Shown here piece by piece: positions 1-62,853 of a stretch of DNA of 62,853 nucleotides. This DNA comes from Prevotella sp. (GTDB taxonomy: Bacteria; Bacteroidota; Bacteroidia; Bacteroidales; Bacteroidaceae). The number at the start of each line of letters is the position of its first letter. Within the stretch, counting starts at the first letter, position 1. The notes below the pieces were generated by a model that was not told where the DNA came from, searched no databases, and saw only the letters and a list, made by a program, of their open reading frames with translations. The translations under genes were made by a program, and so were the position numbers. Location of the stretch: the NCBI GenBank assembly GCA_017412705.1, contig JAFPWS010000061.1:1-62853 (forward strand), read 5' to 3'.

Positions 1-24
1 CGAAAGATGAAGACCAAGAAGTAA
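1..24 (+). CDS. C-terminal tail of a gene running in from the left
   Basis: The first 24 bases read in one frame as RKMKTKK and a TAA stop, a plausible basic C-terminus of a plus-strand gene that starts outside the window. Because IS21-like terminal repeats seem to follow directly, it could be the end of the IS helper ATPase gene (istB type). Seven residues are too few to identify a family, so this is inference only. Confidence 0.25.
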   Translation, partial: RKMKTKK

Positions 25-41
25 ACAGGGTAAAATAAAAA

Positions 42-125
42 TGACCCCGCCAGTCAGGACTTTAGAGGGGTCAAAATAAAAAAGTTTTCGGGGGTCAACA
101 TCGCTTTGCCCTCGGGGGTCAAACA
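42..125. mobile_element. Possible right end of an IS21-like insertion sequence
   Basis: GGGGTCAA-type words recur at 67-74, 90-98 and 114-122, with an inverted copy (TGACCCC) at 42-48. The last copy runs into CA near 125. Spaced multiple terminal repeats and a terminal CA are typical of IS21-family ends. No transposase is visible because the window starts here, so the family assignment is tentative. Confidence 0.4.
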
Positions 126-238
126 CGCTCGGCTTTTCCACATATCGTCATTGCTTCATTATTATTTATGATTCACATTCTTATTCATCAACCTCCACAG
201 GTACGTGTCTAAAAACGCCCTCAAGAAGTTCTGGTTTA

Positions 239-1201
239 TCATTTCAGCAATCCAAGTATTATCTCAGGCGATATTTGCATCTCAGTGACGACACAAAGAC
301 CGGCCCCCATGTCTTTCAAACTGGCTCCCATGAGATAGACCTTGTCATCAATAATGAGGAACCTGTCATGATTTTTGTGAGGCAACTGAACGAATTCGAC
401 GGCAGGATATTGCTCATTATGCTTCTTCAGATCAGTCTGGAACTGCTCATAGTAGCGGCTATGTATCGTGGCGGAAACGCCTTCTGCCCGCTTGTCCAGC
501 ATTGTCAGCACACGGTCATCCACAAAGTTGTCTATCAGAGCAATCCTATGCTTAGCACTTCTTACCAAATCCGACACATACGACCAAGCATCCCACACGC
601 ATCCCGTCTGGAAAATCTGCTCAGGCAGGAGTTTAGGCGAGTTCTCTTCCATCTTGTCAAGAATCAGATCTATTTTCTCATCCGTTTCTATCTGATGGCG
701 TTCCAAGTGTGCTATACGCATTAAGATTCCTGCATTCTGAATCATGAAATGGCGCATCGCGACGAAAGCACTCATGATTTTTACGCTTGTTTCTATTGCC
801 TTTTCGCTATGAAGCACAGAGGAAAGTTGAGCAATACCTGGTTCTGTGAAAGCGTATGGCAATTTTCTCGTTCCACCCCAACTTGATGTCACAATTTGTG
901 ATTTCAAGTTATTCATCTCTTCCGTTGTTAGCTGAAATCGGAAGTTCATTGGAAATCGGGCAATATTACGTTTTACTTGCTGATTGAGTTGACTTGTAGT
1001 GACTTTGTAAACACGCGCTAAATCACGATCAATCATAACCTGCATACCCCTGATAGTGATTATCATCTTTTCAATATCAGACTGACTGAATGTTTCCTCA
1101 TTCACTATAAGGTTATCACAATTTGTGACCACCTCTTTAGGGTTGTCGCATTTTGCGACCACCTCTTGATTATCTTTCTTCTTTATATTCTTTTTCGCCA
1201 T
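239..1201 (-). CDS. ORF6N domain protein with C-terminal PLD-like segment
   Basis: A 320-residue protein. Residues about 44-155 form an ORF6N domain (IITIRGMQVMIDRDLARVY, then LNQQVKRNIARFP), a DNA-binding module common in phage-derived and mobile-element proteins of Bacteroidota. The C-terminal part carries HDRFLIIDDKVYLMGASLKD, which resembles the half-motif of phospholipase-D-like or NERD-like phosphodiesterase folds seen at the end of many ORF6N proteins. The N-terminus is charged and contains the near-repeat VVAKCDNPKEVVTNCDN, suggesting a disordered linker. The gene follows an HTH gene by 18 bp and is probably co-transcribed from the promoter at 1460. It may be a phage-derived regulator; its exact function is unknown. 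Confidence 0.8.
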   Translation of the reverse strand: MAKKNIKKKDNQEVVAKCDNPKEVVTNCDNLIVNEETFSQSDIEKMIITIRGMQVMIDRDLARVYKVTTSQLNQQVKRNIARFPMNFRFQLTTEEMNNLKSQIVTSSWGGTRKLPYAFTEPGIAQLSSVLHSEKAIETSVKIMSAFVAMRHFMIQNAGILMRIAHLERHQIETDEKIDLILDKMEENSPKLLPEQIFQTGCVWDAWSYVSDLVRSAKHRIALIDNFVDDRVLTMLDKRAEGVSATIHSRYYEQFQTDLKKHNEQYPAVEFVQLPHKNHDRFLIIDDKVYLMGASLKDMGAGLCVVTEMQISPEIILGLLK

Positions 1202-1219
1202 ACTCTCGTTTTACTTCTT

Positions 1220-1438
1220 TTACTTTGTAGGGCATATCAGGGTCCTGACATCCACATCCAGCACTCGTGCAATCTCTGCCAGTTGGGGCAATGATGGTTG
1301 CACTTTGTTGAGACACCATCTGGAGACAGTGTTCTCCTGCTTACCAATTTGCTCTGCCAGCCAACGGCTGGTCTTTCCTTGCTCAACGAGCACCAACTTG
1401 AGGCGATTGTAGTTCTCCTTCTGTTTATTATTCGTCAT
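1220..1438 (-). CDS. XRE-family helix-turn-helix regulator
   Basis: A 72-residue single-domain Cro/CI-type DNA-binding protein (VLVEQGKTSRWLAEQIGKQ, then ENTVSRWCLNKVQPSLPQL). The HTH covers almost the whole protein. I chose the ATG at 1438 because an upstream in-frame ATG at 1462 lies inside the TAnnTTTG promoter box. It is the first gene of a two-gene unit with the ORF6N protein and may autoregulate it. The domain is certain from the motif; the regulated target is inferred from adjacency. Confidence 0.85.
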   Translation of the reverse strand: MTNNKQKENYNRLKLVLVEQGKTSRWLAEQIGKQENTVSRWCLNKVQPSLPQLAEIARVLDVDVRTLICPTK

Positions 1439-1459
1439 ATTCAGTTGATTTTTCTGCTG

Positions 1460-1467
1460 CAAAAATA
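1460..1467 (-). promoter_or_regulatory. Bacteroidota -7 box for the HTH/ORF6N unit
   Basis: On the minus strand this reads TATTTTTG, followed by GC, a TAnnTTTG box. It sits about 22 bases before the HTH start codon at 1438. Confidence 0.6.
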
Positions 1468-1518
1468 CAAAAACAAATCGAAATAATAGCAGAAATACAA
1501 AGAAAAATGACGAAAAAG

Positions 1519-2064
1519 TTATTTCGCTATTTTGCGCGTCTCCCTACGTGCTTCTCTCCACCGAGGATAGTATTTGTCCATCAGCGCATGGAAGCGGACA
1601 TTATGGCTGGGCTCCAGCAGATGGCACAGTTCATGAACCACCACATGCTCCACGCACCATTCCGGCAACAGCAACAGGTAAGTGGAAAAGCAGATGTTGC
1701 GCTCCTTCACATTGCAAACGCCCCAACGCGATATCATAGGCTTGAAACTGACAGCGGATGGACGGACACCCATCTCCTTTGCATGCCGTTCTACCATCGG
1801 TTCTACCAGCGCTCTTATCCGCTCCGTAGCCTCCACCCTTTGAGCCTTTGTCGTCAATGGCAACTGACTATAAAAATCTGCCCGCTGCCTCTGTCGCTCA
1901 GCGGTCTTCTTTCTGGCCTCCGCAATCCATTCCAGATGCTCGTTGATGAACGCCTCCACCTCTTTTCTCGACAAACCGATGGGTGCCGACACATGCACAT
2001 CGCCATTCTTCACGATGCGCATCGACAACCTGCCCGTCCGTCTGTATGTCACTTGTATAGCCAT
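1519..2064 (-). CDS. YgjP-like zinc metallopeptidase domain protein
   Basis: A 181-residue protein of the YgjP/WLM-like (DUF45) family, predicted zinc-dependent hydrolases. It carries the family signature VVHELCHLLEPSHNVRFHAL, in which HELCH is the HExxH zinc site and the later His is the third ligand. The start at 2064 is supported by the paralogue at 61626, which begins with the same MAIQVTYRRT, and by TAATG overlap with the stop of the upstream MGMT-type gene. Coupling to an alkylation-repair gene is suggestive but does not prove a repair role. The substrate is unknown. Confidence 0.85.
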   Translation of the reverse strand: MAIQVTYRRTGRLSMRIVKNGDVHVSAPIGLSRKEVEAFINEHLEWIAEARKKTAERQRQRADFYSQLPLTTKAQRVEATERIRALVEPMVERHAKEMGVRPSAVSFKPMISRWGVCNVKERNICFSTYLLLLPEWCVEHVVVHELCHLLEPSHNVRFHALMDKYYPRWREARRETRKIAK

Positions 2065-2393
2065 TATATCTCCCAAAGAAACCGCTGCATATCCACATGC
2101 CCGTTGCTCTTGAAGGTCACACCCTCAGCCTCTAATAGTACCCGCTGCCTGCTCCAGCCAGGAGCCGTGCGTCCCTCCTTGTTCACTACCCGATGACAGG
2201 GCAAGTGCTCCGATTCGGGCGAGTAGCGCAACGTGCGCCCTACCATTCTCGAATGACTGGGCCAACCCGCCAGGGCAGCGATATGCCCGTATGTCGTCAC
2301 CCGCCCCCAAGGAATCTGACTGACGATGTTCAGCACGTCAGCCTGAAACGCCCGCGCCTGCTCCATAGTCATCCTGTCGGGATAGTCCTTCAT
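2064..2393 (-). CDS. MGMT-family methylated-DNA cysteine methyltransferase
   Basis: A 109-residue protein equivalent to the C-terminal DNA-binding and catalytic domain of O6-alkylguanine-DNA alkyltransferases. The motif LPCHRVVNKEGR contains the acceptor cysteine (PCHR), so unlike alkyltransferase-like proteins (PWHR) it should be catalytically competent. VTTYGHIAALAG and SRMVGRTLR correspond to the recognition helix and arginine finger region. It is short for a full Ogt/Ada (about 165 residues) because the N-terminal domain is absent, as is usual for stand-alone family members in Bacteroidota. ATG at 2393 is preferred over the one at 2417. Its stop overlaps the YgjP-like start, so the two are translationally coupled. 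Confidence 0.85.
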   Translation of the reverse strand: MKDYPDRMTMEQARAFQADVLNIVSQIPWGRVTTYGHIAALAGWPSHSRMVGRTLRYSPESEHLPCHRVVNKEGRTAPGWSRQRVLLEAEGVTFKSNGHVDMQRFLWEI

Positions 2394-2480
2394 ATTCTTT
2401 TTCTCTTCATTCCACACGTAACATTATCTATTTCTCGGATGCAGACTTTCTGGAATTGACGGCAGAACAATAACGACTGC

Positions 2481-3350
2481 TTAGGTCTGTTCTCGCTTAA
2501 TAGCATTTTTGATAATTGAGACATTGCTGCGCGAAACGGGGATGCTGTCATGGCTGTGCTTGATGATGAGCTGCATGCTGCCAGACTTGGTGACGATTTG
2601 CTCCACTTGCGTAAGATTTACGAGGAAAGCACGATGGCAACGAATAATCATCGGATAGATGGCGAGGTCGTCTTCCATCTGCTTTGAGGTAGCACGAAGC
2701 ATATCAGTGCAGACCAGACCATCGCGCAGATGGCATACCTTCACGTAATTGCCAACAGTCTCAATGAAGAGCAAGGCGTCTATGTTTAGCGTAATTTTCT
2801 CGCTGGTCGTTCCTTTTAGGGTAATCATCTCACTCCCCTCGGCTATGGGAGAGGGGGTGGGGGAGAGATTCATCAGTTGCTCGTTCAGTTGGCGTGTCTC
2901 ATCCAATTCCTGAGCCAGATAGTGGCTGCGGAACTTGAAACGCCAGTAGAGTCCGATGGCAAAGGAGATGAAGGCAATGATGGCGAGAGTCTCGAAGAAG
3001 TTGCTCCAGGAAAGCTGATTGTTTGGTACACGGTCGCTCAGCATAAAGTGCCGGTATAGGCATATCATAAGCGATACGAGCGGGGTGTTGATGAGTTGAA
3101 ACCAAAGGTTGCGGTGGATAATATAGTCAACACCTTGTTCGTACGACCTGGGCATCCTGGCAACATCCCTCAAGATGAGTTCTGTCAAAAAACACACAGC
3201 AAAGCCCAGCACCCATATCATAAGCAGGTGGACGTAGCCCTCCCACTTCCATGCCCCCAAGCCAAAAGGCTTGAACACTCCGAGTGCCAGCACCGCGAAG
3301 CCCACACTAATGGCTCTGACGCGAATCGTTTCCAAATGTTCTCTATCCAT
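2481..3350 (-). CDS. Membrane-bound LytTR-domain transcriptional regulator
   Basis: A 289-residue protein with about four predicted membrane helices in the first 150 residues (for example VRAISVGFAVLALGVFKPFG and MIWVLGFAVCFLTELIL), a linker, and a C-terminal LytTR DNA-binding domain (ALLFIETVGNYVKVCHLRDG, then YPMIIRCHRAFLVNLTQVEQ). There is no receiver domain, so signal input is probably through the membrane part. The gene is divergent from the LiaF-like/beta-barrel operon, and the shared intergenic region holds three CAGAA direct repeats at 10-bp period, the likely binding site. The start at 3350 is chosen because a TAnnTTTG box lies just upstream and the longer reading would start inside it. 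Confidence 0.88.
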   Translation of the reverse strand: MDREHLETIRVRAISVGFAVLALGVFKPFGLGAWKWEGYVHLLMIWVLGFAVCFLTELILRDVARMPRSYEQGVDYIIHRNLWFQLINTPLVSLMICLYRHFMLSDRVPNNQLSWSNFFETLAIIAFISFAIGLYWRFKFRSHYLAQELDETRQLNEQLMNLSPTPSPIAEGSEMITLKGTTSEKITLNIDALLFIETVGNYVKVCHLRDGLVCTDMLRATSKQMEDDLAIYPMIIRCHRAFLVNLTQVEQIVTKSGSMQLIIKHSHDSIPVSRSNVSIIKNAIKREQT

Positions 3351-3358
3351 ACAAATTG

Positions 3359-3366
3359 CAAAGGTA
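3359..3366 (-). promoter_or_regulatory. -7 box for the LytTR gene
   Basis: The minus strand reads TACCTTTG followed by CA, a TAnnTTTG box immediately upstream of the start codon at 3350, implying a very short leader. Confidence 0.6.
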
Positions 3367-3437
3367 GTGATATTTTGGCAAATAGACAAACCATTCTACA
3401 CAAATTGCTCATTTCGCCCCTTTTTCATTGCCGTTTA

Positions 3438-3471
3438 TCACAGAATAGTGCAGAATATCCCAGAAATTTGG
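3438..3471 (+). promoter_or_regulatory. Operator-like element, copy 1: three CAGAA repeats at 10-bp period
   Basis: CAGAA occurs at 3441, 3451 and 3461, exactly one helical turn apart, within a 34-bp block. The same block recurs at 10880-10913 with one mismatch. In both places it ends 20 bp before a TAnnTTTG box. LytTR regulators bind phased direct repeats upstream of -35, and the neighbouring gene encodes one, so it is the best candidate binder. Confidence 0.65.
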
Positions 3472-3490
3472 AGACCAGAAAAGACCATCA

Positions 3491-3498
3491 TAACTTTG
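3491..3498 (+). promoter_or_regulatory. -7 box for the LiaF-like/beta-barrel operon
   Basis: TAACTTTG followed by CA matches TAnnTTTG. It lies 20 bp after the phased-repeat element and 28 bp before the ATG at 3526. Confidence 0.65.
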
Positions 3499-3525
3499 CA
3501 GTCGAAAACTTCAAAAGTCAAGATT

Positions 3526-4077
3526 ATGAGAAGAAGAACTGTTTTTGGAATCATTTTTATCGTGGCCGGTCTGTTGAAGCTGGCTGACATGTGGAACATT
3601 ATGCATCTGGAGTGGCTGTGGCAGCAGCCTTGGACGACGTACTTTGGAGTGGGCCTTATTATGTATATAGGTATAGAGCTTATCATCAGCAGCTATCAGC
3701 AGCACCCTGACCAATGGTTGAAGCGGCCACTGCCCATCGGTGATGATGGCAAGCGTATCGTCTGTGTTGCACGGTACGGCGGCGACGAGTACGTCTTTCA
3801 TGGTGAACCGTTCCGTGGTGCGCGTCTTGATGCTTTCTGCGGAGGCATACGGATGGACTTGCGCGAGGCAGTCATCACGGAGGACGAGGAGATTGACATT
3901 CACACCTTTATGGGTGGCATAGAACTGCTGGTTCCTGCTGATGTGAATGTCATGGTGAAGAGTCGCAGTTTTATAGGTGGTGTGGGCAACGACACAACCA
4001 TGTGTTCCGACAAGGGGGCTTACAATCTCCATGTCACCGCCAGCAACTTCTTTGGTGGGGTGAGCATTAAAAATTAA
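3526..4077 (+). CDS. LiaF-like membrane protein
   Basis: A 183-residue protein. The N-terminus has two closely spaced membrane segments (TVFGIIFIVAGLLKLADMW and a segment around FGVGLIMYIGIELIISSY), as in LiaI/LiaF-type transmembrane regions. The C-terminal half is a soluble right-handed repeat-like domain with FCGGIRMDLREA, HTFMGGIELLVPADVNVMVK and RSFIGGVGN, the pattern of the LiaF C-terminal domain (cell-wall-active antibiotic response). The ATG at 3526 is selected because the reading frame further upstream crosses the promoter. It is five bases ahead of the beta-barrel gene, in one operon divergent from the LytTR regulator. A role in envelope stress is inferred from the family. Confidence 0.8.
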   Translation: MRRRTVFGIIFIVAGLLKLADMWNIMHLEWLWQQPWTTYFGVGLIMYIGIELIISSYQQHPDQWLKRPLPIGDDGKRIVCVARYGGDEYVFHGEPFRGARLDAFCGGIRMDLREAVITEDEEIDIHTFMGGIELLVPADVNVMVKSRSFIGGVGNDTTMCSDKGAYNLHVTASNFFGGVSIKN

Positions 4078-4082
4078 GAATT

Positions 4083-6293
4083 ATGAAGAGGATTATATTT
4101 TGGTCAATAGCATTGGTGATAGCTTTGCTTTTGTCAATGAAAGCACAGGCACAGGACAGCCTGCAAGTGGACACTGCATTATGGTACAACCAGACGCAGC
4201 AACTGGACGGGGTCGTGGTGAAAGGGCGGCTGCCCAAGACGCGTGTCAAGGGCGACGCCATGCGTACCACCGTTGCAGGAACCATTCTGGAGAAAGCCGG
4301 AAACGCTTCTGATATGCTGAACAAGGTGCCCTCGTTGGAAGCCGAAAAGGACGGCGGTGCCGTGAAGGTGGTGGGTCGTGGCGATGCCGAGGTGTATATC
4401 AACGGACGGCGCGTGCAGGACCTCAAGGAACTTGCCCGCATAGATGCTAGCCAGATACAGCATGTCGACGTGGTGCACAATCCCGGTGCCCGCTATGCAG
4501 CCTCGACGAAGGCTGTGGTGCGCCTGACGCTGAAGAAGGCCCAGGGCGACGGCTTCAGCTTCCAGAACAATACGCAGGGCATGTACCAGTATGGCTGGTC
4601 GGTGAACAACAACCTCAACCTGAACTACCGCACGGGTGGTCTCGACGTGACAGCCTCGCTGTGGGCAGGCAGTTACGGTCATGCAAAGTCGCTGCAGGAG
4701 AACCACCTCTATTATTTCGTAGGCCCTGACCTGGTTGACAGTTACACCTCACAGGACAGCAAGATGCCATGGAAGGGCTGGTCGCCGCAGTTGCAGGTGA
4801 ACTACATGGTGAACGAGAACCACTGCTTTGGTGCCTACTACAAGTACGACCGTCACCCCAAAGGCGACTTCGACAGCCACTTCATAACGGACAACTACGA
4901 GAACGGTGTCTTCACCGAGCACTCCGAGAGCGACATCTGGCAAGGCGAGACATTTACCAAACATATCTTCAATGCCTATTATAATGGTAAGGTGGGGCAG
5001 TTGGCTATCGACCTGAATATAGACGGTCTCTTCAACGATACCAAGACCCCTGGCAGTACTGAGGAATGGACAACATCCGTCCAGTCTGTTGCTGTGGCAC
5101 AGCAACAACGAACAACCCGCTCCATCGAGAGCAACACCAACAGCGGCAACAACTTCTGGGCATCGAAGCTTATCTTCTCCTATCCCGTGCTGAAGGGCAA
5201 CCTCTCTGTGGGCGGTGAGTATAGCTACAACCATCGCACCGATGCCTACGACTTCAAGGCTACGGACAACGTGCCCGTGAAGACCACCGACAACGAGATT
5301 AACGAGAAGTCGGCAGCAGGTTTCGTGGAGTATGGCCGGCAGTTCGGTAAAGTATATGTCCAGGCAGGTCTGCGCTATGAGCACCTGACGAACGACTACT
5401 ACAACTTCGGTGAGCGCCAGAACGAGGTATGCCGCAACTATGGCGACTGGTTCCCCACGGCATCCGTCTCTGTCCCCATCGGCAGGGTGCAGCTCTCACT
5501 TTCCTATCGTAAGGACATCCAACGCCCTAACTACAGTAACCTGACCAGCTCGGCCATCTATATCAACCGTTATACCTACCAGAGCGGCAATCCCTATCTG
5601 TTGCCGACCTATACCCACAGCCTCGTGTTGAATGCTGGTTACAAATGGCTGGGATTGAATGTAGACTTCGGACGCATCAAGGATTATGTTACCATGTCTA
5701 CCGAGCCTTATCCCGGCTCCGAAGACCCGCTCGTCAGCCTCGTTCACCCCATCAATAGTGAAGAGGACTATAACCAGCTGGGCATTTATGCCTACGCCCG
5801 TCCCACTATGAACTTTAAACTATGCACTATGAACTGCTCTTGGCATCCGTCATGGGGCGTCTATGCATATTTCCAGAACTATAAGTCACCCTGTGCTGAC
5901 GGCTCTGTCAAGACGCTCGACCGTCCATACTTTAGTTTCTCGTGGCAAAACGACATCGAACTGCCGAAGGGTTGGCGCCTGAGTGCCAATTTCACAGGAT
6001 GTCCGAAAGGTCAGATGACCAATTTCAGCGTCGAGAGGGCTCAGTTCAGGGCTGACTTCGGTGTGCAGCGTGACATCAGCCTGCGTCGTGCCGGTCAGCT
6101 GACCGTCGACCTGCGTTGCTATGACCTCTTCAATACCAACAAAACCGAAGCCATCGTCTATGGCTATCGCGAACTGACTGTCAAGAACCCTTGCCGCCGC
6201 ACCTTCACGTTGAACCTTTCGTGGAAGTTCAACGAGGCCCGCTCCAAGTATCGTGGCTCCGGTGCCGGCGAGAAACAGAAGGCAAGAATGTAA
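4083..6293 (+). CDS. Outer-membrane beta-barrel family protein (TonB-receptor-like)
   Basis: A 736-residue protein with a cleavable signal peptide (IIFWSIALVIALLLSMKAQA). A plug-like region follows (about residues 40-150, including DMLNKVPSLEAEKDGGAVKV and INGRRVQDLKELARIDASQI), then a long barrel with many aromatic-ended strands, ending in a terminal strand near RRTFTLNLSWKFNEARSK. It lacks the N-terminal CarboxypepD-regulatory-like domain found in SusC-type receptors and has no SusD partner, so it fits the outer-membrane beta-barrel family often paired with LytTR or two-component regulators. The substrate cannot be read from sequence. It sits between the LiaF-like gene and a GNAT gene, probably in one operon. 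Confidence 0.85.
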   Translation: MKRIIFWSIALVIALLLSMKAQAQDSLQVDTALWYNQTQQLDGVVVKGRLPKTRVKGDAMRTTVAGTILEKAGNASDMLNKVPSLEAEKDGGAVKVVGRGDAEVYINGRRVQDLKELARIDASQIQHVDVVHNPGARYAASTKAVVRLTLKKAQGDGFSFQNNTQGMYQYGWSVNNNLNLNYRTGGLDVTASLWAGSYGHAKSLQENHLYYFVGPDLVDSYTSQDSKMPWKGWSPQLQVNYMVNENHCFGAYYKYDRHPKGDFDSHFITDNYENGVFTEHSESDIWQGETFTKHIFNAYYNGKVGQLAIDLNIDGLFNDTKTPGSTEEWTTSVQSVAVAQQQRTTRSIESNTNSGNNFWASKLIFSYPVLKGNLSVGGEYSYNHRTDAYDFKATDNVPVKTTDNEINEKSAAGFVEYGRQFGKVYVQAGLRYEHLTNDYYNFGERQNEVCRNYGDWFPTASVSVPIGRVQLSLSYRKDIQRPNYSNLTSSAIYINRYTYQSGNPYLLPTYTHSLVLNAGYKWLGLNVDFGRIKDYVTMSTEPYPGSEDPLVSLVHPINSEEDYNQLGIYAYARPTMNFKLCTMNCSWHPSWGVYAYFQNYKSPCADGSVKTLDRPYFSFSWQNDIELPKGWRLSANFTGCPKGQMTNFSVERAQFRADFGVQRDISLRRAGQLTVDLRCYDLFNTNKTEAIVYGYRELTVKNPCRRTFTLNLSWKFNEARSKYRGSGAGEKQKARM

Positions 6294-6299
6294 CATAAA

Positions 6300-6938
6300 A
6301 TGACAACAATGAACATAAGATTAGAAACACCCAAGGATTATCGTGAGGTTGAGAACCTCACACGAGAGGCATTCTGGAACGTCTATCGCCCAGGATGCAC
6401 GGAGCACTATGTGCTCAACCAGTATAGGACCAACCCCGACTTCATCCCAGAAATGGACTTCGTAATGGAGTTAGACGGGAGGATAATTGGCCATGTGATG
6501 TTCTCGAAGTCGGAAATCATCTTAGATGATGGAACGGCCTTCCCTTCATGTACTTTCGGCCCCATCAGCATTCACCCTGACCATAAACGCAAAGGATATG
6601 GCCTGAAGTTGCTGCAATATGCGTTGGAAAAGGCCAAGGAGATGGGCATTGGCCTGATTCAGATGGAGGGAAACATCGAGTTCTACCGTCATGCAGGCTT
6701 CGACCTTGCCAGCAAACTGAGGATTCACTATCATGCTGAGCCAAGAGACGCCGAAGTGCCGTATTTCCTTGCCCAAGAGCTGGTTCCCGGCTACTGGGGC
6801 AATCGTGAAGGCACATACTGTCCACCAAAGGGCTACTTTGTTGCAGACGATAATCCTGATGCATTCGAAGCCTACGTAGCGACGTTCCCTCAGAAAGAAA
6901 AGGCATTCCAAGAGGGACAACTGCCTCAGTTCCTATGA
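6300..6938 (+). CDS. GNAT family N-acetyltransferase
   Basis: A 212-residue protein with an N-terminal GNAT fold. FGPISIHPDHKRKGYGLKLL is the acetyl-CoA binding segment (Q/RxxGxG/A type), followed by FYRHAGF, the usual beta-6/7 region. The C-terminal 60 residues extend beyond the core, as in YhbS-like proteins. It follows the beta-barrel gene by 6 bp, so it may be the last gene of that operon. An alternative start is the second ATG at 6309. The stop codon overlaps an ATG that opens a 15-codon reading frame ending at 6982, possibly the stub of a lost downstream gene. The acceptor substrate is unknown. Confidence 0.85.
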   Translation: MTTMNIRLETPKDYREVENLTREAFWNVYRPGCTEHYVLNQYRTNPDFIPEMDFVMELDGRIIGHVMFSKSEIILDDGTAFPSCTFGPISIHPDHKRKGYGLKLLQYALEKAKEMGIGLIQMEGNIEFYRHAGFDLASKLRIHYHAEPRDAEVPYFLAQELVPGYWGNREGTYCPPKGYFVADDNPDAFEAYVATFPQKEKAFQEGQLPQFL

Positions 6939-7062
6939 CCAAGGAAGAGTACGAGCAGATGATGCAACGTTGTCCGATATGAGTATGACTTTAAAGCCAT
7001 TCACCATCGATGATAGTTGCAGTCATCGACATCGGCAATATATGACCTGCTGGAGACGGTCG

Positions 7063-7476
7063 AAAATAACGTCACCTCGTCACTAATGCTGTATTCGTCT
7101 GTTTTACAATTAGATACAAGTGACGTTATGGGGTGATGTTATAATTGAAACGTCACTTTTTGACAAATCGGAAGTTTGGTACCGACAAAGCAAGAGTTTC
7201 CTACCGAGAAACTGGTAGTTACATGCCGAGTAACTCATGCTTTGTCGGCATGTAACCTGTAAATTCTCGAGAGAATTTTGTGCTCAGTCGTAATGTGAAG
7301 CGTGCTCAGTCGTAATGTGAAGCGTGCTCAGTCGTAATGTGAATGGGCTTTTGAAGCCTATCTTGAAGCTCTCAAACGAGTAGTGACGTTATGATTTTAA
7401 CGTCACCCTATAACGTCACTTGTATACACCTGTATTTCAGCAAACTACAGGGTTAGTGACGAGGTGACGTTATTTT
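7063..7476. repeat. 414-bp inverted-repeat structure with 22-bp repeat core
   Basis: The outer 24 bp at 7063-7086 are perfectly inverted at 7453-7476. Further inward, a second segment (ACAAGTGACGTTAT, from about 7116) is mirrored near 7404-7420. Each arm is itself built of short direct copies of a CGTCAC word. The core has two arrays of exactly 22-bp period: three units at 7173-7238 plus one inverted unit at 7239-7260 (TTACATGCCGA family), and three units at 7280-7343 (GTGCTCAGTCG family). A small hairpin (AAATTCTC/GAGAATTT) at 7261-7278 separates them. No coding region is seen. The layout matches the one beside the VirE-like gene at 42.4-45.1 kb. Confidence 0.8.
7280..7343 (+). repeat. Three tandem 22-bp repeats
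   Basis: Units start at 7280, 7302 and 7324; the third is complete except for its last two bases. All begin GTGCTCAGTCGTAATG. They lie in the core of the inverted-repeat structure and are unrelated in sequence to the TTACATGCCGA family beside them, although they share its 22-bp period. Confidence 0.9.
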
Positions 7477-7492
7477 TCACCTTTTTCTTGTT

Positions 7493-7837
7493 TTATATAA
7501 ATTCTATCTTGCGGATTGTTATGATGCCTATCACGATGATGCAGATGATGGCTGTAAAAATCGATAGAAGAATCGCCTTCCAGAAGTTATCCTCTATCAA
7601 CCAGATGTACAGCCAAAAGGGAACAACGATGCTAATAAACCCTGCACAGACGCAATAATAAAATTTGATGGGTTCATGTTTTGGATGTAATGCTCTGTTA
7701 CAATTAGGACACAGTATGCTGTGATCTGTCCCTTTCAGCAAATACTCCGAAATCTGCCGCAACCCGATCTTTGTATCACAATGAGGGCATACGGCCTGCT
7801 CGTGGTTAAGCAATGAGCTGATGATAGTTTTCTTCAT
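7493..7837 (-). CDS. Small zinc-ribbon membrane protein (cxxc_20_cxxc-like)
   Basis: A 114-residue protein with two CxxC pairs about 20 residues apart (CPHC at 17-20, CPNC at 43-46) and then two hydrophobic helices (FYYCVCAGFISIVVPFWLYI and AILLSIFTAIICIIVIGIIT). This is the layout of the cxxc_20_cxxc protein family common in Bacteroidota. It probably binds zinc on the cytoplasmic face of the membrane. The function is not known. It lies alone next to the inverted-repeat structure. Confidence 0.75.
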   Translation of the reverse strand: MKKTIISSLLNHEQAVCPHCDTKIGLRQISEYLLKGTDHSILCPNCNRALHPKHEPIKFYYCVCAGFISIVVPFWLYIWLIEDNFWKAILLSIFTAIICIIVIGIITIRKIEFI

Positions 7838-8191
7838 TGTTTGTTATTTTATAGTTCAATTCAAATCGTCACCGTCATTTTTTCGCTCTAAAACTCTTTA
7901 TTTAAGTAATTTACAAACATCTCCGCTGATTTTTAGTGGACACTAGTGGTTATTTATTGTTATATGAATCTGGGTGCAAAGCTCGAGTAAGCCGAACGCA
8001 ATGGAGCTTGCTCCAATTGCTGAGGCGCCGCCGAGTTTCGCAGTGTGATGAAATCACGCCGCAAAGGTACGGCGAATATTTGGAATAATTGACACCCTGA
8101 TTGCGGAGAAACTTTCACTTTCTACGGGAAATGCTCACATGGGGCTGTTCACACGTGAATACTTGTCTCAGAATCTGACCACAAATTTACT
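7838..8191. other. Intergenic stretch with a minus-strand promoter-like leader
   Basis: No gene is seen. A minus-strand TACCTTTG box lies near 8055 (read in the plus strand as CAAAGGTA) and is followed by a leader block at 8015-8042 that resembles one at 12036-12062. A small hairpin (TGGAGC/GCTCCA) lies at 8002-8014. This could be a short transcript running toward the zinc-ribbon gene at 7837 or a relic of a lost gene. Confidence 0.4.
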
Positions 8192-8231
8192 AAAAAATCG
8201 CACACGGCGTATCATCCGTCTGCGATTTTAT
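8192..8231 (-). terminator. Rho-independent terminator of the thioredoxin-fold gene
   Basis: On the minus strand a long stem (AAAATCGCA paired with TGCGATTTT, with an inner GACGG/CCGT pairing) is followed by a T run. It lies about 30 bases past the stop at 8265. Confidence 0.75.
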
Positions 8232-8264
8232 GATATTTTAGCAGGAAATGGTGAAATACAACTG

Positions 8265-9992
8265 CTACTTCAGCTTCTCCATCGCCCTTTGCAGTTCGTT
8301 CTCGAAGTTGTGGTAGCCACTGACGGCGAAGTTTTCAGCGACGCGGCGGCAGTCGGGCGTGATGGTCTCGTAGTGGGGGATGCCGTTGAACTGGAAGAGG
8401 TCTTGCAGACGGTTGAAGTCGGCGTTGGCGAGGCAGACGGTCTCCTCGCCGGCTAGCCATTCGCTGACGTATTGATGATAGGCTTCGCTGCCCTCGGCGG
8501 TTCGCTCCCCGGCAATGAAAATGAGCTTCACGTCGTCGCGCTTGGCAATCTTGGCGCGTAGGTCTTTGCTCGTCTGAATGGCACTGCGGCAGGGGCCGCA
8601 ACTCATGCTCCAGAAGTCGATGACGAGGAAACGGCCGGGGAATTTGGCGACGAGCGAGCGGATGAGTTCAGCCGCAGGAACTTCGGCCAGCGGCGTGGCG
8701 AGGTCTTTCTGTGACAGTCGGCGGTCGCGGAATTGCTCTGCCCGCTGGCGGATGTAGGGGTTCTGAAAGGCATCGAGATAGAGCGGAAACATCTTGGTGA
8801 GCGTCGGCCAGTTCTCAAGGTTTTCCTTTTTCTTAGCCTCAGTGAGGGTGGTGTCGGCGAGCATGTTTTGAATCCAATAGCCATCTTCGCGCCAAGTGTC
8901 GAACTCGTATGTCATTTCCTTGTAGGCGCACATCTGAGCCAGAAGGTTATATTTATCTGTCCCCATGAATTTTCGCAGGGCTGCGAGTTCGTTGGCAAGT
9001 TTCTTGGAGTGCTTTTCAAAAGTTACCTCCATGCCGCCTTCCTCATTAAGAAGCCTCTCGTACTTGCCTTCGCTGACGGGCTTGGCGTACTGGATGCGGT
9101 TTTGCAAGAAATAATAGCTGCTGCTGGCGAAGAGCAGCGGATTGTCATAATCGATGCGGCGCATGGGGACGTAGGTCTCGCAGTCAAGATATTTCTTCCA
9201 CTCCACGCTGTCGAGAATCTCGGTGTGCCAGACGCTGTCACGCTGCTCGTGTTTTACCAAGCCGTCTGCAATTCTCTCGATACAGCCTATGTAATCCATT
9301 CCAAAGCGTGCCTCGATGTCGGCCAGCGCCAGTTGCACTTCCATCGGCGTGTAGTCCTCGCTGCGGGCAACCTTCTGCAGTTTGGCCATCGCCCGCTTCC
9401 AGACTTCATCGGCCAACTCGTTTGCCTCGTCAAACGTGCCCTCGAACTTCCACAACGGACGCATCACGTCCTCCAGTTTGCGCGACGTGCGGAGCAATCG
9501 TTCCACGTCGCGGCTGCTGCCATTGTTATAGACGCACTCGTATCGGCCGAACATTCCCTTCTGCACGGTAATGTCAATGGTCTCGCCGGGGCGGGCGAAA
9601 AAGTGGATGGCATTGAAGCGCACCTTCGATTCATCGGCAATGAAAGAATTCCAGACGGGATAGCTGGCCTGGAACTTCTTGCAGAACGTGCCGTCGTCGG
9701 CGATGTCGAGCACCAGCACCGTGTTGTTCTTTTCGAATACGTCATTGTAATAACAAGCCATCGACGAGAAGCCGAACCGCTCGGCGTCGTAGTCCTCGAT
9801 GCGGCCTTTGATGGTGATGGTGTCGGTCTTGAACCAGTCGGCGGGCACCGTCCACGGGTTGGCCTCGACGATTTCCTGCATCGTCGGCGCGTTCATGATT
9901 TGTATTTTGTCGTAGATGTATGATACGCCCGTCTTCACGACGATTACTGCGACGATGGCCAGCAGTACGGTAATGATAGTTTTCTTTTTCAT
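8265..9992 (-). CDS. TlpA-like thioredoxin-fold protein, membrane anchored
   Basis: A 575-residue protein. An N-terminal signal anchor (IITVLLAIVAVIVVKTGVSY) places the rest in the periplasm. The middle is a large helical region without a recognised motif. The C-terminal 130 residues are a thioredoxin-like domain with SMSCGPCRSAI (CGPC active site near residue 462) and the cis-proline segment GIPHYETI. This is the architecture of large Bacteroidota TlpA/AhpC-type disulfide reductases. ATG at 9992 is preferred; another in-frame ATG lies two codons upstream. It is monocistronic, with a terminator downstream. A reductase role is inferred from the CxxC; the client is unknown. Confidence 0.8.
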   Translation of the reverse strand: MKKKTIITVLLAIVAVIVVKTGVSYIYDKIQIMNAPTMQEIVEANPWTVPADWFKTDTITIKGRIEDYDAERFGFSSMACYYNDVFEKNNTVLVLDIADDGTFCKKFQASYPVWNSFIADESKVRFNAIHFFARPGETIDITVQKGMFGRYECVYNNGSSRDVERLLRTSRKLEDVMRPLWKFEGTFDEANELADEVWKRAMAKLQKVARSEDYTPMEVQLALADIEARFGMDYIGCIERIADGLVKHEQRDSVWHTEILDSVEWKKYLDCETYVPMRRIDYDNPLLFASSSYYFLQNRIQYAKPVSEGKYERLLNEEGGMEVTFEKHSKKLANELAALRKFMGTDKYNLLAQMCAYKEMTYEFDTWREDGYWIQNMLADTTLTEAKKKENLENWPTLTKMFPLYLDAFQNPYIRQRAEQFRDRRLSQKDLATPLAEVPAAELIRSLVAKFPGRFLVIDFWSMSCGPCRSAIQTSKDLRAKIAKRDDVKLIFIAGERTAEGSEAYHQYVSEWLAGEETVCLANADFNRLQDLFQFNGIPHYETITPDCRRVAENFAVSGYHNFENELQRAMEKLK

Positions 9993-10009
9993 ATACATTT
10001 TTATTATTT

Positions 10010-10251
10010 ATTGCTTGGTTACAAAAACGGCGCGAGTCTGATTCCGCATCCGATTCAGAGGCATCGCCAAACGCCTTCCAGCCAGATATAAGTCTCAGCC
10101 CGCGCCTACTGCGCGAGCATCAACTTCTATCATCTTGGCTGTCTATTTTGGCGAAATTTCTGAATCAAGAATCAAAAAGTCAACGCTTCCTTATGTCGTT
10201 CTATGTCCGTTGGTCTATCCGCTCATATTGTCTTTTCCTTTTATAAAACAC
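10010..10251. other. Short intergenic region, no gene seen
   Basis: The stretch separates the thioredoxin-fold gene from the DUF2442 gene; both are read leftward. A CGCGCC...TGCGCG hairpin lies near 10105. Nothing coding is supported. Confidence 0.4.
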
Positions 10252-10509
10252 TTACGCCGCCACGCCCAATTCGTAAAGATGCTCGGGGGCAATGTCGATG
10301 GTGCCGTCAAGCCAGCAGACCGTCCAGCCGTCAAGGTCGAAGCGGTCGAACACGGCCTTGTCGCGCAGCGGGGCAAAGAGCTGGTACTTCTCGATGAGCG
10401 GCAGGCAGTCGAAGATGCGCTCGCAGCCGTCGTTGAAGGTCAGGTGCAGCCGGTAGTCGTCAAGTGTTCGGGCGGCTGTGACCCATTTCAGTTCGTTTTT
10501 CTGTTCCAT
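10252..10509 (-). CDS. DUF2442 domain protein
   Basis: An 85-residue protein. The pattern YRLHLTFNDGCERIFDCLPL followed by LDGWTVCWLDGTIDIAPEHL is the DUF2442 fold, a small beta-rich domain usually encoded directly after a DUF4160 gene. It follows the DUF4160 reading frame by only 3 bp, in one leftward unit. The pair has been proposed as toxin-antitoxin-like because of its distribution, but the activity is not established. Confidence 0.85.
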   Translation of the reverse strand: MEQKNELKWVTAARTLDDYRLHLTFNDGCERIFDCLPLIEKYQLFAPLRDKAVFDRFDLDGWTVCWLDGTIDIAPEHLYELGVAA

Positions 10510-10512
10510 ACG

Positions 10513-10769
10513 CTAATCCAGCGGGTTGATTTTAACCAGAGTCTCGCCGTTCTCCATGCGCTCCCAGTTCGCCATCAGCTCGTCCTTGTGCTGGTCGAGC
10601 CACTCATAGACCAGCGTAGGGCGCGTCGCGGCATCTGTCCCGTCACCCTGCCCGTCTGTATGTCGATGGTAGCGCGATACTCATTGTAGCGCACGTGGAA
10701 GTGCGGCGGATTGTGGTCGGGCAGGTACATCGTGATGACGATTCCGTAGAAGTGGCAAATCTCTGGCAT
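10513..10769 (-). pseudogene. DUF4160 gene with a one-base frameshift
   Basis: The N-terminal part, MPEICHFYGIVITMYLPDHN then PPHFHVRYNEYRATI, is a clear DUF4160 domain. After residue about 52 (QMPRRALR) the frame departs from the family and ends early. Reading one base over near 10616 restores a family-like tail (LVYEWLDQHKDELMANWE) that runs to a TAG at 10513, directly before the DUF2442 start. A single missing base therefore breaks the gene, unless it is an assembly error. The intact family is about 80 residues. Confidence 0.8.
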
Positions 10770-10879
10770 ATTGTTTCTTTTTTATCGTTTACGTCGGCAA
10801 AGATACGAAATAATTATGAAACATCATGCGATTGTCACGTAAAAAGTGCGTAAAGTGGGGCGTAGATACTTACCACTCG

Positions 10880-10913
10880 TCACAGAATCGTGCAGAATAT
10901 CCCAGAAATTTGG
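10880..10913 (+). promoter_or_regulatory. Operator-like element, copy 2: three CAGAA repeats at 10-bp period
   Basis: CAGAA occurs at 10883, 10893 and 10903. The block matches 3438-3471 at 33 of 34 positions, and its distance to the next TAnnTTTG box (20 bp) is the same. This suggests the same LytTR regulator controls the transcript that now leads into the truncated acetyltransferase and TSUP genes. Confidence 0.65.
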
Positions 10914-10932
10914 CGGTATCAGTAACTATTCG

Positions 10933-10940
10933 TACCTTTG
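10933..10940 (+). promoter_or_regulatory. -7 box upstream of the CatA-like remnant and TSUP gene
   Basis: TACCTTTG followed by CG; it ends 30 bp before the ATG at 10971. Confidence 0.65.
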
Positions 10941-10970
10941 CGGTTGGAAACTTAAAAAAAGAATGATACG

Positions 10971-11141
10971 ATGAAGAGTGAAATAATCCTCCAAGAAGGT
11001 ATCCGTGCTGAGGCATTCACTATGTGGATGTCGCCGCCTGTGCCAATGGTTACGTTGGTGAAAACATTTGATGCCCCCGTTTGGTTAAAGTTAGCAAGAA
11101 GAGTGGTATCTGAAAAACAGGAGGTGAATGGGGATGAGTAA
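10971..11141 (+). pseudogene. N-terminal remnant of a CatA-like O-acetyltransferase
   Basis: A 56-codon frame. RAEAFTMWMSPPVPMVTLVK followed by TFDAPVWLKLARR resembles the first 45 residues of the CatA-like (chloramphenicol-acetyltransferase-fold) family of Bacteroidota, which should continue for about 160 more residues. Similarity stops near 11102 and the frame ends across the TSUP start codon (TAA at 11139-11141). It keeps its own promoter and start codon, so it may now act as a leader peptide translationally coupled to the TSUP gene. The family call rests on recall of the motif, not on a search. Confidence 0.5.
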
Positions 11142-11862
11142 CATAGTGATAGCCATATTTCTGCTGAGTATCGGAGCCAGTTTTGTGCAACGCACCACAG
11201 GCTTTGGCTTTGGCATCTTCATCATGACGATGCTGCCGTTCTTTCTGCCAACATACGGCGAGGCCACAACCCTCTCAGGACTTCTGGCCATTACCACATC
11301 GGCTGTCATTGTGTGTCGACTGAAAGCCTATGTTACTTGGAAACGGCTTTGGCCGATACTGCTGACGTTTATGGTTGTTTCGACAATAGCCATTTTTGCC
11401 TTGACCCGTATAGAAGACCATATCTTGAAACGGATTCTGGGTGTGGCTTTGATAGTCACCAGTGTTTACTTTGCGCTGTTCAGCCAAAAGATCAAGTTGC
11501 CGACAACCAAGAAAGTGCAGGTAGGTGCTGGTACACTCAGTGGACTGATGGGAGGCTTCTTTGGAATGCAAGGCCCGCCTGCCGTGCTCTATTTCATCCA
11601 GTCGGAACCCACCAAGGAGCACTATATGGCGATGGCACAGACCTACTTTCTGATTGGCAACGTGATGATGACTTTTGTTCGCGCCTTTAACGGTTTCTTC
11701 ACCACGACCGTGATGACAGATTATTGTTTCGGACTTGGTGGAGTCGTCATCGGCACAAATTTGGGAGCCTATGTCTTCAAGCACATTCCCAACCGCATCT
11801 TCCGATACATTGTCTATGCCTATATCGCAGTGAGCGGTGTGATTATTCTAATGACAAATTGA
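11128..11862 (+). CDS. TSUP-family (TauE/SafE) membrane permease, copy A
   Basis: A 244-residue, roughly eight-helix integral membrane protein. The N-terminal repeat has GASFVQRTTGFGFGIFIMTM and the second half has GTLSGLMGGFFGMQGPPAVL, the paired glycine-rich motifs of the TauE/SafE sulfite and organosulfonate exporter family. The alternative start is ATG at 11134, two codons in. A copy with about nine-tenths protein identity lies at 60890-61624. Here the gene sits between two truncated genes and is transcribed from the promoter of the first. The transported anion cannot be inferred. Confidence 0.85.
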   Translation: MGMSNIVIAIFLLSIGASFVQRTTGFGFGIFIMTMLPFFLPTYGEATTLSGLLAITTSAVIVCRLKAYVTWKRLWPILLTFMVVSTIAIFALTRIEDHILKRILGVALIVTSVYFALFSQKIKLPTTKKVQVGAGTLSGLMGGFFGMQGPPAVLYFIQSEPTKEHYMAMAQTYFLIGNVMMTFVRAFNGFFTTTVMTDYCFGLGGVVIGTNLGAYVFKHIPNRIFRYIVYAYIAVSGVIILMTN

Positions 11863-11864
11863 AT

Positions 11865-11957
11865 ATGGTAATGCATGTAACCACCAGTTTCCACCTGCAT
11901 AGCGGTTGTTGCCTCACTTACCGTCAATTCACCTGTATGTTTCAATCCGAGCTCCAT
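11865..11957 (-). pseudogene. Two gene stubs: ygjP-like start and thioesterase N-terminus
   Basis: Directly after the TSUP stop, bases about 11865-11881 match the first codons of the ygjP-like gene that follows the second TSUP copy at 61626 (ATGGyAATrCAkGTAAC), but the similarity ends there. From 11882 the minus strand reads, from ATG at 11957, MELGLKHTGELTVSEATTAM. This looks like the start of a hotdog-fold thioesterase of the fluoroacetyl-CoA thioesterase type, cut off after about 25 residues. A deletion seems to have joined the two. The thioesterase identification is by recall. Confidence 0.45.
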
Positions 11958-12017
11958 CATAATTCATAAATATTGTAAAGTTGAGTGCGAAAATGCGACA
12001 AATCAAACAAGAATGAG

Positions 12018-12025
12018 TACCTTTG
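12018..12025 (+). promoter_or_regulatory. -7 box of the MBL-fold gene
   Basis: TACCTTTG followed by CA. The leader that follows (12036-12062) resembles the one at 8042-8015 on the other strand. Confidence 0.6.
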
Positions 12026-12109
12026 CAAATAAATTGCGAAAGCGGGCTGCACCTCAGCAATTATCTTGGCCGTTATAGGTCTGTTAATACTAAAAAAGAA
12101 ACAATCAAA

Positions 12110-12910
12110 ATGTATATGATGAAGTGGACAGTACTATCAGATAACCGCTCGAGTGACAGTTCGTTAGAGACGGAACACGGCCTGTCTGTCCTGTTAGAGA
12201 CGGGGAAGCATAGAATTCTGCTTGATACTGGAGCCAGTGATGTCTTTATACGCAATGCCGAGAAGACGGGTATTGATCTCAGTACGGTAGACTATGTGTT
12301 TATCTCTCACGGGCATAACGACCATGCAGGAGGATTACAGCATTTTATGGGCATCAACGACAGGGCTAAAGTCATCGTCTCACCTCATGCTTTAAACGGA
12401 AGTTTCTACTCCAGGCGTCGGTACTTGCATAGCATCACAACTGAGTGGCCTGAGAACTTAGAGGGCAGACTCATGCTGGTTGACAGGTCTTGTGAGATAA
12501 CTGAGGGGCTGCATATCTTAGCCCATATTCCCCAAATTCATCCTATTCCACAAGGAAACCAGTATTTGTTTGTCCAGGACGAAAACGGTGAATATGTGAA
12601 GGATGATTTCCGTCACGAGCTGGCTCTTTATACAGAGGGGCTGTTGTTTACGGGGTGCGCCCATAGCGGACTGGAGAACATTCTGACGGCTTGTCCCTGG
12701 CCTGTCCATACGGTTGTCGGAGGTTTTCATTTGCTTGACGGGCAGGAATCGAAAGAAGAACTGACCGAATTAGCACAGAGACTGAAAGACAATTACCCCA
12801 ATACGCGGTTCTATACCAGTCATTGCACAGGCGATAGCGTGTTTGAAGTAATGAAGGACGTGATGGGTGAACAGTTGCACTCATTCTGTTGCGGAACACA
12901 ATTTGCATAG
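12110..12910 (+). CDS. MBL-fold metallo-hydrolase (DHPS-like)
   Basis: A 266-residue metallo-beta-lactamase fold protein. SHGHNDHAGGL is the HxHxDH zinc motif; FTGCAHSGLENIL and YTSHCTGDSVFEVM supply the later ligands. This is the subgroup often annotated as 7,8-dihydropterin-6-methyl-4-(beta-D-ribofuranosyl)-aminobenzene-5'-phosphate synthase. The true substrate in bacteria is generally unknown. The longer frame beginning at 12023 starts inside the promoter, so ATG at 12110 (or 12119) is used. The stop is immediately followed by the start of a lipoprotein gene. Confidence 0.85.
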   Translation: MYMMKWTVLSDNRSSDSSLETEHGLSVLLETGKHRILLDTGASDVFIRNAEKTGIDLSTVDYVFISHGHNDHAGGLQHFMGINDRAKVIVSPHALNGSFYSRRRYLHSITTEWPENLEGRLMLVDRSCEITEGLHILAHIPQIHPIPQGNQYLFVQDENGEYVKDDFRHELALYTEGLLFTGCAHSGLENILTACPWPVHTVVGGFHLLDGQESKEELTELAQRLKDNYPNTRFYTSHCTGDSVFEVMKDVMGEQLHSFCCGTQFA

Positions 12911-13363
12911 ATGAAGAAATATGTATTTATAGCTCTGCTTTTATGCTCATGTCATAACAGCAAAACAAATCAGGCAAACGATTCTGATTTGCAAAAGGAA
13001 ATACAAGCCTCACCGAGTGCTAACCCTTCAGAGGGTAAGATAACGGCTGAAATGGCATACGAGGGGGTAGACAACTACTGCCATGAAGAGTATGACTGGA
13101 GTGTCGCAGAGGACAATCCGGACATGATGTATATACAGATGGGCGAAGAGACGGAAACAATGTATCAAGTGGTGTTCCGTAGCTATACAGGTGCATTTGT
13201 GTATTTCTATGTCGATAAGACAAGCGGCACAACAAAAATAGTAGAGAAAGCCCCTGTTCTTGGCGTAGAGGAAGCCGACGGTGAGTACCAATCGTCCGAC
13301 GGTGAGCACCAGTCGTCATTAGGAACCATTAACCTGTTTGACTACATAGGGAAGAAGAACTGA
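12911..13363 (+). CDS. Hypothetical lipoprotein
   Basis: A 150-residue protein with a lipoprotein signal peptide (KKYVFIALLLCSCHNSK). The mature part is acidic and ends with an imperfect repeat (GEYQSSDGEHQSS). It starts on the base after the MBL-fold stop, so the two are co-transcribed. No family is recognised. Confidence 0.7.
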   Translation: MKKYVFIALLLCSCHNSKTNQANDSDLQKEIQASPSANPSEGKITAEMAYEGVDNYCHEEYDWSVAEDNPDMMYIQMGEETETMYQVVFRSYTGAFVYFYVDKTSGTTKIVEKAPVLGVEEADGEYQSSDGEHQSSLGTINLFDYIGKKN

Positions 13364-13374
13364 CTGACTTAGAC

Positions 13375-14019
13375 TTACTGCCCTGAAGGCGTTTCCGAGC
13401 CGTCCGCTGCCGTGTTCCGCCCGGCTTGCTGCCGTTTCGCGCCCCGTCCTCTGCCAGATCGCGCCCCGTCCGCCATACCGTTCGTGCCACCGCATAGGTA
13501 CGAAGCATTTCCCCCCGCGCCTTTTTTCTGTATTGTACGCAGCCGGGCAGTGAGAGGCATGGCGGCATAGGTCTTCCATTCGGTGCAACCGTGGGGATTG
13601 CGGCTAAGGTAGTCGAGGTCGTGCATGTGGGCGTAGGCCTCCATCTCGAAGGGGTTGAGCAGGTAGCCTGCGTTCTTGAGATGCCGTTGGTAGGGCAATG
13701 CACGGAGCCAGTAGAGGAAGTACTTCCAGTAGAAGCAGAGCCAGGAGTCGTGTGTGGAGCGTGCCTGGTAGAGGTGTATCATCTCATGGTTCTTCATAGC
13801 CTGCGTGTCGTGGTTTTTCGCTCCGAAGGCAGCGGTGTGGCACGCATTGAGAGCCTCGGCCTCGTCGGTGGTGTGGGTGATGATGTGTCCGAAGAAGGTC
13901 AGCCCGTCGTATCCCTTTCGAATCCAGAAGGGCAGGGCGATGGCTTTCATGTCGTCAGTAAGGCTTGGACGTACGGTATGAAGCATGAGAGGTATGATGG
14001 AAAGAAATCCGTGTCTCAT
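13375..14019 (-). CDS. Hypothetical protein with HEMIH motif
   Basis: A 214-residue protein. NHEMIHLYQARS resembles an HExxH metalloprotease site, with a hydrophobic segment (WLCFYWKYFLYWLRALPY) and an acidic region (NPFEMEAYAHMHD) after it that could supply the third ligand. The last 50 residues are rich in Gly, Ala, Arg and Gln and look low-complexity. Its ATG overlaps the stop of the ligase gene (ATGA), so it is translated with it. No named family is recognised; a peptidase-like fold is inference. Confidence 0.6.
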   Translation of the reverse strand: MRHGFLSIIPLMLHTVRPSLTDDMKAIALPFWIRKGYDGLTFFGHIITHTTDEAEALNACHTAAFGAKNHDTQAMKNHEMIHLYQARSTHDSWLCFYWKYFLYWLRALPYQRHLKNAGYLLNPFEMEAYAHMHDLDYLSRNPHGCTEWKTYAAMPLTARLRTIQKKGAGGNASYLCGGTNGMADGARSGRGRGAKRQQAGRNTAADGSETPSGQ

Positions 14020-16061
14020 TGTTGCTCTGCGTGCTGTGAGTCCGGGGACGTCACTCCCTGCGTGGCGTAGCGGGCTATGAAGTCGTCCTCGGAGAGGATT
14101 GGTATGCCCAGCTGCTGTGCTTTCTTGTTCTTGCCCGAGGTGGAGGTGACATCATTATTAATAAGGTAGGAGGTGCTTCCGCTGACAGCAGAGGCTACCT
14201 TGCCGCCCTGCGACTCGATGTAGGCTTTGAGGTCGTTGCGGTTCTTGTAGTGGTGGACGTCGCCGGTAATGACGAAGGTGAGTCCGTCGCAGCGTGTCCC
14301 TGTGGGTGCGAGGTCGGGTGACGACACCTGTAAGTGGGTCATGAGGTGCTGGTAGCGGGCGTAGTTGTTGGCGTCGCGGAACCAGCTGACAAACTGTGCC
14401 GACTTCTCGGGCCCGATGCCTGCCACGTGTGCGAAGACTTCCTGTGGAGCCACGGGGGCAGCAAAGAGGTCGTCACTCTGCCGGCGCGTGAGGGCCACGA
14501 GTTCGTCGAGGGGATAGGCCGAGAGCAGTCGTCGGCAGACGTCGAGTCCGCAGAGGGGGATGTTGAGGGCAAAGAGCAAGCGATGGGCCTCTACCTGTCG
14601 TGAACGGTCTATGCTGTTCATGATGTTGCTGGCAGAACGTTCGCCAAAGCCTTCCATCTGTGCCAGCTCGCGGATGTGCTGGCGGAGGGTGTAAAGGTCG
14701 GCATACTCCGACACCCAACCCAGGTTGATGAACTTGGCAAGCGTCTGCTCAGAGATGCCGTCGATGTTCATGCCTTCCTTGGACACAAAGCGGGCGAACT
14801 TCTTAAGCTGCTTGGCGGGACACTGCGGATTGGTGCAGTGGAGGGTCTTAGTGGCGCTGGCCTCGCTGACTGAGACGACGGCAGTGGCGTGGCAGACAGG
14901 GCAGTGGTTAGGAACGGTGAAGACCCCTATGGACTGCACCACCTGTACCACCTTGGGGATGATTTTGTTGGCCTTGATGACGCTGAGCTGCGTGCCGGGA
15001 CCACCCATGCCCAGACGCTCGCATTCGCTGATGTTGCAGAGCGAGGCACGGCGTACAGTGGTGCCCTCGAGCTCGACGGGCTCGAAGATGGCTACTGGCG
15101 AGATTGTGCTGGCTGCGCAGGACCACTCGATGTCCTTAAGGGTGGTCTTCGCGGTCTCGTCCTGCCATTTGAAGGCCAATCCGGCACGTGTGGCATGGTG
15201 GCCTGTGACGCTGCCTGTCCGGGCATAGTCGGTGTCGTCGTAGCAGACGACTAGTCCGTCGACGGGGAAAGGGTTCTGGCGTGAGGTAACCTTTTGGGTA
15301 AAGGCATTGACAACGTGAGCGACAGCACTACTTTCCGGCAGTTCCACCTGTTGGCGTTCGACGGTGTTGAAACCCATCCGGTCGAGCCATGCCATGCGTG
15401 CTCCCCAGGAGGTGAGCTGCTGGTCGGTATGGACGAGGGTGAAGGGTATCCAGCGCAGGTGGCGGTCCATGATGTCCTGCGGGTCCTTGACGGACAGCGA
15501 ACCGCTTGCCAGGTTGCGTGGGTTGGCATAGTCCTCGCCGCTCTCCATGAGGTAGCGGTCGAAGTCGTCATAGGAGATGACGGCCTCGCCACGGATGACG
15601 ACGTGGCCTGTGGCCTGGATGGTAGCCGGTATGCCGTTGATGGCGCGGTGCAGGTGGGTGATGTTGGTGCCGATGTGTCCGTTGCCTCGTGTGACGATGC
15701 GCGAGAGGCGCCCTTCGTCGTAGGTGACGACAAGGGTCAGTCCGTCGAGTTTCCACGAGATCCAGATGGGTCTGCCGTCAGCCCACTTGACGAGTTCAGA
15801 GAGCTGCTTGGTCTTGGCCAGTGAGAGGGCTGGATACTCGTGCTCCTCCTTCTGTCCCTGTGTGCTGTCCTCGCTTACTTTCTGCGTGGGAGAGTCGGGC
15901 AGGGCAGTGCCAGTCTCGGTTTCCAGACGGCGTAGCTCGTCGAAGAGCTGGTCCCACTCGAAGTCGGTCATCAGTTCGGTGCGTCCGTTGTAGTAGGCGT
16001 CGCTGGCTGCATTCAGCTCCTGCACGAGCTGCTTCATGCGTAATATGTTCTCTTCAGGCAT
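14016..16061 (-). CDS. NAD-dependent DNA ligase, divergent LigA-like
   Basis: A 681-residue enzyme sealing nicks with NAD+. Domains in order: Ia region; adenylation domain with SWKLDGLTL (catalytic Lys104); OB fold; four-cysteine zinc finger (CPVC, then CTNPQC); helix-hairpin-helix region (LAQMEGFGERSASNIMNSID); C-terminal BRCT (GLTFVITGDVHHYKNRNDLK). Compared with the housekeeping Bacteroidota LigA, it has WKLDGLT in place of PKxDG and RGNG instead of RGDG after the adenylation site, so it may be a second, specialised ligase. It is divergent from the gene at 16194. Confidence 0.88.
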   Translation of the reverse strand: MPEENILRMKQLVQELNAASDAYYNGRTELMTDFEWDQLFDELRRLETETGTALPDSPTQKVSEDSTQGQKEEHEYPALSLAKTKQLSELVKWADGRPIWISWKLDGLTLVVTYDEGRLSRIVTRGNGHIGTNITHLHRAINGIPATIQATGHVVIRGEAVISYDDFDRYLMESGEDYANPRNLASGSLSVKDPQDIMDRHLRWIPFTLVHTDQQLTSWGARMAWLDRMGFNTVERQQVELPESSAVAHVVNAFTQKVTSRQNPFPVDGLVVCYDDTDYARTGSVTGHHATRAGLAFKWQDETAKTTLKDIEWSCAASTISPVAIFEPVELEGTTVRRASLCNISECERLGMGGPGTQLSVIKANKIIPKVVQVVQSIGVFTVPNHCPVCHATAVVSVSEASATKTLHCTNPQCPAKQLKKFARFVSKEGMNIDGISEQTLAKFINLGWVSEYADLYTLRQHIRELAQMEGFGERSASNIMNSIDRSRQVEAHRLLFALNIPLCGLDVCRRLLSAYPLDELVALTRRQSDDLFAAPVAPQEVFAHVAGIGPEKSAQFVSWFRDANNYARYQHLMTHLQVSSPDLAPTGTRCDGLTFVITGDVHHYKNRNDLKAYIESQGGKVASAVSGSTSYLINNDVTSTSGKNKKAQQLGIPILSEDDFIARYATQGVTSPDSQHAEQQ

Positions 16062-16083
16062 TGTTCTTCGTTTTTTGTTTGGG

Positions 16084-16091
16084 CAAAGTTA
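16084..16091 (-). promoter_or_regulatory. -7 box of the ligase gene
   Basis: The minus strand reads TAACTTTG followed by CCC, about 22 bases before the ATG at 16061. Confidence 0.6.
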
Positions 16092-16154
16092 CGAAAAGCC
16101 TGACAAAATACCAAATTTCTATCCGATTTATTTGGCTATGACGAAAATAATGGC

Positions 16155-16162
16155 TAATTTTG
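16155..16162 (+). promoter_or_regulatory. -7 box of the 16194 gene
   Basis: TAATTTTG followed by CAG, about 30 bases before the ATG at 16194; it diverges from the ligase promoter. Confidence 0.6.
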
Positions 16163-16193
16163 CAGACTAAATCTATTATCAATTGTAACGAAG

Positions 16194-16892
16194 ATGCAGA
16201 AACTATTCTTTCAACTGATACAAGTATCCATTGGCCAGCTGGACTGTCTGGACCGTGGTCCGTCGCCAGAGGAGTGGCAGACATTGTATGACCTTTCGAA
16301 GAAACATGGTCTGTTAACCATCTGTTACGATGGTGTGGTGCGTCTGTTTGACTTCGGTCTGCGTGCCCCGCAGGACCTGAGCATTGACTGGATGGCAGAG
16401 ACGGAGACGGAGCAGACAGAGACCGGGCTCGCAATACCTCAGGTCACTAACCCCATACGTCGTATGCTTGTCGACCGCTGGGTAGAGCGTAATGGCAGCT
16501 CGCTCTACGACCGCAACCAGCAGCCCCAGCAGCTGACTCCCACGGCAGCCATTGTTGTAAGGCTGTTGCAGGCCTTTGAGGACTACCATGCCGGCACGCT
16601 GACGCTGCACACGGTGGTGGACTGTTGCCTGCAGTTGCGTGAGATGGATGCTAAGAAGTGGCCCTTCCGTGACGGTTCTACCATCAAGCAGATGCTTCAG
16701 ACGTTCGGCATCTGGCGTTTTGCGCAGGCTATGATGTGGGTAACGGGTGAGGTGACCAGGCTGGATGCCAGCAAGATGGTGTGCAAGCCCAGCGCAGCGG
16801 GAGGCAGATTCCTGTTGGAAGAAATAATGGCCGAGCAGGTTCCTGTAGTGACCCGTGTCAAGAACCGCATGTTGAGGTTTATCAAGTATTAA
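16194..16892 (+). CDS. Hypothetical protein, possible NTP_transf_5-like
   Basis: A 232-residue protein. The N-terminal segment EEWQTLYDLSKKHGLLTICY resembles the start of the uncharacterised nucleotidyltransferase family NTP_transf_5, but no clear GS...DxD catalytic motif is seen, so it may be an inactive or shortened relative. The stop is 1 bp before the ABC-F gene and the two are probably co-transcribed. Function is unknown. Confidence 0.6.
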   Translation: MQKLFFQLIQVSIGQLDCLDRGPSPEEWQTLYDLSKKHGLLTICYDGVVRLFDFGLRAPQDLSIDWMAETETEQTETGLAIPQVTNPIRRMLVDRWVERNGSSLYDRNQQPQQLTPTAAIVVRLLQAFEDYHAGTLTLHTVVDCCLQLREMDAKKWPFRDGSTIKQMLQTFGIWRFAQAMMWVTGEVTRLDASKMVCKPSAAGGRFLLEEIMAEQVPVVTRVKNRMLRFIKY

Positions 16893-16893
16893 C

Positions 16894-18840
16894 ATGATTT
16901 CCGTAGAGTCACTGCGCGTAGAGTTTGGCGTCAAGCCCCTGTTTGCCGATGCGAGTTTCGTGGTCAACGACCGTGACCGTATAGCCCTGGTGGGAAAGAA
17001 TGGCGCTGGCAAGTCTACGCTGTTGAAGATATTGTACGGACAGCAGCAGCCGACGGCTGGTACTGTCAACATTCCGCACGACACCCGTATAGGCTATCTG
17101 CCACAGGTCATGGTGTTGCAGGACGACACCACCGTCAGACAGGAAGCCCAGAAAGCCTTTGCTGACGTGACCATCATGAAGGAGCACCTGGACCTGCTGC
17201 AACAGCAGATGTCCGACCGTTCAGACTATGAGAGTGAGGAGTATATGGCGCTGGTGGAGCGTTTCACGCAGGAACATGAGCGCTACCTGATGATGGGGGC
17301 TGAGAACAAAGAGGCCGAGATGGAACGTACACTGGCGGGACTGGGTTTCCTGAGAAGCGACTTCGACCGTCCTACAAGTGAGTTTTCTGGCGGCTGGCGT
17401 ATGCGTATAGAGCTGGCGAAGATTCTGTTGCAGCGTCCTGACGTACTGCTGTTGGACGAGCCTACGAACCACCTGGATATCGAGTCCATACAGTGGCTGG
17501 AGCAGTTCCTGGCGCAATCGGCCAGTGCTGTCATCCTGGTGTCGCACGACAGGGCTTTTATCAATAATGTGTCAAACCGTACGCTGGAGATATCGTGTGG
17601 TCGCATCGTAGACTACAAGGTCAAGTACAACGAGTATGTGGTGTTGCGCAGGGAGCGTCGTGAGCAACAGCAACGCGCCTACGAGAACCAGCAGAAGGAG
17701 ATTCAGGACATGAAGGCCTTCATAGACCGTTTCCGCTATCAGGCCACGAAGGCTGTGCAGGTACAGCAGAAAATCAAACAGTTGGAGAAGATAGTTCCCA
17801 TTGAGGTGGACGAGGTTGACAATTCTGCCATGCATCTGAAGTTCCCTCCCTGTCTGCGCTCCGGGGACTATCCCGTCATCTGCGACGAGGTGAAGAAGGC
17901 CTATGCCCATTTGGTGTTTGACCACGTGAACCTGACCATCAAACGAGGTGAAAAGGTGGCCTTTGTGGGAAAGAACGGAGAGGGTAAGTCGACGCTGGTG
18001 AAGTGTATCATGGGTGAAATTCCCTTCGAGGGTAACCTGAAAATAGGGCACAATGTGCAGATAGGCTACTTTGCCCAGAACCAGGCCCAGCTGTTGGACG
18101 AGAGTCTGACGGTATTCCAAACCATAGACTATGTGGCGAAAGGCGACATTCGTCTGCGCATCAACGACATATTGGGTGCCTTTATGTTTGGTGGCGAGGC
18201 ATCGGACAAGCGTGTGAAGGTGCTGAGTGGTGGCGAGCGAAGTCGTCTGGCCATGATACGCCTGTTGTTGGAACCTGTAAACCTGCTGATTCTGGACGAG
18301 CCCACGAATCACCTGGACATGGCGTCGAAGGATGTGCTGAAGGAAGCTATCAAGGCGTTTGACGGTACAGCCATCATCGTAAGCCACGACCGTGAGTTCC
18401 TGGACGGTCTGGTGACCAAGGTCTTCGAGTTTGGAGGTGGAAAGGTGCGTGAACACATAGGAGGCATCTACGACTTCCTACAGCGCAAGGAGATTGCGGA
18501 GCTGAGTGACCTGGGTAGACAGGAGTCTCCGAGTACTTATAGTATTCCGAGCACTCCGAATGCTCCAGGCATTCCGAATACTCCGAAAAAACAGGATTAT
18601 GCTGAGCATAAAGAGCGCCAGAAACAGCTTCGCAAGGCCGAGAAGGCCGTAGAGGAGTCGGAGCGCAAGATTAACGATATGGAGAGCAGGCTCAAGGAAT
18701 TGGACGACCTGCTGATGATTCCCGAGAAAGCGTCGGACATGATGCTGGTGACGGAGTATACCACCACCAAGGAAGCGCTGGATAAAGAGGTGGAGCGCTG
18801 GGAAAAGCTCTCAGAAGAGTTGGAACAATTAATAAACTAA
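16894..18840 (+). CDS. ABC-F family ATPase
   Basis: A 648-residue soluble protein with two ABC cassettes and no membrane domain. Cassette 1 has GKNGAGKST, FSGGWRMR and LLLDEPTNHLD; cassette 2 has GKNGEGKST, LSGGERSR and LILDEPTNHLD. The linker is charged and helical, as in ABC-F proteins that act on the ribosome. Before the C-terminal coiled coil (about residues 565-648) is an odd Pro/Ser/Thr-rich insert (PSTYSIPSTPNAPGIPNTPK). It belongs to the YdiF/Uup-like group; whether it gives antibiotic protection cannot be told. Confidence 0.9.
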   Translation: MISVESLRVEFGVKPLFADASFVVNDRDRIALVGKNGAGKSTLLKILYGQQQPTAGTVNIPHDTRIGYLPQVMVLQDDTTVRQEAQKAFADVTIMKEHLDLLQQQMSDRSDYESEEYMALVERFTQEHERYLMMGAENKEAEMERTLAGLGFLRSDFDRPTSEFSGGWRMRIELAKILLQRPDVLLLDEPTNHLDIESIQWLEQFLAQSASAVILVSHDRAFINNVSNRTLEISCGRIVDYKVKYNEYVVLRRERREQQQRAYENQQKEIQDMKAFIDRFRYQATKAVQVQQKIKQLEKIVPIEVDEVDNSAMHLKFPPCLRSGDYPVICDEVKKAYAHLVFDHVNLTIKRGEKVAFVGKNGEGKSTLVKCIMGEIPFEGNLKIGHNVQIGYFAQNQAQLLDESLTVFQTIDYVAKGDIRLRINDILGAFMFGGEASDKRVKVLSGGERSRLAMIRLLLEPVNLLILDEPTNHLDMASKDVLKEAIKAFDGTAIIVSHDREFLDGLVTKVFEFGGGKVREHIGGIYDFLQRKEIAELSDLGRQESPSTYSIPSTPNAPGIPNTPKKQDYAEHKERQKQLRKAEKAVEESERKINDMESRLKELDDLLMIPEKASDMMLVTEYTTTKEALDKEVERWEKLSEELEQLIN

Positions 18841-18856
18841 TCAAATATTTGTAGCA

Positions 18857-20884
18857 ATGAAAAAATTTTGGACTATCATGGCATTAGCAATGACGACTCT
18901 GACGGTGTCGGCACAGTTGCGTTCAGGCATCAACCTGGGTGACCTGGACACCAGCGTGAGACCCGCTGACGACTTCTACCAGTACGCCTGTGGCGGATGG
19001 ATGAAGGCAAACCCGCTGCCTGCAGCCTATTCGCGCTTTGGCAGCTTCGACCGTCTGCAGGAAGACAACAAGAAGAGAATCAACGGTATTCTGAAAGAAC
19101 TATTGGAGAACAGTTACGCTCAAGGTAGCGTAGAGCAGCAGCTGAGCGACCTCTACAAGCTGGCGATGGACTCTGCCCGTCGTGAGAAGGAGGGTGTAGC
19201 ACCCGTGATGGGTATCATTCGTAAGCTGGAGGCTGCCAAGGACAAACAGCAGCTTTTTGCCATCCAGCTGGAGATGGCTCCCTACGGAGAACATGAGTTC
19301 TTCAGCAGTTACATTGCCGCTGACGAGAAGAACGCCACTCAGAACATCCTGAACATCAACCAGTCAGGACTGACTCTTGGCCAGAAGGACTACTATTTGG
19401 AGAACGATGAGGCAACCACCAAAATCCGAGAGGCATATAAGCAGTACATCGTACGTCTGTTCCAACAGTTTGGCTTCAAGAAGTCGGCTGCTGAGAAGAA
19501 GATGCGTAACATTCTGAAAGTGGAGACGGCACTGGCCAAGGTGTCGAAGTCGCGTACGGAGCTGCGTGACCCCATTGCCAACTACCATAAGATGACACTG
19601 AAGGAGTTCAATGCCCAGTATCCGCATTTCCAGCTGGAGAAGCAGGCTAACGCTGCTGGTCTGAAGAGCCAGTACATTCAGGAGATGGTAGTAGGACAAC
19701 CTGAGTTTATGGCCGCAGCCGACAAGCTGTTTGCCTCGATGAAGGCTGACGAATACCGCGACGTGATGGAGTGGGGATTCATCAATAGTGCTACAGGTTA
19801 CCTGAACGACGCGGTCCGTGAGATTAGCTTCGATTTCTACGGCAAGGTGTTCTCTGGTCGTAAGGAAGACCATCCGCTGTGGCGACGTGCCACCAACCAA
19901 GTCGAGGGAATCATGGGCGAGGCGTTGGGTCGCATCTATGTGAAGAAGTACTTCCCAGCCTCGTCGAAAGAGCGTATGAAGACCCTAGTGGAGAATCTGC
20001 GTGTATCGCTGGGGGAACGTATCGCAGCTCAGGACTGGATGGACGACTCGACGAAGGTGAATGCCCTGCTGAAGCTGAACACGTTCTATGTGAAGATTGG
20101 TTATCCTGACAAATGGATGGATATGTCGACATTGAAGATTGACCCTAAAAAATCTTACTTTGAGAATATTCAGGAGTGTCAGCGTTGGCACTTGGCTTGG
20201 CACATAGATCACAATGCCGGAAAACCCGTTGACAGAGACATCTGGTATATGACACCTCAGACGGTGAATGCCTACTATAACCCTACCACGAACGAAATTT
20301 GCTTTCCGGCTGGTATTCTGCAAGTTCCATTCTTCGACCCTACGGCTGACGACGCTTTTAACTATGGTGCTATCGGTGTAGTGATCGGTCATGAGATGAC
20401 GCATGGCTTTGACGACCAGGGACGTCGCTACGACAAGGATGGAAACATGCATGACTGGTGGACGGAAAGCGATGGAAAAAACTTTATAGCACGTACAGAC
20501 AAGTATGCAGACTTCTTCTCGAACATCAAGGTGCTGCCTGACCTGAATGGTAATGGTCGTCTGACGCTGGGTGAGAACCTGGCTGACCATGGTGGCCTGC
20601 AGGTGGCATGGTATGCTTATAAGAATGCTACAAAGCGCACTCCATTGCCTGAGATTGACGGACTGACAGCAGACCAGCGCTTCTTCCTGGCTTATGCAGG
20701 TGTGTGGGCTGGAAATATTACGGAAGCCGAGATTCGCAACCGCACGAAGAGCGATCCCCACTCGCTGGGTCGGTGGCGTGTCAACGGAGCTCTGCCGCAC
20801 ATCGATATGTGGTATGATGCCTTTGGCGTGAAAGAGGGTGATAAAATGTACATTCCTAAGACCGAAAGACTGCCTCTGTGGTAA
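18857..20884 (+). CDS. M13 family zinc metalloendopeptidase
   Basis: A 675-residue exported peptidase of the neprilysin/PepO type. A signal peptide (FWTIMALAMTTLTVSAQ) is followed by the M13 N-terminal domain. The catalytic domain has VIGHEMTHGFDDQGR (HExxH near residue 511) and GENLADHGGLQ (the third zinc ligand Glu, about 60 residues later). The C-terminus ends in PLW; in this family a C-terminal W is usual. The start is 16 bp after the ABC-F stop. A strong terminator follows, so it closes this transcription unit. Confidence 0.92.
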   Translation: MKKFWTIMALAMTTLTVSAQLRSGINLGDLDTSVRPADDFYQYACGGWMKANPLPAAYSRFGSFDRLQEDNKKRINGILKELLENSYAQGSVEQQLSDLYKLAMDSARREKEGVAPVMGIIRKLEAAKDKQQLFAIQLEMAPYGEHEFFSSYIAADEKNATQNILNINQSGLTLGQKDYYLENDEATTKIREAYKQYIVRLFQQFGFKKSAAEKKMRNILKVETALAKVSKSRTELRDPIANYHKMTLKEFNAQYPHFQLEKQANAAGLKSQYIQEMVVGQPEFMAAADKLFASMKADEYRDVMEWGFINSATGYLNDAVREISFDFYGKVFSGRKEDHPLWRRATNQVEGIMGEALGRIYVKKYFPASSKERMKTLVENLRVSLGERIAAQDWMDDSTKVNALLKLNTFYVKIGYPDKWMDMSTLKIDPKKSYFENIQECQRWHLAWHIDHNAGKPVDRDIWYMTPQTVNAYYNPTTNEICFPAGILQVPFFDPTADDAFNYGAIGVVIGHEMTHGFDDQGRRYDKDGNMHDWWTESDGKNFIARTDKYADFFSNIKVLPDLNGNGRLTLGENLADHGGLQVAWYAYKNATKRTPLPEIDGLTADQRFFLAYAGVWAGNITEAEIRNRTKSDPHSLGRWRVNGALPHIDMWYDAFGVKEGDKMYIPKTERLPLW

Positions 20885-20910
20885 AAAACACGCTTAAAAT
20901 AGTAAAAAAT

Positions 20911-20943
20911 GCCGTCGTAAATGTAAATTTACGGCGGTTTTTT
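20911..20943 (+). terminator. Rho-independent terminator after the M13 gene
   Basis: The stem CCGTCGTAAAT/ATTTACGGCGG is followed by a run of seven T, 27 bp after the M13 stop. Confidence 0.85.
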
Positions 20944-20965
20944 GTTGTGTTTAAAAATTATTTGT

Positions 20966-20973
20966 TAACTTTG
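20966..20973 (+). promoter_or_regulatory. -7 box of the kinase/AAA/FHA/PP2C operon
   Basis: TAACTTTG followed by CA, with a TTTG at 20941-20944 suited to the -33 position. It lies about 25 bases before the ATG at 20999. Confidence 0.7.
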
Positions 20974-20998
20974 CAACAATTATTACTAACAAAGCAGT

Positions 20999-21931
20999 AT
21001 GATAAACGATAACAACTCGAATATGGACAGGACGCAGAGGACGGTGCGTCCACAACAGCTGCAAAAGGAAAAAGTTCTCCAGCATGAAGATCAACCCATG
21101 CAGCAACAGCAGCAACAGGCAGGTGGCAAGGTATGTCCCTTCTGTGGTACAGTAAATGACCCTGAGGCGATGTTCTGCGCTCAGTGCGGTCAGCCAATCA
21201 GCAAGGCAAGTTGTCCTCACTGTGGGGCGGAGATAGACCCTGACGCTGACTATTGCGAGACCTGTCATCACTATATTCGTAAAGATGTCTGTTCGTTCTG
21301 TGGTGCCCATCTGTCAGGCAATGAAGCCTATTGTCCTGAGTGTGGCAGTCCGAGGGGTGGGCTGGTATGTCCTACATGTCATACGCTGAATGAATTCTCC
21401 TTCTGCAAGAAGTGCGGAACAGCCCTGACGGAAGAGGCCCGCATGATGGTGAAGGAACTGCAGAAGAATCCTGACTACCAGAACCTGATGGAAATTGTGC
21501 AGGACTTTGCCAAGTTGGAGAACGCCTTGCCTTACAACTCAGAACGTGACATCATTCGTGAACAGATGAATATCAAGTTGCGTGAGCGTGTCCTGACGCT
21601 TCTGGCCCAAGACGAGGGCATCGAGAATCCTGTTATCTCAAAGCCCGAGTCGAAGCGTATGACGAAGGAAGAACTGGAAGAGCAGCGCGCAGCCAAAATC
21701 AGAATGTTGTCGGCTATCTTGGATAAGCTGGCAGTACCTACCACCACGTCGCCAGCGAAGGCACGCAACTTCGCCATGGCCAGCAAGCCTGTGGGTGTTC
21801 GTCTGGCATGGGTGTGCAACTTCAAGCACGCTATGCACAGCAGTCCCTGTGGTTGTGCCAAACCTCAGATGGGTGGCAAGTGGGTTGTGTTAGGTAAGAA
21901 CAATAATGCTGAAATTAAAGATGACAAATAA
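20999..21931 (+). CDS. Tandem zinc-ribbon protein, first gene of the phospho-signalling operon
   Basis: A 310-residue cytoplasmic protein with a Gln-rich N-terminus and four successive zinc ribbons, each made of two CxxC knuckles: CPFC...CAQC, CPHC...CETC, CSFC...CPEC, CPTC...CKKC (about residues 44-145). A helical middle follows. The C-terminal module RLAWVCNFKHAMHSSPCGCA may form a further metal site. No enzyme motif is present, so a scaffold or binding role is likely. It starts the operon and is 3 bp from the kinase gene; two later genes also begin with a zinc ribbon. Confidence 0.85.
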   Translation: MINDNNSNMDRTQRTVRPQQLQKEKVLQHEDQPMQQQQQQAGGKVCPFCGTVNDPEAMFCAQCGQPISKASCPHCGAEIDPDADYCETCHHYIRKDVCSFCGAHLSGNEAYCPECGSPRGGLVCPTCHTLNEFSFCKKCGTALTEEARMMVKELQKNPDYQNLMEIVQDFAKLENALPYNSERDIIREQMNIKLRERVLTLLAQDEGIENPVISKPESKRMTKEELEEQRAAKIRMLSAILDKLAVPTTTSPAKARNFAMASKPVGVRLAWVCNFKHAMHSSPCGCAKPQMGGKWVVLGKNNNAEIKDDK

Positions 21932-21934
21932 ACT

Positions 21935-24895
21935 ATGGACGAGACCATTAGAAAGCCAGAATTAGTTACGTCTTCAACCATTCGTGTGGCAGAGCCAGAG
22001 AAGAATGCTTCCGACCTTGAGCAAACAATACGCCCCAGTAGCAAGGAAACCAGCCATACTGGTGGCGACGTGGAGTTCCTGCTGAAAGGAAGAATCTATC
22101 ACAGCATCAAGTGTCTGAGCGACAACTCAGGTGAGGCGCAGGTGTTTCTGGTGGAAGGCGAGGAAGGCGAACGCGTACTGAAGATATACTATCCTAACTT
22201 TACCATTAAGAAGACGCTCATGCGCATCATCCAGAACTTCAATATGGAGATGATAGTCAGAGTGGACGACTATGGCAAGACGTACATGGACGGCAAAAAC
22301 CGTGACTATGAGCTGATGGAGTATTTCCGTGGCGGTACGCTGAGCGAGTACGACTTGGATGGCGACTTCAACCAGTTCCGTCGTATTGCCCTGCAGGCTG
22401 CCGCTGCTCTTGCCCTTTGTCATAATAGCAACATCATTCACAAGGATATTAAACCAAGTAACTACTTTTTCCGCGACAAGGACCACAAGGAAGTAGTTCT
22501 GGGTGACTTCGGAATCTCCAGTATACTGGAAGGTGACGAGAAGTTGCATCGTACGACACAGGCCCGCACACCAGTATACGCTGCTCCTGAGATGTATAAC
22601 GACGTCATTGACGGTGAGGTGGAAATCACGCCTGCTGTCGACTTTTATTCGTTGGGTATCACACTGATGACCCTCTGGTTAGGTGAGAATCCGCTGAGTC
22701 AGAATGAGCGTGTCATGATGCGTAAGAAGAACGAGGGGCGTCTGCCACGCATCAACGAGCTGCCAGACCGTGTGAAGATGATTGTGCAGGGTCTGACATC
22801 TGTCAATCCTCAGACCCGTTGGGGCTACGAAGAGGTGGAGCGCTGGTTCCTTGGCGAGGATGTGAAGGTAGACATGTCGTCACCTATCCTGAAGTACCGT
22901 AGCTTCATTGTCGACCCAGAGCGCAACTTGGTGGCTGACAACGTACACGAGCTGATACCTCTGTTGCTGGACAACGAGAGACTGGCTATCAACTACCTGT
23001 ATAACGGACGTATAGCAGGTTGGCTGGAGCAGTGTGGCAACGTGAAGCTGAGCTCTGCGGTGAAGGACATTGTCGTCAATCGCTATCCTGCTGACCAGCG
23101 GGCTGGACTGATGGCTGCTGTCTATGTGATGGAGCCTACCTATCCGTATAAGGATGTGAGAGGCAATCTGTGTGACGATATCCATAGTGCCACGATTTCC
23201 GTTCTGAGCTATCAGGAGGAATACGTGCTGGCATTGAGGAATCCCAATGACCGCTTCTATCTTTATCTGGAGTATCACTCCAAGGCAGACGTCAATCGCA
23301 TTCGGTCCTACTTCGCTCCTGACAGCGATTTAGATAATCGCATCGCCATTCTGAAGCTGGCCTACGAGGTAGATCCGGAGATTCCTTTCCTGGCGAAATA
23401 TCCGTCGTCGAACCTGACGGAGATTATCCGTTCCTTTGGTTACGAGAATTGTACGGAGGACGACTGGCTGAGTCTGAGTGACGGACGCTTCCTTTCGTGG
23501 ATGTATAGTCATGAAGACCATATGGCCTGCGAGGCTCTGCGTATCATGACGGCTGACAAGAAACCATCGCGCTCATTGGGTTATAAGGTTCTTTATAACA
23601 TTGACCGCGATGCGGCCTATGACCTGAAAGACGCCGACTCTCCCTATAAGGTGGGTGAGGTGCTGCGCGAGGACTTGAAGTCATGGCAGGATCTGGACGA
23701 CCAGGCCTATCGTGAGAAGGTGGCAGACTATAGTGATCAAGACGGACGTTTCTTCTATTTCGCACAATTGCACGGATGGTATGAGCAGATTAGCAACGCT
23801 CGTGCCTGCTTCGATATGAAGAGCGACGAGAACAAGGAGCGTCTGGGAGCCTATGACCTCAGAACGGCAGCCTACCGCTTCTGTCGTCTGTTAGGTGTCA
23901 CACCTTCCTATCTGCTGGAAGACGGTACGGAGCTGAAGTCAGGCTCCGGCTTTGAAACGGCAGCCTATCGTCCTCTGTTGCTGACGGCTATCAAGCATGG
24001 CTCGTTGAGCCAATGGCTCTCGGTGTTCTACCATGAAGACCCCACTCAGGACTTCAGCGAGCAGTACAGCTATGAACGAAAGCTGGAGGAGTGGATTATC
24101 CGTTTGGGCGAGATAGACCAGAACCAGAAATATTATAAGCGTTATGGCAATGCAAAGGAAGAGACGGCTCAGAAATATGCTGAGGTGCGCAAGGGTTTCT
24201 ATCGTGCCAAGGCCAAGGAGACTCGTTGGCGCATTACCTTCTATGGTCTTTGCGGCTTGTGGATTCTGCTGCTGTTGCTATGTGGCGTATCAGGACGCGA
24301 CTACCTGTTCCGTCATTCATTGCTGGCCATTGGTTTGCCAGTAGGCGGTATGACGGCTGTCATCGTTGCCCTGCGTGCTTACTTCCGTGGATATGGTTTC
24401 GTGATGTCGTGCCTGTGGGGCCTGTTGGGTTTGATATCTTCATGGATTCCCATTAGCGTGCTCAGATTGGTTGACGGTTCTTATCCCAGCCTGTTCGTCC
24501 CTGCAGTCATCGTGCTGACGCTGATTTATATGGCCATCTGCCATGTGACAGACTTCCGCAGTGACACCCAGGGTGACAACCAGCTCATAAACGAGGTGAT
24601 GGAAGACGACATCAAGTCGACGATGCTGGAGCCTCTCTATTACACCTTCAAACAGAAGTCCTTTAAGTTCAAAGGCTCTAAGTTTGGTATGCTGGACGAC
24701 GTGGCGAATCAGGTGAGATCAATCAGTGGCGAATCAGTGCTACATTATATATTATGGAGTGCAATGGTATGTATGCTCGTGTTGGAGATGATAGTGTTCA
24801 GTCCTAAGTTGCTGAACTATAACAATCCGGACTTCGACAATATGCGAGTAAGCCCAACTGATGTTGTGAAACAAATACAAAAGGATGTAGAGTAA
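21935..24895 (+). CDS. Membrane-anchored Ser/Thr protein kinase
   Basis: A 986-residue protein. The kinase domain spans about residues 50-315: VLKIYYPNF supplies the beta-3 lysine, HKDIKPSNYFF the catalytic loop (near residue 168), LGDFGISS the DFG magnesium site (near 190) and APEMYN the APE motif, so it should be active. A long helical region without a known motif follows. From about residue 764 there are four or five membrane helices (FYGLCGLWILLLLLCGVSG onward), with a last one near LHYILWSAMVCMLVLEMIVF. The hydrophobic part lies at the C-terminus, so the kinase domain is cytoplasmic. The PP2C encoded four genes downstream is the natural antagonist. Confidence 0.9.
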   Translation: MDETIRKPELVTSSTIRVAEPEKNASDLEQTIRPSSKETSHTGGDVEFLLKGRIYHSIKCLSDNSGEAQVFLVEGEEGERVLKIYYPNFTIKKTLMRIIQNFNMEMIVRVDDYGKTYMDGKNRDYELMEYFRGGTLSEYDLDGDFNQFRRIALQAAAALALCHNSNIIHKDIKPSNYFFRDKDHKEVVLGDFGISSILEGDEKLHRTTQARTPVYAAPEMYNDVIDGEVEITPAVDFYSLGITLMTLWLGENPLSQNERVMMRKKNEGRLPRINELPDRVKMIVQGLTSVNPQTRWGYEEVERWFLGEDVKVDMSSPILKYRSFIVDPERNLVADNVHELIPLLLDNERLAINYLYNGRIAGWLEQCGNVKLSSAVKDIVVNRYPADQRAGLMAAVYVMEPTYPYKDVRGNLCDDIHSATISVLSYQEEYVLALRNPNDRFYLYLEYHSKADVNRIRSYFAPDSDLDNRIAILKLAYEVDPEIPFLAKYPSSNLTEIIRSFGYENCTEDDWLSLSDGRFLSWMYSHEDHMACEALRIMTADKKPSRSLGYKVLYNIDRDAAYDLKDADSPYKVGEVLREDLKSWQDLDDQAYREKVADYSDQDGRFFYFAQLHGWYEQISNARACFDMKSDENKERLGAYDLRTAAYRFCRLLGVTPSYLLEDGTELKSGSGFETAAYRPLLLTAIKHGSLSQWLSVFYHEDPTQDFSEQYSYERKLEEWIIRLGEIDQNQKYYKRYGNAKEETAQKYAEVRKGFYRAKAKETRWRITFYGLCGLWILLLLLCGVSGRDYLFRHSLLAIGLPVGGMTAVIVALRAYFRGYGFVMSCLWGLLGLISSWIPISVLRLVDGSYPSLFVPAVIVLTLIYMAICHVTDFRSDTQGDNQLINEVMEDDIKSTMLEPLYYTFKQKSFKFKGSKFGMLDDVANQVRSISGESVLHYILWSAMVCMLVLEMIVFSPKLLNYNNPDFDNMRVSPTDVVKQIQKDVE

Positions 24896-24896
24896 T

Positions 24897-27800
24897 ATGA
24901 TATGTGAACATTGTCATAAAGAAAATCGTTCAATAGCCAAGTTTTGCAAATGGTGTGGTAAGCCGCTCGTTTCCCAAAACGTGCTGGACCGCATGGTGGG
25001 ACTCAGCGACGTGAAGCAGCAGCTGAAGACGGTGGTTGACACCTATACCTATTTGCACTCTCGTAAGGACATCATGAATGTCCGTCTGAGCGTCAATGCC
25101 ATAATCATTGGTGAGACAGGTACTGGTAAGACCGCTTTGGCAGAGGTGATACGTGACTACTTCTATCAGCACAAGATAATAGACAAACCCAAGCTGACGA
25201 TGGTGGATGCTGTCGACTATCAGCGTTTTGTTGACAAGTGGGATGATAACGTCAAGAAGGCTAAGGGCGGCATTCTTTTCTTTGACAATGTGCAGAAACT
25301 GCTTCCCGACCGCTACTCCAATCAGGTCAATCCGCTTGACAAGTTGTTTGTCGAGATGGACAAATGGAATGAGAATCCTATCGTCATGATTGCTGGTCTT
25401 CCAAAGGGCTTGGACGACTTCCTAACCGCAAATCCTGCAGCGCAGAACCGCTTTAAATATACTTTCCGTCTGCCCACTCCCGGCTATCAGGAACTGTGCG
25501 ATATCTGTAAGATGGAGCTCCGCACCAAGTATGGTATTGCTGCCTATACAGCCGAGGCTGACCATAAGCTGTTGCGCTTCTTCCAATATCAGTTGAAGAT
25601 TAAAGACGACACCTTTGGTTTCTCACATGTGGCAGTGAAGACAGCTGAGGATATTTTCACCTCGTTCATCAGTCGTGGTGCTGATGCGGTGATGGTAGAA
25701 GAAGCTGACATTCGTGGCTATGTGCCAGAGGAACGCTCGCTGGAGGATATTCTCGGCGACCTCGACCAATATATTGGTATGGATGAGGTGAAGAAGGCTG
25801 TTCGTGAGATAGCCTTTACCGTTCATAACAGCGTACAGCGTGCCCAGCGTGGACTGGGTGAGCAGGAGAAGGCAGGCATCCATATTGTGCTGACAGGTAA
25901 TCCTGGAACAGGTAAAACGACGATAGCCCGTAAGCTGGGTGAAATATTGGAAGCCATAGGCTACTTGGACAGTGGCCACGTTGTAGAGGTCGACCGTTCG
26001 AAGATGATAAGCCCCTATCAAGGTGAAACACCCAAGGTGGTAGACCGTTTGTGCGACAAGGCCATGGGTGGTATCTTGTTTGTCGATGAGGCCTATACGC
26101 TGGCTCCAGTCAGCCAGAGTGGAGATCGCGACCAGCAGGGCACACAGGCTCTTGAACAGCTGATGAAGCGCATGGAAGACGATCGTGGTAAGTTCGTCGT
26201 CATTGCGGCAGGTTATCGTCAGGAGATGGACAACCTGTTCCGCATCAATCCCGGTGTGCGTAGCCGTTTCAGCTATTTCCTGAACATCGACGACTATACA
26301 CCCAACCAGCTCTTCGAGATTATGCAAGTCTTTGCCAAGGAGAAGAAGTATCTGTTTACGAAGGAGTCAGAGGAACTGGCGCTGAAGATGATAACAGAGC
26401 TTTACAACTCGCGTGATAAAGATTTTGCCAATGGTCGTACTATGCGTCAGTTGTTTGATAAGATATGTTCCAAGCAAGCCGAACGTTTGCAGAAGGGCGA
26501 CATGTCGGCATTGACCAACGAGCAGCTGATGACCATCGATGTGGCAGATATACCATACGAGGCTCCCAAGGCTGTCGACTATACAGAATGCCTTGCTAAG
26601 CTCAACGGCATGGTTGGCCTGGCTGCTGTCAAGAAGGAGATTTCCAATCTGGCAGCATTCCTCAACCTGCAGATTCGTCGTGGCGAGACCAATACCTTCC
26701 AAGGCAAGCATTATGTCTTCACAGGTAATCCAGGAACAGGTAAGACTACCGTTGCCCGCATTATGGCAGACGTCTTCCGCACGCTGGGCATCCTTTCTCG
26801 TGGTCAGCTGATAGAGGCCGATCGCAGTAAGCTGGTGGCAGGCTATTCTGGTCAGACAGCCATCAAGACCAACCAGTTGATAGATTCGGCGATGGGTGGT
26901 GTCTTGTTCATTGATGAGGCCTATACCTTAAAGTCGAGCGATGGCGACAGCTTTGGTTCTGAGGCAATTGATACGTTACTCAAGCGATTGGAGGACGATC
27001 GTGGTAAGTTCATCTGTATCGTGGCTGGCTATACAGACCAGATGCATGACTTCATCGATACGAACCCAGGATTGAAGAGCCGATTCACACAGACCATCCA
27101 TTTCGACGACTATACACCCGATGAGCTGACGGAGATATTCATTAATCTGGCCAAGGGCAAGAACTTTACTGTTGACGAAGAGGCGCAGGGTGCTGTGCAT
27201 CGTCAGTTCGAGCAGTTGTACCTGCGGCGCGATAAGAACTTTGGCAATGCCCGAGAGGCACGTCGTATTTTCGACCAGGCTGTCGAGAAGCAGAGTCAGC
27301 GTCTGGTCAGCATGATGGGTAGTCCTGACTTTAAGGATGACGACATGTATAAAATTACGCCTGCTGACCTGGAGGTTGCCCAGAGCGAGAAGGCTCGTCC
27401 GTTGGATGAGGTTCTCAATGAACTCGACGACTTCATCGGCATGCGTTCGGTAAAGAACATGATACGTCGTCTGGCTGTACAGAGCATGTTCATGAAACAG
27501 CGTGCTGCAGCAGGTGCTGGTAAGGTGCAGCAGATGGCCATGAACTTTGTGCTGACAGGCAATCCTGGTACAGGTAAGACCTCCATAGCCCGTAAGATGG
27601 GTGAGATACTGCAGTCGATGGAGATTCTACCCACCAACCGCGTCATAGAGGCCAGTCGTGCTACGCTGGTCGGCAAGTATATGGGTGAGACGCCAAAGAT
27701 AGTCAACAACATGTGCGACAAGGCCATGGGCGGTATCCTCTTCATTGACGAGGCTTATACGCTGTCGTCAGAGAACGACCAGTATGGCAAGGAGGCAATC

Positions 27801-28208
27801 GATACGCTGATGAAGCGCATGGAGGATGATCGTGGTAAGTTCGTTGTGATAGCAGCAGGCTATCGTGACGACATGGAAACATTCCTGACCGTCAATCCTG
27901 GATTGGCCAGTCGCTTTACCCATAAGATGCATATCGACGATTATAATGAGGACGAGCTGTTGGCTATCTTCAAGAAGATGGCCGGCAAGGATAACTATAA
28001 GTTGTCGCCAGAGGCCGAATTCAAACTCATGGATCTCATCTGCCGTAAGGTCATCAACAAGAATGAGGCCTTTGGCAATGCCCGTGAGATGCGTAATATG
28101 CTGGATGCAACGATTCAGCAGCTCTCGATGCGTGTCAGTCAGTTGCCGCAGTCCGAGATTACGCAAGAGACTTATCAATTGATTTTGCCAGAAGATATTA
28201 GAGAGTAA
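24897..28208 (+). CDS. Zinc-ribbon protein with four AAA+ (CbxX/CfqX-type) modules
   Basis: A 1103-residue protein. A zinc ribbon (Cys 3, 6, 17, 20) is followed by four AAA+ ATPase modules with Walker A at about residues 72 (GETGTGKT), 333, 609 and 887 (GNPGTGKT). Walker B is ILFVDEAYTLA, VLFIDEAYTLK and ILFIDEAYTLS in modules 2-4, but ILFFDNVQKLL in module 1. Module 1 therefore lacks the catalytic Glu and may not hydrolyse ATP. Modules 2-4 resemble CbbX rubisco activase and EccA of type VII secretion, which remodel partner proteins. EccA has one such module, so tandem copies are notable. It starts 1 bp after the kinase stop. Confidence 0.9.
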   Translation: MICEHCHKENRSIAKFCKWCGKPLVSQNVLDRMVGLSDVKQQLKTVVDTYTYLHSRKDIMNVRLSVNAIIIGETGTGKTALAEVIRDYFYQHKIIDKPKLTMVDAVDYQRFVDKWDDNVKKAKGGILFFDNVQKLLPDRYSNQVNPLDKLFVEMDKWNENPIVMIAGLPKGLDDFLTANPAAQNRFKYTFRLPTPGYQELCDICKMELRTKYGIAAYTAEADHKLLRFFQYQLKIKDDTFGFSHVAVKTAEDIFTSFISRGADAVMVEEADIRGYVPEERSLEDILGDLDQYIGMDEVKKAVREIAFTVHNSVQRAQRGLGEQEKAGIHIVLTGNPGTGKTTIARKLGEILEAIGYLDSGHVVEVDRSKMISPYQGETPKVVDRLCDKAMGGILFVDEAYTLAPVSQSGDRDQQGTQALEQLMKRMEDDRGKFVVIAAGYRQEMDNLFRINPGVRSRFSYFLNIDDYTPNQLFEIMQVFAKEKKYLFTKESEELALKMITELYNSRDKDFANGRTMRQLFDKICSKQAERLQKGDMSALTNEQLMTIDVADIPYEAPKAVDYTECLAKLNGMVGLAAVKKEISNLAAFLNLQIRRGETNTFQGKHYVFTGNPGTGKTTVARIMADVFRTLGILSRGQLIEADRSKLVAGYSGQTAIKTNQLIDSAMGGVLFIDEAYTLKSSDGDSFGSEAIDTLLKRLEDDRGKFICIVAGYTDQMHDFIDTNPGLKSRFTQTIHFDDYTPDELTEIFINLAKGKNFTVDEEAQGAVHRQFEQLYLRRDKNFGNAREARRIFDQAVEKQSQRLVSMMGSPDFKDDDMYKITPADLEVAQSEKARPLDEVLNELDDFIGMRSVKNMIRRLAVQSMFMKQRAAAGAGKVQQMAMNFVLTGNPGTGKTSIARKMGEILQSMEILPTNRVIEASRATLVGKYMGETPKIVNNMCDKAMGGILFIDEAYTLSSENDQYGKEAIDTLMKRMEDDRGKFVVIAAGYRDDMETFLTVNPGLASRFTHKMHIDDYNEDELLAIFKKMAGKDNYKLSPEAEFKLMDLICRKVINKNEAFGNAREMRNMLDATIQQLSMRVSQLPQSEITQETYQLILPEDIRE

Positions 28209-28210
28209 TT

Positions 28211-28789
28211 ATGATTATTTGCCCAAGTTGTAAAGAAGAGATAGAGGACGATTCACACTATTGCGACCAGTGTGGACAAGAATTGGTCTACTGCAGTAAT
28301 TGCGGACGTGTCGGTATGGGACGCCGCTGTACCTATTGCGGTGGATTGATGATTAGCGCCGACGAAATGATGGAACAGCGTGTCGCTCCAAAGCAACAGC
28401 CGTCATTGGCTGACAGTCTGCATGTGACTATTGCCAACTCGCAGACTACGGGTGAGCCCCGCATGCCACAGTCTGCTGTCCGTAGCGGTATCCCTACATT
28501 GACACTCTATAATCCGAGTCTCGACATTCGTATTGTCGGTATTAACGGTGCTATCATTGGTCGTCGTCAGGGACCGTATGCCCAGCTGTTTGGTGGCAAT
28601 ATGTATATTTCTGGCGTGCATGCCCAGCTCATCTATAAGCCAGATACAGGTTGGTGCGTGATAGATAAGCATTCGTCCAATGGAACCAAGCTCAACCAGC
28701 GCGATTTGCTTCCTGATGTTCCTATGTCTATCAAGAGTGGTGACATAGTGACATTGGCCAACATCAATTTACAGGTGAGCGTCAATTAA
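28211..28789 (+). CDS. Zinc-ribbon FHA-domain protein
   Basis: A 192-residue protein. Two zinc ribbons come first (CPSC...CDQC and CSNC...CTYC, within residues 4-45), then a linker, then an FHA domain from about residue 105: IIGRRQGPYAQ, YISGVHAQLIY and DKHSSNGTKLNQR give the GR, S..H and SxNG phosphothreonine-binding residues. It should recognise phosphothreonine on a target of the operon's kinase. It starts 2 bp after the AAA+ gene. Confidence 0.92.
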   Translation: MIICPSCKEEIEDDSHYCDQCGQELVYCSNCGRVGMGRRCTYCGGLMISADEMMEQRVAPKQQPSLADSLHVTIANSQTTGEPRMPQSAVRSGIPTLTLYNPSLDIRIVGINGAIIGRRQGPYAQLFGGNMYISGVHAQLIYKPDTGWCVIDKHSSNGTKLNQRDLLPDVPMSIKSGDIVTLANINLQVSVN

Positions 28790-28825
28790 CACATAAAAAG
28801 ATAGTATTAAGGGATAAGAAGATTT

Positions 28826-29572
28826 ATGAGTAGAATCGTATTGACGGCAGCAAGCCGTGTAGGATGCGTAAGAACAAATAACGAGGACATGGTTCTTGCT
28901 TACGACCATTTTGTGCGTAGTGACATTTATCAGACAGAGTTTATGACGGAGAACCATGATCGCTTTGTCATTGCCTTGGCTGATGGCATGGGAGGACACA
29001 ATGCTGGCGAGATAGCCAGTTATGATGCCTTGTCGAACCTTCAGTTTTTCCTCAGTGACCTGCCTCGTGGCCTCTCTTCTGGCGAGTTTAACGAGATGAT
29101 GCTGGAGTGGCTTCACTCCATCAACCAGATTATAGACTCCAAGGGGCGTGTGAATCCTGGAATGGTTGATATGGGAACAACGTTGGTAGGTGTTCTTTTC
29201 TATAATAATAAGTATTATTGGATGAACTGCGGCGACAGTCGCCTGTACCGCTTCCGTGATGGCAGGCTGAGCCAGTTGACAACAGACCACTCCTTGAGCA
29301 ATGCCAGAGGTGAGAAGCGACATTCAAATATCATCACCAACTGTATTGGGGGTGGGTGCAAGAACTCCTATATGGATATGTTTGACTTTACGGACGATTT
29401 CCTTTCAGGCGATACGTATATTCTCTGCTCTGATGGTCTGAACGACATGGTCAGCGATGATACCATTTGCTCTTTGGTAGCTGAGGGAGCCAATGCCAAC
29501 GGACTGTGCGAGGCTGCCATTGCTGCCGGAGGTTATGATAATGTTTCTGTATGTGTTTTTAATGTGGAGTAA
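28826..29572 (+). CDS. PP2C-family Ser/Thr protein phosphatase
   Basis: A 248-residue phosphatase. LADGMGGHNAGEIAS, NCGDSRLYRFRDG, TTDHS, LCSDGLNDMVSDD and GGYDNVSVCVF are the metal-binding and structural motifs of PP2C/PPM enzymes, all intact. It has no membrane segment. It lies 36 bp after the FHA gene and probably reverses phosphorylation by the kinase encoded in the same operon. metA starts 3 bp later. Confidence 0.93.
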   Translation: MSRIVLTAASRVGCVRTNNEDMVLAYDHFVRSDIYQTEFMTENHDRFVIALADGMGGHNAGEIASYDALSNLQFFLSDLPRGLSSGEFNEMMLEWLHSINQIIDSKGRVNPGMVDMGTTLVGVLFYNNKYYWMNCGDSRLYRFRDGRLSQLTTDHSLSNARGEKRHSNIITNCIGGGCKNSYMDMFDFTDDFLSGDTYILCSDGLNDMVSDDTICSLVAEGANANGLCEAAIAAGGYDNVSVCVFNVE

Positions 29573-29575
29573 GCT

Positions 29576-30493
29576 ATGCCTTTAAGATTGCCAGATAAGC
29601 TGCCTGCCATAGAGCTGTTGAAGCAGGAGAATATTTTCGTCATGGACGACTCTCGTGCCCATATGCAGGATATCCGTCCGTTGAAGATTGCTATACTGAA
29701 TCTCATGCCGCTTAAGATTACGACAGAGACAGACCTGATACGACTGCTTTCCAATACACCGTTGCAGTTGGAGATTAGTTTCATGAAGCTCAAGAGCCAT
29801 ACACCTAAGAATACGCCCATCGAGCACATGATGATGTTCTACCGCGACTTTGAGCAGATGCGACTGGAGAAGTATGACGGAATGATTATCACTGGCGCTC
29901 CGGTAGAGACCCTTGAATTTGAGGATGTCAACTACTGGACAGAGATGACGGCGATTTTCGATTGGGCTCGCACCCATGTGACGAGTACCTTATATATCTG
30001 CTGGGCTGCACAGGCAGGGCTCTACTATTATTATGGAGTTCCCAAATATCCTTTGGAGAAGAAGATGTTTGGCATCTTCCCACAGTATCCCTTGGAGCCT
30101 CAACTGCCCATCTTCCGCGGCTTTGACGATGTGTTTCAGATGCCCCATAGCCGTCATACGGAGATTCATCGGGAGGACATTCTGGCCAATCCTGATTTGA
30201 CGCTGATTGCAGAGTCGCCTGACTGTGGCGTGTCGATGGTGATGGCTCGTGGAGGTCGTGAGTTCTTTATTACCGGCCACTTGGAGTATGCGCCGAATAC
30301 GCTTGACAACGAGTATAAGCGCGACAAGGATATTCGCGATGATGTAGATTTGCCCAAGAACTACTATCGTGACAATAATCCTGCCAACGGACCCTTGGTT
30401 TCTTGGCGTGCCCATGCCAATCTGCTCTATAGCAACTGGATTAACTACTACGTCTATCAGGAGACGCCTTACGATATCAATCAGATTCAATGA
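29576..30493 (+). CDS. metA: Homoserine O-acyltransferase (MetA)
   Basis: A 305-residue enzyme acylating homoserine, the first committed step of methionine synthesis. The sequence LKIAILNLMPLKITTETDLI, LEISFMKLKSHTPKNTP and FDWARTHVTSTLYICWAAQA is characteristic of MetA; the Cys in ICWAAQA is the nucleophile. Many MetA enzymes outside the enterics use acetyl-CoA rather than succinyl-CoA, so the acyl donor is left open. It is tightly joined to the PP2C gene upstream and its stop overlaps the U32 start by four bases. Confidence 0.92.
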   Translation: MPLRLPDKLPAIELLKQENIFVMDDSRAHMQDIRPLKIAILNLMPLKITTETDLIRLLSNTPLQLEISFMKLKSHTPKNTPIEHMMMFYRDFEQMRLEKYDGMIITGAPVETLEFEDVNYWTEMTAIFDWARTHVTSTLYICWAAQAGLYYYYGVPKYPLEKKMFGIFPQYPLEPQLPIFRGFDDVFQMPHSRHTEIHREDILANPDLTLIAESPDCGVSMVMARGGREFFITGHLEYAPNTLDNEYKRDKDIRDDVDLPKNYYRDNNPANGPLVSWRAHANLLYSNWINYYVYQETPYDINQIQ

Positions 30494-32280
30494 CACCTTT
30501 AGAACTGCTTGCACCTGCCAAGAATCTGGAGTGCGGTATAGCTGCCATTGACCATGGGGCTGATGCCGTCTATATCGGTGCACCCAGGTTTGGAGCTCGT
30601 GTTTCGGCAGGCAACAGCGTGGACGACATTCGTCAGCTATGCCATTATGCCCATCAGTTCGATGTCAAGGTGTATGTAACAGTCAATACCATTGTCTACG
30701 ATGATGAGCTTTCCGCAACGGAGATGTTGATACAACAGCTGCATGAGGCTTGTGTTGATGCCATTCTGGTGCAGGATATGGGTATTCTGAAGATGAATAT
30801 TCCTTCTATCGCTCTTCATGCCTCTACACAGACAGACAATCGCTCAGCCGATAAGGTTCGCTGGTTGCGCGACGTGGGCTTCCGTCGTGTGGTTCTGGCT
30901 CGCGAGCTCTCTGTAGACGAGATTGCCAATATTCATGCCCAAGTGCCTGATATGCCTTTGGAGGTCTTTGTCCATGGTGCGTTATGTGTCAGCTATAGTG
31001 GTCTTTGTTATGCTTCCCAGCATTGCTTTGGTCGTTCTGCCAATCGAGGTGCTTGTGCTCAGTTCTGCCGCATGAAGTTCGACCTGTTGGATGCAGATGG
31101 TCAGGTGCTCGAGCAGCAACGCCATCTGCTCTCCCTGAAGGATATGAACCAGAGCCGGCATCTGGAACAACTCATTCAGGCTGGTGCCACCTCGTTCAAG
31201 ATAGAAGGTCGTTTGAAAGATGCGTCCTATGTAAAGAATGTCGTCGCAGCATATAGCCAGCAGCTCAATGCTTTTATAGAGCGCCATGCTGACCAGTGTT
31301 GTCGTTCGTCACGAGGTAAGGTTGCCTATTCCTTTACACCCCATTTGGAGAAGACATTCAATCGTGGCTTCACCACTTATTTCCTGCAAGGACGCCAACC
31401 GGATATTTTCTCTCCTGACACTCCTAAAGCCATGGGCGAATATGTTGGCAAGGTAAAGGAGATACGTCGTGACTCATTCAATGTGGCAGGAACAGCATCC
31501 TTTGCCAATGGCGATGGACTTTGTTTTATCAACCATGAGCATGAGCTCGAAGGGTTCAGAGTCAATAGGGCCGAGGGCAATCGGCTCTTTCCTCAGCAGA
31601 TGCCAGTCCATCTGCGTGCAGGAATGGCTCTCTATCGTAACAACGATCAGGAGTTCGAACGTCTGTTGGCGCGTCCCAGTGCTGAGCGCAAGATTCCTAT
31701 AGTCATGCGTCTTGAGCCTACTGCTGACGGTTTCAGCCTGAGTAGTGGGAATGTGTCTGTCTCCCTTCCTTGTGAGCACCAGCAAGCCCAAAAGCCTCCT
31801 CGTGAGAATATCATTCGTCAACTGTCTAAGTTGGGAGGCACACCATACGAGTGTAGTGGGGTAGAGCTGGCTGACGACTTCAACTACTTCATCCCGAGTA
31901 GCCTGTTGTCAGAATTGCGCCGTCAGCTGGTGTTAAGCCTTTCTAAGGAGTCAAGGCCACGACCTGCTGAAAGTCATATTCCGGATAAGTCAGGAACTCC
32001 ACCCCCATATGCTCACGCGTACCTATATAATATAGCCAATCAGCTGGCACGCGATTTCTACGGTGCTGAGGATGTGTCGGCTTACGAGTTAAAAGGCGGT
32101 CATGGCCCTATCATGCAGTGCCGTCATTGTCTGCGTTACTCTTTGGGCCATTGTGTGAAGCATGGCGGTACCAAGCCTCAGTGGCGTGAGCCTCTGATGT
32201 TGAGGTTAGGCGATGGACGTCGCTTCCCCCTTGAGTTTGATTGTAAGAATTGTCAGATGAATGTCTATGCGGAAGATTAG
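30490..32280 (+). CDS. U32 family peptidase / RlhA-TrhP-type hydroxylase
   Basis: A 596-residue protein of the U32 family. LELLAPAKNLECGIAAIDHG is the classic N-terminus, and GLCYASQHCFGRSANRGACA followed by QFCR is the cysteine-containing signature. The C-terminal half includes further cysteines (CRHCLRYSLGHC, then CKNCQMN). Several U32 proteins (RlhA, TrhP) are now known to hydroxylate rRNA or tRNA rather than to cleave proteins, and this long form fits that branch better. The exact substrate is unknown. It overlaps metA by ATGA. Confidence 0.85.
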   Translation: MTPLELLAPAKNLECGIAAIDHGADAVYIGAPRFGARVSAGNSVDDIRQLCHYAHQFDVKVYVTVNTIVYDDELSATEMLIQQLHEACVDAILVQDMGILKMNIPSIALHASTQTDNRSADKVRWLRDVGFRRVVLARELSVDEIANIHAQVPDMPLEVFVHGALCVSYSGLCYASQHCFGRSANRGACAQFCRMKFDLLDADGQVLEQQRHLLSLKDMNQSRHLEQLIQAGATSFKIEGRLKDASYVKNVVAAYSQQLNAFIERHADQCCRSSRGKVAYSFTPHLEKTFNRGFTTYFLQGRQPDIFSPDTPKAMGEYVGKVKEIRRDSFNVAGTASFANGDGLCFINHEHELEGFRVNRAEGNRLFPQQMPVHLRAGMALYRNNDQEFERLLARPSAERKIPIVMRLEPTADGFSLSSGNVSVSLPCEHQQAQKPPRENIIRQLSKLGGTPYECSGVELADDFNYFIPSSLLSELRRQLVLSLSKESRPRPAESHIPDKSGTPPPYAHAYLYNIANQLARDFYGAEDVSAYELKGGHGPIMQCRHCLRYSLGHCVKHGGTKPQWREPLMLRLGDGRRFPLEFDCKNCQMNVYAED

Positions 32281-33238
32281 GTTTCTCTTGTTGCTGCTGA
32301 CAACTCTGCTGCTGACCGCTTGCTACAATCATCGTCAGCACACACCTGATGCCTGGGACCTGACCAAGCAGCAGATAGATTCCATCTCGTTCTCAACGAC
32401 CCATCACTATTCGCAGAACTACAACTTTGTGGTCACTGCGTCCAGCCTGCCACTCTCTGATGAGTTGCCCGACTTGGTGTTCGATACCATCTACGTTACT
32501 CGTGGCGAACGCATTGTGGTAGCGGAGATTACTACAGTGCCTTCTGATAGCATAGACTCTGTATGGGTAAAGGTTGCTCGTGACCAGATTACACAAGGAT
32601 GGATTCGTGAGAGCGAGTTGTTGCAAGGCGTTTCTCCTGATGACCCTATCTCGCAGTTCATCGACTTTTTTTCAGACACCCATTTGCTCATCTTTCTTGC
32701 CTTTTGTGTCATCGTGGGTGGCGCCTATGCCATGCGTCGTCTGATGCGTCGCAATGCCTATATCGTCCATTTCAACGATATAGACTCCTTCTATCCCACG
32801 CTGTTATGCATTTTGGTGGCATCATCGGCAACGCTCTACGCCTCCATCCAGATGTTTGCGCCTGAGTCGTGGCGCCACTTCTACTATCATCCTACCATGA
32901 ATCCCTTCTCTCTGCCCATGCATCTGGGATGCTTCATAGCCTCCGTATGGGCTATCATCATAGTCGCTGTGGCTGCTGTCGATGATGTACGCCATCGGCT
33001 GTCCAATGGCGAGCTGGTACTCTACCTGGCAGGCCTTGCTGCTGTCTGTGCTGTCGACTACGTAGTGTTCAGCATCTTTACCTTATATTATATAGGCTAT
33101 CTCCTCTTGCTGCCCTACGTCGGCTATGCCTTGTGGCGCTATTTCCGCTATGCCCATTATAGCTACACTTGTGGACACTGTGGCGCACCCCTTCGCCAGA
33201 AAGGGCGTTGTCCTCATTGCGGCATGGATAATGTCTAA
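32261..33238 (+). CDS. Lipoprotein-like membrane protein with C-terminal zinc ribbon
   Basis: A 325-residue protein. The N-terminal signal KIRFLLLLLTTLLLTACYN has a lipobox. A soluble region (about 30-135) is followed by five membrane helices (for example LLIFLAFCVIVGGAYAM and IASVWAIIIVAVAAVDD), and the end carries a zinc ribbon (CGHCGAP...CPHCGM). Its start lies inside the U32 gene (20-bp overlap; ATG at 32267 is equally possible). It is convergent with the MFS gene and their stop codons overlap. It is the last gene of the long operon. Function is unknown. Confidence 0.8.
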   Translation: MSMRKIRFLLLLLTTLLLTACYNHRQHTPDAWDLTKQQIDSISFSTTHHYSQNYNFVVTASSLPLSDELPDLVFDTIYVTRGERIVVAEITTVPSDSIDSVWVKVARDQITQGWIRESELLQGVSPDDPISQFIDFFSDTHLLIFLAFCVIVGGAYAMRRLMRRNAYIVHFNDIDSFYPTLLCILVASSATLYASIQMFAPESWRHFYYHPTMNPFSLPMHLGCFIASVWAIIIVAVAAVDDVRHRLSNGELVLYLAGLAAVCAVDYVVFSIFTLYYIGYLLLLPYVGYALWRYFRYAHYSYTCGHCGAPLRQKGRCPHCGMDNV

Positions 33239-34407
33239 CTGAGTTGTCGTTCCAAGAAGAAGTTTTGGGCTTTCAGGAAGTAGAGAGCCACACCTGTTGC
33301 GTTGACTGCCGCTACCGTCCAGAATGCTGTGGAATAGCCAAGGGCCTCTGCAATGATGCCACCCATCAGAATGCCCAGACCCATACCTACGTCCCATGAT
33401 ATGAGGATGGTGGAATTTGCTGTTCCGCGCTCGTTGTGGTGGGCCATACTAATCATCATGTTCTGGAAGGCAGGCCACAGATGCCCGTTGCCCAGTCCGA
33501 TGAGTATGGCGGAACTATAGTAGCCTGCTATATTGGGATACGCAATGAACAGCGTATAGCCCACTAACGATATCAACATTCCCTCGGCGGCGTTGTGTGT
33601 CAGGCGTCCCTGACGCAGTGCCTTGCCTCCTTGCAGCCGTGACAGAATCAGTCCTATGGAGCAGAGCATGAACCATGTTCCTGTTCCGCCCGTCATGCCC
33701 ATCACCTGCTTGCCGTAGATAGCCAGATAGTTGCTCACGACGCCGAAGCAGAATCCGAAGAACACCATGTTGACACCGATCAGCCATCCGCGCTTCAGGA
33801 AGAAACGGTCGAGTGACAGTTTGTTGGGTCTTTGTCGTGTGGTTTGCGGCTTCAACTTGACCGTAGCGTCGACGATAAGTCCGAATGTGGCTACGGCCAG
33901 GGCCAGCCAGAAGAGCAATTGGAAGTTATGGGTCTGCGAGTAGACAAAGATGGCAAATGTCGGTGAGACGGCCATAGCCAGGTTGTTGCTGAGGCCGTAA
34001 TAGCCGATGCCCTCGTTGCGTCTGGACGATGGCAACACGTCGATAGCAGCGGTCGAATTTGCTACGGTGAGCGCTCCAAAGGGACCTCCGTGTAATGTTC
34101 TGACGATAGTGAACATCAGCAGGCTCGTCGCTGCCAGATAGCCTGTGAAGAAGATGGCAAATGCCGAGTAGGAAATGAGCAGTACGGCCTTTCGTGGGAA
34201 GGAGTCGACAAAGTATCCGCTGAAGGGTCTGAACAGGAGGGCGGTGATGGTGTATCCCGACAGGACTATTCCGATGACGTCCTTTGTGGCTCCGAATGTC
34301 TCGTGGAGATAGAGCGGCAGCAATGGCGTGAGCAGGTAGAATGCGGTGAATAGCGAGAAGTTCGCTATCATCACCTTACAGTAGTTGCTGTTCCAGAGGC
34401 GTTCCAT
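33235..34407 (-). CDS. MFS transporter
   Basis: A 390-residue major facilitator with about 12 helices. FSGYFVDSFPRKAVLLISYS matches the loop 2-3 motif A (GxxxDxxxRR-like). It resembles arabinose-efflux/multidrug-type permeases of Bacteroidota; the substrate is not known. Its ATG overlaps the hisC stop by one base (TAATG), so it is translationally coupled to the histidine genes. Confidence 0.85.
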   Translation of the reverse strand: MERLWNSNYCKVMIANFSLFTAFYLLTPLLPLYLHETFGATKDVIGIVLSGYTITALLFRPFSGYFVDSFPRKAVLLISYSAFAIFFTGYLAATSLLMFTIVRTLHGGPFGALTVANSTAAIDVLPSSRRNEGIGYYGLSNNLAMAVSPTFAIFVYSQTHNFQLLFWLALAVATFGLIVDATVKLKPQTTRQRPNKLSLDRFFLKRGWLIGVNMVFFGFCFGVVSNYLAIYGKQVMGMTGGTGTWFMLCSIGLILSRLQGGKALRQGRLTHNAAEGMLISLVGYTLFIAYPNIAGYYSSAILIGLGNGHLWPAFQNMMISMAHHNERGTANSTILISWDVGMGLGILMGGIIAEALGYSTAFWTVAAVNATGVALYFLKAQNFFLERQLS

Positions 34408-35444
34408 TAATACTGGCGGAGGGCGCTGAGCAGTTCGTTGTTCTCCGTACGGGTGCCGATGGTGATGCGCAGACAGTTCTGGCAGAGCTGTATCTTATGG
34501 CGGTTGCGCACGATGACACCTCGGTCGACCAGATAGTTGTAGATGGCATTGGCGTCGGTTACGCGAGCCAGGAAGAAGTTGGCATCCGTCTTGTAGATTT
34601 GTTCGCAGATGGGCAGCTCCTGGAAGGCCTGCATCAGTCGGGTGCGCTCAGCCAACAGCATCTTGACGTACTTGTCGATTTCAAACGGGTCCTTGAGCAT
34701 CTCCAACGCCTGTAGCTGGGTGAGCTGGTTGACGTTATAGGGATACTTCACCTTATTATATATATGGATGATGTCCTTCGAGGCAAAGGCCATACCCAGA
34801 CGGATGGCTGCCGAACCCCACGCCTTCGACATGGTCTGAAGGATGATGAGGTTGGGGTGTGTGGGTAGTTCCTGACGCAGCGACTGTTGCTGTGCGAAGT
34901 CGATGTAAGCCTCGTCGACGATGACGATACCCTCGAAGCCCTCGATGGTTTTCAGTATCTCGTCGCGGTTCAGCGAATTGCCGGTGGGGTTGTTGGGCGA
35001 GCAGAGCCAGATAATCTTCGTATGCTCGTCGCAGGCTGCCAACAGGTCGGCAGCTTTGAAGTCATGGTTGTCGTCAAGCAACACGGTACGATACTCCACG
35101 TCGTTGATGTCGGCACACACCTTGTACATGCCGTAGGTAGGTGCAATGGCCACGACGTTGTCGCAGCCGGGATTGCAGAAGATACGATAGGGCAGGTCGA
35201 TGGCCTCGTCACTGCCGTTGCCCAGGAAGATGTTTTCTGCGGGTACGCCCTTGACCTTCGACAGCATGGCCTTTACCTCACGCTGCAAAGGGTCAGGGTA
35301 ACGGTTGTAGGGAGCGTTATAGGGATTCTCGTTAGCGTCCAGGAACACGTGTGCCTCCTTGCCAGAGTATTCGTCTCGTGCACTACTGTAGGGAGCCAGG
35401 CTCCAGATGTTTTTTCTGACCAGTTGTTCTAAAGGCTTCATCAT
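34407..35444 (-). CDS. hisC: Histidinol-phosphate aminotransferase
   Basis: A 345-residue PLP-dependent fold-type I aminotransferase that makes L-histidinol phosphate. [42 protein letters not shown] and [17 protein letters not shown] (PLP lysine) are the HisC motifs. The start is ATG at 35444 or the adjacent ATG at 35441. It lies 5 bp after hisD in a hisGDC unit. Confidence 0.93.
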
Positions 35445-35449
35445 ACCTC

Positions 35450-36742
35450 TTATTTCTTGCTATTAACTTCTTTGATTCTCACCGTCATGGCATTCTTGTG
35501 GGCATCCAGCTGCTCAGCCTCTGCCATCAGCTCTACAGCGCGGCCAATGTGGTTGATGCCTTCCTCCGTCAGGTGCTGGAACGTAATCTTCCTGCAATAT
35601 GAGTCCAGATTGACACCATTGTAGGCTGTGGCATAGCCATGTGTCGGCAGCGTGTGGTTCGTGCCGCTGGCGTAGTCGCCGGCACTCTCGCAGGCATAGG
35701 GGCCTAAGAACACACTACCCGCATTGACTACCCGCTCCCCCAGCAGCTCGTAGTCCTTGGTCTGAATAACCAAGTGCTCAGGAGCATAGAGGTTGGTCAG
35801 CGCCATCATCTCATCTTGATTCTTTACCAGCACATAGCAGCTGTTTTCCAGGGCCTTGGCGGCAATCTCCTTACGAGGCAGCGCTTCCAGCTGGCGGTCC
35901 AATTCAGCATGTACTTCGTCGAGCTTCTCCTCGCTGGTGGTGATAAAGAGCACCTGTGAGTCTATGCCATGCTCAGCTTGCGACAGCAGGTCGGCAGCGA
36001 CAAACTCGGCACGAGCCGTCTCGTCGGCCAGTACGCAGACCTCCGAGGGACCTGCAGGCATGTCAATAGCCACATCGTCCAGCGAGACATGCTGCTTGGC
36101 AGCCATCACATATTGGTTGCCGGGACCGAATATCTTGAATACCTTGGGAACCGACTCCGTACCATACGCCATAGCGCCAATAGCCTGCACGCCACCAATC
36201 TTATAAATCTTGCTGACGCCTGCTATGCGGGCAGCCACGAGGATGGCAGGATTCACCTTGCCCTCGCGACTGGGAGGGGTGCACAATACTATCTCCTTAC
36301 AGCCTGCTATCTTGGCCGGCGTAGCCAGCATCAGGACGGTAGAGAAGAGTGGGGCAGTGCCGCCGGGGATATACAGACCGACACGCTCAATAGCCACGCT
36401 CTTCTGCCAGCAGGTGACACCCTCCTGGGTCTTCACCTTCTGTCCGACAAAGCGCTGTGAGATGTGGAACACCTTGATGTTATGGTGTGCCAGAATGATG
36501 GCATCGCGCAGCTCGTTGCTCACCAGCTTTTCTGCCTCGTCCATCTCCTGCTCAGTGACAGCCAGCGTTGTCAGCTCGGCCTTGTCGAACTTGAGCTCAT
36601 ACTCACGCACAGCCTCGTCACCACGTTGCTTGATATCGGCCAGCACCGTAGCCACTGTCTCGTTCAGCTTGGTCAGGTCCAGTCGCGGACGCTCAACAAT
36701 CTCCGCCCACTGCTCCTTTGAGGGATATTTGTATATCTTCAT
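35450..36742 (-). CDS. hisD: Histidinol dehydrogenase
   Basis: A 430-residue NAD- and zinc-dependent enzyme carrying out the last two oxidations to histidine. [50 protein letters not shown] and [15 protein letters not shown] are the family signatures, and [20 protein letters not shown] is near the C-terminus. ATG at 36742 is chosen. It follows hisG by about 46 bp. Confidence 0.95.
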
Positions 36743-36788
36743 CAGCAATAATTTGTCAAGTCTCTCAATGTGTCTTTTTCTCCTTTTC

Positions 36789-37640
36789 TTAGAGAATCAT
36801 CTTCTCTATCGGAGTCACAAGAATGCCCTGCGCTCCCATCTCCTTCAGCTTACCAATGATTTCCCAGAAACGCTTCTGGTCCAGCACGGTGTGTACTGAG
36901 CACCAGTCCTCGTCGGCCAAGGGAATAATGGTAGGACTCTTCAGGCCAGGCAGCACATTGATAATCTCCTGCAGACGGGCCTTGGGCGCATTCATACGGA
37001 CATACTTCTTGTCCTCGGCGTCTTTCACGGCCTTGAAGCGGAACAGCATCTCCTCCAGCGTGGCGCGCTTGTCCTGCGACAGCTGTTTGTTGCCAATGAG
37101 CAGGGCCTCGCTCTGCATAACCACTTCCACCTCACGCAGATTGTTCGATACCAGCGTAGAACCGGAAGAGACAATGTCGAAGATGCCATCGGCCAGACCA
37201 ATGCCCGGGCTGATTTCCACACTACCGGTAATGACGTGTATCTCGCAGTCTACTCCGTGTTCCTCCATATACTTGCGCAGGATGTTGGGGTACGAGGTGG
37301 CAATCTTCTTGCCGTTGAACCAGTTCACCCCACGATACTCAATCTCCTTGGGAATAGCCAGCGACAGGCGGCATTTCGAGAAGCCCAGACGCGAGATGAT
37401 GTCACAGTCCTCACCGCGTTCTATGAACTCGTTCTCGCCCACCACACCGATATCGGCCACACCACTGGCTACTGACTGCGGAATGTCGTCGTCGCGCAGA
37501 TAAAGCACCTCCAACGGGAAATTACTCGATTGTACCAGCAGTGTGCGCTTCGATGCGCTCACCTTGACGTCTGCCTCGGACAGCAGGTTCATTGTGTCGT
37601 CAAAAAGACGACCTTTTGATTGTACGGCTATTCTTAACAT
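36789..37640 (-). CDS. hisG: ATP phosphoribosyltransferase, long form
   Basis: A 283-residue HisG of the long form, with a C-terminal regulatory domain (residues about 210-283) that binds histidine. MLRIAVQSKGRLFDDTMNLL is the usual start; SGSTLVSNNLREVEVV is the PRPP-binding segment. A longer frame reaches 37751 but crosses the promoter box at 37689, so 37640 is used. It is the first gene of the hisGDC unit. Confidence 0.94.
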   Translation of the reverse strand: MLRIAVQSKGRLFDDTMNLLSEADVKVSASKRTLLVQSSNFPLEVLYLRDDDIPQSVASGVADIGVVGENEFIERGEDCDIISRLGFSKCRLSLAIPKEIEYRGVNWFNGKKIATSYPNILRKYMEEHGVDCEIHVITGSVEISPGIGLADGIFDIVSSGSTLVSNNLREVEVVMQSEALLIGNKQLSQDKRATLEEMLFRFKAVKDAEDKKYVRMNAPKARLQEIINVLPGLKSPTIIPLADEDWCSVHTVLDQKRFWEIIGKLKEMGAQGILVTPIEKMIL

Positions 37641-37688
37641 ATTTCTTTTCTTTTCCTTTTTACCTTGGTTGTATCTGAATTCAGGGTG

Positions 37689-37696
37689 CAAAGATA
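37689..37696 (-). promoter_or_regulatory. -7 box of the hisGDC operon
   Basis: The minus strand reads TATCTTTG followed by CA, about 49 bases before the hisG start. No obvious attenuator or histidine leader peptide is seen. Confidence 0.65.
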
Positions 37697-37740
37697 CAAA
37701 ATATTTGTGAATTATGCATTGACTATTCTGCATTATTTCG

Positions 37741-37748
37741 TACCTTTG
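37741..37748 (+). promoter_or_regulatory. -7 box of the transglycosylase gene
   Basis: TACCTTTG followed by CA, 19 bases before the GTG start at 37768; it diverges from the his promoter. Confidence 0.65.
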
Positions 37749-37767
37749 CACGCAAATTCGTTTAAAA

Positions 37768-38913
37768 GTGAAGATAAACGGTATATATATCCAGCTTTTG
37801 GCGCTTCTTTTGTTCGCGGCTTGCGGTCCAAAGAAGCCTGAACCCGTGGTTACTCCGTGGGGTCAGATTACCGATACCATACCTGTCACTGACGAGTTTG
37901 ACCTGGACGACATCCAGCGTGCCGGCGAGCTGATAGCCCTTACGCTGACGGGTCCTGAAACCTATTACGACTATCATGGCCGCCACCTGGGAACACAGTA
38001 TATGCTGGCTCAGCGCTTTGCCGACAAGATTGGCGTCAGCCTTCGTATGGAGGTCTGTCGCGATTCGGCGGAGATGGTCAGGCGTCTTAACGACGGCGAG
38101 GCCGACCTCATCTGCTATCCTATGACCAAGAAAGGCATCGGATGGCTCATCGGCAAGGACAAGGACGACTTGAAGAACGAGCTTGTGGAATGGTACAATC
38201 CCAAGCTTGTTGAAGAGGTGAAGAAAGAGGAGGAATTCCTGCTCTCCAACAAGAGCGTGACACGACGTGTGTTCGCTCCGATGCTCAATCGCTCTGGAGG
38301 TGTTATCTCTCACTATGACAGCTACTTCCAGCGTTATGCTTCAACCATTCGTTGGGACTGGCGACTCATGGCGGCACAGTGCTATCAGGAGTCTACCTTC
38401 GACCCTCAGGCACGCTCGTGGGCAGGAGCCTGCGGACTGATGCAGATTATGCCAGCCACCGCCGACCATCTGGGACTGCCTCGTGCCAACATCTTCAATC
38501 CTGAGCAGAACATTGCTGCCGCTGCGAAGTATCTGGGTGAACTGGAGCGTAACTTCTCCGACATCCGCGAACGCTCTGAGCGTACGAAGTTCGTCCTGGC
38601 AGCCTATAATGGCGGACACTTCCATATCCGTGACGCCATGGCCCTTGCTCGCAAGCATGGCAAGAACGACCATCGCTGGGCCGACGTCGAAGGCTTTGTC
38701 TTAGGACTGGCCCGACCGGAATACTACAACGACCCTGAGGTCAAGTATGGCTATATGCGAGGTTCCGAGACGGTAGACTATGTCCGCAAGATTCATGAGC
38801 GCTGGAACGGCTATCGGGGTGTTCGTGCCCCTCGCACTGGCTTGGCTCCCAGCAGCATGCCTCAGAAGGCCACCCATGAGCGCAAGAAGAAATATCAGAT
38901 AAACGAGAACTGA
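37768..38913 (+). CDS. MltF-like lytic transglycosylase lipoprotein
   Basis: A 381-residue protein with a GTG start (no better start lies downstream of the promoter). The signal peptide ends in a lipobox (LLLFAACGPKK, Cys19). A region resembling a solute-binding SBP_bac_3 domain follows (about 45-170), then an SLT domain: QCYQESTFDPQARSWAGACG with catalytic Glu near 208, GLMQIMPATA and VLAAYNGG. This is the MltF architecture, cutting peptidoglycan at the outer-membrane face. The stop is 38 bp from the GH3 gene. Confidence 0.9.
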   Translation: MKINGIYIQLLALLLFAACGPKKPEPVVTPWGQITDTIPVTDEFDLDDIQRAGELIALTLTGPETYYDYHGRHLGTQYMLAQRFADKIGVSLRMEVCRDSAEMVRRLNDGEADLICYPMTKKGIGWLIGKDKDDLKNELVEWYNPKLVEEVKKEEEFLLSNKSVTRRVFAPMLNRSGGVISHYDSYFQRYASTIRWDWRLMAAQCYQESTFDPQARSWAGACGLMQIMPATADHLGLPRANIFNPEQNIAAAAKYLGELERNFSDIRERSERTKFVLAAYNGGHFHIRDAMALARKHGKNDHRWADVEGFVLGLARPEYYNDPEVKYGYMRGSETVDYVRKIHERWNGYRGVRAPRTGLAPSSMPQKATHERKKKYQINEN

Positions 38914-38951
38914 TTCTCTTGAACATAGCATCGCAATTATATTAAACCGAT

Positions 38952-41333
38952 ATGACTAAAAACAAAACATTCTTCAAATCCATCCGACTCGGCACGTGGT
39001 TGATGGCAGGCCTCACCATCTGCCTAACAGGTTGTAACACCAATAAAGACATGGAACAACAAGTTGACGAACTCTACAGCAAGATGTCTCAGGAGGAGCG
39101 CATAGCGCAACTGAGGAGTATGTTTATGGACGAGCTTTTCGATGCCCAAGGCCGGCTCGACACCGCCAAGTGCCGGGAGCTGATTCCCCATGGCATCGGC
39201 CACTTTTCGCAGTTTGCCATGCAGCAGCCTCGCGACCCCAACGAGTTGCGCGACAGGGTGAAGGCTGTACAAGACTGGCTCATGACGAACACTCCTAATG
39301 GCATTCCTGCCCTTTTCCACGAGGAGGTGCTCTCTGGCATCAATACGCTGGGGGCTACCATCTATCCGCAACAGATAGGACAAGCCTGCTCGTTCAATCA
39401 TGAGCTGGCAGAGCTGAAGACCGTCCAGACCAGCACAGCCCTGCGCCGTATGGGTGGCGTGCTGGCACTCTCGCCCATGGTTGACGTGTGTCGCACTCCC
39501 AGTTTCAACCGTCTGGAAGAGTCGTATGGCGAGGATGCTTACCTGTCGGCAGTCATGGGTACGGCCTTTGTTCGTGGACTGCAGCAGGGCGACCTGAAGA
39601 AAGGGGTAGGGGCCTGCTCCAAGCACTACCTGGGCTATGGCGGTGGCGGCGATGCCGACGAGAAGGAGCTGATGGAGGAAATCCTGTTGCCTCACGAGGC
39701 CATGATACGTCAGGCTGGCAGTCGTGTGGTCATGCCTGGCTATCATGCTGTTCATGGAACGAAATGTGTGGCTAACGACGAGATACTAAACGACATCCTG
39801 CGAGGCTACCTGGGCTTCGATGGTATGGTGGTTAGCGACTATACGGCCATCGACCAGATTCCCGACCTGGAGAACTCTGTCCAGAAGGCTGCTGCTGCCA
39901 TCAATGGCGGCAATGATGTGGACTTCCCCTCGGGTGCCGACTACCAGCATCTGCAGGAGGCCATCGACCAGGGACTGGTGAAACCGGAGGCTTTTGAGCG
40001 TGCTGTGAAGGATGTGCTGCGCCATAAGTTCCGCGCAGGGCTCTTCGACCGGCAGCCCTATCTCTATTCTGCTGAGCCCATTGCCCTCGACACGCCGGAG
40101 GAGCGCCAGACGGCCTACGACATTGCCGTGCAGTCGGTAGTGCTGTTGGAGAACAAGGGTGTGCTGCCCTTGAAGAACGTTCAGAACATTCTGCTCACAG
40201 GTCCTAACGCCAACAGCATCTGGGCCATGTGTGGCGACTATACCTATCCTGCCATGTCGTACTTCTGGAAGAAGAAGGAGGACGTGCAGGACACGCCTCA
40301 TATCGTGAAGCTGCTCGAAGGCATGCAGCAGCAGAAGCCTGAAGGTGTCAGCCTGATGTATTCGCGAGGCTGCGACTGGACGGAAGAGATAGAGACGGTA
40401 TATGGTGAGGGTGGCGACGAGCGCGCCTGGCAGTATGAGATACTGCACCGTAAGGTGGACAGTGGCGAGAAGGCCAATCCCCAGGAGGCGCTCCAGATGG
40501 CTCGTCAGGCTGACGTCATTGTGGCCGCTATGGGCGAGAATGTGATGCTCTGTGGCGAGAACCGCGACCGTCAGGGACTTCGTTTGCCGGGCAGGCAGGA
40601 ACAGTTTGTCGAGCAACTCGTCAAGACAGGCAAGCCTGTGGTGCTGGTGATGTTCGGTGGCAGGGCACAGGTGGTGTCAGGACTGGCCGAGCGTTGCGCC
40701 GCCGTCATTCAGGCGTGGTATCCGGGCGAGGAGGGTGGTCATGCCGTAGCCGATATCCTCTATGGCCATGTGTCGCCGTCAGCCAAGCTGTCTGTCAGCT
40801 ATCCCAATACGGAAATCAACGAGCCTATCTGCTATAACTATGCCGCCGGGCAGGATGCGCGCGTCCAGTGGCCTTTCGGCCATGGCCTGAGCTATGCCTC
40901 TTTTGAGTACAGCAACCTGCAACTGTCCCAGGCTTCGACGGCTGACAAGAGCATCGACCTCACGTTCCAAGTCAAGAATACGGGTACGATGGCTGCTGAT
41001 GAGGTAGCGCAGGTTTATCTGTCGCCGACCTCTGCCGATCAGCCTTTGCGTCCTATCCAGCTGCAGGGCTTTGCCCGCATAGCGTTACAGCCTGGCGAGC
41101 AGCGGACGGTCAGCATGATGCTCTATACCGACCAGCTGGGCTTCTACACTCACGAGGGGGCACGTGCGTGGAACATCATTCCTGGCACCTACATGATCAA
41201 GGTAGGCAGCTCGTCGCAAGACATCCGCTTGCAGTCTGCCGTCACCCTCACCGGACAACCTGTCAACAAGCCCCTCAGAGACCATTACTTCGCTGAGAGC
41301 ACCGTTAGCAGTCCTGTTTCAAAGAAAAACTAA
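38952..41333 (+). CDS. Glycoside hydrolase family 3 lipoprotein
   Basis: A 793-residue exported GH3 enzyme. The lipobox LTGC places it on a membrane (Cys28). The catalytic TIM-barrel domain has GVGACSKHYLGYG and the nucleophile Asp near residue 296 (MVVSDYTAID). The second alpha/beta domain (LLTGPNANSIWAMCGDYTYP onward) is followed by a C-terminal fibronectin-III-like domain (FQVKNTGTMAADEVAQVYLS). Family members are beta-glucosidases or beta-xylosidases; the sugar cannot be fixed here. It is not in a SusCD locus. Confidence 0.92.
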   Translation: MTKNKTFFKSIRLGTWLMAGLTICLTGCNTNKDMEQQVDELYSKMSQEERIAQLRSMFMDELFDAQGRLDTAKCRELIPHGIGHFSQFAMQQPRDPNELRDRVKAVQDWLMTNTPNGIPALFHEEVLSGINTLGATIYPQQIGQACSFNHELAELKTVQTSTALRRMGGVLALSPMVDVCRTPSFNRLEESYGEDAYLSAVMGTAFVRGLQQGDLKKGVGACSKHYLGYGGGGDADEKELMEEILLPHEAMIRQAGSRVVMPGYHAVHGTKCVANDEILNDILRGYLGFDGMVVSDYTAIDQIPDLENSVQKAAAAINGGNDVDFPSGADYQHLQEAIDQGLVKPEAFERAVKDVLRHKFRAGLFDRQPYLYSAEPIALDTPEERQTAYDIAVQSVVLLENKGVLPLKNVQNILLTGPNANSIWAMCGDYTYPAMSYFWKKKEDVQDTPHIVKLLEGMQQQKPEGVSLMYSRGCDWTEEIETVYGEGGDERAWQYEILHRKVDSGEKANPQEALQMARQADVIVAAMGENVMLCGENRDRQGLRLPGRQEQFVEQLVKTGKPVVLVMFGGRAQVVSGLAERCAAVIQAWYPGEEGGHAVADILYGHVSPSAKLSVSYPNTEINEPICYNYAAGQDARVQWPFGHGLSYASFEYSNLQLSQASTADKSIDLTFQVKNTGTMAADEVAQVYLSPTSADQPLRPIQLQGFARIALQPGEQRTVSMMLYTDQLGFYTHEGARAWNIIPGTYMIKVGSSSQDIRLQSAVTLTGQPVNKPLRDHYFAESTVSSPVSKKN

Positions 41334-41365
41334 GGGAAAACAGTCGGTAATCAGAAAAAAATTCG

Positions 41366-41373
41366 TACCTTTG
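41366..41373 (+). promoter_or_regulatory. -7 box of the DUF362 gene
   Basis: TACCTTTG followed by TG, about 40 bases before the ATG at 41414, which is preceded by an AGGAG ribosome site. Confidence 0.65.
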
Positions 41374-41413
41374 TGGCGATATGTGTTGAAACTAAAAAAT
41401 ACAAGGAGATAGC

Positions 41414-42400
41414 ATGATGAAGAAACTACTGACAGCAGTCTGCTTCCTGGCAGCAGCAACCACAGGTATGGCACAGAGCCAGGTGTATGTGACTCGCGAC
41501 ATCAGCCCCGAGTCGCTGGTGAAGATATATAAGGCCCTTGGTGTTGAGGCTCAGGGACGTGTGGCCGTCAAGATGTCGACGGGCGAGGGTAGCAATCCCA
41601 ACTATCTGAAACCTGAGCTGGTGAAAGACCTGATATATGAGGTCGACGGCACCATCGTGGAGTGCAACACGGCCTACGGCAACGGCCCTGCCGACAAGAA
41701 GGACGATCGCAACAATTCGGCCAACCACTGGGAGGTCATCAAGCGTCACGGCTTCACAAAGTATTTCCCTGTGGACATCATGGACGAATACGACGAGATT
41801 CGCATACCGGTGAAAGACCAGAAGAACATCAAGTTCGACATTGTGGGAGGACACATGGCCAACTACGACTTCCTGATAGCCCTCAACCACTTCAAAGGTC
41901 ACCCCATGGGTGGCTATGGCGGTGCCATCAAGAACCTCTCCATAGGCTGCGCCAGTCAGAACGGCAAGGCCTACATCCACTCTGCAGGTAAGATGGAGAA
42001 GCTCGACATGGCGAAACTCTGGACCCCTGAATACATAGGCAACCAAGACGGCTTCCTGGAGTCTATGGCAGCAGCTGCGCAGGGCGTGGTGAACTACTTC
42101 AAGAAGCAGAAGGGCATCATCTATATCTCGGTCATGAACAACATGTCGATAGACTGCGACTGCGTAGACCATCCGGAGCCTGTCAAGCTGGAAGACTATG
42201 GCATCCTGGCATCTACCGACCCCGTAGCCCTCGACCAGGCTTGCATCGACATCATCAACCAGCAGAAGGTGACGGCAAAGAACGACCCCACTGACTTGCT
42301 GAAGCGCATCGACAAGCAGCATGGCACTCACACCATCGACTGGGCAGAGCACATCGGCCTCGGCTCGAAGCAGTACACGCTCATCAGCATCGACAAATAG
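41414..42400 (+). CDS. Exported DUF362 domain protein
   Basis: A 328-residue protein with a cleavable signal peptide (LLTAVCFLAAATTGMAQS). The DUF362 core covers most of the mature protein: ALNHFKGHPMGGYGGAIKNL followed by SIGCASQ is the signature, and SIDCDCVDHPEPV adds two cysteines. The 4Fe-4S ferredoxin segment carried by many DUF362 proteins is not present. The biochemical role of the family is not known. It is the last gene of this rightward stretch, and 22-bp repeats begin 10 bp after its stop. Confidence 0.87.
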   Translation: MMKKLLTAVCFLAAATTGMAQSQVYVTRDISPESLVKIYKALGVEAQGRVAVKMSTGEGSNPNYLKPELVKDLIYEVDGTIVECNTAYGNGPADKKDDRNNSANHWEVIKRHGFTKYFPVDIMDEYDEIRIPVKDQKNIKFDIVGGHMANYDFLIALNHFKGHPMGGYGGAIKNLSIGCASQNGKAYIHSAGKMEKLDMAKLWTPEYIGNQDGFLESMAAAAQGVVNYFKKQKGIIYISVMNNMSIDCDCVDHPEPVKLEDYGILASTDPVALDQACIDIINQQKVTAKNDPTDLLKRIDKQHGTHTIDWAEHIGLGSKQYTLISIDK

Positions 42401-42409
42401 TGGAAGCGG

Positions 42410-42475
42410 AGTTTGTCGGCATGTAGCTGCCAGTTTGTCGATAGGAAGCCCTGCTTTGTCGATGCCGGTTTTGCT
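42410..42475 (-). repeat. Three 22-bp repeats downstream of the VirE-like gene
   Basis: Units at 42410-42431, 42432-42453 and 42454-42475 each contain TTTGTCG, and the first has TTTGTCGGCATGTA. They are in the reverse orientation relative to the array at 44906-45015 on the other side of the VirE-like gene, and degenerate away from it. Confidence 0.75.
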
Positions 42476-42592
42476 TTTCCGCTTTTCACGGGTCATAATA
42501 TCAGAACGTCGTTCGAAATAATATGTAGAACCCTAAAATCTCAATGTCAGACGAGAAATGAAATAGGTATATACACTCATAGCGGTCAGTAT

Positions 42593-44692
42593 TCACTTCC
42601 TTCTCGCATACCATCCTCTAACGCTGTTGTTCGCTCCGTATAGGAAGCCCGTCGCTTTCATGGCGGTCGTCAGCTGTTTCATGTTTGGCTTGTCGACGCC
42701 GGTAACATGGTTTTTCAGCTCATTGAGGATGTCGACAGCACGCATAAAGTTGTCCTTGTGACGCGCTGCGGGTTCAAAGTAGGTGTTCAGCAGGATCTCT
42801 GCGGTCGACATATTCTGGAACTTCATGTTGTGTTCCGCAATCCTGTACTCCTCGGCCTTCGTGAAGTAGTAGGGCTGGTCGTGCTCCAGCTCCCAGACGG
42901 CCTGGGCGTAGAGCTGCCGGTAGTTGATGGGCGTATCGGTGTCGATGATGCCAGTCACCTCTACGCAGAGATAGCGGCGTGAACCCGTCGGGTCGTTCAG
43001 CGGCTGTCGTTCGTTAGTGGTGGCGATGAACGATGCCATGCGTGGCGTCATCACATACTGGTCTGACCGCATCCGTCTCACCTGGACGTCGCGCTCCGTC
43101 AGTATGCGCTTGATCTTCGCCTGTTCACGGTCCGTCTTGGCATTATACTCGTCGATGTTCACGAGTGCCATCCTGCCAAGCATCCGCTCCACCTGGTCGG
43201 CATTGTCGAGCTTGATGTCGTCGATATAGTATTCGCGCAATCCCATGGGAATGAGTAACTTGCAGAAGGTCGACTTATGCGTGGCCTGCTTTCCGACGAG
43301 CATGGGCACCACGCTGTTGCCGAAGTCGCGGCTCTTGCCTATCCACTGTGCCACCATGCCGAGGAACCAGCGGTGGAAGAACGGCTCCCAGTCGGGATAG
43401 TCGTTGGGCACGCGACGGGCCAGTTCGCCGATGTAGTCGTGCTTCTGGTCCCAGTTGCCGCAGCCCGCCAGGAACTCGTGTATCGGGTTGTAGCTCTTAA
43501 TAAGAGATGAACGCACGTACAACTCTATATCTATCGACCAGGCGGCACCCGCATCGATCATCTCCTCGTGGGCGATGCGTCGCAGGTCTCTGTCGGTGAG
43601 CGGCTGCCAGGGGCTGTAGTCGTGACCCTTCGGGCGGAACTCCTCGATGCGCTTCATCTCGTTGAATCTCAGGTCGTAACGACGCTCGAAGAACTCCTGC
43701 ACCTTACGGGCGATGCGCTCTTTCTCCGTCATCATCGCCATAGGCCGTCCCTCGGCGGTCTTCCCATAGACGCTGCGGAAGATGCTGCGTACATTCTCGA
43801 TGGCGATGTCGGGGAAGTAACGGGCCGAGCGAATCACCGCCGACTCCTCGGGCAGCGCCGACTTGCGGCAGTACTGTGCCAGGAGGGTCAGCAAGCCGTC
43901 TTCCTGGACGGCCTTGTCGTCCGACTCCGGCTGATAGTCGTCCATCGCCTTCTTCCTGCAGGCGTAGAAATCGGCGCGCTCCTTGTCGGCCTGCTCCTTC
44001 GGCGTGCTGCTGTCGGTATAGCCCAGCGAGTCGGTGTGGGCATGAGGGTATCTGTCGAGCGGCCCCGTCGACTTGTGGATGATCACCAGCGGCTGGGCCT
44101 CGGCATTGTAGTAGAGCTCGGCATCCTGACTCATCCTGCAGCCACGACTAAGCGACTCCTGTTTACGGCTGATCTGGCACTCGCAGAAAGCACCGTAGTA
44201 TTTGGCCGCCTGCTGTTGCGCCTCCTCCAGGAACAGCGCGTACTCCTTGGCAGTCGTCGGCAGCGCGCCGTCTTTCGTCGTGCAGGCCACCACAATCTTC
44301 AGACTTCTCCGGCTGACGCTGCGAAACGCCATCACCGTCTGTGGCAGCTGAATCGCCATGTCGCGGATGGCCTGCATGCGCTTCAGGTCCATCCCATAAT
44401 CCACCGAGAGCAGCACGAGACCTGTCGGCTCGCGGAAGTCCTCCAGGCCATGCCGCCCGAAGGTGGCCGAGAAGATGAGGTAGGGTAGTTCGTCGATGCC
44501 GTTGATACTGACTCGCTCGTTGCCAAGCTTCTGTTGTTCCAGCAGGGCCCAGGTGATGTTCGATGCCACGTTCTCCACCTGCTTGATCATGCTGTTCGAC
44601 TTCATCCTGCTGACGATCCCGTCAAGTCTGACGTTGATGGGAGTACCCATCTGTCCGTCCTTGGTCTTGATTTTAGTGATTTTATATTCCAT
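42593..44692 (-). CDS. VirE_N / VapE-type P-loop protein (BT4734 family)
   Basis: A 699-residue protein. The N-terminal 200 residues fit the VirE_N/BT4734-like domain (IRDMAIQLPQTVMAFRSVSR, then RRSLKIVVACTT). The C-terminal part is a VirE/VapE helicase-like P-loop domain: MLVGKQATHKSTF (Walker A near residue 469), MALVNIDEYNAKTD (Walker B) and ATTNERQPLNDPTGSRRYLC (sensor and arginine finger region). Related proteins occur in phages, islands and integrated elements, where they may unwind DNA for replication. ATG at 44692 is used because the longer frame starts inside the promoter box. It is bracketed by 22-bp repeat arrays. Confidence 0.85.
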   Translation of the reverse strand: MEYKITKIKTKDGQMGTPINVRLDGIVSRMKSNSMIKQVENVASNITWALLEQQKLGNERVSINGIDELPYLIFSATFGRHGLEDFREPTGLVLLSVDYGMDLKRMQAIRDMAIQLPQTVMAFRSVSRRSLKIVVACTTKDGALPTTAKEYALFLEEAQQQAAKYYGAFCECQISRKQESLSRGCRMSQDAELYYNAEAQPLVIIHKSTGPLDRYPHAHTDSLGYTDSSTPKEQADKERADFYACRKKAMDDYQPESDDKAVQEDGLLTLLAQYCRKSALPEESAVIRSARYFPDIAIENVRSIFRSVYGKTAEGRPMAMMTEKERIARKVQEFFERRYDLRFNEMKRIEEFRPKGHDYSPWQPLTDRDLRRIAHEEMIDAGAAWSIDIELYVRSSLIKSYNPIHEFLAGCGNWDQKHDYIGELARRVPNDYPDWEPFFHRWFLGMVAQWIGKSRDFGNSVVPMLVGKQATHKSTFCKLLIPMGLREYYIDDIKLDNADQVERMLGRMALVNIDEYNAKTDREQAKIKRILTERDVQVRRMRSDQYVMTPRMASFIATTNERQPLNDPTGSRRYLCVEVTGIIDTDTPINYRQLYAQAVWELEHDQPYYFTKAEEYRIAEHNMKFQNMSTAEILLNTYFEPAARHKDNFMRAVDILNELKNHVTGVDKPNMKQLTTAMKATGFLYGANNSVRGWYARRK

Positions 44693-44719
44693 TTCAGTTC
44701 CAATTAATATATCTGCCTG

Positions 44720-44727
44720 CAAAGATA
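44720..44727 (-). promoter_or_regulatory. -7 box of the VirE-like gene
   Basis: The minus strand reads TATCTTTG followed by CAG, about 27 bases before the ATG at 44692. Confidence 0.65.
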
Positions 44728-44766
44728 CGAAAAATTTTCGATATATAATGCTTTTAATTCAAATAT

Positions 44767-45109
44767 TATCTGACACTTCTTACACTTCTTGCTAAATTTA
44801 TTGAATATCAGATAATTATAAAGTCATTACCTGACACTGAACCTTACACCTAATCAAACACCTAACCCTTGCGGCATTCCTCTATTCCCATTACGAGTGA
44901 GCACCAGTTACATGCCGACAAAGCAGGAGTTACATGCCGAGAAACTACCAGTTACATGCCGAGAAACTACCAGTTACATGCCTGCAAACTACCGGTTACA
45001 TGCCTGCAAACTTTCTGAAAGCTTAGGTGTCAGGTCAAGTGTTAGGTACTTGTTTTGTAACCCTCTGTAAAACAAAAGTTAGTGTGAGAAGTGTGAGAAG
45101 TGTTAGATA
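44767..45109. repeat. Inverted-repeat structure with five 22-bp repeats
   Basis: The outer arm TATCTGACACTTCTTACACT (44767 onward) is mirrored at 45087-45109 with two mismatches. An inner arm (TACCTGACACTGAACC, 44828 onward) is mirrored at about 45022-45050. The core holds five tandem units starting at 44906, 44928, 44950, 44972 and 44994, an exact 22-bp period, sharing GTTACATGCC. No gene is seen between 44723 and 45240. The design is the same as at 7063-7476, where the arms differ in sequence but the core units are the same family. Confidence 0.85.
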
Positions 45110-45240
45110 CTTTTTATTTCAAGAGTATTTTGGGTTTATTTCTCGATATGCTCAATGATATTTTATAGCATTTTTTTCACATTTGCCATTGTTTTGGTGA
45201 AAAAGATGCTAAATCTTTTTGATAATTAATTTCTTTTGTT

Positions 45241-45248
45241 TATCTTTG
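45241..45248 (+). promoter_or_regulatory. -7 box of the AAA/DUF3226 pair
   Basis: TATCTTTG followed by CA, 13 bases before the ATG at 45262. Confidence 0.65.
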
Positions 45249-45261
45249 CAAGATAAAGTGT

Positions 45262-46359
45262 ATGGATACTATAAATATGAATGGATTTAAGAGCATACAG
45301 ATTGATAATTTCAGAGGCATCGACCATCTGAAGATAGACGATTCCTCCCGTGTCAATGTGTTCCTCGGGCAGAATGGTTATGGAAAGACATCTGTTCTTG
45401 AAGCCATATTGATTCTTGCGGGGATGTCGAATCCTGGTCTTCCTCAAAGTGTCAATATGTTAAGGTCAAGGGGTGCTGCTGGGCAGTTTTTAGATGTGAG
45501 ATACTATTTTCACAATTTGGTTTTAACAACACCTCCTGAGGTTTCGTCGGAACAAATTGATGGAGTAAAGCGACATCTGACCTTAAAGATGCCATTTGTC
45601 TTTGAAGAGCAACCACAGGTTACTACCCCAATAGGCCAAATCCAACGTTCTGATGCGATGGTTCAAGTCAATCAGGTTGAGATGGATTTTGACATTACGG
45701 CTGACAATGTTGTTAATAGGTTCAAAAGTACAATGACTTTTAATCAACAAGGGCTCATTAAGGAGAGAAAAATTGCTGAAGGTTATCAAGAGAAATTGTA
45801 TGCATCGTTGATTTCTGCAAGCCTCGCTGCACCAAATGCCGCAAGTGACTTGGCGGAATTGGTAAAACGGAAGATGAAACAAGTGGTCGTAGACAGACTT
45901 GCCTATTTTGACAGCAGGATAACCAATATTGAAGTTTTGTCTGATGGTGTTTTTGTCGGAATTGAAGGAGTTCCTGAGCTGTTGCCTGTATCCATGCATG
46001 GTGATGGTTTGTTCCGATATCTGACGATTTTGGCTGCTTCTGCCAACCCAGTTTCTAATATTCTTCTGATAGACGAGATAGACAACGGCTTGCACTATTC
46101 TGTTTATAAGAAGTTGTGGGAAGCAATTTTCGCATTAGCAACGACCACCAATAAACAAGTGTTTGTGACCACACATAGTAAGGAAACACTTGGGTATTTG
46201 AACGAGATGTTGCAAGATAATCCTATCTATAAGCCCGACTTGCGCTTATACACATTAGAGAAGACTTTGAAAAAAGGTCTTCAAGCCTATATGCTCACTC
46301 ATGAAGGGCTGAGAGGTGCCTGTGATAATGATATAGAACTTAGAAGCATTGTCCTATGA
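45262..46359 (+). CDS. AAA family ATPase, OLD/AriA-like
   Basis: A 365-residue ABC-type ATPase. NFRGIDHLKI and FLGQNGYGKTSVLEAIL (Walker A, residues 36-43) are at the N-terminus; ILLIDEIDNGLHYSVYKKLW (Walker B, near 267) and FVTTHSKETL (switch His) are near the C-terminus, as in AAA_15/AAA_21 proteins. It ends without a nuclease domain; the next gene, which overlaps by four bases, supplies a TOPRIM-like protein. This two-gene form resembles PARIS (AriA/AriB) and split OLD systems, both anti-phage. An in-frame ATG at 45277 is an alternative start. Confidence 0.88.
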   Translation: MDTINMNGFKSIQIDNFRGIDHLKIDDSSRVNVFLGQNGYGKTSVLEAILILAGMSNPGLPQSVNMLRSRGAAGQFLDVRYYFHNLVLTTPPEVSSEQIDGVKRHLTLKMPFVFEEQPQVTTPIGQIQRSDAMVQVNQVEMDFDITADNVVNRFKSTMTFNQQGLIKERKIAEGYQEKLYASLISASLAAPNAASDLAELVKRKMKQVVVDRLAYFDSRITNIEVLSDGVFVGIEGVPELLPVSMHGDGLFRYLTILAASANPVSNILLIDEIDNGLHYSVYKKLWEAIFALATTTNKQVFVTTHSKETLGYLNEMLQDNPIYKPDLRLYTLEKTLKKGLQAYMLTHEGLRGACDNDIELRSIVL

Positions 46360-46985
46360 ATAAAAGATTCCGTATTTTCGTAGAAGGCGATGCTGACAAG
46401 AAATTCCTAAGTGACTATTACCATCACCTTTTTCATGAAAAAGCCCCACAATTTAGTATCATCCACACAGGTGATTTGAAGGGGGACAAAACAGGTGGTC
46501 TCAAAAAATTGTCGGACGAAATCAACATCAGGGAAATGCACATCAATTCTGACCAAGGAGGAGTCAACCTTGTTATATTTGATGCTGATAAAGATGTTGA
46601 AACCCGTCGTAAGGAGTTGGAAGCTGTCAAGGAGCAATATCATGTGGAATTCGAACTGTTCCTTTTGCCCAATAATCAAGATACTGGTGCGTTGGAAGAC
46701 ATGTTGGAGAGTATCATCAATCCGAATAATCGTCCCATCTTTGATTGCTGGGAGAACTACGAGAAAGAATTGGTACAACTTGATATACCAGACAGGACTC
46801 CACCGCCATTGACAACCCCAGCAAAGAAGACCAAGATATATGGCTATCTTGAAGCATTGTTGGGAGAATCAAAAAGTCAGAAAGAACTGATAAAGGAGGT
46901 CAATCGCAACTACGAGCCCCCCCAGCACTGGAATCTGGATGCAGAGTATCTGGAGCTGCTGAAGGAGTTTTTAATGAATAAATAG
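46356..46985 (+). CDS. DUF3226 (TOPRIM-like) protein, partner of the AAA ATPase
   Basis: A 209-residue protein. RIFVEGDADKKFL (Glu10) and NLVIFDADKDVE (Asp76, Asp78) have the E...DxD layout of TOPRIM folds, as in the DUF3226 and DUF4435 families. DUF4435 is the AriB effector in PARIS; here the family is DUF3226 instead, so the activity may be a nuclease but is not shown. Its ATG overlaps the ATPase stop, so the two proteins should be made in fixed ratio. A decayed copy of its C-terminal end lies about 200 bp further on. Confidence 0.82.
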   Translation: MNKRFRIFVEGDADKKFLSDYYHHLFHEKAPQFSIIHTGDLKGDKTGGLKKLSDEINIREMHINSDQGGVNLVIFDADKDVETRRKELEAVKEQYHVEFELFLLPNNQDTGALEDMLESIINPNNRPIFDCWENYEKELVQLDIPDRTPPPLTTPAKKTKIYGYLEALLGESKSQKELIKEVNRNYEPPQHWNLDAEYLELLKEFLMNK

Positions 46986-47290
46986 AATAAAAGAATAAAT
47001 TGTAAAGTTAATACGATGAAGATAAGATAAAAAGACATAGATTCTACAACATCCTTGACGAGACTGAGGAAGCATAATTAGGATACTGAATCACGTCAGT
47101 TTAGACAAGGCAACTATGGCAAGAAAGGAAAAAGAACAAATACAAATGAGACAACTCAATTATCTGAAATGCAACTACGAAAATACTCAGCACCTTTTCT
47201 GGATGCAGAGTATGTGGATATTTTGAAAGGCGGATTTCTTATCACCTTCAAAAACAAAACATTAAGTGTATGTAATATAGACAAAAGAGT
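46986..47290. other. Gap with a degenerate copy of the DUF3226 gene end
   Basis: Bases about 47165-47240 repeat, with changes and frame loss, the end of the DUF3226 gene (46905-46970): CTGGATGCAGAGTAT occurs in both, and CAACTACGA and CAGCAC lie at similar distances before it. No intact gene is present. It may be the tail of a second, lost DUF3226-type gene or a duplication formed when the DUF4062 gene arrived. Confidence 0.6.
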
Positions 47291-48235
47291 ATGGCAAAAC
47301 CTAGAATTTTTATAAGTTCAACATTTTATGATTTGAAACAGATTCGAGTAGATCTTGATAATTTTATTAAAGGTCTAGGATATGATGTTGTTAGGAATGA
47401 ACAAGGAGGAATTCCATATGGTACAAATGAAAATTTGGAAGACTATTGTTATAATGAAATAGCATCAGTTGATATTTTAGTCGCAATAATTGGAGGAAGA
47501 TTTGGCTCAACATCAAAAGACGAGAAGTATTCAATATCCAATGAGGAGATAAAAACTGCAATTAATCACAATAAACAAGTGTATATATTCATAGAAAAAG
47601 ATGTTGATGCAGAATACTACACATATTTAAAAAACAAAGGGGCAGACATAAAATTCTCTCATGCAGATGATGTTAGAATTTATCAATTTATAGAAGAAAT
47701 AAGGTCATTTAAAAAGAATAATGTCATACAGACGTTCCTTTCTTCTGGTGATATTATCACATTTCTGAAAGAACAATGGGCGGGTTTATTTCAACGATAT
47801 TTGCAATTTCAAGCAAATATGGTTGAAATTGACACTATTAAATTATTGAATGATTCTTTGAACACTGTGCAAGACCTAACAAAATATTTAGCAGAACATA
47901 GTAAAACTCAAGACGAGAGGATTGAAGACTACTTAATTTACAATCACCCATTATTCGCTTCATTAAGAAAGGTAATGAACTGGAAATTCCCTATAGTGTT
48001 TCACTCTTTAAATGATTTATCATTATTATTGGAACCTTGGGGATATCATTTCCCACCAAATTCTAATAAGGATGGCTATTATCTATATGTTAACTCTAAA
48101 CTTTCTATTAATTTATACATTAACAAAAAATGTTTCTCTAATGATGGGAGATTATTGGCAAAACTTAATATTGACAATGATGAGCAACTAATATTTAAGG
48201 AGTCGTTTGATGCTATCGAAGATCTTCCATTTTAG
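47291..48235 (+). CDS. DUF4062 domain protein
   Basis: A 314-residue protein. The first 130 residues are a DUF4062 domain: RIFISSTFYDLKQIRVDLDN, then VDILVAIIGGRFGSTS and KYSISNEEIKTAINHNKQVY, a TIR-like or nucleoside-deoxyribosyltransferase-like fold found in many NTPase and defence proteins. The remainder is helical with no recognised motif. The gene is far richer in A and T than its neighbours, a sign of recent transfer. It is flanked by gaps on both sides and is probably monocistronic. A defence role is inferred from the domain and setting. Confidence 0.8.
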   Translation: MAKPRIFISSTFYDLKQIRVDLDNFIKGLGYDVVRNEQGGIPYGTNENLEDYCYNEIASVDILVAIIGGRFGSTSKDEKYSISNEEIKTAINHNKQVYIFIEKDVDAEYYTYLKNKGADIKFSHADDVRIYQFIEEIRSFKKNNVIQTFLSSGDIITFLKEQWAGLFQRYLQFQANMVEIDTIKLLNDSLNTVQDLTKYLAEHSKTQDERIEDYLIYNHPLFASLRKVMNWKFPIVFHSLNDLSLLLEPWGYHFPPNSNKDGYYLYVNSKLSINLYINKKCFSNDGRLLAKLNIDNDEQLIFKESFDAIEDLPF

Positions 48236-48263
48236 GAGTGTTCGATTATGACTCATTATGAGT

Positions 48264-48320
48264 TAGTGGATAAATCCATTACACTTAGTTGGTAACCGCA
48301 AAGTAGTTAGTGGGTAACTC
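48264..48320 (+). repeat. Three short direct repeats upstream of the DUF2075 gene
   Basis: TTAGTGGATAA, TTAGTTGGTAA and TTAGTGGGTAA lie within about 57 bp ahead of the nuclease-helicase gene. They could be regulator sites or slippage remnants. No TAnnTTTG box is seen here. Confidence 0.4.
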
Positions 48321-48354
48321 AAAATAGATCGTTAAATAATGATTTAGACTACAT

Positions 48355-50454
48355 ATGATAAATAGATACTTCTATAGAACGTCAATGTCTGTTTTTATCA
48401 ACAGTTCCGTTGATGCAATCTTTGGACGTATTTCTCGAAATGACGAGGGGGATAGTGTTGCAGAACAAAAGTATGCATGGTCTGAAGAGATAGAGATTTT
48501 GCAAAATGTATTGTTGCCGTGGAAGGAGGAAAACGGAGAAATTCTTTTTGAATACTCTATTCCCAGATTGGGTAAACGAATAGACGTTGTGTTGCTACTA
48601 CGTGGAATAGTATTTGCTATAGAGTTTAAAGCTGGTCAGAATACCTATTTGCAGGCTGATATGGAACAGGTGCTGGATTATGCACTTGATCTAAAGAATT
48701 TTCATTTAGATAGCCATAAGCGTATTATCGTTCCAATCCTTGTTGCGACAGAGGCAAAACAGAGCAGCCATGAGTTGAGCTTTTCTGTTTATGACGACCA
48801 TATCTATAATCCTCTGTTAACCAACAATGACAATTTAAGAGAACTAATAGAAGCTGTAATAAAACATGAAAATGCACAGCCTTCTTCTATAAGTGAATTT
48901 TCTGAGTGGGCTATTAGTCGGTATTCACCAACACCAACTATCATTGAGGCTGCCAGCGCATTGTATCAAAATCATTCTGTTGAGGATATCACCCGCCATG
49001 AAGCTGCAGGTGCGTCATTAGAAGATACTACTCAATTTGTTTTGGATGTCATTAATCATAGCAAAGAGCATAAAGAGAAAAGTATTTGCTTTGTTACTGG
49101 TGTACCTGGGGCGGGAAAAACTCTTGTTGGTTTGAATGTCGCTATTCAACAATCTATAAAAGCAGAAAACGAACCAGAGGGTGAACGTAATCTGGCTGTA
49201 TATCTATCAGGTAACGGCCCACTGGTGAAAGTATTAACGGCAGCATTGGCCAAGGATAAACAAAGACGAGAACACGAAAAGGGTAATAAGTGTAACATTA
49301 CAGATGCTAAGCGTGAGGTGTCACAGTTCATTCAAATTATCCATCGCTATCGTGGAAATATGTTAGCAAAAATCAAACTGCCGATAACCAATGGCCGATT
49401 GGAAATTGATGAGACGAAATCTGTCGCTCACCAGACCGCAGGACATGGTGAAGTAGAACATGTGGCTATCTTCGATGAGGCTCAGCGTTCTTGGGATTTG
49501 GAACATCTTGCTGGATGGTTGGCACGAGGCGGAAGCAGGGGTGGTATGAAGAAAGTTCCTAACTTCCCTATGTCTGAAGCCGAATTTCTAATTTGGTCGC
49601 TTGATCTAAGAAAAGACTGGGCTGTAATCGTTTGTCTTGTTGGAGGTGGTCAGGAAATCAATACAGGTGAGGCTGGTATTGGTGAATGGATTCGTGCTGT
49701 CAATGAGACATTCCCCAACTGGAAGGTTTATCTCTCTAAACACCTTACTGATAAAGAATACGCAGAGGGTAACGTTGCGGAATTGGTTAGCCATAATCCT
49801 AATGCACTACAGGTTGATCAACTGCATTTGGCTGTTTCTATGCGTTCTTTCCGTGCGGAAAACTTGTCGAAGTTTGTTCATTATGTACTGGACAGAGATA
49901 TAGAACAGGCAAAAGAGCTTTATAAGTCGTTCAAAGATAAGTATCCTGTTGTACTGACTCGTGATTTGGACAAGGCCAAGAAATGGTTAGAAGAAAAGGC
50001 TCGTGGTTCTGAAAGATATGGTATAGTAGTATCTTCGCAAGCCTATCGTTTGAAACCTTTAGCTATTGATGTAAGATTGCAGCCAGATATAGAAAGCTGG
50101 TTCCTTGCCGACAAGATGGATGTACGTTCTTCTTTGTTCTTGGAAGATGCTGCCACAGAGTTTGATATACAGGGATTAGAGCTTGATTGGACGTGCTTAG
50201 TTTGGGATGGTGATTTCCGTTACAAGCCCGATGGCTGGGACCATAATGCATTCAGAGGAAGTAAGTGGATGAAGATTCGTCAGGCAGAAGCCCAATCATA
50301 CCAACTGAATGCTTACCGAGTGTTAATGACTCGTGCTCGCCAAGGAATGATTATTTGTGTGCCAAACGGCAATCCTGATGATCATACCCGTCTGCCAGAA
50401 TATTATAATAGTACATACTTCTATTTGAAATCTATTGGTTTAGAGGAGATATGA
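48355..50454 (+). CDS. PD-(D/E)XK nuclease fused to DUF2075 SF1-type helicase
   Basis: A 699-residue protein. The N-terminus has a PD-(D/E)XK-like motif: RLGKRIDVVLLLRGIVFAIE followed by FKAG (Asp77, Glu90, Lys92). A DUF2075 (Schlafen-type AAA) P-loop domain follows: VTGVPGAGKTLVGLNVA (Walker A near 247), VAIFDEAQRSW (Walker B near 372), and the late motif YRVLMTRARQGMIICVP, typical of SF1 helicases. It probably acts on DNA or RNA, cutting and unwinding. Its stop overlaps the NUDIX start by four bases. An in-frame ATG 30 bp downstream of the start is an alternative. Confidence 0.83.
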   Translation: MINRYFYRTSMSVFINSSVDAIFGRISRNDEGDSVAEQKYAWSEEIEILQNVLLPWKEENGEILFEYSIPRLGKRIDVVLLLRGIVFAIEFKAGQNTYLQADMEQVLDYALDLKNFHLDSHKRIIVPILVATEAKQSSHELSFSVYDDHIYNPLLTNNDNLRELIEAVIKHENAQPSSISEFSEWAISRYSPTPTIIEAASALYQNHSVEDITRHEAAGASLEDTTQFVLDVINHSKEHKEKSICFVTGVPGAGKTLVGLNVAIQQSIKAENEPEGERNLAVYLSGNGPLVKVLTAALAKDKQRREHEKGNKCNITDAKREVSQFIQIIHRYRGNMLAKIKLPITNGRLEIDETKSVAHQTAGHGEVEHVAIFDEAQRSWDLEHLAGWLARGGSRGGMKKVPNFPMSEAEFLIWSLDLRKDWAVIVCLVGGGQEINTGEAGIGEWIRAVNETFPNWKVYLSKHLTDKEYAEGNVAELVSHNPNALQVDQLHLAVSMRSFRAENLSKFVHYVLDRDIEQAKELYKSFKDKYPVVLTRDLDKAKKWLEEKARGSERYGIVVSSQAYRLKPLAIDVRLQPDIESWFLADKMDVRSSLFLEDAATEFDIQGLELDWTCLVWDGDFRYKPDGWDHNAFRGSKWMKIRQAEAQSYQLNAYRVLMTRARQGMIICVPNGNPDDHTRLPEYYNSTYFYLKSIGLEEI

Positions 50455-50834
50455 AACAGATAGAAGTCGTAGCAGCGATCATTCGTAAGGGAGATAAGCT
50501 ATTCGCCACCCAGCGGGGATACGGTGAGTGGAAAGACTGGTGGGAGTTTCCAGGCGGAAAGATGGAGGCAGGGGAAACACCAGAGAAGGCGCTGAAGCGG
50601 GAGATACGTGAGGAACTGTCAACGGAGATTAGCGTGGACGGGTTTCTGTGTACGGTAGAGTATGACTATCCGAAGTTTCATTTAACCATGCATTGTTACC
50701 TCTGCTCACTACTCACAGAGGCGCTTTATCTGAATGAGCATGAAGCAGCGAAATGGCTCTCTAAGGAAGAACTGGACAGCGTGAAGTGGTTGCCAGCGGA
50801 CTTAGGAATAATAAAGACAATATCGAATAGATAA
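50451..50834 (+). CDS. NUDIX hydrolase, MutT/NudG-like
   Basis: A 127-residue NUDIX protein. GGKMEAGETPEKALKREIRE with EEL is the full Nudix box (Gx5Ex7REUxEExGU), so it should be active. FATQRGYGEWKDWWEFPGGK resembles (deoxy)nucleoside-triphosphate pyrophosphohydrolases such as NudG and MutT. Codon and base use are closer to the chromosome than those of the DUF4062 gene. It is translationally coupled to the nuclease-helicase, which suggests a joint role, perhaps in nucleotide clearance during defence. Confidence 0.87.
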   Translation: MKQIEVVAAIIRKGDKLFATQRGYGEWKDWWEFPGGKMEAGETPEKALKREIREELSTEISVDGFLCTVEYDYPKFHLTMHCYLCSLLTEALYLNEHEAAKWLSKEELDSVKWLPADLGIIKTISNR

Positions 50835-50850
50835 ACAAGTTAATAAAATT

Positions 50851-51024
50851 ATGATAACAACTTATGATAATGTAAACCATTTGTCGCTTAGAAATGATTG
50901 GATTGACATTGAGGCAACGAGGACGGAGAAAGATGGAGCCGAGAAGGAATATTCCGTCTCGTTGGCGAAACTGGCAGAGATGAAGAAGCGGCTCGAAAGC
51001 GGCTATACCAGTTTTTGGAGTTAA
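50851..51024 (+). CDS. Small hypothetical protein
   Basis: A 57-residue frame beginning MITTYDNVNHLSLRNDWIDI and ending in LESGYTSFWS. It lies 16 bp after the NUDIX gene and 15 bp before the Fic gene, so an operon position is plausible. Charged and partly helical, without a known motif. It contains no S/TxxxE[G/N] Fic-inhibitory motif, so it is not a VbhA-type antitoxin. Confidence 0.5.
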   Translation: MITTYDNVNHLSLRNDWIDIEATRTEKDGAEKEYSVSLAKLAEMKKRLESGYTSFWS

Positions 51025-51039
51025 AACGTAATCAAGCGT

Positions 51040-52116
51040 ATGGGAAAGATAGAAGAGTTATATCAGGAATGGCAGAGCGTTCAGCCACTGAAAGAGGAGG
51101 ACGCACGTCGATTGAACCAGAAGTTTATGCTGGAGTTCAATTATAACAGCAACCATATTGAGGGTAATACCTTGACGTATGGGCAGACGGAACTTTTACT
51201 GATGTTTGGTCGTGTGGTCGGTGAAGCCAATATGAAAGATCTGGAAGAGATGAAGGCTCATAATGTCTGCCTGAAGATGATGCAGGAAGAGGCAGGTATC
51301 AAAGAAAAGCCTTTGACAGAACTCTTTATCCGTACCCTTCACCAGACTATGCTGCGAGAAGATTATACAGTCTATAGGCAATTGCCTGGTGGTGTTAATA
51401 CGAGTTATGTGGTTCATGCTGGGTGTTACAAGACACGCCCTAATTCTGTCATTACACCGTTAGGAGAACGCTTTGAATATGCATCGCCAGAAGAAACTCC
51501 AGCTTTGATGGCAGATTTGATTGCATGGTATAATCAGGCTGAGGCAGAAAAGTCAATGACTCCTGTAGAACTGGCTGCTTTGTTTCACTACCGTTATATT
51601 CGTATCCACCCGTTTGAAGATGGGAATGGTCGTATAGCCCGCTTATTGATGAACTATATTCTGACGAAGCATGACTATCCGATGCTGGTGATTCGCAGCA
51701 AAGCCAAGAAGCAGTATCTTGACGCATTGGGGAAGGCAGATAAGATTGTAGGACCAGTTCCCTCAGATGGCGCACACGCCACGTTGGAGCTGGCTCGTGA
51801 CTTCATAACATATATTTCTCACCAGATGGAGGACACTATTGAAAACAATCTGAAGTTTATAGGCGAGAAGGCTGATGCTGTTTGGTGGTTTGACGGAGAA
51901 CTCATCACATTTAAAAATGAAACTACAATTACTATTCTCAATGCGATGCTTGATAACCCAAAGGTTACAACTAAACAAATAGCAGAAACCGCTGGCGTTA
52001 GCGCGACTTCTATTCAAAAACATTTGGTGAAGTTGCAAGAAAACAAATACATCGTACGCATCGGTGGAAGAAAAAACGGCGAGTGGAAAGTAAACTTGAT
52101 CCGAACGAATAAATAG
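51040..52116 (+). CDS. Fic family protein, class II, with C-terminal winged helix
   Basis: A 358-residue protein. The catalytic motif HPFEDGNGRIARLL matches HxFx(D/E)GNGRxxR. Near residue 37, SNHIEGN is the S/TxxxE[G/N] inhibitory motif, placed N-terminally to the Fic core, so it is self-inhibited (class II). The last 70 residues form a winged helix (NPKVTTKQIAETAGVSATSI, then QKHLVKL), suggesting DNA binding. Fic enzymes of this type mostly AMPylate proteins; the target is unknown. It lies between the NUDIX and DUF2357 genes. Confidence 0.92.
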   Translation: MGKIEELYQEWQSVQPLKEEDARRLNQKFMLEFNYNSNHIEGNTLTYGQTELLLMFGRVVGEANMKDLEEMKAHNVCLKMMQEEAGIKEKPLTELFIRTLHQTMLREDYTVYRQLPGGVNTSYVVHAGCYKTRPNSVITPLGERFEYASPEETPALMADLIAWYNQAEAEKSMTPVELAALFHYRYIRIHPFEDGNGRIARLLMNYILTKHDYPMLVIRSKAKKQYLDALGKADKIVGPVPSDGAHATLELARDFITYISHQMEDTIENNLKFIGEKADAVWWFDGELITFKNETTITILNAMLDNPKVTTKQIAETAGVSATSIQKHLVKLQENKYIVRIGGRKNGEWKVNLIRTNK

Positions 52117-52158
52117 AGCCACATTTTTATACACAACCTTTTAGGGTTATGTAAAGGT

Positions 52159-54345
52159 ATGGCGGTTATGAAAAGAAACAAGATGGATTTACTGACGATA
52201 CAGCACGAGGATTTCACGATGTATGTTGAATGTACGAAGTTCGACGGCATCTGGGATAAGGCGACAAGGAATGTGGGCGAAGAGAATCTTCTGTCTGCAT
52301 ATTCTTGGTCGGAGGGTGTTGAGTCGGTAGATGTAAATGGACGGCAATTAGCAACGAGTGGTGAGCAGGCACCAGCCATATTCTTTGATAATACGGACTA
52401 TCCGATATGGGTGGAGTTTAAGAAGCATGTTGACAACGCGCAGTTCGGCTCTGAACTGCAGAGCGATAATGACCGCTTTTCATTCAGGGGACAAACACTT
52501 GCTGGCTATATCAACTATGGCAATGACATTGGGAAGAGTGAACTGAACTTTGTCTATCAGATAGGTTCATACAAAAGACGCTTTACGTTGGGCTATGAGG
52601 TACTCAGCATGAAACTGAACTATCACGAGCATTGGAAGAAGATAGTTGAGGACATTGAGGAGGAATATCTCATGTTATCGCTCGACTATTTGCGTCGTAC
52701 TTTTCATGGATTTACACCTGATACAAAAGGTGAGACGCAGGAACTTATCTGGTGGAGCGTGTTTGCGGGAGAGCAGCAAAAGTTTATCAAGGCCTGTAGA
52801 AATATCATCGAGCGTCCTCGTCATCGGCTTCGTGGCTATGAGGTATATCTGAGGGCTGATAAATTGAAGCGTGTGCCGTTGAATATCGAGAATGAACTGG
52901 CAGAACACAGAAAGGAACCAGCCCACCTGTATCGGGTGGAAGAACAAATACAATCCAACGATACTCAGGAGAACCGTTTCCTGAAATATGCCTTAGGGCA
53001 GATCGCTGCAAAGTATGAACCGTTGAAAAAGCGTATAGAGTCGATTAATGGTCTCGCGGATACGAAGAAAAAAGAACTGAATGATATACTGGATACGTTG
53101 AAGCATCTGCAACGACATCCTTTCTTCAGAACGGTAGGACGATTCAAAGGACTCAATCAGGAAAGTCTTGTGCTGCAAAGAGCGACAGGCTATAGTCAGA
53201 TTTACAGGACGTGGAATCTGCTTCGTCGTGCCTATTCATTGAACGACGGTATCTACCGCCTGCAGTCAAAGGACATTGCCACGCTTTATGAGATATGGTG
53301 CTTCATTGAGGTGAGCCACATCGTGAGAGATCAACTCGGCATCAGCAAAGAGGACATTGAGCATCGTAACCGTATGGAGATGAATGGTGTGTTTACTTGG
53401 GAGTTGGGTAAGGGTGAACATTCGCGGATCCTGTTCAAGAAAGATGGCGTGGAGTTGGCTGAACTGGTCTATAATCCCAAACATACGGACAAAGAGAACG
53501 ATAGTATTGGCATTGTGAATGTAGAGAGTCGTACTGTACCTCAGAAGCCGGACATTGTGTTGCAACTGACGAAGAACGATGTGGAGAAAGGTATGAAGAT
53601 GACTTATCTCTTCGATGCGAAATACCGAATTGAAGGAAAAGATGATCATCATGTAGATACGCCTCCAGATAATGCCATTAACCAAATGCATCGCTATCGT
53701 GATGCTATTTACTATAAGGACTATGCTGCCGATCAACTGAAAAAGGAGGTGATAGGTGGCTATATCCTGTTCCCTGGTGACGGTGAGCCTGCTGATGTGC
53801 AAGTGTCAAAGTTCTATAAAACGATAGGTGAAGTGAATATCGGCGCATTTCCTTTACGTCCAAAGGATGGACGAAACAGGGTGTTATTGGAAACGTTTAT
53901 TCGTGAACTAATCAACAATAAAGCTGCAAGAATTCTCAGTGATTCGATTCCTCAAAAGGGACTATTTTATCAAAAGGGTGAGCCTGTGTATCTGATGATT
54001 TCGGCAAGTAATCAGTATAATGTCGGTTACATGGAGGACTTGAAGAAAGGGCTTCCTTGCAAGTTTTACTGTAGTTATCATGGCATCAAGGATGATGTGA
54101 ATTTGCAGAAGATTGGTTACTTGATTCCGACTTTTGGAAATCAGTTTTCTGGTTACTATCAAGTCAAGTCGGTGAATACTAGAGCCTTTGGTGACTCAGA
54201 AGAGTCGTATCGGATAGAGTTTGAACTTGACAATTACAAGAATATAGGATACCAGGTTAATTCAAGGAGTCAGGAATCATTAGGAGTCCCTTTCACTTAT
54301 TCAGAATTTATGAAGTATTGTAATGGGCATCGATTAAACGGATAG
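52159..54345 (+). CDS. DUF2357 (McrC-like) PD-(D/E)XK nuclease
   Basis: A 728-residue protein. The DUF2357 region (about 100-330) is followed by a PD-(D/E)XK nuclease core, KPDIVLQL (Asp near 465) and YLFDAKYRI (Asp-x-Lys near 486). The last 120 residues (GEPVYLMISASNQYNVGYME onward) form an extra domain of unknown fold. DUF2357 nucleases normally act with a McrB-type GTPase/AAA+ encoded just upstream, as in McrBC and LlaJI-type restriction. None is present here; the upstream gene is Fic. The vsr relic downstream suggests that a larger restriction locus once existed. Confidence 0.85.
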   Translation: MAVMKRNKMDLLTIQHEDFTMYVECTKFDGIWDKATRNVGEENLLSAYSWSEGVESVDVNGRQLATSGEQAPAIFFDNTDYPIWVEFKKHVDNAQFGSELQSDNDRFSFRGQTLAGYINYGNDIGKSELNFVYQIGSYKRRFTLGYEVLSMKLNYHEHWKKIVEDIEEEYLMLSLDYLRRTFHGFTPDTKGETQELIWWSVFAGEQQKFIKACRNIIERPRHRLRGYEVYLRADKLKRVPLNIENELAEHRKEPAHLYRVEEQIQSNDTQENRFLKYALGQIAAKYEPLKKRIESINGLADTKKKELNDILDTLKHLQRHPFFRTVGRFKGLNQESLVLQRATGYSQIYRTWNLLRRAYSLNDGIYRLQSKDIATLYEIWCFIEVSHIVRDQLGISKEDIEHRNRMEMNGVFTWELGKGEHSRILFKKDGVELAELVYNPKHTDKENDSIGIVNVESRTVPQKPDIVLQLTKNDVEKGMKMTYLFDAKYRIEGKDDHHVDTPPDNAINQMHRYRDAIYYKDYAADQLKKEVIGGYILFPGDGEPADVQVSKFYKTIGEVNIGAFPLRPKDGRNRVLLETFIRELINNKAARILSDSIPQKGLFYQKGEPVYLMISASNQYNVGYMEDLKKGLPCKFYCSYHGIKDDVNLQKIGYLIPTFGNQFSGYYQVKSVNTRAFGDSEESYRIEFELDNYKNIGYQVNSRSQESLGVPFTYSEFMKYCNGHRLNG

Positions 54346-54351
54346 GGGAAA

Positions 54352-54495
54352 ATGGATAAACTCTCACCAGAACAACGGCATAAGAATATGGCGGCAAAGG
54401 GCTGGCACTGTATCACGGTATGGGAATGAGAGTTGAAACCATCAAAGCGGGAAAAGACACTGGAGCCAATCCCTACATCGGCTATACACCAGTAA
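54352..54495 (+). pseudogene. vsr: vsr (very-short-patch repair endonuclease) relic
   Basis: From ATG at 54352 the frame reads MDKLSPEQRHKNMAA, which is the start of Vsr, and runs straight into KGWHCITVWE, which belongs near the C-terminus. The central catalytic part of about 100 residues is deleted in frame. The next codon is TGA where Vsr usually has Cys, after which ELKPSKREKTLE continues the tail. Vsr normally accompanies a cytosine-5 methyltransferase, which is not in the window. The relic sits six bases after the DUF2357 stop. Confidence 0.8.
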
Positions 54496-54658
54496 CCAAC
54501 GCAGAATACAATATATACAATCCTGGCATTACATACGCTGATGGACAAGACAACTATCCCGCAGCGAAAAATCCGACGACATCCGCAACGGCTCACAAGG
54601 CTACGCCAACGTCGGTTTCAGAGAGTAGTGAGGGTGGATCGGTAGAATATCTAAAGGG

Positions 54659-54844
54659 TTATTGATATTTTGTAAAGTGATACTTGTCGCGTAGTGCCTG
54701 CTGCTGATCAGCAGGGAGAGAGGTTAAATAGGCTTTCCAGCCTGGACAGAAGTTGATGTGCCAACGCCAGAAACGTCCCATTATCGACTTGGGGTTCTTC
54801 TCGTAATGCCCCCTCAATTTGCAATTTTCACATGGATATGCCAT
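54659..54844 (-). CDS. Small conserved cysteine-containing protein
   Basis: A 61-residue protein starting MAYPCENCKLRGHYEKNPKS, with a CxxC at 5-8 and a third Cys at 33 in WRWHINFCPGWKAY. It looks like a small family common in Bacteroidota. It may bind zinc or iron. It follows the MarR-type gene by 9 bp on the same strand and is probably co-transcribed. Function is unknown. Confidence 0.65.
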   Translation of the reverse strand: MAYPCENCKLRGHYEKNPKSIMGRFWRWHINFCPGWKAYLTSLPADQQQALRDKYHFTKYQ

Positions 54845-54853
54845 AGTTGTATT

Positions 54854-55297
54854 CTATTTATTTTTAAGTGATTCAATAATCGTGTCGAGCTCCTGGGCAA
54901 GGTGCTGATAGTCCTCGGATTTCAGCGGACAGGCGGAAAGTTGTTCACCCATACCAGCAGGAATCTGAGCGTAGGCCTCTTCCTCCAGTTGTTTTCCTTT
55001 TGGGGTGAGGCTGACAATCTGCTGACGCTTGTCCTGCTCGCCCTTCTTGCGGCTGACGATGCCGAGCTTCTCCATTCGCTGGAGTAAGGGAGTGACGGTG
55101 TTCGTCTCTAGCAACAGTCGATGGGCGATGTCGTTCACAGGCTGGTTGTCCTTCTCCCAGAGCACCATCAGCACGAGGTACTGCGGATAGGTGATACCCA
55201 GTGCCGTCAACAGCGGCGTGTAGGCCTGTGTCACCAGTCGTGAAGCCGTATAGAGCCGGAAACAAATCTGATTGTCGAGTTGTAACTCTGTGTGCAT
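54854..55297 (-). CDS. OhrR-like MarR family regulator
   Basis: A 147-residue winged-helix repressor. QICFRLYTASRLVTQAYTPL followed by LTALGITYPQYLVLMVLWE is the OhrR signature, including the peroxide-sensing Cys near residue 12 (ICF). The wing segment is TVTPLLQRMEKLGIVSRKKG. OhrR proteins release DNA when this Cys is oxidised by organic peroxides. It lies 22 bp after a glutathione peroxidase gene; three palindromes upstream of that gene are the likely sites. Confidence 0.9.
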   Translation of the reverse strand: MHTELQLDNQICFRLYTASRLVTQAYTPLLTALGITYPQYLVLMVLWEKDNQPVNDIAHRLLLETNTVTPLLQRMEKLGIVSRKKGEQDKRQQIVSLTPKGKQLEEEAYAQIPAGMGEQLSACPLKSEDYQHLAQELDTIIESLKNK

Positions 55298-55319
55298 ACT
55301 CTAAACTCTAAACACTAAA

Positions 55320-55865
55320 CTAAGCCAACATTGCTTCCACATCCTTCTCAAAATCCTTTGGCTCAGTCGTAGGCGCATAACGCTTGATAGTCTTACCATC
55401 CTTCGAGATGAGGAACTTGGTGAAGTTCCACTTGATGTCGCTGTCTTTCTCCACGCTCTTGCTGATAGCCTTGAAGAGTGTCTTGGCGGCTTTGGCCTTC
55501 AGACCGTTATACTCCTCAGTAGGGGCCTGTGTCTTCAGATACTCGAAGATGGGTTCTGCGGCAGGGCCGTTCACGTCGGTTTTCCTCATCATCTGGAACG
55601 TCACGCCATAGTTCAGTTGGCAGAACTCCTCAATCTGACCGTCAGTGCCAGGGTCCTGCTCCTTGAACTGGTTGCAGGGGAAGCCGATGATGACCAGTCC
55701 CTTGTCCTTATACTTCTGGTTCATTTCCTCCAGTCCTGCGAACTGAGGGGTGAATCCGCACTTGCTGGCTGTGTTGACAATCAGCAGCACCTTACCTTCG
55801 AACTGAGAGAAATCTATCTCCTTACCTTTGCTCGAAAAAGCCTTGAAATCATAAATCTTTGCCAT
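55320..55865 (-). CDS. Glutathione peroxidase family protein
   Basis: A 181-residue peroxidase reducing organic peroxides, probably with thioredoxin rather than glutathione as electron donor in Bacteroidota. NTASKCGFTPQF has the peroxidatic Cys (in place of Sec), IGFPCNQFKEQDPG the Gln, and IKWNFTKFLI the Trp-Asn of the active site. The start at 55865 (MAKIYDF) is favoured over 55895. It forms an operon with the OhrR-like gene and the small cysteine protein. Confidence 0.93.
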   Translation of the reverse strand: MAKIYDFKAFSSKGKEIDFSQFEGKVLLIVNTASKCGFTPQFAGLEEMNQKYKDKGLVIIGFPCNQFKEQDPGTDGQIEEFCQLNYGVTFQMMRKTDVNGPAAEPIFEYLKTQAPTEEYNGLKAKAAKTLFKAISKSVEKDSDIKWNFTKFLISKDGKTIKRYAPTTEPKDFEKDVEAMLA

Positions 55866-55927
55866 CGTTTTTATTTTTAATATTAATCCTTGCATGATAG
55901 CTGTCCCTTATCAAGGAAGTCTAAATA

Positions 55928-56021
55928 TATCGTTTGCGATACAAATGTACGACAATTATTTTATATCGCAAGCGATTTACCTAAATCTTTAAGTTTGTTT
56001 AACGTTAAATCGTGCGCGATA
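55928..56021. promoter_or_regulatory. Three TATCG-N4-CGATA palindromes around the peroxidase promoter
   Basis: Sites at 55928-55941 (TATCGTTTGCGATA), 55964-55977 (TATCGCAAGCGATT) and 56008-56021 (AATCGTGCGCGATA). The minus-strand -7 box TACATTTG at 55942-55949 lies between the first two, so site 1 covers the start point and site 2 the -33 region. This is repressor geometry, and the OhrR-like protein of the same operon is the probable ligand. Confidence 0.72.
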
Positions 56022-56182
56022 TTAATAGGGGTATTACCGTCCTGTGACCTGACGTTATTGCGTTAATCTTCGAAAATTACTCGTTTGTTACAGCCTTTTT
56101 TCGTAACTTTACCATCAAAGATGGCGAAATTACTTCGTCTCGGAAAAGCTCAAATAAATTTGGCTTTTCGCTCGACTTTTCG

Positions 56183-56190
56183 TAACTTTG
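56183..56190 (+). promoter_or_regulatory. -7 box of the guanine deaminase gene
   Basis: TAACTTTG followed by CA, 16 bases before the ATG at 56207 and 25 before the ATG at 56216. Confidence 0.65.
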
Positions 56191-56206
56191 CAATCAGAAC
56201 AGAGAA

Positions 56207-57496
56207 GTGAGAAAGATGAAGAAAGTCTATAAGGCACATATCCTCTTTACCAAGGAGCGGACGGGCTTCGAGGTGCTGGAGCACGGCTATATCGCCGTGG
56301 AGGACGGACGCGTGGTAGGCGTCGCTGGGGATCTGAGATCGTTGGGCTGTGAGGAAGCTGAGGTGACTGACTTTGGCGACCGTCTGCTGATCCCTGCCAT
56401 GAACGATATGCATGTGCATGCACCGCAGTACCGCAACCAGGGCATTGCTATGGATCTGGAGTTGCTGCCGTGGCTACAGAACTACACTTTCCCTGAAGAG
56501 GAGAAATATGCCGATATGACCTATGCTGAGCGGATGTACCGCCGCTTTGTCCGCGACCTGTGGCGCTTCGGCACGATGCGGGCCTGTGTCTTTGCCACCA
56601 TCCATACCGAGAGCACCCGACTGCTGATGCGACTCTTCCAGGAGGCCGGCATGGGGGCGATGGTGGGTAAGGTGGCGATGAACCGCAACTGTCCGCCAGA
56701 ACTCTCGGAAACGGTGGACCAGATGGTCGAGGACAACGAGGCGCTGATTGCCGAGTTTAATCTGCCTGATGCCTTGGTGCGCCCCATCATCACGCCGCGT
56801 TTTGTGCCTTCATGCACCCCCGAGATGCTTCGGGCCTGTGGTGATCTGGCGGCCAAGTACCAGATGCCCGTGCAGTCGCACCTCTCGGAGAATATAGCGG
56901 AGATTGCCCTGGTGCAATCATTGGAAAAGGAGAGCACGAGTTATGGCGATGCCTATAATCGCTACGGTCTCTTCGGACAGACACCCACCATCATGGCCCA
57001 CTGCGTGTGGACGGCTGGTGATGAGCTCGAACTGATGAAGCGCAACGGTGTGATGGTGGCCCACTGTCCCACGTCGAACCTCAATCTCGCTTCAGGACTG
57101 GCACCTATCCGAACGTTTATCGAAGAGGGTGTGCCTGTTGGTCTTGGCAGCGACATCAGCGGTGGTCACGACCTGAACATCTTCCGCATGATGGTGCTTG
57201 CCATTCAGGTGAGTAAGATGCACTACCAGCAGAACCACGACATACCGTTCCTTACGCTGTCTGAAGTATTCTGGCTGGCCACGAAGTCGGCTGGCAGCTT
57301 CTTTGGTAAGGTGGGCAGCTTCGAACCTGGCTATGAGTTTGATGCACTAGTGATTGACGACAGCGACCTGAACCACTCTGACTACACGCTGCTGCAGCGT
57401 CTGGAGCGTTATGTCTATCTGGGTGACGACCGTCAGATCGTGCACCGATTCTGCCGAGGACGGGAGATACAAGAGCCTATCATCATTTCAAACTGA
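56207..57496 (+). CDS. Guanine deaminase-like amidohydrolase
   Basis: A 429-residue TIM-barrel metal-dependent hydrolase. NDMHVHAPQYRNQG gives the first two zinc ligands (His69, His71), MPVQSHLSENIAE and MAHCVWTAGDE the next two, and GLGSDISGGHDLN the Asp. This set fits guanine deaminase, which converts guanine to xanthine in purine salvage and breakdown. An alternative start is ATG at 56216 (MKKVYKA). It is monocistronic and divergent from the peroxidase operon. Confidence 0.87.
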   Translation: MRKMKKVYKAHILFTKERTGFEVLEHGYIAVEDGRVVGVAGDLRSLGCEEAEVTDFGDRLLIPAMNDMHVHAPQYRNQGIAMDLELLPWLQNYTFPEEEKYADMTYAERMYRRFVRDLWRFGTMRACVFATIHTESTRLLMRLFQEAGMGAMVGKVAMNRNCPPELSETVDQMVEDNEALIAEFNLPDALVRPIITPRFVPSCTPEMLRACGDLAAKYQMPVQSHLSENIAEIALVQSLEKESTSYGDAYNRYGLFGQTPTIMAHCVWTAGDELELMKRNGVMVAHCPTSNLNLASGLAPIRTFIEEGVPVGLGSDISGGHDLNIFRMMVLAIQVSKMHYQQNHDIPFLTLSEVFWLATKSAGSFFGKVGSFEPGYEFDALVIDDSDLNHSDYTLLQRLERYVYLGDDRQIVHRFCRGREIQEPIIISN

Positions 57497-57581
57497 AGGA
57501 GAAGGTCGTATTTGCTTAGTGTGAATCCTTAAACTATGTTGAAATAACCTTGTAAATATATAGATATTGCTTTAAATTTTG

Positions 57582-57589
57582 TACTTTTG
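57582..57589 (+). promoter_or_regulatory. -7 box of the SDR gene
   Basis: TACTTTTG followed by CA, about 16 to 28 bases ahead of the candidate start codons. Confidence 0.6.
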
Positions 57590-57605
57590 CACTTTAGATT
57601 TATAA

Positions 57606-58373
57606 ATGTATATGACTATGGGTAAAAACGTATTGATAACAGGGGCCACAAGCGGCATCGGACTGGCTTGTGCAAGAAAGTTTGCAGAGAACGGCGACAA
57701 ACTGATTCTTACGGGCAGAAACGAGCATCGACTGGCAGAGATTCGTAATGAGTTGACAGAGAAAGGGACCGAGGTGCTGACCTTGGCTTTCGACGTAAGA
57801 GACCGTGAGAAAGCAAAGAAGTACATCAGCGAACTTCCTGCTGAATGGCATAAAATTGATGTGCTGGTAAATAATGCAGGTCTTGCTTTGGGCTTGGAGC
57901 CTGAGTATGAGGGCAACCTTGATGACTGGGAAACGATGGTCGATACGAACATCAAGGGCTTGCTGACCATGATTCGCCTGATAGTTCCCGGTATGGTGGA
58001 GCGTAACAGCGGCCATATCATCAATGTCGGTTCTGTGGCAGGTGACGCAGCCTATGCAGGCGGCAATGTCTATTGTGCGACAAAGGCTGCCGTCAAGGCT
58101 CTCACTGATGGACTTCGTATTGATGTGGCTGATACGGCCATCCGGGTGACGAACCTGAAACCCGGTCTTGTTGAGACGAACTTCAGCAACATCCGATTCA
58201 AGGGGGATAGGGAAAGAGCAGCTAAACTTTATACCGGTATCAAGCCATTGACAGGCGATGACATTGCAGATGTGGCAGTCTATGCAGCCAATGCTCCCGC
58301 TCATGTTCAGATAGCAGAGGTGTTGATTCTTGCCACTCATCAGGCCAGTGGCAGTGTAATTGTGAGGAAATAA
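57606..58373 (+). CDS. Short-chain dehydrogenase (YdfG-like)
   Basis: A 255-residue NAD(P)-dependent SDR. VLITGATSGIGLACARKFA is the nucleotide-binding TGxxxGxG motif, LVNNAG the structural motif, and IINVGSVAGDAAYAGGNVYC followed by ATKAAVKAL holds the catalytic Ser, Tyr and Lys. It resembles YdfG, which reduces 3-hydroxy acids and serine-type substrates. The ATG at 57618 (MGKNVLIT) is an equally likely start. Monocistronic. Confidence 0.92.
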   Translation: MYMTMGKNVLITGATSGIGLACARKFAENGDKLILTGRNEHRLAEIRNELTEKGTEVLTLAFDVRDREKAKKYISELPAEWHKIDVLVNNAGLALGLEPEYEGNLDDWETMVDTNIKGLLTMIRLIVPGMVERNSGHIINVGSVAGDAAYAGGNVYCATKAAVKALTDGLRIDVADTAIRVTNLKPGLVETNFSNIRFKGDRERAAKLYTGIKPLTGDDIADVAVYAANAPAHVQIAEVLILATHQASGSVIVRK

Positions 58374-58502
58374 TATTATGACTTGTACTTCACTTTCCCA
58401 CGCAGAAATCGCAACTGCTTGATAATCAATTAGTTATAGCGATAAGGTAGAAATGGGATAGACCCTTTCTAAAAATTTGTTTTTCAGAGACTTACGAATG
58501 CC
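58374..58502. other. Intergenic stretch, nothing recognised
   Basis: The 129 bp after the SDR gene have no frame or structure that I can support. Confidence 0.4.
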
Positions 58503-58640
58503 TCATAATGACGGGCGTTGGTGATTTTTTCTGCTTTGTCCGTAGTTTTTACGGATTTTGGGCTTATGTCCGGAAATTTCAGTTTTAAGCAAGTTTAACC
58601 ATCCGTTTTCCCGTTTTGACTCGAATCGGTGTCTTGCCAT
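58503..58640 (-). CDS. Possible small basic protein with its own promoter
   Basis: A 45-residue frame (MARHRFESKRENGWLNLLKT onward), very basic at its end. It begins 16 bases after a minus-strand TACCTTTG box at 58656-58663. There is no clear ribosome site. It could equally be a short non-coding transcript. The TCCGTA/TACGGA hairpin inside it (58539-58555) fits an RNA structure. Confidence 0.35.
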   Translation of the reverse strand: MARHRFESKRENGWLNLLKTEISGHKPKIRKNYGQSRKNHQRPSL

Positions 58641-58655
58641 CGATCTCGTCGGTTG

Positions 58656-58663
58656 CAAAGGTA
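58656..58663 (-). promoter_or_regulatory. -7 box of the possible small transcript
   Basis: The minus strand reads TACCTTTG followed by CA. Confidence 0.5.
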
Positions 58664-58741
58664 CGACTTTTATTTCAAAGAACCGCATCTTTGCTACTGT
58701 TTTTTCAGTCAAAAGAAAAAATCGCCTCAGGGTGTGCCTTC

Positions 58742-58875
58742 TGGGTTTAGGTTTAAGTTTAGAGAGGCTTATATACATATAAGGAGCAAACTAAACCCAT
58801 CGCGTGATTCAGGAACGCTTGATTGAGTTTATGAAGGCATGTATATATACATGGTTAACCCTAAACCTTAAACCT
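58742..58875. repeat. Imperfect inverted repeat with TTTAGG-type arms
   Basis: The left arm (58742-58780: GGGTTTAGGTTTAAG then TATATACAT) and right arm (58838-58875: ATGTATATATACAT then CCCTAAACCTTAAACC) are imperfect inversions around a 57-bp core. The arms are made of short direct repeats, the same style as at 7.1 and 44.8 kb, but no 22-bp units are seen. Confidence 0.6.
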
Positions 58876-58982
58876 GATTTTTTTTCTTGACCGAAATCCC
58901 TTCTTACGGCGTTGAATGTTAAAAATGAACTCCAGATTCGCATATTTACCCGAAAAAGTTTGCTTGATTGGAAAATAATGCG

Positions 58983-58990
58983 TAATTTTG
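58983..58990 (+). promoter_or_regulatory. -7 box of the hipBA operon
   Basis: TAATTTTG followed by CAG, about 83 bases before the hipB-like start at 59074. Confidence 0.6.
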
Positions 58991-59020
58991 CAGCACTAAA
59001 TATCAAGAAAGTGAAGATAA

Positions 59021-59066
59021 ATTATAAATATGATAAATAAATATCAGTTTGTTGAATTATAAATAT
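59021..59066 (+). promoter_or_regulatory. Paired ATTATAAATAT elements in the hipBA leader
   Basis: ATTATAAATAT occurs at 59021-59031 and 59056-59066, 35 bp apart, between the promoter and the hipB-like gene. HipB proteins repress their own operon, so these may be its binding sites. Confidence 0.4.
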
Positions 59067-59073
59067 TTAAATT

Positions 59074-59388
59074 ATGGCAGACTTATATGAATATTCTACG
59101 CCTGAACTGGTAAGATTGCTTGGTTCACGGTTCAAGGATTACAGGATGCGCTGCAACCTCACCCAGAAGGAGGTGGCAGAGCAGTCAGGCATCGGTTTGA
59201 CCACCATCCACAAGTTTGAGAATGGTACGGCAGGCAATCTGTCGTTGTCCACCTTCATCTTGCTTCTCAGGGTGGTCGGTCAGGTGAATGCACTGGACGA
59301 TGTGCTGCCAGAGTTGCCTGAGTCACCTTACCTTGTTCGCAGGGAAGAGAAGAAGGCTCAGAGAATACGTCACACGAATAAGAAGTAG
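59074..59388 (+). CDS. HipB-like antitoxin / XRE regulator
   Basis: A 104-residue helix-turn-helix protein. DYRMRCNLTQKEVAEQSGIG followed by LTTIHKFENGTAGNLSLSTF is the Cro/CI-type fold, with a short basic tail (KKAQRIRHTNKK). It is encoded just ahead of a hipA gene (6 bp), so it is the antitoxin and likely autorepressor. Confidence 0.88.
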   Translation: MADLYEYSTPELVRLLGSRFKDYRMRCNLTQKEVAEQSGIGLTTIHKFENGTAGNLSLSTFILLLRVVGQVNALDDVLPELPESPYLVRREEKKAQRIRHTNKK

Positions 59389-59394
59389 GCTGTT

Positions 59395-60885
59395 ATGACA
59401 AGTTCACTGAAAGTTATCCTTTGGGGAGAAGAGATAGGCCGTTTGGCATGGGATGAGCGCAGGAGGCTGGCTTATTTCATGTATAACCCTGAGTGGATCA
59501 AGAGAGGATTGAATATTTCTCCCCTGGTTGCACCTATCGATGGAGCACGAGGACTTGCGCCTGTTTGGGGTGAGGATGCCAAGATATACCAGAAGCTTCC
59601 GGCATTCGTTGCAGACTCTTTGCCTGATGCCTGGGGTAATCAGCTCTTCGATTTGTGGCGACAACAGAACCATCTGGCCAATGCCGACATCACGCCTTTG
59701 GATAAACTCTCGTTCATTGGCAAGCGAGGTATGGGAGCCTTGGAGTTCCAACCTGAGTTCTCCCGTGAACACAAGGCTCAGAAGATTGACATGAAATCAT
59801 TGGCAGACTTGGCTGAGCGTATCTATACGGAGAGGGAACAGGCTCGTATCATGCCCGACGAGAGCATCACCATGCAGTCGTTGCTGACTGTCGGCACCTC
59901 TGCAGGTGGCCGTCAGCCCAAGGCCATCATTGCCATCAACCGAAAGACAGGCGAGATTCGCAGTGGGCAGATATCTGGTTTGAAGAACTATGACTACTGT
60001 CTGCTGAAGTTCGGCAATACACAGTATAGCTCTGCAGAACTGGAGATGGCCTACTATGAACTTGCTACGATGTCAGGAATCCGCATGATGCCGTCGGAGC
60101 TATATCCTGTTGATGGTAACAACCATTTCGTCACCAAGCGTTTTGATCGTGACGGTGAGAGGAAGATTTACACCCAGACACTTGCTGCCATCAGTCCAGA
60201 TGCTGACAGCTATGAGCAACTGATAGCCGTTTGCCGTAAGCTCCATCTTCCAGAATCCGACTGCCAGGAGGTGTTCCGCAGGATGGTCTTTAACATTCTG
60301 GCCAACAATACCGATGATCACAACAAGAATTTCTCGTTCATCATGGACGAGGATGGCAGTTGGCGACTGTCATCTGCCTATGATATCACCTATATTATAG
60401 ATAATGGTGGCTTCCTACCTAATGAGGATCACTGCCTTTACATCCGAACCAAACTACGTAATATCACTCGTGAGGATGCTATCCAGTTTGCACGTGACAA
60501 TGGTATTCGCCGTCCTGATGCTATCATCCGTGAAGTGGTGGCGGCATTGAAGCAGTTCAGAGCTATTGCCACGAAATACGGTGTGTCAGAGCAATGGACG
60601 GGTAGGGTTGAGACTACTATCATTGACCACCTAAAAGCATGGGGTGAATGGCAGAAAGATGCAGCGATTCCAGAACTGACTGTCAACGGCCATTTGGTTT
60701 CCAATATCCGTATGGAGCAGGCATACAAAGGTAACTACCACTTGCTTGCTGAAATCGATGGGAAGGAACGTAAGTTCGTTATCGGCAAAAACAAGGAGGA
60801 GTTTGCGCTGATTGAGAAGACTGGCATAGCCAACCTTACTCCAGAACAGTTGCAAGCAATGACAGAGAAATACTTTTTCTCTTGA
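59395..60885 (+). CDS. HipA family Ser/Thr kinase toxin
   Basis: A 496-residue HipA-like toxin. LTVGTSAGGRQPKAII is the Gly-rich loop with the regulatory Ser, FVTKRFDRDGERK the segment after beta-strands, NILANNTDDHNKNFSF the catalytic Asp motif, and LSSAYDITY the metal-binding DxD-like region, so the kinase core is complete. HipA enzymes phosphorylate tRNA synthetases (for example GltX) and stop growth. The C-terminal 100 residues exceed classical E. coli HipA (440 residues). The TSUP gene starts 4 bp after its stop. Confidence 0.9.
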   Translation: MTSSLKVILWGEEIGRLAWDERRRLAYFMYNPEWIKRGLNISPLVAPIDGARGLAPVWGEDAKIYQKLPAFVADSLPDAWGNQLFDLWRQQNHLANADITPLDKLSFIGKRGMGALEFQPEFSREHKAQKIDMKSLADLAERIYTEREQARIMPDESITMQSLLTVGTSAGGRQPKAIIAINRKTGEIRSGQISGLKNYDYCLLKFGNTQYSSAELEMAYYELATMSGIRMMPSELYPVDGNNHFVTKRFDRDGERKIYTQTLAAISPDADSYEQLIAVCRKLHLPESDCQEVFRRMVFNILANNTDDHNKNFSFIMDEDGSWRLSSAYDITYIIDNGGFLPNEDHCLYIRTKLRNITREDAIQFARDNGIRRPDAIIREVVAALKQFRAIATKYGVSEQWTGRVETTIIDHLKAWGEWQKDAAIPELTVNGHLVSNIRMEQAYKGNYHLLAEIDGKERKFVIGKNKEEFALIEKTGIANLTPEQLQAMTEKYFFS

Positions 60886-60889
60886 CTGA

Positions 60890-61624
60890 ATGACGATGAG
60901 TAGCCTTGTTATAGCCATATTCCTGTTAAGCATTGGGGCCAGTTTCGTGCAGCGCACAACAGGCTTCGGCTTTGGCATCTTCATCATGACGATGCTGCCG
61001 TTCTTCCTGCCGACATACGGAGAAGCTACAACTCTCTCAGGACTTCTTGCCATCACAACCTCCGTTGTTATTGTATGGCGAATGAGGAACTATGTCACTG
61101 GGAAACGACTTTTGCCGATACTGCTGACGTTTATTGTTATCTCGACGATAGCCATCTTTGCCTTGACTCGTATTGAAGACCATATCTTGAAGCGTATTCT
61201 GGGCGTAGCATTGATAGTTATCAGCATCTATTTTGCATTGTTCAGCCAGAAAATCAAACTGCCGACAACTAAGAAGGTGCAGGTAGGGGCTGGTACGCTC
61301 AGCGGTCTGATGGGTGGATTCTTTGGGATGCAGGGCCCGCCAGCTGTGCTATACTTCATCCAGTCGGAACCCACCAAGGAGCACTACATGGCAATGGCAC
61401 AGACCTACTTTCTGATTGGCAATGTGATGATGACCTTCGTTCGTGCCTATAACGGCTTCTTCACCACGACCGTCCTAACTGATTACTGCATCGGACTTGG
61501 CGGGGTCATCATTGGCACAACCCTTGGAGCCTACGTCTTCAAGCGCATTCCCAACCGCGTTTTCCGATACATCGTTTATGCGTATATCGGAATCAGTGGC
61601 GTTATTATTCTAATGACAAATTGA
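60890..61624 (+). CDS. TSUP-family (TauE/SafE) membrane permease, copy B
   Basis: A 244-residue, roughly eight-helix protein with the same paired motifs as copy A at 11128. By eye about 23 residues differ. It starts 4 bp after hipA with no promoter seen, so it is transcribed from there, and its stop is 1 bp from the YgjP-like gene. The alternative start is two codons downstream (MSSLVIAIF). Confidence 0.85.
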   Translation: MTMSSLVIAIFLLSIGASFVQRTTGFGFGIFIMTMLPFFLPTYGEATTLSGLLAITTSVVIVWRMRNYVTGKRLLPILLTFIVISTIAIFALTRIEDHILKRILGVALIVISIYFALFSQKIKLPTTKKVQVGAGTLSGLMGGFFGMQGPPAVLYFIQSEPTKEHYMAMAQTYFLIGNVMMTFVRAYNGFFTTTVLTDYCIGLGGVIIGTTLGAYVFKRIPNRVFRYIVYAYIGISGVIILMTN

Positions 61625-61625
61625 A

Positions 61626-62195
61626 ATGGCAATACAGGTAACATATAGAAGAACCAGAAGACTGTCAATGCGCATTGTGAAGAATGGTGATGTGCATGTG
61701 TCGGCACCCATCGGGATGCCTAAGTCTGAGGTAGAACGGTTTATTGAGGAACACCGTGATTGGATAACTGAGGCACGGAAGAAAACCCTTGAAAACCAGA
61801 AACGACGGGCTGCATTCTACAATCAGCTGCCGCTAAGGACTAGAGAACAGGCCGATGATGCCCTACGGCGATTGAAAACCCTGATAGAACCGATGGTGGA
61901 GCGTCACTCCAAGGAGATGGGTGTGAAGCCTTCTGTGGTCTATTACAAAGCGATGATCTCCAGATGGGGTATTTGCAACGTCAAGGACAAGTCCATCTGC
62001 TTCTCTGCCTACGTGCTGCTGTTGCCGGAATGGTGCGTCGAGCATGTGGTGGTTCACGAACTATGCCATCTGCTGGAACCCAGCCACAATGCACGTTTCC
62101 ATGCGCTGATGGATAAGTTCTTCCCTCGTTGGAAGGAAGCTCGCAAAGAGACACGGCAAATCTGTAAAATGGAGGAGGATGACGAAGATGATTGA
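61626..62195 (+). CDS. YgjP-like zinc metallopeptidase domain protein, copy B
   Basis: A 189-residue paralogue of the protein at 1519-2064; both begin MAIQVTYRRT and both have VVHELCHLLEPSHN (HELCH zinc site). The two are roughly 70% identical by eye; this one ends in an acidic tail (MEEDDEDD). It lies between TSUP and GNAT genes, overlapping the latter. The substrate is unknown. Confidence 0.87.
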   Translation: MAIQVTYRRTRRLSMRIVKNGDVHVSAPIGMPKSEVERFIEEHRDWITEARKKTLENQKRRAAFYNQLPLRTREQADDALRRLKTLIEPMVERHSKEMGVKPSVVYYKAMISRWGICNVKDKSICFSAYVLLLPEWCVEHVVVHELCHLLEPSHNARFHALMDKFFPRWKEARKETRQICKMEEDDEDD

Positions 62196-62751
62196 TATTA
62201 GAGAAGCGACAAAGTCACAAGCGGCAGATATAGCACGTCTGGTTATGATGGCCATGACAGATGACTGTTGCCTGCATTTCTGTGGAGTAGGGTATGGCCT
62301 GGAGGACTTTTATAAAATGATGGTCTCGTTAGTTGAGCGCGAGGATTCGCAGTACAGCTACAGGAATACTCTGGTAGCAATAGCTGATGAAAAGGTTGTA
62401 GGAATTGCCGTCAGTTATGATGGCAGCAAACTGCATGAGCTTCGCCAGGCATTCATTCAAGCCGCCAAGGAATACATCGGTAAGGATCATTCCGGCATGG
62501 ATGATGAGACACAGGCAGGTGAACTCTACCTTGATTCATTGGCCGTATTACCAAGGTATCGTCGTCAAGGTATAGCCCAGCGTCTTCTGGAAGCCACTAA
62601 GGAAAAAGCCGAAAAGATGGGACTGCCTTGTGTTGGACTGTTGGTGGATAAGGGCAACCCTGCTGGCGAGGCACTATATGCCTCTGTAGGATTCCGATAT
62701 GCAAATGATAGTTGGTGGGGAGGCCATCCCATGAAACATTTAGTGTTATAG
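62188..62751 (+). CDS. GNAT family N-acetyltransferase
   Basis: A 187-residue GNAT protein. LYLDSLAVLPRYRRQGIAQR is the acetyl-CoA binding region, followed by LVDKGNPAGEALYASVGF. I chose ATG at 62188, since the GGAGG at 62170-62176 lies at good distance from it; the ATG at 62179 is too close. It overlaps the end of the YgjP-like gene. The target is unknown. Confidence 0.88.
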   Translation: MIDIREATKSQAADIARLVMMAMTDDCCLHFCGVGYGLEDFYKMMVSLVEREDSQYSYRNTLVAIADEKVVGIAVSYDGSKLHELRQAFIQAAKEYIGKDHSGMDDETQAGELYLDSLAVLPRYRRQGIAQRLLEATKEKAEKMGLPCVGLLVDKGNPAGEALYASVGFRYANDSWWGGHPMKHLVL

Positions 62752-62764
62752 TTAAGAAAATAAA

Positions 62765-62792
62765 GTCCGTGCCATTCTTTCGTGACACGGAC
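62765..62792. terminator. Hairpin between convergent genes
   Basis: The stem GTCCGTG/CACGGAC has a 14-base loop. On the minus strand it is followed by TTTATTTT, so it suits the gene entering from the right; it may also serve the GNAT gene. Confidence 0.55.
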
Positions 62793-62802
62793 GTTACCAA
62801 TC

Positions 62803-62853
62803 TTACAATCCTTTTACCCAAGTCTCTAATTCCTTCTTGCTTGTTCGGTTCAG
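62803..62853 (-). CDS. C-terminal end of a gene entering from the right
   Basis: The minus strand reads LNRTSKKELETWVKGL and a TAA stop at 62803-62805. The frame is open to the window edge, and the hairpin after it supports a real gene end. Too short to identify. Confidence 0.45.
   Translation of the reverse strand: MNRTSKKELETWVKGL

Follow-up and report, generated by a model that had tools for sequence, protein, structure and literature searches.

Five adjacent genes in a Prevotella-like gut bacterium encode a Ser/Thr kinase, an FHA protein, a PP2C phosphatase, an AAA+ protein and a zinc-ribbon protein, raising the question of whether they act as one system and, if so, what the kinase phosphorylates. 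We analyzed the whole 62,853-nt stretch of DNA that holds them (the window; Prevotella sp., contig JAFPWS010000061.1, assembly GCA_017412705.1). The open reading frames, here called P1, KIN, AAA, FHA and PP2C (Table 1), are separated by 3, 1, 2 and 36 bp, exactly as the first-pass annotation had given them. In Pfam, P1 and the FHA protein both match double zinc ribbons, the latter with an FHA domain as well; KIN matches a protein kinase domain, AAA has four AAA stretches (from the best 25 of 57 families for the AAA+ protein), and PP2C has a PP2C domain.

Table 1. Features of the five-gene cassette and its borders, in window coordinates.
Feature	Position	Strand	Basis
Intrinsic terminator of upstream M13 peptidase gene	20911..20943	+	read from sequence
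Bacteroidota-type -7 promoter element TAACTTTG	20966..20973	+	sequence
P1: leader, four zinc ribbons (three invariant), linker, C-terminal W-C-H-C-GG-W motif	20999..21931	+	Pfam ribbons
Thr15 of P1, leader motif T-[ILVM]-[RK] (RTVRP)	21041..21043	+	motif count
P1 C-terminal conserved motif region	21749..21892	+	alignment
KIN: membrane Ser/Thr kinase with low-complexity N-terminal tail, C-terminal region and TM helices	21935..24895	+	Pfam, hydropathy
KIN tail motifs ETIRK, STIRV, QTIRP (Thr4, Thr15, Thr31)	21944..22027	+	motif search
KIN C-terminal region, ~675 aa	22868..24892	+	no Pfam match in window member
Five predicted transmembrane helices of KIN	24233..24802	+	hydropathy
AAA: N-terminal zinc ribbon and four CbxX/CfqX-type AAA+ modules	24897..28208	+	Pfam, NCBIfam, PDB matches
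AAA+ module 1: Walker A present, Asn in place of the Walker-B Glu	24978..25766	+	alignment
AAA+ modules 2-4, intact motifs	25767..28205	+	alignment
FHA: double zinc ribbon and FHA domain with intact pThr pocket	28211..28789	+	Pfam, alignment
PP2C-type Ser/Thr phosphatase, intact metal ligands	28826..29572	+	Pfam, alignment
metA, flanking housekeeping gene	29576..30493	+	3 bp 3' of PP2C gene

The five genes are kept together as one unit

The first-pass annotation had claimed a single system. We searched relatives with the AAA+ protein and tabulated the co-occurrence of the other genes, using a six-frame profile search for all five at 103 loci (duplicate contigs L035/L156 and L037/L178 included). 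The order P1-KIN-AAA-FHA-PP2C was complete in 88 of these loci. Among the remaining 15, L040, L041, L042, L043, L092, L098, L099, L138 and L172 are truncated where their contigs stop, with L041 broken before its AAA+ gene and additionally lacking PP2C after FHA; L035/L156, L039 and L166 are cassettes without PP2C; and L164 and L168 are lone kinases whose genomes encode an FHA protein elsewhere. All ten distant uncut loci (L044-L047, L091 and L093-L097) carry the five genes in the same order, with proteins 27-43% identical to those of the window (34-52% for the AAA+ protein). L044-L047 were used in building the profiles and the other six are independent of them. Some distant cassettes hold an extra gene, such as the SUKH gene that separates P1 from KIN in L091. 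Among loci fetched later, L217 and L218 are complete, L216 lacks PP2C and a recognisable P1, and L219, a short contig, has the kinase and no recognisable P1. Adjacency is thus the rule in the loci found, and not a rarity among relatives.

The proteins also diverge in step. Across 45 loci, pairwise distances among the five correlate at 0.84-0.93, as against 0.75-0.90 between the five and flanking proteins, and the residuals left after regression on four flanking proteins still correlate at 0.31-0.59. We conclude that the five genes are one conserved unit.

Genes of the SUKH (SMI1/KNR4) and DUF1963 families, which are often immunity-like, lie in or beside the cassettes of L091 (6789-7583), L092 (4665-5198; a match below the Pfam cut-off), L095 (10445-10966) and L096 (16931-17575). 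Directly 5' of the divergent cassette L045 is a NusG-family gene (2181-2930; KOW match below cut-off), perhaps an operon-specific antiterminator.

The TAnnTTTG promoter proposed earlier is in place (Table 1), and its pattern recurs between -250 and +60 of P1 in 73 of 77 nearer-relative loci, against 9.5 expected from mononucleotide shuffles; a terminator pattern 5' of P1 was matched in 37 of the same 77. A search of the operon for Rfam RNAs gave 0 matches. The 3' end of the proposed operon needs revision: the five-gene unit holds, but metA follows PP2C immediately and is itself overlapped by a U32 peptidase gene, so transcription probably continues past PP2C into metA and the U32 peptidase gene. 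metA is probably co-transcribed with the cassette, yet is no member of the system. It probably now lies under the cassette promoter, while in the cassette-free relatives read it has an upstream region to itself.

Active sites are intact and the first AAA+ module is degenerate

The proposed kinase with C-terminal membrane helices is borne out. KIN residues K83, D171, K173, N176, D191 and E219 are present in 100/100 aligned sequences, and hydropathy predicts five transmembrane helices. The C-terminal region that contains these helices is undescribed: other family members give weak Pfam transporter matches, each in one of 13 members, and comparison with PDB sequences gave weak matches only, to membrane proteins (best E 0.018). 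Kinases of L044-L047 have an additional C-terminal stretch beyond the last helix.

The earlier assignment of an FHA reader and a PP2C eraser also agrees with near-invariant residues in 89-94 sequences. FHA domains bind phosphothreonine. The pThr-pocket residues GR, SxxH and NG (PMC1262709) are conserved in the cassette FHA proteins (R118 in 93/94, S134 in 94/94, H137 in 94/94 and N157 in 93/94), making pThr binding a candidate function of the domain. In PP2C, D21, D53 and D203 are present in 89/89 sequences and E20 in 87/89. Four distinct cassettes (L035/L156, L039, L041 and L166) lack this gene, and a PP2C profile search of three genomes with such cassettes gave no match at all in two; the eraser thus seems dispensable.

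Three products had been said to start with zinc ribbons. All three have them, but in P1 a Gln-rich leader comes first and the ribbons start near residue 45. The 12 cysteines of three P1 ribbons are invariant in 96/96 aligned sequences, as are the C-terminal W/C/H/P/C/P/G/G/W residues. This C-terminal W-C-H-C-GG-W motif is undescribed, has no convincing match among PDB sequences (best E 0.16) and is possibly a further metal site. The AAA+ ribbon (C3/C6/C17/C20), read from the sequence, is kept in 92 of 93 proteins, with a gap in one.

A four-module CbxX/CfqX-type AAA+ machine had been proposed, and four modules are indeed present, but not four that look fit for hydrolysis. The Walker-B Glu of module 1 is missing in 93/93 sequences (position 131 is N in 89, D in 3 and S in 1); because its Walker B is degenerate (FFDN, not DE), three modules look capable of hydrolysis. 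Modules 2 and 3 have the Walker K and D-E in 93/93, and module 4 in 89-91 of 93, the remainder being gaps. Module 1 is therefore conserved and probably non-hydrolysing, as judged from the alignment. Module number varies: three in L046, L047 and L216, five in L091, L093, L095 and L217, and four in the window and most others listed. NCBIfam models spore_V_K (782.5 bits), EccA (722.3 against a cut-off of 467) and CbbX (638.2) all match above their cut-offs, with scores that sum over modules, and the best PDB matches are CbbX and EccA1.

Threonine motifs crowd the kinase tail and the P1 leader

What, then, would the kinase mark? The KIN tail, which precedes the kinase domain, gives poor alignments across lineages, yet it is rich in a short motif, T-[ILVM]-[RK]. 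Tails extracted from 99 of 102 kinases (L098, L099 and L148 were missed; L098 and L099 are in the one-per-lineage set below) gave 97 distinct sequences, in which the motif occurs 201 times against 12.7 +- 3.7 in shuffles. At least one copy is present in 89 of the 97 tails (13% expected by shuffle) and at least two in 71; in 130 of the 201 copies an acidic residue (D or E) stands two positions before the threonine. The serine and alanine versions are at chance (6 vs 7.2 and 7 vs 8.5, respectively), the reversed T-[RK]-[ILVM] is rarer than in shuffles (4 vs 13.0) and T-[FYW]-[RK] is enriched (17 vs 1.4).

Because related sequences inflate such counts, we repeated the shuffle test with one tail per lineage (n = 18), the one test that allows for kinship. 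The motif occurs 44 times against 3.4 expected and at most 10 in 1000 shuffles, with the serine version at 1 vs 3.1; 13 of the 18 lineages have it, against 3.1 expected. The five without it are L037, L038, L046, L098 and L099, among which L046 and L098 have other Thr repeats instead. Some tails repeat a unit in tandem: L096 has six copies of DKTL[KR]P, L095 has five of [DE]KT[IV]R, L045 has five of T[IV][RK]P, and the repeat in L097 is GTQRP. The L172 tail, which lies near P. communis in the kinase tree, has mostly a DDKTM-V array replacing T-[ILVM]-R. In the loci fetched after the motif had been discovered (L216-L219), 4/4 tails have it; L217 is close kin of L093, and L216 and L219 are from one genus, so these are not four independent lineages.

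P1 leaders show the same enrichment, with 37 copies against 7.1 expected from shuffles in 92 distinct leaders, and the rest of P1 is below chance (10 vs 22.2). Elsewhere the motif is at or near chance: 20 vs 20.3 in PP2C, 225 vs 218.3 in AAA, 6 vs 4.1 in FHA linkers, 101 vs 116.6 in the kinase body and 36 vs 40.9 in the first 50 residues of 516 other ORFs. Among window ORFs longer than 150 aa, the stricter [DESTQ]xT[ILVM]R[PTVASK] occurs only in P1 (once) and KIN (three times). The serine version is more frequent than expected in FHA linkers (24 vs 7.5) and AAA (282 vs 186.5), so the preference for threonine is limited to tails and leaders.

These arrays could instead be docking peptides that are never phosphorylated, serving as handles for the AAA+ pore or the zinc ribbons while the kinase, FHA protein and PP2C act elsewhere. 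We consider this unlikely. The arrays do vary by lineage (KTIR, TLKP, TQRP, KTM-V), as linear docking peptides do, and the lone kinases of L164 and L168 keep their threonine motifs, but serine does not substitute in the tails, and it is an FHA reader that demands threonine, which a docking peptide need not. Moreover, the FHA domain encoded alongside has its pThr pocket intact. The enrichment in tails and leaders lends sequence support to the earlier suggestion of a threonine-phosphorylated target, and a likely target is KIN's own tail together with the leader of P1.

The cassette is patchy and in Prevotella mostly occupies one site

The AAA+ protein had matches in 50 of 201 genomes of the family, and the cassette is present, whole or in part, in at least 15 of these 201 (11 closer relatives, including the window's own genome, and 4 divergent ones), a count from loci that were read, which take in part of the weaker AAA+ matches. 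A profile of the kinase C-terminus matched at least 7 of 395 phylum genomes and at least 6 of 393 order genomes, the window's own in each, with at most two candidates per genome scored; it also matched 4 of 79 and 6 of 80 genomes in two distant families. With the window's own kinase C-terminus as query, 60 of the 150 genus genomes matched (17 of the 68 good ones). A scan of GTDB contigs gave 137 relatives, of which the 80 kept are nearly all labelled Prevotella or Prevotellaceae. The cassette is thus patchy.

Most Prevotella cassettes share one site, with an ABC-F/M13-peptidase pair on one side and metA-U32 on the other. We queried 13 cassette-free genomes of the genus for metA, of which 11 were positive and 10 were read. 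M13 and metA are directly adjacent in six of these sites, 2-4 kb of other genes lie between them in two, and in two no ABC-F/M13 occurs in the stretch read. A kinase tree of 42 rows, with several long branches unsure, falls into three clades: Prevotella with sister genera, mixed Bacteroidales, and outer Bacteroidota. Old, mostly vertical inheritance with many losses may account for these data.

We rejected plasmid or phage carriage, for which only partial or divergent matches were found: none in 72,556 plasmid records covers 80% or more of the kinase (three records match, mainly in the kinase domain), and 11 AAA+ matches in phage records are all below 60% identity, two of them covering 80% of the query. 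Elsewhere in the window, 42596-54342 looks like a defence or mobile island, with a VapE-like protein, an AAA_15/AAA_21 ATPase and DUF3226, DUF4062, a Schlafen-group-3 helicase, Fic and DUF2357/PD-(D/E)XK. Near the window ends are two TauE/SafE-family genes with 84% DNA identity (11125-11881 and 60887-61642) and a second, inverted pair of stretches that are 72% identical (1529-2065 and 61625-62161).

Patchiness is one of several features that would suit an anti-phage or conflict system, in which a regulated kinase, phosphatase and AAA+ protein form a defence module like the kinase-kinase-phosphatase (KKP) prophage module or MADS. The kinase domain matches the defence-kinase models mad6 (107 bits) and PD-T4-6 (up to 75 bits), AAA+ modules score up to 87 bits against models of TRIP13, IetA and mad8, KKP likewise unites kinases, an FHA domain and PP2C (PMC11341870), and there are the SUKH/DUF1963 genes in or beside L091, L092, L095 and L096. 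We nevertheless find a defence role decidedly improbable. The kinase matches are confined to the kinase domain, on which ground MADS/PD-T4-6 defence was rejected, and at 75 bits the NCBIfam MAD6 match falls far short of its 460-bit cut-off. Most Prevotella loci occupy the fixed housekeeping site, no defence gene was found on reading the ORFs of the two cassette-free sites with inserts, the plasmid records yielded no match over most of the kinase, and cassettes without PP2C misfit a phosphatase that restrains a toxic kinase. A nutrient-sensing operon that regulates the flanking metabolism would account for the 3-bp gap to metA and for a metA-U32 linkage conserved in most Prevotella cassettes, but is very improbable, as this pair stays together in relatives without the cassette and was not found beside distant cassettes, which adjoin other genes.

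A proposed threonine-phosphorylation switch around an AAA+ machine

We lean, with modest confidence, towards a self-contained threonine-phosphorylation switch built around the cassette's own AAA+ remodelling machine, with marking of the tail, FHA docking and reset by PP2C. KIN would sense something through its C-terminal membrane half and phosphorylate the T-[ILVM]-[RK] threonines of its own, probably disordered, N-terminal tail and of the P1 leader. The FHA subunit would read these pThr sites and, together with P1, bring the zinc-ribbon AAA+ protein to the membrane, the contacts being made through the ribbons of FHA, P1 and AAA. There, modules 2-4 would spend ATP in remodelling a putative membrane client, with module 1 binding ATP without hydrolyzing it. 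PP2C would then remove the pThr marks and reset the switch, a step that, to judge from the PP2C-less cassettes, is not always encoded.

More tentatively, the cassette could signal in the manner of a receptor-kinase tail, in which a multivalent, lineage-variable pThr array on the kinase tail lets an FHA/zinc-ribbon adaptor assemble the AAA+ remodeller at the membrane; we hold this possible, short of probable. If it is true, this would be an unnamed system, rare and spread over several Bacteroidota families, with two undescribed conserved regions in the C-termini of the kinase and P1. On either reading, a single small operon would supply the whole circuit of writer, reader, eraser and motor, no type VI sheath having been found, and the circuit would give a role to a multi-module CbxX/CfqX AAA+ protein with a conserved, probably non-hydrolysing first module. 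Because the predicted phosphosites are visible in the sequence, the circuit is directly testable with peptides and purified domains.

Comparison with known systems

The first-pass annotation had raised the possibility of an already named system. Among the literature matches listed, judged by title, start of abstract and passages in a corpus that lacks most subscription papers, none appears to describe the five-gene set; no paper was found on Prevotella with a Hanks-type kinase, FHA and phosphatase together. Clusters of FHA, kinase and phosphatase genes occur in M. tuberculosis (PMC1262709). The zinc-ribbon PP2C model PRK14559/NF011149 resembles the cassette in its parts, with P1, FHA and PP2C each matching some of it, but at 37.6, 19.9 and 68.2 bits against a 374-bit cut-off, and those parts are separate proteins here. 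Zinc-ribbon and DZR domains do occur on bacterial PP2C (PMC12088040).

TerY-P triads place a kinase beside PP2C, with a vWA protein. We rejected them, finding no vWA among the 37 of 49 window ORFs scanned (the five cassette proteins, the AAA+ one by its best 25 of 57 families, and 32 others); TerD and ESX/EssC-type families were also absent from these 37, as had been claimed. The GAP1-N2 neighbourhoods (PMC7159879) pair an active PP2C with an active kinase that has a zinc ribbon or TM helices, and include a vWA protein and GTPases in a kinase-PP2C-vWA theme restricted to actinobacteria; in the cassette no vWA or GTPases were seen, and AAA+ and FHA genes are core. MoxR-vWA ternary conflict systems were rejected because the AAA+ protein matches CbxX/CfqX best and no vWA was found; the bpMoxR model is just over its cut-off for one distant AAA+ protein (L044, 29.4 vs 27 bits).

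KKP, too, groups Ser/Thr kinases, FHA and PP2C within a small cluster, but its phosphatase is followed by two short kinases to which FHA and cold-shock domains are fused, it is borne on prophages, and the text that describes it (PMC11341870) names no AAA+. The cassette has one long membrane kinase, a separate FHA protein and an AAA+ core; with a single kinase gene and the order kinase-AAA+-FHA-PP2C, KKP was rejected. By model scores, the cassette AAA+ groups with EccA, CbbX and SpoVK (CbxX/CfqX), from which it differs in its 3-5 modules per chain, N-terminal ribbon, module 1 without Walker-B Glu, and kinase, FHA and PP2C partners.

The earlier interpretation is partly supported: the unit is conserved, its enzymes keep their catalytic residues, and the set is distinct from TerY-P and ESX. 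It missed the closest functional analogue, the threonine-phosphorylation pathway of the type VI secretion system (T6SS; PpkA-PppA-Fha), which brings together a membrane Ser/Thr kinase, PP2C, an FHA reader and an ATPase. Kinase, PP2C and FHA are likewise encoded together in the cassette. A role in T6SS regulation was rejected: the sheath protein VipB/TssC was found in 0 of 150 genus genomes and 0 of 1 own genome (86% complete), and an E. coli control matched. The AAA+ of the T6SS pathway is ClpV. The cassette differs in its CbxX/CfqX AAA+, its extra zinc-ribbon proteins and its candidate pThr sites on the kinase tail. In A. tumefaciens, PpkA phosphorylates the membrane protein TssL, and Fha then binds pThr14, a residue of TssL's cytoplasmic N-terminal domain (PMC3953482). 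By analogy, the cassette, as a phospho-switched AAA+ system, would work like this pathway while being no part of one.
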